Below are positions 1 to 27,892 of a stretch of 27,892 bases of DNA, piece after piece. The translations under genes were made by a program, and so were the position numbers. The DNA lies in IMG/VR virus record IMGVR_UViG_3300018416_000087, positions 1-27,892 of that record. One strand, written 5' to 3'. Positions within the stretch are counted from its first letter, which is position 1; the number at the start of each line of letters is the position of its first letter. Below the pieces are notes generated by a model. It saw nothing but the letters and a program-made list of their open reading frames with translations. It made no database searches and had not been told where the DNA came from. The stretch is from a virus.

Positions 1-27
1 ATTAAGGAGTCCGACAATGAAAGTTGA
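1..27 (+). CDS. C-terminal end of an upstream small ORF (partial)
   Basis: Reading from base 1 gives a short open tail, IKESDNES, ending at TGA 25-27 and overlapping the next start codon at 17. The same arrangement (a tail reading E-S-D/N-N, stop a few bases past the next ATG) is seen at the three following gene junctions. This fragment is therefore probably the end of another small gene of the same cluster, whose body lies left of the window. Nothing can be said about its function. Confidence 0.45.
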   Translation: MKESDNES

Positions 28-259
28 TTTTGATTTTATCATTTACGCTAGTGCAACTTTCCTAACTGAGCATCTACCCGTAGAAGCCGAACAATGGAAT
101 GAGGATAAACTGTATAAATTCTTAACCGATCATGCCTATGAACCATTTGAGTTTTATAGTGGTGAAGAAATATGGGAACAAATAACTACACTAGCTAAAA
201 ACCTTGAAGAAGATTTTGATTGGAAAGATACAACGTGGGAGTCCGACAATGCTAACTAA
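17..259 (+). CDS. Small acidic hypothetical protein, 80 aa
   Basis: A good Shine-Dalgarno (AAGGAG at 4-9) precedes the ATG. The product is acidic and rich in aromatic residues (DFDF, PFEFY, DFDWKD) and has no signal peptide or membrane segment. I do not recognise the family. It is the first complete gene of a run of tiny co-directional genes, typical of phage early accessory regions that encode host-takeover or regulatory peptides; that role is inference. Its C-terminus (WESDNAN) is encoded by the conserved start cassette of the next gene, which it overlaps by 11 bases. Confidence 0.7.
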   Translation: MKVDFDFIIYASATFLTEHLPVEAEQWNEDKLYKFLTDHAYEPFEFYSGEEIWEQITTLAKNLEEDFDWKDTTWESDNAN

Positions 260-464
260 AAAAGAACTAAGGGAACGTATAGAAGAACGATCTAAAGCAA
301 TATATGAAATGCTCTTTTACGATTCTATGAGTGAATGTATTGAAGATATGAGACTTGATCTTAAATGTATGTCTAAAGCCAAAACTTTCAAACAAATCTG
401 TGAACTACAAGATAGAGATTACAGAGAAGAAATACGCATATTAAAGGAGTCCAACAATGGCTAG
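249..464 (+). CDS. Small hypothetical protein, 71 aa, helical
   Basis: The ATG at 249 is chosen over an upstream in-frame start at 204 because it carries the same GGAGTCCGACAATG cassette as its neighbours. The product is charged and predicted helical: ELRERIEERSKAIYEML near the N-terminus, two Cys in the middle, and the tail KESNNG. No known domain is recognised. It overlaps the previous gene by 11 bases and the next by 8, so it is very likely translated in a coupled fashion within one early operon. Confidence 0.65.
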   Translation: MLTKKELRERIEERSKAIYEMLFYDSMSECIEDMRLDLKCMSKAKTFKQICELQDRDYREEIRILKESNNG

Positions 465-696
465 ATATAAAGCAAAAAAATATGTTCTTGAATCAATATG
501 GGAAGAGCAAACAGTAGAGTGCGAAGCTGATTCTATGGAAGAAGCTGAAAAGAAATTTTTAGACAAAGAATATGACTTTGATTACGAGATCATTTCTCAT
601 CAAATGGGAGAGCTAGAAGAGACTGGTTTAAAGGTTAATGTTGAGGATATAGAATTAATTGAATCCGAAACAGAGGAGTCCGACAATGAGCGATAA
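457..696 (+). CDS. Small acidic protein, 79 aa, DpnD/PcfM-like pattern
   Basis: Start ATG 457 has the cassette AAGGAGTCCAACAATG. The N-terminal pattern is a beta strand followed by an acidic helix (YVLESIWEEQTVECEADSMEEAEKKF), then a second half ending in an acidic tail. This resembles the small DpnD/PcfM-like alpha-beta proteins of phages and plasmids, but the match is by general shape only. The tail EESDNER is encoded by the next gene's start cassette; overlap is 11 bases. Function unknown. Confidence 0.65.
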   Translation: MARYKAKKYVLESIWEEQTVECEADSMEEAEKKFLDKEYDFDYEIISHQMGELEETGLKVNVEDIELIESETEESDNER

Positions 697-976
697 GATC
701 AATCCACCTTATTACCGCAAAGGAATAGAAACGACTGATTATATTGTTTCTCATTCTATGAACTACTTAGAGGGCAATATCATCAAGTACGTTACCCGAT
801 ACAAGGATAAAGGCGGTATTGAAGATTTAAAGAAAGCTGAGTGGTATCTTACCCGACTAATTAAAGTACAAGAGTCAAACGAACTCAAACTATCTACTCT
901 TGAGGAAATAAAAGCCGAAGAGGAGATATTCGAACAAATTAAAAATAGATTAGGAGATAACAATGAAAATAAATGA
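686..976 (+). CDS. DUF3310 (SaV-like) phage protein, 96 aa
   Basis: The first residues, DKINPPYYRKGIETTDYI, followed by NYLEGNIIKYVTRYKDKGGIEDLKKAEWYL, are the hallmark of DUF3310, a small phage family in which the N-P-x-H/Y-Y and G-N-x-I-K-Y-x-x-R segments are conserved. The family is often labelled nucleotide kinase-like, but no activity is firmly established to my knowledge. ATG 686 is preferred over upstream starts at 659 because it carries GGAGTCCGACAATG. It overlaps the previous gene by 11 bases and the next by 14, keeping it in the same coupled operon. Confidence 0.88.
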   Translation: MSDKINPPYYRKGIETTDYIVSHSMNYLEGNIIKYVTRYKDKGGIEDLKKAEWYLTRLIKVQESNELKLSTLEEIKAEEEIFEQIKNRLGDNNENK

Positions 977-1091
977 AAAGAAATATAAAGAATTACAGTC
1001 TATTAAGGATACTCAAAAGGCTATGGATTTTATTCTTACAAACGACCCGTTAAATGTTTTAAATAAAAAGGAGATCAACAATGAATCTTAA
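963..1091 (+). CDS. Tiny hypothetical protein, 42 aa
   Basis: Short ORF beginning MKINEKKYKELQSIKD with a good SD (TAGGAGATAACAATG). It fills the space between the DUF3310 gene and the next start and overlaps both (14 and 11 bases). Its tail EINNES is encoded by the next start cassette, the same junction design as its neighbours, which supports it being a real gene despite its size. Lysine- and asparagine-rich; no family recognised. Confidence 0.6.
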   Translation: MKINEKKYKELQSIKDTQKAMDFILTNDPLNVLNKKEINNES

Positions 1092-1227
1092 AGAACTAGA
1101 TAAAGCGTGGCGCAAGAATTGCCCCGAAGAGGCTAATGGATTGGTTAACAAACGTAAGAAAGGCAACAGGTGGAACAGAATAGTTGAGTCCGCTAAAGCT
1201 AGAAATGAACTTAAGGAGAAAAGCTAA
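1081..1227 (+). CDS. Tiny basic hypothetical protein, 48 aa
   Basis: The ATG at 1081 follows AAGGAGATCAACA. The product is strongly basic (NKRKKGNRWNR in the middle) with one Cys and one CysPro motif (NCPEEANGL). It could bind nucleic acid, but that is only inferred from charge. It ends EKS and its TAA overlaps the next ATG (TAATG), a junction duplicated at 1481. Part of the same early-type operon. Confidence 0.6.
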   Translation: MNLKELDKAWRKNCPEEANGLVNKRKKGNRWNRIVESAKARNELKEKS

Positions 1228-1481
1228 TGACTAAAACGTGGAAGGTACTCAGAGAAGAAAAGACAATGAAAGAATGTACTGTATTTGATTGGCAAGATGA
1301 TAATTGGACATCTGTAGATACCGAAGAAGGAGAAGTATGGGATATGAACTTATACAGGGACGATATAACAAACGAGTGCCGACTTGTTTTCTACCCTACA
1401 TACATCAACGACGAAGGTATAAGAGAAGTTAATACAACAGGATATGCAAAGTGTTACAAAGTTATTGAGGAGAAAAGCTAA
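1227..1481 (+). CDS. Small hypothetical protein, 84 aa
   Basis: The start overlaps the previous stop as TAATG, with SD AAGGAG 10 bases upstream. The product is acidic and Trp/Tyr-rich (VFDWQDDNW, VWDMNLYRDD) and looks like a small all-beta or alpha-beta fold. There is no signal peptide, membrane segment or recognised motif. It ends EKS, encoded by the repeated GGAGAAAAGCTAATG boundary. Function unknown; position suggests an early accessory protein. Confidence 0.65.
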   Translation: MTKTWKVLREEKTMKECTVFDWQDDNWTSVDTEEGEVWDMNLYRDDITNECRLVFYPTYINDEGIREVNTTGYAKCYKVIEEKS

Positions 1482-1639
1482 TGCAAATCGTTGAATGTTT
1501 GAAGTGTAATAATCACTATTTTGAAGGTGAACAGTTTATTAGAAAGTGTCCTTTTTGCGGAAATAAAGATACCGAACAAACAATCTACCTTTCCGAAGAA
1601 GGAAGTATTTATAAATCAATTATGAAGAATAAAACCTAA
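1481..1639 (+). CDS. Zinc-ribbon-type small protein, 52 aa
   Basis: ORF starting MQIVECLKCNNHYF, with SD GAGGAG upstream and a TAATG overlap with the previous stop. It has two CxxC knuckles, C-L-K-C at residues 6-9 and C-P-F-C at 24-27, separated by 14 residues, the layout of a small zinc ribbon. Such phage proteins may bind nucleic acid or host RNA polymerase, but no specific function can be assigned. It is the last plus-strand gene before the converging terminase gene, whose stop lies 10 bases further on with no obvious hairpin terminator between them. Confidence 0.72.
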   Translation: MQIVECLKCNNHYFEGEQFIRKCPFCGNKDTEQTIYLSEEGSIYKSIMKNKT

Positions 1640-1649
1640 TGACTCCCGA

Positions 1650-2213
1650 CTACTTACTTTCTATGGCCTTAGTATCCGACTTGTTCTCAATCGTAATACC
1701 TGTCTTAGATCCTAGTAAGTCCTGGAGTCTACGCTCAACCTCTTCCCGACTCATCTGATCTATTTTACCGTGCAATACTTCCCGACGATCAACGATAAGT
1801 CCCCCGACTTTAAGCAACAGTCCTTGAGCTTGTATGGCCGCGTTAAATGCACCCCGACCCCAAGCGTCATCCCTTAACTTATACAAGTCCTCGACTGCTC
1901 GTTCATGCGTTAGCTCAAACTTTTTCTTAGCCTCCGACATCAATCGTTCATACTCCCGACGTACGTGAGAATACTTATTGCCTTCTCGCATATACCTACC
2001 GATAACGACAGGATTCTTATATCCCGCCTTCTTAGCGGCCTCTGCAAACGATAATTGAGGATCGTTGACTGCGTTCCAGACTAACAATCGTTGTCTCTTA
2101 GTCAGTTGCTTCTCATTCGGGTCCATGTACTCAAAAGGCATATCTTCGACATCCTCTTCTAAGGTTTTATCTATAGTAACACTTTGTCTTATTCTTAAAT
2201 CTTTTGCAGGCAT
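1650..2213 (-). CDS. terS: Probable terminase small subunit, 187 aa
   Basis: Predicted DNA-recognition subunit of the packaging motor. It has the usual order: an N-terminal segment TKRQRLLVWNAVNDPQLSF leading into a helix-turn-helix (FAEAAKKAGYKNP...), then a helical oligomerisation region (VEDLYKLRDDAWGRGAF, AIQAQGLLLKVGGL) and a charged C-terminus. The AI-A-LL-K-GL pattern is typical of the Terminase_2 type. ATG 2213 is preferred over 2243 because only it has a good SD (CCAGGAG, 10 bases spacing). No large terminase follows: the next genes downstream run in the opposite direction, so terL must be elsewhere. The 380-bp repeat-rich non-coding region lies immediately upstream. Confidence 0.75.
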   Translation of the reverse strand: MPAKDLRIRQSVTIDKTLEEDVEDMPFEYMDPNEKQLTKRQRLLVWNAVNDPQLSFAEAAKKAGYKNPVVIGRYMREGNKYSHVRREYERLMSEAKKKFELTHERAVEDLYKLRDDAWGRGAFNAAIQAQGLLLKVGGLIVDRREVLHGKIDQMSREEVERRLQDLLGSKTGITIENKSDTKAIESK

Positions 2214-2593
2214 ATTACTCTTGCTCCTGGAAATTCTTTGCATATCTTAACAACGAGTTCCGATTCTAACAAATCGACGTATTCTGGCTCTAAGTTCTCT
2301 CTGATATGTGGTTTTAGTTTTGTCATACTTAATTGTGTTTTGTCAGAGTTTTGTCACACTTATCCTGACAAAACTATAAATCCTCCGAAACCCTGTATTT
2401 ATAAGGTATATTTATTTTCTAATATATATATTACTACTATATATAGTACTTTTGTCATACTTTCTCTTACCCTCCCTTTACATTCTCTACATTTTGTATC
2501 CACACTTTTAGACAAAGCCCCATACCCTGACAAAACTGACAAAACGCCTAAAGTGCCTGACAGCTACGTTTCAAGGCCAATAGTTTTGTCACG
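2214..2593. promoter_or_regulatory. Repeat-rich non-coding region: candidate origin, operator array or pac site
   Basis: 380 bases with no convincing gene. It contains nine exact copies of TTTTGTCA or its complement: + orientation at 2318, 2338, 2349, 2450 and 2584; - orientation at 2366, 2528, 2537 and 2608 (the last just inside the next gene). Some are paired: 2349/2366 form an inverted repeat with 9-base spacer, and 2528/2537 are direct repeats nine bases apart. Between the groups is an AT-rich core (2400-2450) with two perfect palindromes, AATATATATATT (2421-2432) and TACTATATATAGTA (2435-2448). Iterons flanking an AT-rich core suggest a replication origin; alternatives are a repressor operator array or the packaging site next to terS. 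Confidence 0.6.
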
Positions 2594-2890
2594 CTAATCG
2601 TCATCTTTGACAAAACCCGTTATTTCGGGGTCAAAATACTGATTACGCTCGATATCCAGGCCGAAACTCTCCGACAGTAACCGCGCAATCGAATCAAGGC
2701 CGTTTTCGGGCTTAGATGCGTAATTAATGACTTCACATACGCCATACGCGAATATCATCTCTGCGACCATTTCGGGATCCGCGCCTCTGCGGACAAAATC
2801 CTCGAACAACGCGTCTAGGCGTTCTTTTCCTTCGATATGACTGGGATTACGTCTGTAGTTGTTTAAGTTTACTAATTTTAAATCTGTCAT
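2594..2890 (-). CDS. Hypothetical protein, 98 aa
   Basis: ATG 2890 (MTDLKLVNLNNYRR) is preferred to 2971, because the longer form would run through the end of the neighbouring gene and its extra residues look non-protein-like. The centre is helical (ERLDALFEDFVRRGADPEMVAEMIFAYG) and the C-terminus is acidic (FVKDDD). No domain is recognised. It lies 17 bases after gene 2908-3138 in the same direction. One TGACAAAA element of the adjacent repeat array falls within its last codons. Confidence 0.65.
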   Translation of the reverse strand: MTDLKLVNLNNYRRNPSHIEGKERLDALFEDFVRRGADPEMVAEMIFAYGVCEVINYASKPENGLDSIARLLSESFGLDIERNQYFDPEITGFVKDDD

Positions 2891-2907
2891 ACCGACAGTA
2901 TAGCCGA

Positions 2908-3138
2908 TTATTCTATTTCGTCGTAGGCTTCCGAAAGGAAGACAGGTTGATCTTTGCCGATATACGCGCAAAGTACGTTAAAATCTAGGTACTCGATTGC
3001 TTCTTCGCTCGTCATACCGTCTCGTTCTACCAAGATCTCAACACACTTCTCAACCGAATAGATCAGACGTTCTTCCGATACGACCATATCGTAGGTCTGT
3101 CCTATAATTGCTTTGTCGAAACCGTCTGCTTTTAACAT
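2908..3138 (-). CDS. Conserved small phage protein, 76 aa
   Basis: The sequence MLKADGFDKAIIGQTYDM followed by YSVEKCVEILVERDGMTSEEAIEYLDFNVLCAYIG matches a small conserved protein I associate with many phages, in which the D-K-C-V-E-I-L-x-R-D-G-M-x-x-E-E-A-x-E segment is the core. Its function is unknown to me. No strong SD is present; a 7-bp stem-loop lies about a dozen bases upstream of the start and could affect its translation. Confidence 0.75.
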   Translation of the reverse strand: MLKADGFDKAIIGQTYDMVVSEERLIYSVEKCVEILVERDGMTSEEAIEYLDFNVLCAYIGKDQPVFLSEAYDEIE

Positions 3139-3150
3139 ATTAATAAGGGT

Positions 3151-3177
3151 GAGGTACTTCGTTGCTGACTGTACCTC
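3151..3177. other. Small stem-loop upstream of gene 2908-3138
   Basis: GAGGTAC (3151-3157) and GTACCTC (3171-3177) are perfect inverted arms around a 13-base loop. On the minus strand this hairpin would form in the leader just before the ATG at 3138, and its first arm carries the only SD-like GAGG in the leader. It may modulate translation or mark an mRNA processing site; this is inference. The remainder of 3139-3226 shows nothing else. Confidence 0.35.
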
Positions 3178-3226
3178 GAGCCATTTGTTTACCTTCTTAC
3201 GGAGAAAGAGTGCAACTGCATATCTA

Positions 3227-3361
3227 TTATTTTATAGAAGCCGTATGTAGTGCTTCTCTCGAGTTGTCGGGTTGCGTCAATACCTTTACGTATTTCTTGT
3301 AACGCTTCCCTCGTTTAACTTCGTAGACTGTTTGCCACGTGTACTTATTGACCATCTTCAT
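3227..3361 (-). CDS. Small basic hypothetical protein, 44 aa
   Basis: Short ORF with plausible protein composition: MKMVNKYTWQTVYEVKRGKR, then KKYVKVLTQPDN and a helical tail. It alternates hydrophobic and charged residues like a small beta sheet, and is lysine-rich. It starts within the end of the upstream gene (17-base overlap), as its neighbours do, which supports it being translated. No family recognised. Confidence 0.55.
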   Translation of the reverse strand: MKMVNKYTWQTVYEVKRGKRYKKYVKVLTQPDNSREALHTASIK

Positions 3362-3488
3362 TTTTAAGTACCACCAAGTTAGGATTCTCTTTGATAAAGT
3401 TCAGACTGTCCAAAACATATTCCTTGTTGTCTGCACTTAGTTTTTTAAAATTCGATACGATCTCTCCGATCAAGGCTTCTTCGTTCAT
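3345..3488 (-). CDS. Small hypothetical protein, 47 aa
   Basis: ORF beginning MNEEALIGEIVSNFKKLSAD, preceded by a G-rich SD-like run (ATGGGGGC) seven to eight bases upstream of the ATG at 3488. The product is an acidic helical peptide (NKEYVLDSLNFIKENPNL) ending EDGQ, with no recognised motif. It overlaps the next minus-strand ORF by 17 bases. Length and overlap pattern match the other small genes of this cluster. Confidence 0.55.
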   Translation of the reverse strand: MNEEALIGEIVSNFKKLSADNKEYVLDSLNFIKENPNLVVLKNEDGQ

Positions 3489-3524
3489 ATTGCCCCCATA
3501 TTCTGTTCTTAAATTATACTGCAT

Positions 3525-3695
3525 CTAGTGTGTCCCCGCTCTTTTATATACCTTATCGTATAGTTCATCCCACCTGGCTTTTGCAGTTTTAGGATCCAGG
3601 TCTTTCTCGGGAAAGTATTGTATCTCCCCATTTTTGTTTTTTGTATAATTTACAACGGACCCGTCCTTTAAAGTTAGTTTAAATTTTTTTGTCAC
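3525..3695 (-). CDS. Small hypothetical protein, 56 aa, GTG start
   Basis: The GTG at 3695 (reading VTKKFKLTLKDGSVVNY) is chosen because GGAG lies seven bases upstream. The longer version starting at 3749 would overlap the preceding gene by 71 bases. The product begins as a small basic beta-type domain and ends in a charged helix (DPKTAKARWDELYDKVYKRA). Family not recognised. It overlaps the upstream gene by 17 bases. Confidence 0.6.
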   Translation of the reverse strand: MTKKFKLTLKDGSVVNYTKNKNGEIQYFPEKDLDPKTAKARWDELYDKVYKRAGTH

Positions 3696-3900
3696 TTTCA
3701 CACTCCAATATATCTTGATGTATTTCTCGTCTGACAAGAACCTTAACATCTTTATCTAATTTAGTTCTGACTTTTATATCCGATACTTTCGGCTTCCAAA
3801 GTTTCCAATTGTTCGCTTCATGTACAACCGCATCTTGATAACCGTACTCGACAGGTTCCGTATGATGTTCGGTAGTGATGTAGAAACTATTCAAAATCAT
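3679..3900 (-). CDS. Small hypothetical protein, 73 aa
   Basis: ATG 3900 (MILNSFYITTEHHTEPVEYG) is preferred over 3951, since the extra 17 residues of the longer form overlap the previous gene and look unlike protein. The sequence has His/Trp/Tyr-rich segments (EHHTEPVEYGYQDAVVHE, NNWKLWKPK) and a basic second half (VRTKLDKDVKVLVRREIHQD). There is no membrane segment and no recognised domain. It is sandwiched by short overlaps in a coupled minus-strand operon. Confidence 0.6.
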   Translation of the reverse strand: MILNSFYITTEHHTEPVEYGYQDAVVHEANNWKLWKPKVSDIKVRTKLDKDVKVLVRREIHQDILECESDKKI

Positions 3901-4090
3901 CCCGTAACATTTCTTCCGCCATATCCGCGCGGCCTGACAAGGTTTCGTCAATCGTAGTCTCCAGGTCGTCTATCTCTTGTACGATAGATGAAGCGGCCCA
4001 CTCGGGCGCGATACGTTTAACAATAGATCGCACGTTATCCAATATCTCTTGATAACCTACGTATTCTTTTACTTTGTATGAACTACTCAT
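3887..4090 (-). CDS. Small acidic helical protein, 67 aa
   Basis: ATG 4090 overlaps the stop of the upstream gene (ATGAGTAG) and is taken as the start; an in-frame ATG three codons earlier is possible. The product is mainly helical (YQEILDNVRSIVKRIA, SSIVQEIDDLETTIDE) with an acidic C-terminal stretch (ADMAEEMLRDDFE). No domain recognised. Tight overlaps on both sides indicate co-translation with its neighbours. Confidence 0.62.
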   Translation of the reverse strand: MSSSYKVKEYVGYQEILDNVRSIVKRIAPEWAASSIVQEIDDLETTIDETLSGRADMAEEMLRDDFE

Positions 4091-4316
4091 CTGACTCAAG
4101 CTCGTCGTCGCGTTTTACGTCTCTAATCGTATCAAGTACGACACCCAATCCTATTATTTCGTTTGGCGCGCAATCAAGAGCCATTTGAGTAAACAATCTC
4201 AACCCCGCGTGTGCAATCATCGGCGTACCCAAAGGTTCGGCTTTTTCTATTGCATCCAACAGTTCAAGATTGAAATCGTTATATAGTTGTTCTTCGTTTA
4301 TTTTTGGCTTTGCCAT
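4083..4316 (-). CDS. Small hypothetical protein, 77 aa
   Basis: The start has a clear SD (AGGAGAAAGAT then ATG). It is the first gene of the minus-strand operon that runs from 4316 down to the terminase region. It has an N-terminal charged helix, a hydrophobic centre (GTPMIAHAGLRLFTQMALD) too polar for a membrane span, a hydrophobic helix IIGLGVVLDTI, and an acidic tail ending ELESDE. No family recognised. A good promoter candidate lies just upstream. Confidence 0.65.
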   Translation of the reverse strand: MAKPKINEEQLYNDFNLELLDAIEKAEPLGTPMIAHAGLRLFTQMALDCAPNEIIGLGVVLDTIRDVKRDDELESDE

Positions 4317-4410
4317 ATCTTTCTCCTAAGTAATTTACAGATAGTATATATATTTTCTTTACGCGTGCAAGTTTTTTGTTTATGATTGTATAAATTAATT
4401 GGAGAAAAAA
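4317..4410. promoter_or_regulatory. Divergent promoter region
   Basis: A 94-base gap between divergent genes. For the minus strand, TTGCAC (4370-4365) and TATACT (4348-4343) are separated by 16 bases, a good sigma70-like promoter about 27 bases upstream of the 4316 start codon. For the plus strand, TATAAA at 4389-4394 is a plausible -10 box in front of gene 4411, with only a weak -35 (GTGCAA, 18-base spacer) that would coincide with the minus -35. The shared -35 position implies the two promoters may compete. Confidence 0.5.
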
Positions 4411-4620
4411 ATGAGTGAACTAAATAATCTAATCAACGAAACCCTGTCTGAAGAAGCAAAGGACCAAATCGGTATAGTCCAACCAGACCATATAAATGAA
4501 CTGTTTGTAGACCTACAATCTATCAATAGAATGTCTGAGGCTATGATGTATATACTGCATCATCATCCCCACGTATTTGAATTGGCTTACAAGGAGGTCT
4601 TAAAAGATGACAATAGGTAA
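4411..4620 (+). CDS. Small hypothetical protein, 69 aa
   Basis: ATG 4411 follows TTGGAGAAAAAA; the upstream TTG at 4399 is the SD itself and is rejected. The product is helical (ELNNLINETLSEEAKDQIG, QSINRMSEAMMYILHHHP) with a His-rich HHHPHVFEL segment. No domain recognised. It is the first gene of the plus-strand recombination block and overlaps the next start by 14 bases, where a strong AAGGAGG lies inside its coding sequence. Confidence 0.62.
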   Translation: MSELNNLINETLSEEAKDQIGIVQPDHINELFVDLQSINRMSEAMMYILHHHPHVFELAYKEVLKDDNR

Positions 4621-5011
4621 ACCCATTCGTTGCTACCCTCTAAAGAAGAAGGACGGTAAGTTTGTGTACTTGCCTTACGACAAGACTGAGTTTGATATTA
4701 CGTTTGTCGGCGACGATACAGAAATCAAAGCGGTCCAGGAGTATTGGCAAGCCATACAAAAACCCGAATACAACCCACGCGAAACGGTCAGTCAAAACCT
4801 TATGCGTATCAAAAACGATATAGGCTATTGGCCTGAACCTTTTTACAACGACAACGTGGTGCAGACCACCCTGTTAGAATACGAAGAAGATTCACCCTTT
4901 ATAGATATGTTCAAGAAGCAAGCCGCTTTTGAGAAACGACAAAAGGAAGAAGATACTAAACGAGTTTACAGACCTAAGACTTGGGATGTGGATGATGACA
5001 TACCTTTTTAA
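4607..5011 (+). CDS. Hypothetical protein with SSB-type C-terminal tip, 134 aa
   Basis: Preceded by a very strong SD (AAGGAGG). The body is unrecognised: a beta-type start (GKPIRCYPLKKKDGKFVYLP), an internal amphipathic stretch and a charged linker (FEKRQKEEDTKRVYRP). The last nine residues, WDVDDDIPF, nearly match the end of E. coli SSB (MDFDDDIPF), the tip that recruits RecQ, PriA, ExoI and other repair proteins. It lies directly upstream of recombination nucleases. It may be a divergent ssDNA-binding protein or an adaptor that mimics the host SSB tip; which one cannot be told from sequence. Confidence 0.6.
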   Translation: MTIGKPIRCYPLKKKDGKFVYLPYDKTEFDITFVGDDTEIKAVQEYWQAIQKPEYNPRETVSQNLMRIKNDIGYWPEPFYNDNVVQTTLLEYEEDSPFIDMFKKQAAFEKRQKEEDTKRVYRPKTWDVDDDIPF

Positions 5012-5023
5012 TTGGAGGATGAA

Positions 5024-5266
5024 ATGAAAAGAACTGAAAAATTTGTAGATGAAATATTGGAAAAAAATAAACAAAAATTGCAAAAAGTAGCTTACGGAGC
5101 TTTGCATGCTTATTTATTTAAAAAAATAAACCATGAATTAGTAGAACCCTCCTCATACCGACAAGACCTTTGCACACCTTTAATACAAGATATAAGTGAA
5201 AAGATTGATTTGTTTTTAGTAGCAGAGGGTTATAACAATGGAGAAAAAAATGAAAGCAATACCTGA
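5024..5266 (+). CDS. Small hypothetical protein, 80 aa
   Basis: ATG 5024 follows GGAGG with five bases spacing; the TTG at 5012 lies within the SD and is rejected. The product is basic at the N-terminus (MKRTEKFVDEILEKNKQKLQK) and helical throughout, with a Tyr/His/Phe patch (YGALHAYLFKKINHEL). No recognised domain. It overlaps the RecE-like nuclease gene by 17 bases and may be an accessory protein to it, which is only positional inference. Confidence 0.6.
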   Translation: MKRTEKFVDEILEKNKQKLQKVAYGALHAYLFKKINHELVEPSSYRQDLCTPLIQDISEKIDLFLVAEGYNNGEKNESNT

Positions 5267-6092
5267 ACTAGAACAATATGAACCAACCCAGAAAGGCGAC
5301 GCGCTTGTTGTCTTTGATATACCCAACGAACTCTACCACTCTGACGTGGGTAAGAGTTCCAGCTTCTTTCGTAAGTTTGGTGAAAGCCAAATACACGCGC
5401 TTGAAGTAGAACAAGAAACGACCAAAGCAATGGAGTTCGGTACTGCCGCTCACTATATGCTAGTGGAGGGCGACGAAGCCTTTCATAATAATGTGGGCGT
5501 AATCTTTGGATCCCCGTATACGAAAGCCAATAAAGAAATGAAACAAGAGTTTATTGACAGAGGCTTAGTCGTTATCAACGAATCCGATATGCACGCGATC
5601 AATCAAATGGATGCCTATATGATTGAAGAAGGCAAGATGTATCTGGACGGCGACGGCAAGATACCCGAGGCATCTTTCTATTGGTTTGAAGACGACGTCT
5701 TGTGTAAGTGCAGACCAGACATCATCTGTAAACCGCAAGGCCCCCATCAAGATTACGAGATAGTCGTGGTTGATTACAAGACCACCTATTCTTGCAGTCC
5801 TGAGTCGTTCAAAGAATCTGTATTGAAATACGGATACGCAGAACAAGCCGCCTGGTACAGAAGGGGTATGGAGGCCGCGGGATACAAAGTCAAAGAGTTT
5901 GTCTTTGTCGCGCAAGAAAAGAAACAACCCTACGCCAGTAAAGTCTTCAAGATAACCAACGAACAAATGGACGTGGCTTGGCTGACTATGGAGAAACATC
6001 TACACGCTTATATGCGACATCTGAAAGGTGAAAGGCCAACCGTATACAACAGCCCTAATGTTGTTACACTTGATTTAGATGGCCAAGATTAA
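5250..6092 (+). CDS. RecE-like PD-(D/E)XK exonuclease (DUF3799 type), 280 aa
   Basis: Predicted 5'-3' double-strand DNA exonuclease that would generate single strands for phage annealing recombination. Visible motifs in order: GTAAHYMLVEG (His68), Glu140, RPDII (Asp157), VVDYKTT (Asp175-x-Lys177) and YAEQAAWY (Gln199), the usual RecE/lambda-exonuclease-like arrangement. About 280 aa is the normal length of the phage domain. ATG 5250 is preferred over 5238 because GGAG lies directly before it. It overlaps the next nuclease gene by 14 bases and pairs functionally with the Sak4-like ATPase at 7196-7909. Confidence 0.88.
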   Translation: MKAIPELEQYEPTQKGDALVVFDIPNELYHSDVGKSSSFFRKFGESQIHALEVEQETTKAMEFGTAAHYMLVEGDEAFHNNVGVIFGSPYTKANKEMKQEFIDRGLVVINESDMHAINQMDAYMIEEGKMYLDGDGKIPEASFYWFEDDVLCKCRPDIICKPQGPHQDYEIVVVDYKTTYSCSPESFKESVLKYGYAEQAAWYRRGMEAAGYKVKEFVFVAQEKKQPYASKVFKITNEQMDVAWLTMEKHLHAYMRHLKGERPTVYNSPNVVTLDLDGQD

Positions 6093-6489
6093 TTCCAGAA
6101 ACAAAGGCGCTCAGTTTGAGAGAGACGTTGTACGTATACTCAATAACTTCTTTATAGAGGAAGGTATAGACTTTCAAACTAAGCGCAACCTTGATCAATA
6201 TCAACAACGAGATCTTTGCGATCTGCAAATACCCAACCACGCGATAGAGTGTAAGTTCTACAAAGAAGGCGATTGGGTAAAGCCTGAGTGGTGGCGACAA
6301 GTATGTGCAAGTTGCGAAGATAACATCCCCGTACTTATCTACAAATACAACCGCAAACCGATACGAGTTTGCATACCTCTGTACGCGATCAATCCTGATT
6401 GGGTACGCGACAACCAAGCTATAGCCGTTATGACTGTGGACGATTGGTTATCTATCTTAAAAACGAATTGGGATTTATACGGTAAATAA
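6079..6489 (+). CDS. Holliday-junction-resolvase-like nuclease, 136 aa
   Basis: A small PD-(D/E)XK-fold nuclease. N-terminal NKGAQFERDVVRIL holds the first conserved Glu (E14). RDLCDLQIP supplies the Asp (D48), and AIECKFYKEGDW supplies the E-x-K pair (E57, K59). The layout and length match archaeal Hjc-like and phage resolvases that cut branched DNA before packaging. It starts within the end of the RecE-like gene and is followed within ten bases by a strong terminator, so it ends this operon. VRR-NUC-like nuclease is the alternative label. Confidence 0.78.
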   Translation: MAKINSRNKGAQFERDVVRILNNFFIEEGIDFQTKRNLDQYQQRDLCDLQIPNHAIECKFYKEGDWVKPEWWRQVCASCEDNIPVLIYKYNRKPIRVCIPLYAINPDWVRDNQAIAVMTVDDWLSILKTNWDLYGK

Positions 6490-6517
6490 AATAAAGGGGT
6501 CGATTGACCCCTTTATT
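6490..6517. terminator. Bidirectional intrinsic terminator
   Basis: Perfect 12-bp stem: arms AATAAAGGGGTC (6490-6501) and GACCCCTTTATT (6506-6517) around the loop GATT. The GC-rich core is flanked by A-rich and T-rich ends, so it can stop transcription from either side. It closes the plus-strand operon at 6489 and can also stop the minus-strand operon ending at 6684. Confidence 0.88.
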
Positions 6518-6683
6518 CTTCAGTAAGTAATTCGCCTTATGTTGATTAAAACCCGTATCTACGACTCTTCATTACTTGGGATTACGCCACCTGTCGCCGC
6601 AGCTTTTTATTGTAGATACCCAAATATGTATTGTAAGTGCTAGGTTGAGCTTGGCTCTAACGACTCCTAGCGTAGCCGAACGA
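6518..6683. other. Non-coding spacer with inverted repeats
   Basis: 166 bases between the terminator and the end of the DUF669 gene. No ORF with an SD was found; the best is a 34-codon plus-strand ORF at 6539-6643, judged unconvincing. It contains the inverted pair GTATCTAC (6555-6562) and GTAGATAC (6612-6619), and a second weaker pairing near 6651-6681. It could hold a structured leader or small RNA, or be decayed coding sequence. No tRNA fold was recognised. Confidence 0.3.
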
Positions 6684-7199
6684 TTACAGTGAGGGCTTGT
6701 TTAGGGGAGCTGCCTCACCTGGAGAAGCATCGTTTGATTCATCCATGCTTGGTGGTAAGTCTACCGCCTTTGGAGCAGACTCAGTCTTCAACGGCAAGAA
6801 CGATTTGATTTCGTTGCTTGGACCGTATTCACCAGTCTGATCTTCAACAATGACGACTCTCGCTTCAAAAGTTTTGTTTTGAAACTCCCAAGCAGTCTTG
6901 GGAACTTCTTTGAAACCAACGGCTTTTGCTAAACGAGCAAAGTCGTTATTAGCGTAGCCTCTGATTTCTTCTTGCTTTTGTTTATCGTCATTTACATACC
7001 AGAGGTTAAAGTTTTTTCTCAACCTCCACCCAGCGTAGTTATCACCCGTTACTTCGGCTTCTAACTTCAAGTAGTCGTTACCAGCCGCAGACGTTGTCTT
7101 TTCGCAAGACAATATTACGACAGGGTAATCACCCTCTGGAATTGCAGAGCTACTCTCTGCGGCATCCAAGTCTATATCCAATCCTTCAAAGTCACTCAT
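6684..7199 (-). CDS. DUF669 protein, putative ssDNA-binding, 171 aa
   Basis: Begins MSDFEGLDIDLDAAESS and continues with PEGDYPVVILSCEKTTSAAG and DYLKLEAEV, the recognisable DUF669 pattern (G-x-Y-x-V-x-I, then N-D/S-Y-L-x-L-x-x-x-V). DUF669 proteins sit beside phage recombinases and are thought to act as ssDNA-binding partners. The centre RKNFNLWYVNDDKQKQEEIRGYA and the acidic, Pro/Ser-rich tail fit this role. The ATG overlaps the stop of the Sak4-like gene (ATGA) with SD GGAGG, so the two are co-translated. Confidence 0.85.
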   Translation of the reverse strand: MSDFEGLDIDLDAAESSSAIPEGDYPVVILSCEKTTSAAGNDYLKLEAEVTGDNYAGWRLRKNFNLWYVNDDKQKQEEIRGYANNDFARLAKAVGFKEVPKTAWEFQNKTFEARVVIVEDQTGEYGPSNEIKSFLPLKTESAPKAVDLPPSMDESNDASPGEAAPLNKPSL

Positions 7200-7909
7200 G
7201 CTGCACCTCCTGCAAATCCGAGTTTGTTTATTACACTAGCCAGATCGGGTGACTCAAACCCGTCTAACTTACCTGAACGATCCTTGGCTATATAGTTCTG
7301 ACCAATTCTCGTTTGCAACCATCTTGTAGTGACGGTCTTACCTTCTTCATTTTCTTCGTCAAACGTACGAAGAACCAATACTTCATCAAAGAAGTAAGGT
7401 ATCTGCGTAGGAAGTTTGGCGCCAACCATCATCGGTTGGTAATGATAGGCACCTGTCTGCTCGTCACGTTCTCTGCTTTGTTTAGCAATGAATATAACGT
7501 GGACAGGTAAATCCCTGAACCTACGCATCGTTTTAATCATCACTTCGATGACTTCTCCGTACGCACGTCTAGGATCTTTGCTTTTGGCCTTTTCTTGCGA
7601 AAGCAAGATTTCAGCCATTTCCGTAACACTATCAAGACAAACGGTATCGTATTGTAGTGTTCCGTTCTCAAGTAGTTGAGCTATCTCTTCTATTTCAGAA
7701 GCTTCCTTAACCTCGATTGCATCAAGATCAGGGGCATCCTTAATAGAGAGAAGACCACTCTCCATACTAACGACTAATGTTTTACCAGGAGCCGTTTGAC
7801 AAAGAGTTGTTTTACCCGCACCACTTTCGCCATACACTAAAAGTTTGGCGCCTTGCGACTCAACTAAATCGCTAGGTGACTTGATGCGGTCCTGAATACT
7901 AATGTTCAT
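7196..7909 (-). CDS. Sak4-like RecA-fold ATPase (AAA_24), 237 aa
   Basis: Compact RecA-core ATPase: Walker A GESGAGKT at residues 27-34, Walker B YDTVCLDS with Asp93, then a sensor-like segment VHVIFIAKQSRERDEQTGAY. Length and neighbours (DUF669, RecE-like exonuclease) match the phage Sak4/AAA_24 family, single-strand-annealing proteins that act in phage recombination and replication. SD GGAG precedes the ATG at 7909. It is the first gene of a short minus-strand operon facing the HTH/primase operon. Confidence 0.85.
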   Translation of the reverse strand: MNISIQDRIKSPSDLVESQGAKLLVYGESGAGKTTLCQTAPGKTLVVSMESGLLSIKDAPDLDAIEVKEASEIEEIAQLLENGTLQYDTVCLDSVTEMAEILLSQEKAKSKDPRRAYGEVIEVMIKTMRRFRDLPVHVIFIAKQSRERDEQTGAYHYQPMMVGAKLPTQIPYFFDEVLVLRTFDEENEEGKTVTTRWLQTRIGQNYIAKDRSGKLDGFESPDLASVINKLGFAGGAA

Positions 7910-7982
7910 ATTTTTCTCCAGTTGTTAATGTAAATGTTTTCAGTTACAATCACACGAAAACATAATTACACATATAGTATAC
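7910..7982. promoter_or_regulatory. Divergent intergenic region; possible leaderless start
   Basis: The 73 bases separate the Sak4-like operon from the HTH/primase operon and should carry both promoters. A plus-strand -10-like TATAGT (7973-7978) lies only four bases before the ATG at 7983, and no SD is visible, so transcription may begin at or next to the start codon (leaderless mRNA). No convincing -35 box is seen at standard spacing, so an activator or phage-specific factor is possible. The minus-strand promoter is not clear. Confidence 0.4.
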
Positions 7983-8342
7983 ATGAACAAAGCAAAAATC
8001 AATAAGAATCAATGGAAGATTAATTACTTCCATAGGCAACAACAATTGGTAGAGAGAGAACTGATGGATTTATACAGTCAGGGACTTGAACCAGCATATA
8101 AGGAGCGTGAAGTGGAACGAGTGAGTTTAAGTAAATACATAGAGTTTGTAGGGATCGAAGCTGCTGCAAAGTTATTCGATTGTTCTACACATACAGTCAA
8201 GGCTTGGAGGTATGGCAACAGACAGCCATCAACGGATCAGGCCAAAAAGATTATTGTGGCAACTGAAGGTAAGTTAGATTTCTTTTCCATCTATGGTCCT
8301 ATAGATAGCGAAAAAGAAGATACAAGTGAAACGGTTGAGTAG
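7983..8342 (+). CDS. Helix-turn-helix DNA-binding protein, 119 aa
   Basis: An N-terminal basic, Gln-rich helix (KINKNQWKINYFHRQQQ) is followed by a Cro/YdaS-like HTH around residues 48-93: SKYIEFVGIEAAAKLFDCST then HTVKAWRYGNRQPS. The tail is acidic (DSEKEDTSETVE). It likely binds DNA as a transcriptional regulator or an origin/primase-loading factor, because it is coupled to the primase gene (TAGTG overlap). It sits at the divergent junction with the recombination operon, a natural place for a switch regulator. Confidence 0.75.
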   Translation: MNKAKINKNQWKINYFHRQQQLVERELMDLYSQGLEPAYKEREVERVSLSKYIEFVGIEAAAKLFDCSTHTVKAWRYGNRQPSTDQAKKIIVATEGKLDFFSIYGPIDSEKEDTSETVE

Positions 8343-10462
8343 TGTTAAACGTCAAAGCGTCCGCGCAGGATTCTGCGTTGGAACTCGCTCTTGCGTATGC
8401 GGAAAGTGGCTACAGCCCTGTTCCCTTACTACGCCATAATAAAGTTCCGCCAAAAGAATTAGGCGGATGGCAAAAGTTTAAAGAACGACAACCGACGACA
8501 GAAGAAATAACAAGATGGTTTCAAGGCCGTGATGACCTTGTCGTAGCTCTGATATGTGGCAAGTTCATTGTTGTTGATGCCGATACACCAGAGGCAGTCA
8601 ATTGGGCAGAAACCAATTTACCAAACACACCATGTAAAGTGGCAACGGGTAAGGGTATGCACTACTACTACAATAACCCTGAAAACTTTACGACTTATGT
8701 TGCCAGAAGAACCGATACTTCAGATCCCGCAAAACTTATAGATATAAGAGGAGAGGGTGGTCTTATTATTGCACCTTATAATATTCACGCGACAGGTGCG
8801 ATATACGAGCCTAAGTTTATAGAGGAGTGGGATTGGCATGATACTAACGATCTGCCTGATCTGACCAAAGAACATTGGGTGATGATTACGGGTGTTGATA
8901 AGGTCAATACCAAAAGCATATCGCAACCTTTTGAACTGACGGGTGTAGTACAAGGCAGTCGTAACGATAACGCGGCAAGGCTGGCTGGCAATCTAATAGC
9001 CAAAGGTGTAACTATAGAGATGGTGGAGTTTTTTGTTCAATCTTGGAATCAACAAAACAAGCCACCTTTACCTAGATCGGAGATATCAACTACAGTAAAC
9101 TCTATACAAAAGACACACGATAGAAAGAACCAACAAGCGCCAGCTTTCATTCAACGTACCTACAACGTGAAAGAACCAATAGATCTCTACGAACCACCAG
9201 GCATACTCAAAGATGTATACGAGTATTCTGAGGAGATAGCGCAGATACAACAACCCGCTCTATCTCTGCAAACCTCGTTAGCTTTAGGGTCTGTTGCGCT
9301 TGGTCGTATATATAAGACAGATATGAACAACTTTTCGTCTTTGTTCTTTATGTGTATTGCCAAATCAGGACAAGGTAAAGAAAACGTCAAGACGGTAATA
9401 GAAACCATATTAGAAGGAGCTGGGTTTGAAGATTTAATGGCGGGTGACGGTTATACGTCTAGTGGCGCGGTATACAGTTTACTGCGTCACAAACCAACAC
9501 ACGTCACCGTTATGGACGAATTTGGTAAAAGGTTAGAGTCTATATCCAAATCAACCAATTCAAACAAGGAAGACGCTATACAGGTGCTTATGGAGGCTTG
9601 GGGACGTTGTCACGGCACGTTAAGGCCAGATAACTACTCTATGATGACCTTTACCCAAAAACAGCAACAGGAGGCTTTAGATCGTCATACAATCAAACCA
9701 GCGATTACTTTGGTGGGTATGTCAGTTCCTAGAAACTTTTACGGCGCCTTATCAACAGGACGTATCGTTGATGGATTTTTGAACAGGTTTATCGTTGTTG
9801 AATCTAAGCTACCTAGAACCGTAGGTAGAATGGTCCCGTATATAGAACCATCCTACAAGGTATGCGAATGGGTTAGGCAAGTTAGGGCGCCTATAAACGA
9901 TATGGAGGAGATAGCCAGAGACAACGCTGAGATGAATCTCAGTCAACGTGTGATTGCTTTTGATGACGAATCAAAAGAACTCTTGAACAAATTAGCTTAC
10001 GAGCTTGTGGATCAACAGAACAAACTGGAGAAGGACGGTTTAGAAGTATTACTCTCAAGAACGAGAGAGAAAGCAATGAGGTTAGCTTTGATTTGCCAAT
10101 TGGCAGATAGACCTAACTCAAAGAAAATAACTGCCGATATGACTAAGTGGGCAATAGACTATGTGTATTACTACGATCAACTGATGGTGGCTACGTGTGA
10201 AGACAAGGTAGCTGGATCCGAAATGGAAAGTCGTATCAAACAAGTGTTAAGTTTTATAAGAACGCAAGGGGAAATGGGGATCAGCAAAAGAGATATTGAT
10301 CGTAAAGAAATATTTAGATCAATGAAATCTTTTGAGGTAAAAGAAATAATAAACAGATTAATAAACGCTGGAGAAGTACAAGAGAAGGACGTACGCGTGA
10401 AACAAACAGGCAGACCGATGAAACGCCTAGTCGCGATTGATCCTAATTTCTTCGACGATTGA
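8342..10462 (+). CDS. Primase-polymerase / helicase fusion, 706 aa
   Basis: Replication protein with three visible parts. Residues 10-160: a Prim-Pol (PF09250-type) domain with VVDADT (Asp79, Asp81), GKGMHYYY (His107) and IDIRGEGG (Asp134). Residues 200-260: a PriCT-like helical segment (GSRNDNAARLAGNLIAKGV). Residues 280-620: a DUF3987-type helicase-like ATPase with Walker A-like AKSGQGKEN (Lys346) and Walker B VTVMDEF (Asp392, Glu393). The C-terminus looks like a winged helix. Position +2 after the Walker Lys is Asn rather than Ser/Thr, so the ATPase loop is not fully canonical. It starts at GTG overlapping the HTH stop. It would prime and unwind phage DNA; no separate DNA polymerase is seen in the window. 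Confidence 0.88.
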   Translation: MLNVKASAQDSALELALAYAESGYSPVPLLRHNKVPPKELGGWQKFKERQPTTEEITRWFQGRDDLVVALICGKFIVVDADTPEAVNWAETNLPNTPCKVATGKGMHYYYNNPENFTTYVARRTDTSDPAKLIDIRGEGGLIIAPYNIHATGAIYEPKFIEEWDWHDTNDLPDLTKEHWVMITGVDKVNTKSISQPFELTGVVQGSRNDNAARLAGNLIAKGVTIEMVEFFVQSWNQQNKPPLPRSEISTTVNSIQKTHDRKNQQAPAFIQRTYNVKEPIDLYEPPGILKDVYEYSEEIAQIQQPALSLQTSLALGSVALGRIYKTDMNNFSSLFFMCIAKSGQGKENVKTVIETILEGAGFEDLMAGDGYTSSGAVYSLLRHKPTHVTVMDEFGKRLESISKSTNSNKEDAIQVLMEAWGRCHGTLRPDNYSMMTFTQKQQQEALDRHTIKPAITLVGMSVPRNFYGALSTGRIVDGFLNRFIVVESKLPRTVGRMVPYIEPSYKVCEWVRQVRAPINDMEEIARDNAEMNLSQRVIAFDDESKELLNKLAYELVDQQNKLEKDGLEVLLSRTREKAMRLALICQLADRPNSKKITADMTKWAIDYVYYYDQLMVATCEDKVAGSEMESRIKQVLSFIRTQGEMGISKRDIDRKEIFRSMKSFEVKEIINRLINAGEVQEKDVRVKQTGRPMKRLVAIDPNFFDD

Positions 10463-10473
10463 TGGAGGTAATT

Positions 10474-10941
10474 ATGATGGCCAAGCCAAAGATGGAAACG
10501 ATCAACGATCAAAAACGAGAGGAACGTGTAGCTGGATTTATAGAGGGATTATGGGGAGTTAGATGTCATAAACTGCCAGTCTCTTACGGACTGGACTATT
10601 GGTGTGAAAGTAAAGGCAGTTCTTTTTGGATGGAAGTAAAGTGCAGAAGTTTTGGTATCAACAAATACGAAACACTCTTACTCAGCGCATCCAAACTAAG
10701 AATGGGAGCTGCTTTGTCCCTTGCAACGAACAGACCATTCGTTCTGGTGTGTGCAATGACTGATAGTGTGTACTCACATACTTGGGATAAAAATAAAGTA
10801 TATGACGTCAGGTTTGGTACAGTTACCGAACCGCAACTGCCAGAAGATTCAGAACCATACATACATCTTCATAAGAAAGACTTAACGTGTTTATCGGATA
10901 GTGCCTTGGGATTTGATAGAGACGAGCTTGGATTAACTTAA
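10474..10941 (+). CDS. Third PD-(D/E)XK-type nuclease, 155 aa
   Basis: ATG 10474 lies five bases after GGAGG; a second ATG at 10477 is equally possible, and the longer ORF from 10459 is rejected as it includes the SD. Nuclease-like motifs are VAGFIEGLW at the N-terminus, YGLDYWCE (Asp41) and SSFWMEVKCRS (Glu54-x-Lys56). The remainder gives a small alpha-beta fold. It is likely a structure-specific endonuclease serving replication with the upstream primase. Its 3' end overlaps the converging late operon by nine bases with no terminator visible. Confidence 0.7.
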   Translation: MMAKPKMETINDQKREERVAGFIEGLWGVRCHKLPVSYGLDYWCESKGSSFWMEVKCRSFGINKYETLLLSASKLRMGAALSLATNRPFVLVCAMTDSVYSHTWDKNKVYDVRFGTVTEPQLPEDSEPYIHLHKKDLTCLSDSALGFDRDELGLT

Positions 10942-13900
10942 CAGCTCTGCTATTTCCTGATCTCTTGGATTAGGTAGTAGCGTTGGTCCAATTCTAGTTC
11001 TAGCTCCTGTCGGTGCTTGTGATAGGTTGATGTCAGGTAAATCTAATTCAATTTTTGCAGGTACAGCCACTTGATTTATAACTTCTCTAGCTTGATCTGT
11101 AATTCCAGTTTCTTCTATTTCTCTTGTAATGTCTTCTGTAGCCACTCCAGTTTCTCTAAATAAGGCAGAGAATCCTCCGATACGTATTGCTTGCTCGACT
11201 GCGTCAAGAACCTGACCCATCGCGCTTTTGTCTGTACGTGATAGTAAAGAGACTATTTTTGGATTGGCAAACAAAGTTTTATAGATTGTTAGCGTAGCAA
11301 CAGTCGGTAATAAATTTAAGTTGAAGAAACCAGCCGCTAACGTACCAGCTACAATAGAACCCGCTCCAGTTCGCTCCGCTCCTGATACTGTAGTATTGAT
11401 AGCTCTAGCATATCCCCGTAACGCTTGTGACAACTCTTTACCAAACATCGCATCTAAAGTTTCGTCTCCGTAAGAGTTTAATGCTCTTTGGAAGTTTCCA
11501 GGTTTAAAAATCTCTGTAAGGTCTGTACCGCCAGGTGTAACAGATTTCTTAATAAGTTCTTCCAATGCTTCGTCCTGAACATTTATAAAAGCCTCTTCAG
11601 ATATTTCGTTACGAACTTGATTGATAGCAGCAGCTGAATTAGGTCTGAATATGGATTGTGTAATAACTTCAGGTGATGCGTTTTCTATGTTTGCTAAAAC
11701 TCTGTTTTGTTGAAACTGTAACAATTCGTCACTTGCTTTTGCTTTTGCAGTAAGAGCGTTTGCAAAATCTTGAAAAGTGGTGCCTACATCATCTGTAGGT
11801 CTAACGGGACCCACTACAGGGACTTCAGGCCCAACAACTCGTATTTTGTCGGCCAGTTCAAAAACTTCTTTCGGTGCTAGTTTTGGACTGTAGGAATTAA
11901 ACGTGTCTAAAGCTTGCATCGTTTTGTCGTAATTGTTGCCAAGCAAAGGTCTTAGTGTAGCTCCATATTTTTTTATGTTGCCAACGTATTTACTTGGATT
12001 GAATACACCTGTTGTTGGATCAGTGGCAGTATCTACCGCATCCTTAAACAACCTTCTGACCAATTCCGTTCTTAGATAGTTTTTAGTCATCTCGCCGTAA
12101 CCAGTACCTTTTACGGTATCTTTGCCAGCCGCGTTCAAGATGTCTTGCATATCACCAGATCGGTTTGCTACCACTATTTGTGTATATACATCGTCAGCAT
12201 TTATAGTGTTGTTTTTTATTTTTTTGACTATCGCATTATTGAAAGGTTGTATTTGTTTAAAATAGCTTTCGTTTAATTTTTTTAACAAATCAACTTTGTT
12301 TCTTAGCAGTTGAGGATCTCCAGCTTTGCCTGAAATAATTAAAAGATTGTCTGGTAATTTATAAATTATTTCGTCTAACTTTTCCGCTATGTCTTTTACA
12401 AAAAGACCTTGTTCACCTGGGTTCAAACCAGCTTGCACTCTTGAATTAGCTAAAGCGGATCTAGCCTTTATGAGTTGACTAATAGTGGCTCCGCCTTTAA
12501 AAGCTCCCTTTTCGATGTTTTTTTGTAATCCCAATACTGTTTTCAAACTTATGTCGTCGTCCAGAGCTGTAATTAAGGGATCGTCTGTAAAAATCCTTTT
12601 TTTAATATACTCATTTAGATCGCTTAAATCGGCTTTGACTTTGTTTTCAAATTCTGTTTTTTGTAACACGTCAAGATCGTCAAATATTTTATTGTATTGA
12701 TTTCTGAAATCGCTTTGTAGAGTGTTGTAAGAATTTTTGATGGTATCCTGTACGCTCTTACCAAGCGCTGCTTGATCTGTGGCTTGCATAATTGGACCAA
12801 ATCCCCCTGTCTGCTCAGACAAGTCTTGCATCATTTTGTTGAGGTAATTGGTAACTTCATTTTGAGACTTTTCAAGTTGCGCTCGTCTGGCAACTATTTC
12901 AGATTGAGCTAAACCAGCATCCTCTATACCTGTAGCGTTATCCAAGGCCGCTCTACTGTCTGCTAATTTTTTTCGTAATTGAGCCAACATCGCCATGTTA
13001 TAATCAATCAAACCACGTTCTCTACCTTGTTTACCCGCAATCGTTTCACCAATACCTTGCATCCTACCTGGTATCGCTCTGCCTAAGAATTGTTGCGATA
13101 CAGCTGCTCTAGCTCCCAAGTCAGTTATCTTTCCTTCTTTAAAAGCTTTAGCAATATCTTTTTCGGTGGCCAGTCTTCCTAGGTCTTGGTCTAGTTTCAA
13201 CACGTCATTCATGTCGTAACCTTTACTTACCACGTAAGCGTCTCTGACATTTTCAATAGGTGCTTTTTTACCAAAAAAGGCCGCAAAGCCCGTACCGATT
13301 GCTTCGCCTATACCTTGCCCAAAGAATCCGTATAGGAACTCATTTTCCATTAAGTCTTGTATTTCTTGATCTGATTGTAATTGAAAACCTTGTTGTACTT
13401 CTAAGGCTTCCTCTGCACCTTTACCACCTGCCGTACCTATACCAGCTGCCACCATTCTAGAAAATCTTTCGTTTCTTAAAAGTTTTTTCAAAAGACTTAC
13501 GCCTCTCAAGTGAGGTGACAAAGCCGCGACCGCTCCAAATACGGGACCAACCACTCCAGCAAAATCTAAAAAGTCTCCAGAGCTAAAACCTCTTTCGTCA
13601 ATGACAACATTCTTGTCAGTAATATCGCTTTCGTCGTACAAACCCCTTTCAACAAGAGTCTTTTGACCCTCTGGGGTTATGGCTAGGTCACCTTTTGTGT
13701 TGTATGTGAAACCTCGAGAACCAACGTAGTTTTGCAGTAGTTGTTCTTTTTCAAGTTCCTTTCCAGACTGGTCGCGTTTTTCTGCCAAACCCAGTAACGA
13801 TCTTAGTTTTTTACTTTTAAGACCTTTTTCGTAGTCAAAGTAGTACGCATCAAAAGCTGGTGACGCCTCTTTTTTTGCAAGTTCAGCCTTCAGTATTTTT

Positions 13901-13974
13901 AAAGCATCTTGTTGATTGTCTGCTTGTATCGGAACCGTTAGATCGTCCGTTACTCTGAAGTTAAAAGTAGGCAT
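10933..13974 (-). CDS. Large virion/ejection-type protein, 1013 aa
   Basis: Last gene of the late operon and the largest in the window. A small N-terminal beta/alpha domain (FRVTDDLTVPIQADNQQDAL) is followed by a hydrophobic Gly/Ala-rich region (FLDFAGVVGPVFGAVAAL, MVAAGIGTAGGKGAEEAL, FFGQGIGEAIGTGFAAFFG). A long coiled-coil-rich central part follows, then a second hydrophobic patch near residue 910 (GSIVAGTLAAGFFNLNLLP). Amphipathic and membrane-seeking segments within a helical protein at the end of the structural operon suggest an internal virion protein that enters the cell envelope during DNA ejection. No transglycosylase motif is seen. The start overlaps nothing and has SD GGAAAC. Confidence 0.65.
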   Translation of the reverse strand: MPTFNFRVTDDLTVPIQADNQQDALKILKAELAKKEASPAFDAYYFDYEKGLKSKKLRSLLGLAEKRDQSGKELEKEQLLQNYVGSRGFTYNTKGDLAITPEGQKTLVERGLYDESDITDKNVVIDERGFSSGDFLDFAGVVGPVFGAVAALSPHLRGVSLLKKLLRNERFSRMVAAGIGTAGGKGAEEALEVQQGFQLQSDQEIQDLMENEFLYGFFGQGIGEAIGTGFAAFFGKKAPIENVRDAYVVSKGYDMNDVLKLDQDLGRLATEKDIAKAFKEGKITDLGARAAVSQQFLGRAIPGRMQGIGETIAGKQGRERGLIDYNMAMLAQLRKKLADSRAALDNATGIEDAGLAQSEIVARRAQLEKSQNEVTNYLNKMMQDLSEQTGGFGPIMQATDQAALGKSVQDTIKNSYNTLQSDFRNQYNKIFDDLDVLQKTEFENKVKADLSDLNEYIKKRIFTDDPLITALDDDISLKTVLGLQKNIEKGAFKGGATISQLIKARSALANSRVQAGLNPGEQGLFVKDIAEKLDEIIYKLPDNLLIISGKAGDPQLLRNKVDLLKKLNESYFKQIQPFNNAIVKKIKNNTINADDVYTQIVVANRSGDMQDILNAAGKDTVKGTGYGEMTKNYLRTELVRRLFKDAVDTATDPTTGVFNPSKYVGNIKKYGATLRPLLGNNYDKTMQALDTFNSYSPKLAPKEVFELADKIRVVGPEVPVVGPVRPTDDVGTTFQDFANALTAKAKASDELLQFQQNRVLANIENASPEVITQSIFRPNSAAAINQVRNEISEEAFINVQDEALEELIKKSVTPGGTDLTEIFKPGNFQRALNSYGDETLDAMFGKELSQALRGYARAINTTVSGAERTGAGSIVAGTLAAGFFNLNLLPTVATLTIYKTLFANPKIVSLLSRTDKSAMGQVLDAVEQAIRIGGFSALFRETGVATEDITREIEETGITDQAREVINQVAVPAKIELDLPDINLSQAPTGARTRIGPTLLPNPRDQEIAELLS

Positions 13975-13975
13975 T

Positions 13976-16087
13976 TTAGTTTCCTAAATTAAATAGGTCA
14001 GAATCTCTAAGATCAATATCAATAATCTGGCTCATGTCTATTTTTGACGTATCGCTTATTTCTGTATTTATAATCTTTTCTATTAGGCTTGAATAAGGAG
14101 TTATAGCTTTCACGCCTACGCCTTGATATGCAGGATTCTGCACTATTTCGTAAGTTGAGGATATGGCTCTTTGTTTGTCGCGGTTATTTTTTACTAAGCT
14201 GGATCTAGCGTTTTTAAGTTTTTTCAAAATTTCTTTTGGATCACCAGTTAAATCCAAATCACCAAAGACCCTATCAACAATGTCTCTATCTAAGTTTGAT
14301 ATTGTTCTGCCTGATTCGTTGAGTATTTCCCTAATACTTCTTTGTTTGACTTGTTCTATATAATTTTTAATTCTCGTCGCATCTGATACGTTAGGATTAG
14401 GGACTCCCATAAATGCAGCAGCCTCGTCTTTGAATCTAGCAATCCTACCAGGTAAGCCTGTTATTGGCACATCATTTTGCAGTGCTGCTTCAAACAACGC
14501 TATTGCATCATTCATTATTCCAATTGAAGCTTGTGTACCTTCATAATTTTTTATATTGTCACTCAGTTCAGTTGTCATCGCGTTGAGAGATTTAAGCTCT
14601 GAAGGTTTCAAAGGATCAACTTGTCCTTTCTCTATCATTTCTTTAAGAAGTTCTGCATCTCTTTCTGCCTTAAGTGCCTCTTCTTGCGCTCTTTCTTCAG
14701 CAGCAGCTGCCGCTCCTAAAGCAATACCTTTACCAAGCTCGCCTTGGGTAACTAGACCTTTACCTATGTTTCTAACAAAACGTAGGAAGTCAGGGCTGGT
14801 TGTAAACTCAGCAAAACTAACTTCTTTTGATTTAGGTGGGGGAGGTACTTCTTCATCTACAGCACCTGGTAAGCCAGCACCTGCATCTGGTTGATCTCCT
14901 ACATCTTCTTGATCTCCTACGCCTGGTGGTTTTCCTGCAACCGCTGCATCTGCAACAGATTCTGGTTCTCCTTCAACGTCTTCTACGTCTTCTTCAAACA
15001 CTTCCACTTCAGGTTTTTTAGGAGTTTGTTTGTCTTCTGTAATACCAATTTCTTCCAAATCTTTTGCAATGGTTTCTCTGCCGCCAGCTGCTCCAAGTAC
15101 CAATATATCAACCTCTTCTGGATCCAAACCGCCCCTAGCCATGTAACCTGGCCCAAAACGATCTTTTTCAAACAGTTCTCTGGCTCCAAGCTCAGTGTAA
15201 AAAGGATTGTCTGCACCTTCTTGACCTTTACCGCCAAAGAATCCTGCTATACCTGGTAAAGTCCGTTCAGCCACTTCACCCAATACATCTCTTGCACCTC
15301 TACTTAAAGCGTAAAATGCACTTCCAAAGTCTTCGGGGCCAAAAGTACCTCCTCTTCTTTCCTCGAGAGTTTGATCACCTCCAAACATTCTGAAATAACC
15401 TGGTTCATCTGTTGCAATAAACTGTTCTAGCGCTTTGTTTACATTCTCTCCACGCTCTATGTCGGGTGAATTGTAAATTCTGTAAAGGCGTATACCTTGC
15501 CCTCTGCCTTCTTGTATGTCTTTTATACCTTGAGAAAAATCAATTACACGCCCGTCACTTAGTCTGATTTCATTTGGACCTAATTTTTTTTCTGGCTGTT
15601 CATCCCCTTCTACAGTGATGTCAGTATCCATCAATCCTTGTAAGTCTTCAGAAAAATCTACAACTTCAGGAGTTGCCGCTGGATTAAGTGTGTCACCTTG
15701 TTGCGCGTAAGTACCAAGTCTAGGGTCAAGAGAAGGGTCAGCTGGTGGTAAACGATCTGGAGCTATATCTACAGACGTGTCAAAAGGCCCTTGAGCCATT
15801 TCATCTAATCTTTCAGGAGTTAATGGTCTTGGTCCTCCAAAGGGAGGATCCGTAATCATCGGGTCATCTTTCATCGGACCACCCACTTCTTGCGCTATTC
15901 TTTCAATGGTTCGTAAACCAACATCCATCGGTATGCCTTGTTGAGCAAAGTCTTGTTGCAACACTTCAAAAATTTGTAAAGGGCTTAAGCCGCTCGTAGC
16001 GTAGTTAGCTATCAAACGTGATAAATCAGTAACTGGTGAATTTACTGCATCACCATTTGCAAACATTTTTCGTTGTAAAACATTCAT
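13976..16087 (-). CDS. Virion-associated protein, 703 aa
   Basis: Starts MNVLQRKMFANGDAVNSP, a style common in large marine phage virion proteins. After a helical N-terminus comes a long acidic, Pro-rich low-complexity middle (residues 100-420; for example VFEEDVEDVEGEPESVADA) containing a tandem 18-base DNA repeat unit at 14891-14920. The C-terminus is a helical domain (about 450-703) with NESGRTISNLDRDIVDRVFG. The protein is probably internal or portal-associated and released during ejection, which is inferred from position between two other virion-type genes. TAATG overlap with the preceding gene. Confidence 0.6.
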   Translation of the reverse strand: MNVLQRKMFANGDAVNSPVTDLSRLIANYATSGLSPLQIFEVLQQDFAQQGIPMDVGLRTIERIAQEVGGPMKDDPMITDPPFGGPRPLTPERLDEMAQGPFDTSVDIAPDRLPPADPSLDPRLGTYAQQGDTLNPAATPEVVDFSEDLQGLMDTDITVEGDEQPEKKLGPNEIRLSDGRVIDFSQGIKDIQEGRGQGIRLYRIYNSPDIERGENVNKALEQFIATDEPGYFRMFGGDQTLEERRGGTFGPEDFGSAFYALSRGARDVLGEVAERTLPGIAGFFGGKGQEGADNPFYTELGARELFEKDRFGPGYMARGGLDPEEVDILVLGAAGGRETIAKDLEEIGITEDKQTPKKPEVEVFEEDVEDVEGEPESVADAAVAGKPPGVGDQEDVGDQPDAGAGLPGAVDEEVPPPPKSKEVSFAEFTTSPDFLRFVRNIGKGLVTQGELGKGIALGAAAAAEERAQEEALKAERDAELLKEMIEKGQVDPLKPSELKSLNAMTTELSDNIKNYEGTQASIGIMNDAIALFEAALQNDVPITGLPGRIARFKDEAAAFMGVPNPNVSDATRIKNYIEQVKQRSIREILNESGRTISNLDRDIVDRVFGDLDLTGDPKEILKKLKNARSSLVKNNRDKQRAISSTYEIVQNPAYQGVGVKAITPYSSLIEKIINTEISDTSKIDMSQIIDIDLRDSDLFNLGN
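14891..14920. repeat. Short tandem repeat in virion-protein gene
   Basis: TTGATCTCCTAC occurs at 14891-14902 and 14909-14920, an 18-base period within the acidic, Pro-rich linker coding region of the 703-aa protein. It encodes two VGDQ-type units. It suggests slippage expansion of a flexible linker. Confidence 0.6.
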
Positions 16088-17301
16088 TAGGTTGTATAAG
16101 TTCCTCCACCAGCGTAAGGATTGTATTGTCCGTATGGATTACCGTAGAAAGCAGCAGGAGTTGCAGCTCCGCCTGCGGTAGCGGCAGTTGATGCGGGATC
16201 GCTAGAAGTTGTGGTTTGCGGTTTAGCAAAGTTAGCATACGTACTCAAAAAGGTTCCAAGTCCAGCACTTAATGGATCAGCTGGCGCTCCGTAAGTTGTA
16301 GCAACTTGTGTTCTTCCGCTTTGATATGTGGGCAAAAATCCTCTGACAAATTGAGCCGCTTGTGTTGGAGCCATTCTAGTTTGTATTGCTTGTTCGTATT
16401 CTCTGCCAAGCGCAGTATCAGTGAGACCCCTAGCTGTAGCGCCTAATCCTGATAATTCACCTCTTGACCTGATACCTAGATCAACCACATCTCTTCCTAA
16501 TCCCCCAATTCCAGCACCGTAACCAGCGATATCTGATCCTATAGTTCTCGCTAATCCAGCGCGTCTGCCGCCTATTCCACCCAACTGTGTTCCAAATCCA
16601 GCTAACGTGCCAGCTAATCGCTCTCTAGCTCCAGCTTGTCTACCAAACTCTCCTAACGCAGCCTGTTGCGCTTGTCCGAATCCTTGACTTCTAATACCCG
16701 CTAAAGCTTCGCCAAGACCTCTACCTAACGCAGCTCGTCTTTCATCAGCACTCAGTCTAGCTCTTGAACCAAAAGCAGATTCGCCTCCTTGCGAAATATC
16801 TCTTGTTCTTGCATCTATATCTTGCAGTTCTCCGCGTTTGAACACATCCTCTATTGTTTGTTGTACGACTCTATCTTCAAACGGATCGTAGAATTGCCTA
16901 GTCAATCTGGGATCAAACTGCATACCAGCAGCACGTCTAGCCGTATCAGTTGCAGCTCCCAAATAAGCTTGCTCGCCAGCAAAGTAAGGTTGCGCCAACT
17001 GTCCAGCCCTACGAGACATTCCCATGCCTTCTTGATAAGCTCTAGTGCTGGCATCTAAATACGGTTGATATGAACCTAAACCACCATAAGCACCCTGCAT
17101 AGCAGCAAGTTCTAACGGAGACAGTCCAGCAGTCTGTCTTAGTATTGCTGGTTGACCAAAAGCCCTGTTAGCTGCGGTTATAGCTTGAGAAATTATGCCT
17201 GGTGTATCAGGAGAACCAAAATAAGCCTCTCTAACAAAAGGATCGGATATTACTTCATCTCTTGCAATATTAGTTACGATTGGATTGATAGCTTCTGCCA
17301 T
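16087..17301 (-). CDS. Ala/Gly-rich virion-type protein, 404 aa
   Basis: Alanine/glycine/arginine-rich and mostly helical (residues 40-330), with repeated short motifs such as GELQDIDARTRDIS, GLGEALAGIRSQGFGQAQ and LGGIGGRRAGLARTIG. The C-terminus is Pro/Gly/Tyr/Ala-rich and ends in a YGNPYGQYNPYAGGG tail. No enzyme motif is visible. Composition and position fit a minor structural or ejection protein of a podophage. Both ends are TAATG overlaps, so it is translationally tied to its neighbours. Confidence 0.6.
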   Translation of the reverse strand: MAEAINPIVTNIARDEVISDPFVREAYFGSPDTPGIISQAITAANRAFGQPAILRQTAGLSPLELAAMQGAYGGLGSYQPYLDASTRAYQEGMGMSRRAGQLAQPYFAGEQAYLGAATDTARRAAGMQFDPRLTRQFYDPFEDRVVQQTIEDVFKRGELQDIDARTRDISQGGESAFGSRARLSADERRAALGRGLGEALAGIRSQGFGQAQQAALGEFGRQAGARERLAGTLAGFGTQLGGIGGRRAGLARTIGSDIAGYGAGIGGLGRDVVDLGIRSRGELSGLGATARGLTDTALGREYEQAIQTRMAPTQAAQFVRGFLPTYQSGRTQVATTYGAPADPLSAGLGTFLSTYANFAKPQTTTSSDPASTAATAGGAATPAAFYGNPYGQYNPYAGGGTYTT

Positions 17302-18644
17302 TACATTCCCTCAAATATATTCATTAACTCGCGCATGTTTTCTACGCCTTTTTCTCTTGAAGGTTCGCCACCTTGAACCAATTCAATACCTGACTTACCT
17401 TTTTTTAAATCGTAAGCGCCAGCGCCTCTTGTAGCTTTGGCCGTCATTACAAATTCACCATCACTTAACATCGCTGGTATATCATCAGAAGTGCCTGTAC
17501 CTGGCCCGATTGATTCTCCGCCTTCTCGTAAATCTAGTTCAGCCACTCCGCCAACTGCAAATGCTTGTCTTCCTGCTCCTTCAACATCCAAAACAGCTGG
17601 TTTAGGACCTAATCCAAATTCGCCTCTTGTTCCACCTGTTCCTAGTTCTTTTGATAATTGGTACCTACCAAGCTGATCCATCATTACTTGAGGAGTTTGA
17701 GCTAAACCACCAGCTCTACTTTTTGTATCGTCGTATACGGCTTTAGCAAGCAAACCTGTCAGACCAAGACCTAATCCGCCACCAGGAAAGCCTCCAGCTA
17801 TTTGTTGCGCTCCTTTACCAAGAAAACTCAAAGGACCCGTACCTTTGTTAGGGTCTACGTTAAATAATTTATCTGCAATACTATCAGGTCCAAATAATCC
17901 GCTAAATTGTGGTCTTGAAGACATCATTTGATTGTATTGTTCAACTGAAATATCTTGCATCGTATTTTCATTCCTATAACCAATCACATTTCCGTTTTGA
18001 TCCATAATAGGAGTGTATTCATCTTGTTGTCCCGCACCCATACCTCCAAACAAGCTACCTATACCACCAAGTACATTTTTGAATAATCCTTTTTTATCAG
18101 CTCCAGGCAATATAAATTCTTTGGCTCTGCTGAATAAACCTCCAAGACCGCCCCCTGCACTTGGGTTTATCCCTGGTGTTCCTTTGAATATATTACTAAA
18201 GATATTACCCTTTCCGCCAGTCAGACTACCAAGGCCCCCTCCGCCCCCTAAACTAGCCAAGGCAAGTGGACTTGCCCTACCTTTTGCAACGTCATATACA
18301 GTTCCTGCTTTTGCTATTAAAGCCGCAGGTGCTTGCCAAGGGCCAGGTACAAATTGAGCTACTGAAGCTACTTTTCTACCTACCTTTTTTATTTTTTTAA
18401 AAGCTTTCTTGAAAAACCCAAACTCGGGTAGTCCTGTTATAGGATTAATGGACATACCAGATCCAACGGCATATTCGTTTGGATCAAGGCCAGCTGCCCT
18501 CATTTCTTGGTTAATACGTGCTTGAGTTGCGGCTGATATAACAGGCGGTACGACACGCTCGCCCAAAGCAACGTGAGCTAGAAACTGATCTTCGTCTCTA
18601 CCTAAACTTGCTATTCCTGTCCCAGTTCTGTTTATTCTATCCAT
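17301..18644 (-). CDS. Gly-rich virion-type protein, 447 aa
   Basis: N-terminus: LGRDEDQFLAHVALGERVVP, then MSINPITGLPEFGFFKKAFKK, leading to a glycine-rich hydrophobic centre (GGGGGLGSLTGGKGN, GGFPGGGLGLGLTGLLAKAV). C-terminus: GTGTSDDIPAMLSDGEFVMT followed by AKATRGAG. The last motif recurs, from memory, in structural proteins of many marine phages. It suggests a virion component, perhaps membrane-active given the glycine-rich hydrophobic core and basic patch KKIKKVGRKV. Only 33 bases separate it from the upstream oxygenase gene; its SD is weak. Confidence 0.62.
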   Translation of the reverse strand: MDRINRTGTGIASLGRDEDQFLAHVALGERVVPPVISAATQARINQEMRAAGLDPNEYAVGSGMSINPITGLPEFGFFKKAFKKIKKVGRKVASVAQFVPGPWQAPAALIAKAGTVYDVAKGRASPLALASLGGGGGLGSLTGGKGNIFSNIFKGTPGINPSAGGGLGGLFSRAKEFILPGADKKGLFKNVLGGIGSLFGGMGAGQQDEYTPIMDQNGNVIGYRNENTMQDISVEQYNQMMSSRPQFSGLFGPDSIADKLFNVDPNKGTGPLSFLGKGAQQIAGGFPGGGLGLGLTGLLAKAVYDDTKSRAGGLAQTPQVMMDQLGRYQLSKELGTGGTRGEFGLGPKPAVLDVEGAGRQAFAVGGVAELDLREGGESIGPGTGTSDDIPAMLSDGEFVMTAKATRGAGAYDLKKGKSGIELVQGGEPSREKGVENMRELMNIFEGM

Positions 18645-18677
18645 TTGCTTTCAATTCTACTGTTTTTAGTCCTATTG

Positions 18678-19427
18678 TTAAATAAAATTCATTTCTAAAT
18701 AGTTTTTTTTATCTTCCCAACAAGGACGCGAAATCAACCAAAAAACCAATAAGTAACGATCTCCTGACTGTACGGGCAGTCCTCGGTGCATGTGAGTAAA
18801 GCTTGGAAACATCAAAGCGCTACCTGTAGGAAGCGGTTCAACGACTCCTCTACCTTGAAATTCTGTTCCACCACCCTCGTATTCACCTGTATTTAAAGGA
18901 ATGACTACGCTTATATCTGCGCTTGCATCGTGGTGCCAAGCGCCTTGTTGTTTGTCTCTTATATTGTAATTGGCTATTTGTATGCCGCCATCTGTTACGA
19001 TTCTGCCCCAAAGCCCCATAAATATTGGGTTAAAAATGGTGCTGACCACATTCATCAAAGACAGGTAAAGTTCGGGTATATGGTCTTGTAAGACTATTTC
19101 TGGTATTTGTCTCAATGTGTCTTCTTCCGAATTAGGCTCAAAGTTAAAGTGCTTTTTTATATTTTCTAATTCGTCTCTGAATATATCGCAAAATGTTTCT
19201 GAGAATATAGGTGCGGTATATACATCTTTGATAGGTTCATCAATAACCGCATGTAAAGGGAGGTTTTCTAAGTTTTCTTGGCCTTTTGATTTCAGAAAAC
19301 GAACGATATCTAATTGAGAATCTTTAATGGTTTGAAAAGTTTGGTCTTGTATAAACCAGTCAGAAGGTCGGCTGAGAAGTAAATTTTTTACCTCATACGC
19401 TGAATTTGTACTCTCTACAGCCTGCAT
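18678..19427 (-). CDS. 2-oxoglutarate/Fe(II)-dependent dioxygenase, 249 aa
   Basis: Contains the full prolyl-4-hydroxylase-like facial triad and substrate Arg: WHHDAS (His165-x-Asp167), FPSFTHMHRGLPV (distal His214) and SGDRYLLVFW (Arg224), with the core beta strands between them. The N-terminal 130 residues are an unassigned helical extension. Such enzymes hydroxylate or demethylate proteins, nucleic acids or small molecules; the substrate is not predictable here. It sits among virion genes, so modification of a virion or late protein is possible. SD AAAGG precedes the ATG; two bases separate it from the preceding gene. Confidence 0.88.
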   Translation of the reverse strand: MQAVESTNSAYEVKNLLLSRPSDWFIQDQTFQTIKDSQLDIVRFLKSKGQENLENLPLHAVIDEPIKDVYTAPIFSETFCDIFRDELENIKKHFNFEPNSEEDTLRQIPEIVLQDHIPELYLSLMNVVSTIFNPIFMGLWGRIVTDGGIQIANYNIRDKQQGAWHHDASADISVVIPLNTGEYEGGGTEFQGRGVVEPLPTGSALMFPSFTHMHRGLPVQSGDRYLLVFWLISRPCWEDKKNYLEMNFI

Positions 19428-19428
19428 A

Positions 19429-19758
19429 TCAAACCTTTATACTTGTCGCTCCGTTGTTTCTGACAGTTACAGAACCCAGTTCTGATTGCAGTTCAAACCC
19501 CTGTGGATTCTTAGGAGTATGAAGCTGTATCCATTTGTTTCCAGTATAAACCTGTAAAACTCCAATAGATGTGTTCCATACTACATCACCTTCGTTAAAT
19601 TTTAAAGAACCAAGCTCAGTATCGTTGAATTGTGGTGTAGAGTTTGGGTCAAACGCACCAAGGTTCAACTCCAGTATTCTGGTTAATCTGTTAAAGTTTT
19701 CTTTGGTTACAGAAGGTTGTAGTTCTGTAGGTAAACGAGTTTCTAATAATTTGCTCAT
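19429..19758 (-). CDS. Small virion-associated hypothetical protein, 109 aa
   Basis: A helical N-terminal third (KENFNRLTRILELNLGAFD) is followed by a beta-rich second half (FNEGDVVWNTSIGVLQVYTG then KWIQLHTP) and a short Val/Thr/Asn tail (SVTVRNNGATSIKV). The G-D-V-V-W-N-x-x-x-G-x-L-Q-V-Y-x-G pattern resembles small fibre/tail-attached domains of marine phages. The start overlaps the stop of the large tail-type gene (ATGA), suggesting stoichiometric synthesis. Function unproven. Confidence 0.6.
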   Translation of the reverse strand: MSKLLETRLPTELQPSVTKENFNRLTRILELNLGAFDPNSTPQFNDTELGSLKFNEGDVVWNTSIGVLQVYTGNKWIQLHTPKNPQGFELQSELGSVTVRNNGATSIKV

Positions 19759-21620
19759 CTTCTACCATCAGTCTTAACATCCATTCTAGTATCCCCTAAA
19801 CGCCATCCAATAGACAAATTACCATCATTAGTAGCGTCGTCGTTTGATTCAAATCGTACTACAGCCTGTCTGCCTCTTGCCCTTAAATTTACTTTTTGAG
19901 TGGTTGAAGATACTTCAGAAGTAGAATCGGTAGTCAAAGAATCGCCTGGAAAGTTTCTTACTTTAGTTACTACGTTGACTGTACCAGAATTATCATCTTG
20001 TAAAAATTTGATATCTGGTATTAAGGCAGATATTTGCGTAAACCGATCACCATCCCCTATATCAAAATCGGCTGATTCCACAAACACGTTAGTCATCGCA
20101 CTTCCGTCGTTGTCAAAACCTATTTCATGTTGATACAAGTAACCGCCGTTAGTGGCTTGTGGAAATGATTCAACACCTGAGTCTAACCATACGGTTCTAG
20201 TCAATTGACCGTAGTACCAAACTTGTTGTTGAGTGTTGTATATAACATATCTGTCTATTTCGTCGCTTGATGAAGAAGGGTAAAACCAACCCACTTCATT
20301 ATGTTCACTGTTGGTAAATGCCTGTATTTTATAGGCTTGACCTGTATTAAGATCGCCAAATACATAATTATGAACGCTACAAGGCAGTTCCTGCACCGTA
20401 CCGTTATATAAATAGAAATTACCATATCCCATAAAGAATACGCCGCCCGAAGAAGTGATAGCTGCTTTTGGACCTATAAGACCTGATGCTTCGTTAATAA
20501 GATTCAAAGCAAAGGTTAAAGGTGCGCCTACAAACTGCATAGAATATACAGAGGTGTCTGTAAAGATTACAACTTCTTGTCTGGACTTAACGCCACCTAC
20601 AATACTAGAACCAGAAGACAATCTTACCGATCCAGCGGTATTGGTAATTTGCGGTTCAAAATCAAGTTCGTTTTCTTGATCGGAGAAAGCAACCAACATC
20701 GGATCTAACACTCCAGACCTCGCGCTACCTTCAATTGGATCAGCGCCTAAAACGATAAGGTGTCTGTCAACCTCTGAGGTTATTACTTGTAAACCTACGG
20801 TTGGTACAAGGTTGGCTCCAGCTATATCGGATAATTGGACAGCTCTGGTGCCAGTTCCGTTGTTTTCAAGCCAACGATAAATACCGCCACCTCTAGTATT
20901 CATAATAAGGTTTTCACCAAAGTTATCATGTGTCCAAAGTCTAAGCTGATTGTTACCACCTAATGAAGTTGCTGAACCCCAACCGCTTGCCCCCCACGTT
21001 CCAACACTCCACCCTGTTGATTGCACGTAAACATCAAGTCCCGTATTGATTTGGTAAGCTGCATCAGTAGCTGAACCGCCGTTTCCTGAATCACTTGCAT
21101 TAGCTGTAACCGTAGAGCCAGATGTATCTTTTGCGGTAATCGTATACGTGTTGGTGCCTGTCACTAGATCTATTTGATATTCTTGATTTAGTACAGCAGC
21201 TGTTACGTTACCTCCTAAAGAGACGGCATCTGAAAATGTAACAAAATCACCGTTTACAGCACCGTGACTGGCATCCGTAACCGTTACGGTAGAAGACCCA
21301 TCAGTGGCCGCAAAAGTAGCTGCGTTTGTTGTTGTTTTGCGAATTGGGGTGACGTCAGCAAAAGCTGTACCGTCTTTTATGTAATACTTTAAATGTGTTC
21401 CAATTCCTAAATATTTATTACCACTTAAAGAAATCCAATTGTGTAAGGCTCTAGCAGTTCCTAGGTATGTGCTGTCAGTAAGTTTTTGCCAACCTCCAAA
21501 TTTTTCTACTCTACCTTCTCTAAATCTAATTAAATTACAATCAAACCAACCGTTTTCGGCACTATACGCTGTTCCTTCTCTGTATATACCTGGTCTGAAC
21601 TGTACTTTTGAATATGGCAT
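19755..21620 (-). CDS. Large tail/hub-type structural protein, 621 aa
   Basis: Starts MPYSKVQFRPGIYREGTAYS then GWFDCNLIRFREGRVEKFGGW, a beginning I associate with a conserved structural protein of marine podophages. It reads as a beta-propeller-like or gp10-type tail-stabilisation protein (N-terminal part about 1-120, NKYLGIGTHLKYYI). Residues 90-190 carry an inserted Ig-like Thr/Ser/Asp-rich domain (FAATDGSSTVTVTDASHGAV). The rest is beta-rich with YVIYNTQQQVWYYG. It is probably a tail-hub or packaged-DNA-stabilising protein; no enzymatic motif. SD GGGAGAAAA precedes the ATG, directly after the lysozyme stop. Confidence 0.7.
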   Translation of the reverse strand: MPYSKVQFRPGIYREGTAYSAENGWFDCNLIRFREGRVEKFGGWQKLTDSTYLGTARALHNWISLSGNKYLGIGTHLKYYIKDGTAFADVTPIRKTTTNAATFAATDGSSTVTVTDASHGAVNGDFVTFSDAVSLGGNVTAAVLNQEYQIDLVTGTNTYTITAKDTSGSTVTANASDSGNGGSATDAAYQINTGLDVYVQSTGWSVGTWGASGWGSATSLGGNNQLRLWTHDNFGENLIMNTRGGGIYRWLENNGTGTRAVQLSDIAGANLVPTVGLQVITSEVDRHLIVLGADPIEGSARSGVLDPMLVAFSDQENELDFEPQITNTAGSVRLSSGSSIVGGVKSRQEVVIFTDTSVYSMQFVGAPLTFALNLINEASGLIGPKAAITSSGGVFFMGYGNFYLYNGTVQELPCSVHNYVFGDLNTGQAYKIQAFTNSEHNEVGWFYPSSSSDEIDRYVIYNTQQQVWYYGQLTRTVWLDSGVESFPQATNGGYLYQHEIGFDNDGSAMTNVFVESADFDIGDGDRFTQISALIPDIKFLQDDNSGTVNVVTKVRNFPGDSLTTDSTSEVSSTTQKVNLRARGRQAVVRFESNDDATNDGNLSIGWRLGDTRMDVKTDGRR

Positions 21621-22064
21621 CTAGATTTTCTCCCACTCTTTCCCTTCAAACAAATTAGCCTCTGCTTGTCTTCTTTTAACCAAACCCGCTAAAACCTCAC
21701 CACCTGCTTTATTCCAGCGTTTTATCTGTTCTGGTACGCCGCCATAATCGCCCTCATTAAGAATACGTAACAAAGTAGATTCTTTTAGATTGGTTGGTCC
21801 TAAGTTGTATACCCAACAAACTAATGCATCAAACTGACATTGATCTAACGGCACTTCTACCATATCGTTGATATAACCCTCGTACTCAGGCATCTCTTCT
21901 TTGAGTAAATGTTCGGCTTCGTTTTGGTTGATTTGATCGCCATCTTTTACATCTTTTGTATGTCCGTAGCCAATTGTCCAAACGCCTACGGAATCTTGAT
22001 ACGCTTCTAAACGACATCCCTCGTAGTTTTTAATTAACGATATACCTTCTTCAGATATGTTCAT
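21621..22064 (-). CDS. Endolysin, GH24 (T4-type) lysozyme, 147 aa
   Basis: ATG 22064 (MNISEEGISLIKNYEGCRLE) is chosen: AAGGA lies eight bases upstream, and the longer ORF from 22097 overlaps the holin. The catalytic triad is intact with T4-lysozyme spacing: Glu15 in YEGCRLEAY, Asp24 and Thr30 in DSVGVWTIGYGHT. A conserved WVYNLGPTNLKESTLL and a C-terminal GGEVLAGLVKRRQAEANLF complete the fold. It cleaves the peptidoglycan glycan backbone. No signal peptide is present, so it depends on the holin encoded just upstream. Confidence 0.96.
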   Translation of the reverse strand: MNISEEGISLIKNYEGCRLEAYQDSVGVWTIGYGHTKDVKDGDQINQNEAEHLLKEEMPEYEGYINDMVEVPLDQCQFDALVCWVYNLGPTNLKESTLLRILNEGDYGGVPEQIKRWNKAGGEVLAGLVKRRQAEANLFEGKEWEKI

Positions 22065-22065
22065 A

Positions 22066-22542
22066 TTAATCGTCCTTGGTTGTGTTAGATGCACCAAAGT
22101 AAAAACTAATAATAGCTGATGCTAAACCACCAAGATATCCGAGTACCAAATTGACCAAAGCCTCTGAGTTCTGTTCGGGGGGCTGGATAGTTATGAGAAA
22201 GATATATCCTAAGAAACCACCTAATGTAGCAATACCTATAATTCTGGCTGTCCAATCTTTAGAAAAAGTTGATCTAGCGTTTTGTGTATCTTGTACTTCC
22301 AGTTTAAATACATCCACCTCTAGTTCTTTCATCTTGACCTCAAACTCAGCTTCAGCTTTTTTTAGCTCAAGCATTTGTTCAGGTGTAGCATTGTCTATGG
22401 CTTTTTGTATTTCTTTAGGTTCGTTCTTACAACCCAATACATCTGCAATCATGTTTGCAGCCATACCTCCCATCGGACCTCCTAGAGCTGTACCTAAGGT
22501 TGGTGCTACTGATCCAACTAAGTTTTTAAGTAGTGCTTTCAT
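22066..22542 (-). CDS. 3TM-type holin, 158 aa
   Basis: Matches the Holin_3TM layout: an N-terminal Gly/Ala-rich hydrophobic helix (residues 11-37, SVAPTLGTALGGPMGGMAAN), a long charged coiled linker (EQMLELKKAEAEFEVKMKEL), then two membrane helices at about 98-119 (IIGIATLGGFLGYIFLITI) and 127-150 (LVNLVLGYLGGLASAIISFY), and a short acidic tail. It permeabilises the inner membrane to release the lysozyme. The start overlaps the stop of the cyclase gene (ATGA) with SD GGAGG, so holin translation is coupled to the signalling gene. Confidence 0.87.
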   Translation of the reverse strand: MKALLKNLVGSVAPTLGTALGGPMGGMAANMIADVLGCKNEPKEIQKAIDNATPEQMLELKKAEAEFEVKMKELEVDVFKLEVQDTQNARSTFSKDWTARIIGIATLGGFLGYIFLITIQPPEQNSEALVNLVLGYLGGLASAIISFYFGASNTTKDD

Positions 22543-24284
22543 ATATCCTCCAAAGTAAATATTTTTAAAGGCTCACTAATACCTTTAACTTCTATTGGTT
22601 GTAACGATTTTAGCTCAAAATTACAATTTTTTGCAGTCTCCTCTGCAATTATTAAATCTTTACCTACAGTCTTGCAGCTAGATTCACACCTAGCAGCGAT
22701 ATTAACAGCACTTCCTATAGCGCTATAGTCAAATCTTGTGTTACTACCCATGTTTCCTATAACTGCTTCTCCTGTATTTATACCAATTCCTATTGATACG
22801 CCTACATCCGATTCGGCAAATTGTTTTTGTATTTCTTTCGCACATTCTACGGCTGCTTGTTCGTGATTTTGCAAATCTATAGGAGCGTTAAATATGGCCA
22901 TCATTGCATCACCTATATATTTATCTACCATACCCTCGTACTTTTTAACTGCGTCTGATTGAATAGTGAGAGCTTGATTCATAATTTGAGTCACTTGTTC
23001 GGGATCCATGTGTTCGCTCATCGCAGTAAAACCACGTACATCAGTAAATAAAAAGGTACATCTTTTCTTTTCTCCACCTAGTTTTAACAGACTGGGATCA
23101 GATTGCAAAGCTTTGACTTGTCTTGGATCCAGATAATGTTCAAATTGTTTTTTAATCTGCTGTCGCAACTTATATTGTTCTCTGAACTTTATATAATAAG
23201 ATACGCTACCAACAATAAATTGACTTATAAGGGTCCAAGTCACGTCAATCAAAACACCATTTTTTATGGTGTAAATGCCGCCAATCGCAACTACAACCAA
23301 ACTTGTAGATATACCTATCAAACCTACAGTCATACTTAGTTTTTGTGTTAGATACCAAGCAAGCAAAATAAATATGGTGAATATTAAAAGCTCTGACGCT
23401 AAATGCCACTCGGGTATTTTTGGAGAATTTGGCAATAAAATTGATTCAGCTAAAGCAGCTTGTAAATGATGAGGATTCATCAGACCGTTGGGTGTAGGAA
23501 CCTGCGGTAAAATGCCCCCTCCACTTGTGCCAATAATTACATATTTATCTTGAGCTAGTGAGATATCACTCAAATTTATAATAGGAGTATCTACGTAGCT
23601 TACCCATTTACGCATCAATGGATCTACAGATATAGGTGGTAGTGATGGTACTCTAATTTCACCATCAGTCATATTTATAATGTATGTATCTTGACCTGTA
23701 AGTTGTTTGAGTATTTCTATTGCAAAGCTTGGCGCAAATCCATCAACAGTACGCAACAGTAACGGTATTTGTCTGACCAAACCATCTACATCTGTAGGTG
23801 CTGATGCGACGCCTTGAGATGCGTTATTCTTGAGTATCTCTATATTTTCTATAACGCCTCTGGCTTGATAACCACCTCCCGTATCCTCACCCAGAATAAC
23901 TGTACCTACCGTTGGCGGATAACTTTCGTTATCGTTTTCAAACATCGCCAATACAGAAGGGCCGTAGCTGAGAGCTTCAGAAAACGCTACATCTCCACCC
24001 ATTCTATCTGGCTGCGGAAACGTAAATGCCCAGGCTTGTCCAAAACTGCCAGCCTCCAAAAGATTTATTTGTATTTCAGCCAAACGCTGACGCGGCAAAG
24101 GCCAACCTCCCTCTTTTTCTATATCTTCTTCGTTAATATCAAGAATTACAAAATTACCTGTAGGCTCTTGTTTTGCAACAAAAGTGTCAAAAGTTTTTAA
24201 TTTAAGTATCTCAAGAGGCGTAAATTGTAAAGCTAGTGGCGTCATCAAAAGCGCAAAAAGTATTGGTAATGTATATTTTTTCAT
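22539..24284 (-). CDS. CHASE2-domain class III adenylate cyclase, 581 aa
   Basis: Membrane cyclase predicted to make cAMP. TM1 at residues 4-22, a periplasmic CHASE2 sensor domain about 23-290 (KLKTFDTFV, FVILDINEEDIEKEGGWPLP), three further TM helices (296-314, 318-338, 344-365), a signalling helix with YLDPRQVKAL, then the cytoplasmic cyclase (about 403-580). Catalytic residues are all present: metal Asp415 (FTDVRGFT) and Asp459 (DKYIGDAMMAIF), adenine-specifying Lys455 and Asp519 (DYSAIG), and transition-state Asn528 and Arg532 (VNIAAR). The Lys/Asp pair favours ATP over GTP. The start overlaps the FecR stop (TGATG); it runs into the holin gene by ATGA. A cyclase in a phage late operon is very unusual. 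Confidence 0.96.
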   Translation of the reverse strand: MKKYTLPILFALLMTPLALQFTPLEILKLKTFDTFVAKQEPTGNFVILDINEEDIEKEGGWPLPRQRLAEIQINLLEAGSFGQAWAFTFPQPDRMGGDVAFSEALSYGPSVLAMFENDNESYPPTVGTVILGEDTGGGYQARGVIENIEILKNNASQGVASAPTDVDGLVRQIPLLLRTVDGFAPSFAIEILKQLTGQDTYIINMTDGEIRVPSLPPISVDPLMRKWVSYVDTPIINLSDISLAQDKYVIIGTSGGGILPQVPTPNGLMNPHHLQAALAESILLPNSPKIPEWHLASELLIFTIFILLAWYLTQKLSMTVGLIGISTSLVVVAIGGIYTIKNGVLIDVTWTLISQFIVGSVSYYIKFREQYKLRQQIKKQFEHYLDPRQVKALQSDPSLLKLGGEKKRCTFLFTDVRGFTAMSEHMDPEQVTQIMNQALTIQSDAVKKYEGMVDKYIGDAMMAIFNAPIDLQNHEQAAVECAKEIQKQFAESDVGVSIGIGINTGEAVIGNMGSNTRFDYSAIGSAVNIAARCESSCKTVGKDLIIAEETAKNCNFELKSLQPIEVKGISEPLKIFTLEDI

Positions 24285-25402
24285 CAGCTACCTTGTTTTA
24301 TGGTAATTGTATTAGAAGATCCACCATTTACTTTAACTACATTTTCTACGCCATTTTGAAAAAGAATTAGCGTATAGGCACTTGATCCGTCCAAATCCAA
24401 TCTAAAAGTATCGCCTACCGATCTACGTACACTTACAACTTGACCAGTAATTATAGTTGTAATTTGTGTATCTTTGTCTTGACCTATATCCGTACCAGCA
24501 ATTGTAATACCTGTAGCAAGTTTACTTAATTGGTCTTCTTCTTCGTCAACAGCTAAAGCGTCAATAATATTTAAAAGGTCTTCAAGAAAGTTTACATCTA
24601 AGTAATTGATGTCTAATTCTGTAAATTCCAAATCTGCTTCATTATCTAAGAAATCTTCTGCTAAAAAATCTATATCTAAATCTGAAAAATCTAAATAATC
24701 CGCTGTACCAACTTGTTGTTGTTCTTCGGATAGATTTTGTTTTTCATCAGGTGGATTAACAATTAGCATGTTGTCTATAAATTCCAAAGATATATCCAAG
24801 ATTACAGGTTTTGACGGAGCTTGATTGTAAGTCATCGCAGTAGTCGCTTGGTATGCTTGATTCAATATGACTTGGCCCATCGCTGTTTCAACCACTATCT
24901 CCCCACTAGGATTGCCGTTTTCATCGGGTAAAAGAATAACAAGAGAACTGCCAGTTTCAGGAGTGGTCGTTATTGTAAAATCCGTACCCCTTACATACAC
25001 GTCAGCGCTTGGGGTTTTTATACGTATGGCTTTTTTGTTGTTGAATTTACCTGTAACAAATCTAGCCGTTCCTGAAGCAAAACGTAAAGCCATTTCACTC
25101 TTTGCTGGGTTAGGATCGTAAATGTAAGAGTTGATTACTAACTTGCTATGATCCATAACTCGCACAACAGTATCATCTTCAAACCTTATAGCAACTCTAC
25201 CTGCCTCAGTCTTTACGTTGTCAAGTTGCTGTATAGGAAAAGCTAACTCAGCGCCATAGGCTTTATCTCTGTAAACCTGCGCGTTGCCTTTTAGTTCGCT
25301 AATACTTCCAATATTAACAGCTTGTGCTTCCGCCCTGATCGTTTTGAATAACGCAAACGGTGCTAGTAGTAGAACCAGTGCTAATAATCTTGAGCCAGTC
25401 AT
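24284..25402 (-). CDS. FecR-domain periplasmic protein, 372 aa
   Basis: Signal peptide (LLALVLLLAPFALFKTIRAE, cleavage near AEA-QA), then a FecR domain at about residues 55-147 (LDNVKTEAGRVAIRFEDDTV, FASGTARFVTGKF, TPSADVYVRGTDF). A second beta region follows, then a very acidic stretch at 234-290 built on Leu-Asp repeats (LDFSDLDIDFLAEDFLDNEA), and a beta-rich tail ending VNGGSSNTITIKQGS. FecR-type proteins are known, from memory, to neighbour CHASE2 cyclases in bacteria, where they probably act as partner or input to the sensor. The first ATG after an in-frame TAG is 25402; it lies inside the curlin-like gene and has no SD. Confidence 0.9.
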   Translation of the reverse strand: MTGSRLLALVLLLAPFALFKTIRAEAQAVNIGSISELKGNAQVYRDKAYGAELAFPIQQLDNVKTEAGRVAIRFEDDTVVRVMDHSKLVINSYIYDPNPAKSEMALRFASGTARFVTGKFNNKKAIRIKTPSADVYVRGTDFTITTTPETGSSLVILLPDENGNPSGEIVVETAMGQVILNQAYQATTAMTYNQAPSKPVILDISLEFIDNMLIVNPPDEKQNLSEEQQQVGTADYLDFSDLDIDFLAEDFLDNEADLEFTELDINYLDVNFLEDLLNIIDALAVDEEEDQLSKLATGITIAGTDIGQDKDTQITTIITGQVVSVRRSVGDTFRLDLDGSSAYTLILFQNGVENVVKVNGGSSNTITIKQGS

Positions 25403-26027
25403 TATCTAATGTACTTTGTTGTTGAATATTAAAGGTTCTATTGCTACCTGTGTGGTCTAACCAAAAGTAGCCTCCTGCGTACCCATCTCCATCATACGTC
25501 ACAGTATTATCAGAACCGTCTATATCCATATAGTTTGTAGCACCATCTATATCTATGGCAGATGTAATGCTGTTACTTGAACCATTTATAATCCAATCAA
25601 GATCAAGAGTGCTTGCCAAAGCAACGGTAGCGTGATTCAAAGTGAAGGTATTGCTATTGCCTGTGACGTCAACATTAATATTAGATGAGTCTGCACCGTA
25701 GGTGTTAGTCTTATCAGTGTTCATGTTGAAAGTGTTGCTGTTACCGTCAAATTCAAAAAAGCCAGTATATGAATCTGCGGTAATGTCACCTAAAAATTTG
25801 TTACTGTCTCCTATTTGGTTAATATCAAGAGTCATAGCTGTACCGTCTAAGTTAAGAGCAGTCATTGTTCCTGCTACGGCATCTATACCACCAATGATGT
25901 TCCCAGAACCAAGTTGTTCTAAATCCATATTTGAATTTGAAGATCCTGAACTTTGATCAACAAATATCTCATTGTCTGCTGCAAAAAGGGGGGCAGACAT
26001 AATCATAATAATTAAAAGTCTTTTCAT
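25314..26027 (-). CDS. Curlin-like secreted repeat protein, 237 aa
   Basis: Signal peptide MKRLLIIMIMSAPLFA (cut before ADN), then about seven degenerate repeats of a beta-G-x-S-N-beta unit: LEQLGSGN (36-43), DINQIGDSN (68-76), FDGNSNTF (93-100), VTGNSNTF (121-128), INGSSNSI (147-154), DGSDNTV (169-175), HTGSNRTFNIQQQ (192-204). This resembles curlin X-Q-x-G-x-x-N repeats, with Gln often replaced. No charged core; two Cys near the C-terminus (225 and 237). It is the expected cargo of the CsgG pore encoded immediately upstream (ATGA overlap, SD GGAGG). It may form an amyloid or beta-solenoid fibre. Its 3' end overlaps the FecR gene by 89 bases. Confidence 0.75.
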   Translation of the reverse strand: MKRLLIIMIMSAPLFAADNEIFVDQSSGSSNSNMDLEQLGSGNIIGGIDAVAGTMTALNLDGTAMTLDINQIGDSNKFLGDITADSYTGFFEFDGNSNTFNMNTDKTNTYGADSSNINVDVTGNSNTFTLNHATVALASTLDLDWIINGSSNSITSAIDIDGATNYMDIDGSDNTVTYDGDGYAGGYFWLDHTGSNRTFNIQQQSTLDNDWLKIISTGSTTSTVCVIQNDQGGSTSC

Positions 26028-26824
26028 TCTTTTAACCTCCAGTATTTATTTTCTAAGCCTTGTTTGATTGTTTCTGCAACGGCTGTCTCGATAGCCATCT
26101 GCAAAGCAATACTGGTCGGCTCATTTTTTACCGCGCCCCCTTCTAATTCTACCAATTCTGTATTGTCTGATACAAATCTAAATACGTCGTTATCTAACGA
26201 TGCAGACAATACAGTTTTAGTAACCAATACTTCAAAAAGCACTCTACCAGTGCTTACTGAAACTGTTCTAAGGCTCACTGTCAGTATGTCTTCTCTAAAC
26301 TGACGTGACATGCCAATACCTAAATTCCTGGCTCCCACACCTCCAGAGCTTATATTTGCTTGATAAGACAAAACACCACCAGTCATTATCATGTCCCCAA
26401 ATTTGAGCGGCATAAGTTTTTGATCTTCTTCAAATGTCTCCCTTGTTGATCTGATTAACTGCCTTTCTTTAGTAACTGCATCTAGTGATACCCTTTCTAC
26501 TACATCAAAGAAATTGGAGTGTTTTAGTGCGCGTATAAGGTAAGCGTGAGGTGCTTGAGTAATCGCTGTACTAAATGTGGCGTATTTTGAATTTGATCGG
26601 CGTTGACCTGTTTGATCTTTAAAACCGTCAGGATATACAGCTATGACTGGCTTTCTAACAGGTTCACCAATATCTGATAAATCTGTATATAAAGACTCTA
26701 CAGTTGCTTTTTGTACGTTTTCAAAAGGTGGTAAATTATTCGCAAGGGGATCAATCATTAGCGTACAGCTAGAAAGTGAAACCGCCAATGGGAACAATAA
26801 CCTCTGTAACATTGCCGTCTTCAT
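26024..26824 (-). CDS. csgG: CsgG-family outer-membrane curli secretion lipoprotein, 266 aa
   Basis: Strong CsgG match: DQTGQ...FSTAITQAPHAYLI then SNFFDVVERVSLDAV, LIRSTRE, GGVLSYQANISSGGVGARNLGIG, LRTVSVSTGRVL, TKTVLS, FRFV, NEPTSIALQMAIETAV. A lipobox precedes Cys20 (LSSC). In curli-producing bacteria it forms the nonameric outer-membrane pore. Against E. coli CsgG, the constriction loop is one residue longer by hand alignment and the C-terminus stops soon after YWRL. The start overlaps csgF by 56 bases; ATG 26812 would give a signal peptide closer to the E. coli one (Cys at 16). Neither start has a clear SD, so coupling to csgF is likely. Confidence 0.96.
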   Translation of the reverse strand: MKTAMLQRLLFPLAVSLSSCTLMIDPLANNLPPFENVQKATVESLYTDLSDIGEPVRKPVIAVYPDGFKDQTGQRRSNSKYATFSTAITQAPHAYLIRALKHSNFFDVVERVSLDAVTKERQLIRSTRETFEEDQKLMPLKFGDMIMTGGVLSYQANISSGGVGARNLGIGMSRQFREDILTVSLRTVSVSTGRVLFEVLVTKTVLSASLDNDVFRFVSDNTELVELEGGAVKNEPTSIALQMAIETAVAETIKQGLENKYWRLKE

Positions 26825-27236
26825 CAGTAATAGTAACTCTTACTTCCTCGTCTGTAATTTCATATTCTATAGTGTTGCCATCCAGTTCCATAGATCCACT
26901 TTTACTTGTTTCTTCACCAAATAAAGATGCTTCTATTTGTCTTGCTAGGTTTGCATATATTCTGCTCGTCAGGTTTCTCATAAACCTTGCTTCAACAGTA
27001 TTGGTCTTTTCTCTTTCTAGTTCGTCACGTAAGGCTTCTATTTCATCTTTGATAGCTTGTTTACGATTAGTTTCTTGATTTTCAATAGTAAGATAATGAC
27101 TAGACGTACCAACTCCACTAAACGAAGGGTTTTTAAATTCATGCACCATTTCGTCAGCTTGTATTTGTTGAATTGCAACTACCAATAAAATGATTGTGGT
27201 GCCTATTATAAAAAATATACTATCGTTTAAATTCAT
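26769..27236 (-). CDS. csgF: CsgF-like curli assembly factor, 155 aa
   Basis: Hydrophobic N-terminus (FFIIGTTIILLVVAIQQIQA) acting as signal peptide, with cleavage predicted before DEM. It continues VHEFKNPSFSGVG, the counterpart of the CsgF segment (FQFRNPNFGG) that inserts into the CsgG pore. A helical middle (EIEALRDELEREKTN then FMRNLTSRIYANLARQI) follows, and a beta C-terminus (GNTIEYEITDEEVRVTITDE) resembling the CsgF tail that reads Y-I-V-D-I then L-N-V-T-D. It caps CsgG and links the pore to surface fibre nucleation. It lies immediately before csgG, an order known in curli operons. Confidence 0.87.
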   Translation of the reverse strand: MNLNDSIFFIIGTTIILLVVAIQQIQADEMVHEFKNPSFSGVGTSSHYLTIENQETNRKQAIKDEIEALRDELEREKTNTVEARFMRNLTSRIYANLARQIEASLFGEETSKSGSMELDGNTIEYEITDEEVRVTITDEDGNVTEVIVPIGGFTF

Positions 27237-27586
27237 CAGTCTTTTCGTTGGTCTTCTCTATCAGCCTTTGCAATTTTATTGCTGTCTATTAACTGCGGTA
27301 CACCTAATATAGTTTTGATAAGTGTATCTTGACGTATGATCTCGTTATCTAAACTTCTGACGCGATCAATAAGGGCGACCAAAATCCCGTGTTGTGAGTC
27401 TAGTTTTGTACCTAGTCTTTGTTCCATTTGTTCTATTTGATCAGCAACCTTATCGTCAAGCACATCAACTTTAGTTTCCATACCGTCAATAATACGGTTA
27501 ATAAGTTTCCAAATAAAGAACCCCAGACCTAACGCAGCAGCTATTGGAAAGCCTACTTCATTAATAAATTGAACTGCTTGGTCCAT
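27236..27586 (-). CDS. Membrane-anchored coiled-coil phage protein, 116 aa
   Basis: A short N-terminus, one membrane helix (about residues 10-30, VGFPIAAALGLGFFIWKLIN), then a long coiled coil (METKVDVLDDKVADQIEQME and onward) ending in a charged tail. The pattern (FINEVGFPIAAALG...) occurs in small marine phage proteins often listed as putative holin-like. Here a 3TM holin already exists, so a role as an accessory pinholin, lysis regulator or membrane partner of the curli module is possible. The start overlaps the upstream gene's stop (TAATG) and its own stop overlaps csgF (TGATG). Confidence 0.65.
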   Translation of the reverse strand: MDQAVQFINEVGFPIAAALGLGFFIWKLINRIIDGMETKVDVLDDKVADQIEQMEQRLGTKLDSQHGILVALIDRVRSLDNEIIRQDTLIKTILGVPQLIDSNKIAKADREDQRKD

Positions 27587-27892
27587 TAATCTGGATAAGG
27601 TCTATTTTGTATATATACAATATCAAGTGCTGCCGATACTGCGAGATTTGCATTTGAGCTACTAGCTATAGCTCTTACTTCTAAGTCGGTTTTTTCTTCA
27701 AATTTTATTGGATGTCTAAACTCTTGATGAATTATATCTTGCGATAAAGCAAATTTATCTTTTACGTTAAAAACGCCTCCGTTTGGTCTAGCTACCAGAG
27801 ATACAGTACCAAATTTGTTAGCCACCTCGGTATTCATACTAATATCTATTTGATATAAAAAAGCTGTATACCCTCTAGGAACTGTCCAGAAA
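27586..27892 (-). CDS. Virion/fibre-type protein, C-terminal part (open at window edge)
   Basis: The frame stays open past the ATG at 27837 to the right-hand edge, so this is the C-terminal piece of a longer gene rather than an 83-aa protein. The visible part (FWTVPRGYTAFLYQIDISMN, then EVANKFGTVSLVARPNGGVF) is a beta-sandwich type sequence, as in decorating or receptor-binding domains of marine phage virion proteins. The ending is VYIQNRPYPD. Its position at the head of the visible late operon fits a structural protein downstream of unseen head genes. Confidence 0.65.
   Translation of the reverse strand, partial: FWTVPRGYTAFLYQIDISMNTEVANKFGTVSLVARPNGGVFNVKDKFALSQDIIHQEFRHPIKFEEKTDLEVRAIASSSNANLAVSAALDIVYIQNRPYPD

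Follow-up and report, generated by a model that had tools for sequence, protein, structure and literature searches.

The DNA analysed here, a viral stretch of 27,892 nucleotides that we call the window, carries the cassette csgF–csgG–curlin–FecR–cyclase, which is already known, and its phage is a further carrier. Gene content, conservation and selection, as read from the sequence, point to a cassette for anchored curli-like (type VIII) fibres on the infected cell, with the FecR-domain protein as the likely anchor and the CHASE2-adenylate cyclase as an optional sensor, a reading to which we would give an even chance.

Layout and integrity of the locus

Tail, lysis and terminase-like genes mark the window as phage DNA. 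On the minus strand the order is small membrane gene, csgF, csgG, curlin-like gene, FecR-domain gene, CHASE2-adenylate cyclase gene, 3TM-holin-like gene and lysozyme gene (Table 1), and throughout this gene-dense run neighbours overlap or abut, sharing, in that order, 1, 56, 4, 89, 1, 4 and 32 bases. The initial annotation had the open reading frames and their positions exactly right, and its central observation, that one gene-dense phage run links curli secretion genes with a FecR and CHASE2-cyclase pair, is confirmed. The genes that it listed are real, and the small membrane gene at 27236–27586 also belongs to the cassette; the interval 22539–27236 that it gave for the whole run holds csgF to the cyclase gene, with holin and lysozyme lying outside. 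Two contigs from other samples (L015 and L004) are 99.97% identical to the window and jointly cover 19489–27890, and a third (L005) is 95% identical over 20026–27592; these span the locus and rule out the chimeric assembly that had been named as a refuting possibility. In eight near relatives the DNA alignment ends at 27592, at the start of the small gene. Every cassette gene is under strong purifying selection, with dN/dS mostly 0.02–0.1 for close pairs, and 0.02–0.03 for csgG against its close relatives. Promoter-like and terminator-like matches in the window do not exceed chance level (13 vs 27 and 4 vs 5, respectively), and a search of the window for RNA families and tRNAs found none.

Table 1. 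Cassette genes and their neighbours in the window.
Feature	Length	Position	Strand	Assignment
Small membrane protein	116 aa	27236..27586	-	phrog_18771; 5' edge of cassette
CsgF-like protein	155 aa	26769..27236	-	PF10614 E 2.4e-20; phrog_35372
CsgG outer-membrane lipoprotein pore	266 aa	26024..26824	-	PF03783 E 3.3e-46
Curlin-like repeat protein	237 aa	25314..26027	-	homology to HTVC008M/Melnitz curlins, repeat motifs
FecR-domain secreted protein	372 aa	24284..25402	-	PF04773 E 4.4e-12; phrog_37870
CHASE2-adenylate cyclase	581 aa	22539..24284	-	PF05226 E 7.8e-28; PF00211 E 4.7e-20
3TM-holin-like protein (outside cassette)	158 aa	22066..22542	-	phrog_1544; lysis-locus position
Phage lysozyme (endolysin), neighbour		21621..22097	-	PF00959 E 1.1e-49
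Tail/stabilisation protein, neighbour, lineage marker		19755..21620	-	phrog_3287 E 4e-70

Cassette genes and their known counterparts

The cassette has been published for the pelagiphages HTVC008M, Melnitz and the HTVC023P type (PMC9599517, PMC9004378, PMC7029224). The cyclase, taken in the initial annotation for a new addition, stands in the same order in HTVC008M and Melnitz and was described by Wittmers et al. in 2022 (PMC9599517). These two myophages, the pelagimyophage HTVC008M (KC465899) and the methylophage Melnitz (MZ577097), carry homologous genes in the order of the window, with CsgF, CsgG, FecR and cyclase 32–42% identical. They differ from it in that the small genes number two, FecR is followed by another curlin-like gene and no holin or lysozyme lies alongside. 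HTVC023P-type podophages share the order as well, with small gene(s), CsgF, CsgG, CsgA/B, FecR, an optional second curlin and an optional adenylate cyclase (PMC9599517). In the part compared, however, HTVC023P has the tail protein alone in common with the window (33%), whose lineage is distant, and the window cassette stands immediately before holin and lysozyme, genes that the text of Wittmers et al. does not mention (PMC9599517). The closest cultured tail protein (42%) is that of phage DSL-LC04 (OR003939), where it adjoins an endolysin and a 3TM holin; unlike the window, the late region of this phage has no curli cassette, and few other genes are in common.

The CsgF-like protein, with a signal peptide seen by inspection, is 39–42% identical to the CsgF proteins of HTVC008M and Melnitz, and CsgG, in which inspection reveals the lipobox SLSSC, is 38–40% identical to theirs. 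The curlin-like protein has a signal peptide (by inspection) and a Cys pair at its C-terminus; its structure model has regular beta strands (pLDDT 82) and matches no solved structure in the PDB below E 0.001. The Pfam curlin model PF07012 does not match it either, yet the curlin-like call of the initial annotation appears right: the protein is 25–33% identical to the HTVC008M and Melnitz curlins (33% for HTVC008M), two homologous Melnitz curlins exceed the PF07012 cut-off, a Q-x-G-x-x-N repeat is invariant across 24 homologues, and five curlin-core motifs are found where shuffles lead one to expect 0.66. The paper on Melnitz, for its part, states that csgA and csgB are lacking (PMC9004378), although curlin-repeat genes of this phage score above the Pfam threshold.

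No match to the CsgE gate or the CsgD regulator, both found in the gammaproteobacterial type, was obtained among the 20 window proteins scanned, from a record that may be a fragment. According to Wittmers et al. both are likewise absent in pelagiphages, and the alphaproteobacterial-type module does not include CsgC, CsgD or CsgE (PMC9599517), so that their absence is compatible with type VIII membership. The missing gate would also suit a pore left open in the outer membrane, by which nutrients or cofactors could be taken up during infection, as raised by Zaragoza-Solas 2020 and Wittmers 2022 (PMC9599517), but such a pore leaves the constant curlin-like and FecR genes unexplained, and we regard it as decidedly unlikely. 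FecR is here a secreted fold without a sigma partner and therefore provides no evidence for iron regulation.

The small membrane protein, with one N-terminal TM segment followed by a coiled coil, has its counterparts in HTVC008M and Melnitz in the one or two homologous small genes that precede csgF, and its homologues measure 82–140 aa (n=99). It is the positional counterpart of the 'histidine kinase' of HTVC023P-type phages (PMC9599517), and as such a kinase we reject it: no Pfam match to a kinase domain (HisKA/HATPase) was obtained, and its 116 residues include not a single histidine. From its sequence the published label looks wrong; the cassettes of the genomes in Wittmers et al. did not turn up in the phage collection searched.

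Outside phages, the Hyphomonas sp. TMED17 MAG (L290) has csgF, csgG, curlin, FecR and cyclase genes in the window order, set between metabolic genes on a contig of 705 kb. This is an apparent chromosomal counterpart of the cassette and a single case among the genomes searched. In contrast to the window, this operon has no small membrane gene, its curlin is 504 aa long and its FecR protein is without the curlin-like end described below. Hyphomonadaceae curli operons resemble the window in that csgF–csgG is followed by curlin genes, but neither FecR nor cyclase lies beside csgF in 20 other CsgF-bearing genomes of the family, and we thus reject the idea that bacterial curli operons ordinarily include FecR and cyclase, with the Hyphomonas operon as the one exception. 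The surveyed loci include phages, which excludes confinement of the cassette to bacterial contigs, the other refuting possibility raised beforehand.

The FecR-domain protein consists of an N-terminal helix or signal peptide, a FecR beta domain (about 30–190), an acidic linker and a C-terminal beta module closing with a curlin-like half-repeat. The hydrophobic N-terminal helix, of about 20 residues, leads straight into the FecR domain; a cytoplasmic anti-sigma part was not found, nor, among the window proteins scanned, a sigma factor adjoining fecR. Its structure model (pLDDT 71 overall) matches 4m0n, 4m0h and PupR 6ovk in fold, and superposes on the adhesin anchoring domain 5ix9 over 62 columns (rmsd 1.1, 29% identity), which is also the sole, weak match (E 0.32) of the FecR profile among PDB sequences. 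At the C-terminus Q370 is invariant in 26 homologues, and a motif recurs in 18 of 23 representatives against 0.14 expected, counts that refer to a motif defined post hoc from sequences already viewed and that are not independent, since the sequences are related. The non-phage FecR C-termini examined, that of Hyphomonas included, do not have this motif. As a Pfam curlin repeat the C-terminus found no match, and we keep the claim at motif level. FecR is missing from no surveyed locus with csgG and downstream genes, and the protein would serve the fibre system as a secreted partner in the envelope, most likely as anchor or nucleator. LapA-type adhesins are anchored in an outer-membrane channel by retention domains (PMC6890996). 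As a more speculative elaboration, which we hold only tentatively, the phage FecR protein might be a hybrid of anchoring domain and curlin end, with its fold retained at the CsgG pore or inside the periplasm and its tail outside, starting or tying the fibre, in a LapA-like retention via the curli pore that the CHASE2-cyclase would sense as an add-on.

Cyclase and lysis genes

The cyclase combines a periplasmic CHASE2 sensor, transmembrane helices and a class III cyclase domain. Its metal (D415/D459), adenine (K455/D519) and transition-state (N528/R532) residues are conserved in 112–115 of 115 cyclase homologues, and with this complete catalytic set its active site is intact, unlike that of Melnitz, which lacks the adenine Asp and the transition-state Asn. 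Besides 136 loci with a FecR-cyclase arrangement, the survey contains 19 without a cyclase after FecR; presence and absence require 7–9 state changes on the CsgG tree, and in one locus (L007) the cyclase is cleanly absent from between flanks still 88–91% identical. The cyclase is thus dispensable and optional, and the constant core under selection is csgF–csgG–curlin–FecR. Reprogramming of host metabolism by cAMP, with the curli genes merely providing the sensed structure, would fit the intact catalytic residues and one Pelagibacter-labelled MAG in which Pfam gave two matches to cyclic-nucleotide-binding domains, from a genus that may not be the host of the window phage. The other Pelagibacter-labelled MAG has no such match, and the cyclase is the very gene that can be dispensed with; we therefore find this most improbable.

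The window 3TM-holin-like protein is not matched by the PF11351 profile but is 24% identical (E 6e-7) to the DSL-LC04 holin, which itself passes it. The cassette lies upstream of the lysis genes in all but one of the 84 contigs of the lineage (83 of 84), and the coupling to lysis proposed initially holds as gene order in this one lineage, with no sign of a functional link. The lysis partner is either a 3TM holin or a pair of Rz/Rz1 spanins, never both, and is swapped regardless of the cassette (holin/spanin 45/28 where it is present, 11/5 where it is not; Fisher p 0.78), by which we reject a tie to one lysis type; lysis genes are also found in sixteen relatives that lack a cassette nearby. CsgF/CsgG as a spanin substitute, an idea arising from cassette-free Rz/Rz1 relatives (L106–L108), fails on the 28 cassette carriers that also have Rz/Rz1.

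Two further proposals bear on this arrangement. In the first, which takes up the coupling idea of the initial annotation, CHASE2-FecR would sense the state of envelope or fibre and cAMP would trigger the adjoining holin and lysozyme genes, timing lysis, for which the overlapping genes, their kept order and the conserved active site speak. Given the independent holin/spanin swap, the absence of the cyclase in loci that keep the lysis genes, the cassette-free relatives and the myophage cassettes located away from holin and lysozyme, we consider it very unlikely, and any functional coupling of cassette to lysis unlikely. In the second, proposed for Melnitz by Buchholz et al. (PMC9004378), the CsgG/CsgF pore is itself a lysis or depolarisation device and fibres are beside the point. 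This too would suit the proximity to lysis genes in the window lineage, but carriers still have lysozyme together with either a holin-like gene or an Rz/Rz1 pair, and the cassette therefore replaces neither of these two. Moreover, a bare pore needs no curlin-like and FecR genes, which are under purifying selection and of which Melnitz itself has the curlin repeats, and we think this proposal improbable.

Proposed function and significance

We thus favour, at the even chance given above, a transferable type VIII secretion cassette that a marine phage carries in its late region. At a late stage of infection, CsgF and CsgG would form a pore in the outer membrane and so allow export of the curlin-like protein, which would assemble into fibres on the surface of the infected cell. 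The FecR fold would stay periplasmic with its curlin-like C-terminal end joining the fibre, and the CHASE2-cyclase, where present, would act as an inner-membrane sensor converting an envelope signal into cAMP; CHASE2 cyclases of Sinorhizobium respond to a signal via an outer-membrane protein (PMC13001267). The fibres would probably benefit the phage through aggregation or by excluding rival phages, rather than through lysis. Infection by Melnitz gave no clumping (PMC9004378), which counts against this reading, as do the lack of a Pfam curlin or PDB match for the window curlin-like protein, the absence of CsgE among the window proteins scanned, the post hoc definition of the FecR C-terminal motif and the modest pLDDT of the FecR model.

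New in the present work are the small membrane protein without kinase domain, the curlin-like end and anchoring-domain fold of FecR, and the one apparent chromosomal counterpart. Phage curli are reported as common in ocean viruses, with phage-encoded curli detected by Wittmers et al. at all 65 GOV2.0 stations (PMC9599517), and our survey narrows the question of their use: the selected unit is csgF–csgG–curlin–FecR, with the cyclase optional, functional coupling to lysis unlikely and the kinase label seemingly wrong, and for the FecR protein a specific, testable role is offered.

Arrangement and conservation of the cassette

The minus-strand genes at the right end of the window, a 27,892-base virus record in IMG/VR, encode, in the order in which they are transcribed, a small membrane protein, CsgF, CsgG, a curlin-like protein, a FecR-domain protein, a CHASE2-adenylate cyclase, a 3TM-holin-like protein, the lysozyme and a tail protein, with each neighboring pair of genes overlapping or abutting. 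CsgF, CsgG, FecR, the CHASE2-cyclase and the lysozyme have strong Pfam support, and the curlin-like protein was identified via its relatives rather than via Pfam. Two contigs of other samples jointly span this region at 99.97% identity, so the gene arrangement is no assembly accident and the cassette is genuinely contiguous, as the initial annotation had held, and not a chimera. DNA similarity to most near relatives stops precisely where the small membrane gene starts (the exception being one 99.97% contig) and the gene upstream of it (phrog_8198) differs, suggesting a recombination edge. Elsewhere in the window, DNA alignments to several near relatives stop and restart inside a single gene, leaving a variable segment.

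Coordinates of the features discussed
Feature	Record	Positions	Remark
Cassette	window	22539-27586	minus strand
Region covered by two contigs	window	19489-27890	99.97% identity
Gene with variable segment	window	17301-18644	
Variable segment	window	17801-18342	
Segment beyond small membrane gene start	window	27592-27891	
csgF-csgG-curlin-FecR-cyclase operon, Hyphomonas sp. TMED17 MAG	L290	8976-14999	apparently bacterial contig
Melnitz cyclase	L003	12670-14721	
CsgG match, 37%	OR851715.1	292-951	

The cyclase addition, initially taken to be new, is not: a tblastn search of the phage collection matched cyclase and CsgG to the pelagimyophage HTVC008M and the methylophage Melnitz, which carry the same cassette in identical order, and the cassette has been described by Zaragoza-Solas 2020 (PMC7029224), Buchholz 2022 (PMC9004378) and above all Wittmers 2022 (PMC9599517), who reported CsgF-CsgG-CsgA/B-FecR, with frequent adenylate cyclase, ocean-wide in podo- and myophages. 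The same search matched only the cyclase domain in two Acinetobacter-labeled records; a 1.5-kb Salmonella phage-labeled record that matched CsgG (OR851715.1) is probably host DNA. By tail protein, the closest phage in the collection is DSL-LC04 (42%); the cassette-carrying podophage HTVC023P differs in that, in the regions compared, its tail protein (33%) is the only one shared with the window.

The order small gene-csgF-csgG-curlin-FecR-(curlin)-(cyclase) shows high conservation in both reference phages and in the loci that came out of the first three scans of virus contigs. A relative lacking the cassette (L108) reads nuclease-lysozyme-tail, whereas L109 reads nuclease-cassette-holin-lysozyme-tail, which suggests insertion between nuclease and lysis genes.

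Constant and exchangeable components

None of the cassette loci surveyed lacks FecR, and the cyclase is missing after FecR in 19, so that csgF-csgG-curlin-FecR is the constant unit. Cyclase presence changes 7-9 times on the CsgG tree, and recombination could lie behind some of these changes; in one cyclase-less contig (L007) the flanking DNA still aligns on both sides (88-91%). All cassette genes are under purifying selection, and six catalytic cyclase residues are kept in 112-115 of 115 homologues, the main exception being Melnitz, where loss of the adenine-binding Asp and the transition-state Asn makes the activity of the cyclase doubtful. Melnitz has two curlin-repeat genes; its paper states that csgA/csgB are lacking (PMC9004378).

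CsgG retains its lipobox by inspection. The small genes encode membrane proteins of 82-140 aa in which no kinase domain was found, the window copy containing no histidine; by position, the gene corresponds to the published 'histidine kinase' gene.

From N- to C-terminus, the FecR protein runs from a helix through the FecR domain and an acidic linker to a beta module. At the C-terminal end, 18 of 23 representatives bear a curlin-like half-repeat, G-x4-h-x-h-x-Q, where 0.14 would be expected; this motif was set after the sequences had been inspected, and it is absent from the non-phage FecR proteins examined. The structural model of the protein matches both FecR/PupR domains and 5ix9, an adhesin anchoring domain to which the sequence match is weak (E 0.32).

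Lysis genes follow the cassette in 83 of 84 loci of the window's lineage (a few contigs contributing more than one), and the coupling proposed initially thus stands as gene order. There is no sign of it as function: the lysis partner can be a 3TM-holin-like gene or else a pair of Rz/Rz1 spanins (phrog_739 and phrog_812), a choice with no association with the cassette (45/28 loci with, 11/5 without), and the cyclase can be missing as noted. The closeness of cassette and lysis genes looks like shared late expression. Holin-like gene and spanin pair interchange at the lysis locus of this lineage (56 versus 33 loci, e.g., L104, L106-L108, L185, L194 and L337), and none of the loci examined has both.

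Cellular counterparts

In 20 of 21 Hyphomonas-family genomes with CsgF, curli operons have no adjoining FecR or cyclase. The exception, the TMED17 MAG, holds the only cellular counterpart found, amid metabolic genes on a 705-kb contig; its CsgF, the sole phage-type one in the order and phylum samples, branches with weak support near the base of the phage sequences. As the source is a MAG, the operon may be donor or recipient of the phage cassette, and even its assembly is tentative. Among bacterial genomes, the remaining close FecR hits mostly carry the small phage genes, and these resemble phage contigs that ended up in MAG bins. Six MAG-binned contigs with cassette and small phage genes (L232, L233, L235, L236, L238 and L239; Pelagibacter, Maricaulis, Sphingobacteriales, Saprospirales) are probably phage.

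Proposed role

Melnitz-infected cells did not clump (PMC9004378), which calls for caution over aggregation as a role. Most likely, the cassette is a fibre-secretion unit remodeling the infected-cell surface: expressed late, its products would be exported and form fibres there, with FecR as putative anchor or nucleator and the cyclase as an optional cAMP sensor, to the presumed benefit of the phage.

Follow-up and report, generated by a model that had tools for sequence, protein, structure and literature searches.

We found that an IMG/VR virus record (IMGVR_UViG_3300018416_000087; the whole 27,892-nucleotide stretch analysed is called the window here) encodes a putative, probably active adenylate cyclase as the final gene of a curli (type VIII secretion system, T8SS) cassette, in the order CC116, csgF, csgG, curlin-like gene, FecR gene and cyclase. 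A phage adenylate cyclase in a curli cassette is already known, and the window is a further example: the pelagiphage T8SS cassette, cyclase included, was described in 2022 for HTVC023P-type podoviruses and myoviruses (PMC9599517), and a partial version is given in PMC7029224. We give about even weight to the reading that this enzyme, an active class III receptor adenylate cyclase of the K/Ser-Thr type, is the optional sensory end of the cassette. Phage curli cassettes have no agreed function in the accessible parts of the literature, where sibling capture, uptake, superinfection defence and lysis have been proposed. An intact sensor and output enzyme, sometimes absent and naturally recombined, provides matched natural variants for probing what the cyclase does. 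The features are as follows.

21621..22064, minus strand: endolysin (phage lysozyme), 147 aa, ATG at 22064; PF00959, 9.8e-50 (scanned with three extra codons)
22066..22542, minus strand: holin-like protein hol158, 158 aa; phrog_1544, 6e-28 (a phrog of unknown function)
22539..24284, minus strand: CHASE2, three transmembrane helices, coupling helix and class III cyclase, 581 aa; PF05226, PF00211 and phrog_35576 (3.2e-111)
22551..23069, minus strand: cyclase catalytic domain (Guanylate_cyc), 5.3e-23
23112..23177, minus strand: coupling (signalling) helix, residues 370-391, with the mosaic joint at or near it
23415..24284, minus strand: sensor half, first transmembrane helix plus predicted periplasmic CHASE2 domain, residues 1-290
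24284..25402, minus strand: FecR-domain protein, 372 aa, N-terminus signal-peptide-like by eye; PF04773, 4.4e-12, and phrog_37870, 1.5e-60
25314..26027, minus strand: curlin-like repeat protein, 237 aa, N-terminus signal-peptide-like by eye; homology to HTVC008M CsgB
26024..26824, minus strand: CsgG, curli outer-membrane secretion pore; PF03783, 3.3e-46
26769..27236, minus strand: CsgF; PF10614, 2.4e-20
27236..27586, minus strand: CC116, short protein heading the cassette, transmembrane segment and coiled coil by eye; phrog_18771, 7.6e-16

The minus strand of 22539-24284 is a single unbroken frame of 581 codons; the many stops on the plus strand rule out a reading in that direction. Pfam placed CHASE2 (PF05226) at residues 17-308 with an E-value of 7.8e-28, above the cut-off, and Guanylate_cyc (PF00211) at residues 406-578 with an E-value of 4.7e-20 (72.4 bits against a cut-off of 21.9). 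Chance is excluded because both domains exceed their cut-offs, and the Pfam scores together with the dN/dS ratios given below rule out a chance or decayed frame. An AF2 model of the protein (mean pLDDT 87.5, pTM 0.70) contained predicted transmembrane helices at residues 2-19, 294-315, 318-341 and 349-381, of which a hydropathy scan recovered the first three and missed the fourth. This is the layout of a CHASE2 receptor, with one transmembrane helix, a predicted extracytoplasmic CHASE2 domain, three further helices and an output domain. A preliminary description had reported the gene, a four-helix topology and a CHASE2 domain outside with the cyclase inside. Its frame was exact and its domains are confirmed, although the minus strand went unstated; the four helices appear in the model, and the sidedness is supported as a prediction. 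Among 1000 sampled pairs, mean identity in the coupling helix was 94% (residues 371-380) and 92% (381-390), equal to that of the metal-binding motifs (94% for 411-420 and 92% for 451-460).

The window cyclase contains D415, D459, K455, N528 and R532, and thus combines a catalytic domain scoring over the cut-off with the two metal-binding Asp residues and the transition-state Asn and Arg of class III cyclases. In an alignment of the window with 91 other frames (92 rows, not dereplicated), D415, K455 and D459 are invariant in all 91 rows that cover them. The preliminary description held that every catalytic residue was intact and that D519 helped to select adenine; the first statement stands for the five residues above, but D519 is not the selecting residue. 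According to the available text of PMC4215837, D157 is the second of the residues that specify the substrate in Ma1120, and it precedes the Asn (164) by 7 positions and R168 by 11. The same spacing puts the second base-selecting position of the window cyclase at S521, aligned with the Thr of CyaC and CyaB. Position 521 is Thr in 48 rows, Ser in 41, Asp in one and a gap in two, so that Thr or Ser occupies it in 89 of 90 rows. The sole Asp belongs to the Methylophilales phage Melnitz, whose residue 519 is Ser; 519 and 521 are therefore distinct positions, and the spacing and the Melnitz row together rule out D519. Melnitz also has Ser in place of Asn528, and the full residue set is thus not kept by every relative. 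The K/[S,T] pair found here is, as sequence, compatible with an adenylate cyclase. Ser or Thr at the second base-selecting position is by itself no bar to guanylate cyclase activity; the informative residue is Lys. Cya2 of Synechocystis, a CHASE2-regulated guanylate cyclase (PDB 2w01, 6fht), is one of the closest proteins of solved structure to the catalytic domain and has Glu488 at the position of Lys455. According to the available text of PMC5995499, E488K is the substitution by which adenylate cyclase activity was conferred on Cya2.

Comparison of the window with one relative (L004) gave dN/dS ratios of 0.068 for CHASE2, 0.059 for the transmembrane region and 0.017 for the cyclase. Across five pairs (L004, L005, L012, L015 and L017) the ratios were 0.067-0.214 for CHASE2 and 0.017-0.081 for the cyclase. 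Such strong purifying selection suggests an active enzyme and, with the metal Asp residues and K455 kept throughout the alignment, agrees with the earlier view that the gene is likely active and no relic.

The five genes upstream of the cyclase, missed in the preliminary description, make up the rest of the curli cassette. The set CsgF, CsgG, curlin-like protein, FecR and cyclase matches the published phage cassette, which has these genes in the window's order according to the available text. The FecR stop overlaps the cyclase start (TGATG). The curlin-like protein is homologous to genes annotated as CsgB or curlin repeat in HTVC008M and Melnitz (phmmer 2e-14 to the HTVC008M CsgB), and its model is all-beta; its 237 residues gave no match to the Pfam curlin repeat family, and its model gave none in the PDB at E<=0.001. 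Homologues of CC116 sit before csgF in HTVC008M and Melnitz. CC116 itself weakly matches a holin profile (phrog_4898, 5.8e-4) and, against Pfam, has nothing over the cut-off and no kinase domain. PMC9599517, in its available text, places short 'HK' genes before csgF, whereas the window gene in that place lacks a kinase domain; CC116 and these 'HK' genes may be one gene differently labelled.

The window appears to be a distant relative of HTVC023P: 3 of 22 window query proteins match the examined 50-kb stretch of that phage. The same 22 proteins, compared with partial 50-kb stretches and taken from a window that is itself partial, gave 5 matches in DSL-LC04, 3 in CRP-901 and 2 in 023Pt_psg01. 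The cyclases of HTVC008M and Melnitz, two phages whose records name hosts that are grown in the laboratory, are 33.7% and 31.8% identical to that of the window. The GenBank record of Melnitz shares the gene set, including a FecR domain protein and a cyclase, and shows no annotated holin or endolysin in the 17.7 kb examined; the words 'FecR' and 'cyclase' are both absent from the text of PMC9004378. CHASE2 is named 0 times in the main text of PMC9599517.

To describe how constant this arrangement is, we used a pattern search of IMG/VR, in which 595 of 599 among the matches listed encode relatives, and kept 80 loci; each count below covers only those with enough sequence on the relevant side. 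Among these kept loci, the genes upstream of the cyclase were FecR in 57 of 57, the curlin-like gene in 43 of 43, CsgG in 33 of 33, CsgF in 31 of 31 and CC116 in 24 of 24, and all 24 relatives with 4.8 kb upstream had the full gene set. CHASE2 was matched in the kept relatives except at contig ends, an outcome that ranking by whole length favours. Starting instead from CsgG loci with room, FecR was present in 69 of 69 and the cyclase in 32 of 42. The cyclase is therefore an optional member of the cassette, absent from 10 of 42, and a near relative (L153), whose flanking sequence on either side shares 88-89% identity with the window, has a cassette cleanly without it. Because FecR is kept where the cyclase is absent, FecR does not solely serve the cyclase.

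The histories of the two halves of the cyclase gene conflict, and the joint lies near the coupling helix, where nucleotide identity steps; from these sequences related phages appear to have recombined sensor and catalytic halves. A mere difference in constraint is ruled out by a jump in synonymous divergence in L012 and L015 (not in L004 or L005) and by L032, which has the reverse pattern. Halves inside one domain also conflict somewhat, so recombination is not limited to one joint. Across 37 loci the CHASE2 half tracked the divergence of CsgF and CsgG better than the cyclase half did (bootstrap differences 0.08 to 0.34 and 0.05 to 0.33). It also tracked FecR better in a 31-locus set (0.02 to 0.32), but not in the 37-locus set with lysozyme (-0.12 to 0.22). 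Some shared history among neighbours is expected from genetic linkage alone. We did not find this mosaic structure in print, and the available text of PMC9599517 makes no mention of mosaic or residues. We tentatively suggest that the gene may be a two-part kit, in which the CHASE2 half is swapped together with the curli and FecR cargo between conserved flanks, formed by CC116 at the upstream end and by the cyclase domain with the lysis genes at the downstream end. A joint at or near the coupling helix would let any sensor drive any cyclase, with each sensor matched to the fibre or FecR of its own cassette. If so, nature would have supplied a set of functional receptor chimeras, and a virus would be monitoring its own secretion system through a second messenger.

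Considering these results, our preferred reading would work as follows. The infected cell would incorporate CsgG, CsgF and the curlin-like protein into its envelope, and CHASE2 and the FecR-domain protein are each predicted to face the periplasm. What CHASE2 reads may be some condition of that envelope, such as FecR, the export of fibres or the assembly of the pore. The transmembrane bundle and then the coupling helix, which is conserved, would relay the signal to a presumed cyclase homodimer, which would make cAMP from ATP. This cAMP may act on a host cAMP receptor or on a yet unrecognised phage target, and would tune a late stage of infection. A scan of 24 phage records, among them 22 IMG/VR contigs that may be fragments, revealed no cNMP-binding domain that might serve as a phage cAMP receptor, which weighs against this reading.

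The downstream neighbours could instead point to lysis timing, a possible but less probable account in which release is timed by the curli pore cassette and its cyclase together with whichever holin, endolysin or spanin lies beside them. The ATGA overlap between the cyclase end and the holin-like gene is real, as had been noted, and the endolysin gene comes next; hol158 matches the frame of the DSL-LC04 'Holin of 3TMs' at 2e-5. In 45 of 67 relatives with enough downstream sequence, again among the matches listed, homologues of the window-type holin or endolysin follow at a distance of up to 1.6 kb. A view of the lysis link as weak, based on these homologues only, was dropped when 12 of the other 22 proved to have different lysis genes: ten a phrog_3427 holin with a phrog_894 endolysin, and two Rz-like spanins. 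Of the 67 testable relatives from the matches listed, 57 thus have a downstream lysis gene of one of three types, which exceeds simple inheritance of one neighbourhood. Such frequent neighbours are as compatible with a part in lysis as with one in sensing. The authors of the Melnitz study also suggested a lysis role for CsgGF, in the available text of PMC9004378. However, 10 of 67 relatives have no lysis gene there: five (L022, L024-L026 and L069) have HNH-like or unknown genes, and five (L034-L036, L039 and L040) lie near nuclease, RNA-polymerase or tail genes. The same picture would arise if the cassettes had entered at a shared site next to lysis genes, and the two halves of the cyclase did not differ significantly in their correlation with holin or lysozyme. 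The preliminary description had tied expression of the cyclase to lysis; lysis genes are indeed frequent neighbours, but the ATG of the holin-like gene is preceded, at a distance of 4 bases, by a GGAGG of its own, and L153 keeps the same holin and endolysin though it lacks the cyclase. The link therefore appears to belong to the curli cassette, and one specific to the cyclase is not supported, with 10 of 42 cassettes lacking that gene.

It seems to us unlikely that the cyclase is a constitutive producer that floods the cell with cAMP and, by way of CRP, retunes how the host regulates carbon and energy, the sensor half being incidental. The intact, constrained catalytic site would suit such a role, as would the presence of cNMP-binding domains, a family that includes non-cAMP regulators, in 107 of 142 genomes of one bacterial class, though such a class-level sample does not settle the matter of CRP in SAR11. 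Against it, the CHASE2 domain is itself conserved and is matched in the kept relatives, the other 35 genomes of the sampled class had no cNMP-binding match, and streamlined marine hosts have little transcriptional control, according to the available text of PMC11102524. Positions 1-8000 of the window had no DNA match among 50,697 phage records, and protein matches were distant and indicated several hosts.

We strongly doubt that the cyclase is a passenger, the tail of an acquired curli operon of little use to the phage: its absence from some cassettes, clean in L153, would fit, but purifying selection is strong and key residues are kept in distant relatives. A decoy or counter-defence role, in which cAMP or the enzyme disturbs cyclic-nucleotide anti-phage signalling, is highly improbable, as its one support is a cyclic-nucleotide product expected from the family and the genes that regularly accompany it are those for curli and FecR.

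The sensory reading has cellular counterparts. CHASE2 adenylate cyclases of Sinorhizobium meliloti (CyaD1, CyaD2 and CyaK) and of Campylobacterota join CHASE2 to a class III cyclase, as in the window. In the available text of PMC9239204, the Campylobacterota genes cluster with FecR, phosphodiesterase and TPR genes, so that FecR is nearby as it is here. A Burkholderia biofilm operon combines FecR/LysM with a CHASE2-kinase (accessible parts of PMC5192318). In Sinorhizobium, CHASE2 cyclases are activated by way of the outer-membrane barrel NsrA (PMC13001267, available text). Against the sensory reading, a FecR-domain target of Clr in S. meliloti is dispensable for signal perception (PMC5498481, available text). 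Unlike the window, the S. meliloti system as described has NsrA and the CRP-type receptor Clr, and the cellular clusters as described have no curli pore. FecR was the commonest family among 38 scanned neighbours of 20 bacterial CHASE2 genes (6 of 38), a share biased upward because these neighbours were chosen after FecR-profile matches had been seen in 5 of the 20 loci. A point against it is that, among 36 further CHASE2 loci whose flanks were short, viral FecR profiles matched in only 6, two of which (L096 and L097) look phage-derived.

The cyclase gene closes a curli secretion system (T8SS) cassette and is followed by a holin-like gene and a lysozyme gene.

Cyclase gene and its neighbours in the window
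27236-27586, same strand as the cyclase, upstream: CC116, 116 amino acids, with a transmembrane segment and coiled coil judged by eye
26769-27236, same strand, upstream: CsgF
26024-26824, same strand, upstream: CsgG
25314-26027, same strand, upstream: curlin-like repeat protein
24284-25402, same strand, upstream: FecR
22539-24284, minus strand: cyclase gene, a single intact frame of 581 codons (ATG at 24284, TGA ending at 22539), with a CHASE2 domain at residues 17-308 (Pfam, 7.8e-28) and a Guanylate_cyc domain at residues 406-578 (Pfam, 4.7e-20)
22066-22542, downstream of the cyclase: holin-like protein
21621-22064, downstream of the cyclase: lysozyme

From CC116 through the holin-like gene, the reading frames overlap at every border. 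FecR and the cyclase overlap in TGATG, and the cyclase meets the holin-like gene in the ATGA overlap reported in the preliminary description. The holin-like gene, labelled from a match at 2e-5 to a frame of DSL-LC04 ('Holin of 3TMs'), has its own GGAGG, 4 bases ahead of its ATG. A model of the curlin-like protein (window 25314-26027) was all-beta (pTM 0.83) and had no fold match in the PDB at E ≤ 0.001.

The structure model of the cyclase protein, built from 53 sequences (mean pLDDT 87.5), contains helices at residues 2-19, 294-315, 318-341 and 349-381, the last continuous with the cyclase stalk. Among the 50 PDB matches listed were class III cyclases, including the artificial phytochrome cyclase 6fht, Cya2 (2w01), CyaC (1wc1) and CyaB (3r5g). 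The top match in a viral-model library was an uncultured Caudovirales protein annotated COG4252 (query TM-score 0.77), and the best PHROG match was phrog_35576, a family without a named function (residues 24-579, 3.2e-111).

All the catalytic residues previously listed as D415 and D459 (metal), K455, N528 and R532 were found in the window protein. We aligned 92 rows, not dereplicated, comprising the window, its own locus L001, 80 viral loci, eight frames from seven genome-collection loci, HTVC008M and Melnitz. D415, K455 and D459 were kept in 91/91 rows covering each, R532 in 90/90, and N528 and D519 in 89/90 each; position 521 was T in 48 rows, S in 41 and D in one. D519 had been named as an adenine-selecting residue, but the spacing in Ma1120, where the second substrate-specifying residue (D157) lies 7 before the Asn position (164) and 11 before R168 (PMC4215837), lands instead on S521, which faces Thr of CyaC and CyaB in alignments. 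The one Asp at 521 belongs to Melnitz, which aligns here without gaps and has S at both 519 and 528; its row shows 521 to be the position of the Asp in other cyclases. Melnitz therefore carries Ser in place of the usual Asn528 (L091, MZ577097). Unlike the window protein, the CHASE2-regulated guanylate cyclase Cya2 has Glu at the place of Lys455, and E488K is the substitution used to confer adenylate cyclase activity on it (PMC5995499). On K455 and S521 we predict adenylate cyclase activity for the window protein, which agrees with the first proposal although the residue pair differs slightly.

Between the window and L004, a relative 95% identical to it, dN/dS was 0.068 for CHASE2, 0.059 for the transmembrane part and 0.017 for the cyclase domain; the latter ranged from 0.017 to 0.081 across five pairs with computable dS. 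Such low values are evidence for function under recent selection, as distinct from measured activity. The gene is real and intact and, from these values and the kept residues, probably active, in line with the earlier view that it is no relic.

The window's gene is a new member of an already published phage cassette (PMC9599517), and the GenBank records of HTVC008M and Melnitz have the cyclase annotated, so its presence in a phage is not new. The Melnitz paper describes csgA and csgB as missing and mentions no FecR or cyclase (PMC9004378); in the Melnitz GenBank record (L091, MZ577097), FecR, a cyclase and two genes with curlin repeats are annotated. The window's first 8 kb had no DNA match among 50,697 phage records, and its structural protein (19755-21620) was 41.7% identical to that of DSL-LC04 and 33.0% to that of HTVC023P; judged by these sequences, the phage is a distant relative of known cassette lineages. 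CC116 leads phage curli cassettes, lacks a kinase domain and occupies the place of 'HK' in the 2022 paper (PMC9599517), a label that may be mistaken. Identity of CC116 reaches 99% between phages that share about 60% in their remaining cassette genes, and two tandem copies occur in HTVC008M and Melnitz (L090:2881-3446; L091:3189-3845).

Scanning IMG/VR with the cyclase gave at least 599 pattern matches, at least 595 of them relatives, from which 80 loci were kept without dereplication. Where enough sequence was present, the upstream genes were constant: FecR in 57/57, curlin-like in 43/43, CsgG in 33/33, CsgF in 31/31 and CC116 in 24/24. Among the 67 kept loci with at least 1,200 bases downstream, 45 carried, no more than 1.6 kb away, a gene homologous to the window's holin or lysozyme. 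In the remaining 22, with labels transferred between loci by phmmer, ten had a phrog_3427 holin followed by a phrog_894 endolysin (L041, L042, L059, L060, L064, L067, L068, L070, L073 and L077), two had Rz-like spanins (L011 and L079), and the others had HNH-like or unknown genes (L022, L024, L025, L026 and L069) or nuclease, RNA-polymerase or tail genes (L034, L035, L036, L039 and L040). Some lysis gene thus lay downstream in 57/67.

A CsgG scan, which kept 80 loci of 114 relatives, found curlin-like genes in 74/74, FecR in 69/69 and CsgF with CC116 in 52/52, but the cyclase in just 32 of the 42 loci with 6 kb of room; the ten without it include apparent near copies of one another. One of these relatives, L153, matches the window at 88.1% over 3,338 alignment columns reaching just beyond the FecR end and at 89.0% over 2,842 columns from the holin start; its cyclase is absent, and about 70 bases separate FecR from the holin gene. 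L153:4692-10917 against window 27592-19701 is a matched natural variant, with the cyclase cleanly absent and the cassette and lysis genes present. The cyclase is therefore optional, standing at the end of a cassette that is otherwise constant and tends to adjoin lysis genes; the link to lysis proposed from the ATGA overlap holds as adjacency more often than not, but seems not to be owing to the cyclase.

The cyclase itself is a mosaic of sensor and enzyme, for which we found no description in a partial literature search. Among the 3,160 pairs of 80 cyclases, a set not dereplicated and with non-independent pairs, 55 combined cyclase halves of 85% identity or more with CHASE2 of 65% or less, 40 combined CHASE2 of 75% or more with cyclase halves of 55% or less, and 342 reached at least 75% in both halves. 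The window is 59% identical in CHASE2 and 94% in the cyclase half to L012, and 58% and 89% to L017; L032 shows the reverse (84% and 37%). Differential selection does not account for this, because synonymous divergence also jumps between halves (dS 2.20 versus 0.39 for L012, 1.85 versus 0.64 for L015, 2.14 versus 1.23 for L017); dS is even for L004 (0.55/0.61) and L005 (0.54/0.57) and saturated for L007, L023 and L032. Nucleotide identity to L012, per 10 codons, steps from 37-47% at residues 311-340 to 63-83% at 341-370 and 80-97% from 371. This is the only sharp joint: identity climbs gradually from about 341 to 420 in L015 and L017, and drops from 77% to 40-50% past 371, behind a noisy transmembrane region, in L032. 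These steps place the joint within or close to QYKLRQQIKKQFEHYLDPRQVK (370-391), a stretch conserved to the same degree as the two metal motifs. The joint region across these four comparisons (L012, L015, L017 and L032) spans roughly residues 340-420.

CHASE2 and cyclase trees of 36 hand-chosen sequences rejected each other (log-likelihood differences of 1109 and 774). In a control, halves of a single domain rejected one another too, though by less (81-173 units, versus 307-775 between domains); recombination is thus widespread and most marked between sensor and enzyme. CsgF and CsgG are followed more closely by the CHASE2 half than by the cyclase half, and so is FecR in one locus set but not in the other; the cyclase half's apparent tie to holin and lysozyme was not significant. 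In 34 loci with cyclase identity below 90%, median identity to the window was 78% for CC116 (27-99%) and 58-65% for CsgF, CsgG, curlin, FecR and the cyclase. These figures fit a model in which the middle is exchanged between conserved flanks on either side, but genetic linkage alone would yield some of the pattern.

The most likely mechanism, to which we give even chances, is that the protein is a receptor cyclase working with the curli cassette and would sense the state of the envelope. Related arrangements are found in Campylobacterota, where CHASE2 cyclases occur with FecR, phosphodiesterase and TPR genes (PMC9239204), in a Burkholderia biofilm operon combining FecR/LysM with a CHASE2 kinase (PMC5192318), and in Sinorhizobium, whose CHASE2 cyclases answer via the outer-membrane barrel NsrA (PMC13001267). 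CHASE2 occurred in 67/142 genomes of the sampled bacterial class. Among 38 neighbours scanned around 20 CHASE2 genes chosen by hand, the most frequent family was FecR (6/38), an illustration and not a rate because the 38 were selected after the FecR hits were known; cNMP-binding proteins made up 2/38, and no cNMP-binding domain was found in 24 phage records. Against FecR as an obligate partner, it is kept where the cyclase is missing (69/69 versus 32/42), and one FecR-domain protein of Sinorhizobium is dispensable for perception (PMC5498481). The chief rival to envelope sensing, that the whole cassette plays a role in lysis, seems to us rather unlikely, with its weight raised, and that of envelope sensing slightly lowered, by the other-family lysis genes (phrog_3427/phrog_894, Rz-like spanins) beside the cassette. 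For phage curli genes, 'sibling capture' (PMC7029224) and a lysis-related pore, with clumping not seen (PMC9004378), have been proposed.

Part or all of the cassette also occurs in L082, L083, L084 and L087. These contigs, assigned to Neomarinimicrobiota, Flavobacteriaceae and Saprospirales MAGs, may come from phages and have been binned with bacterial sequence; in L083 the cyclase lies in two frames. OR851715.1, a 1,499-base unannotated record named Salmonella phage and possibly host DNA, has a CsgG-like product that shares 37.5% identity with that of the window. In L085 and L086, Rickettsiales MAG contigs, the cyclase is followed downstream by two CC116-like genes.
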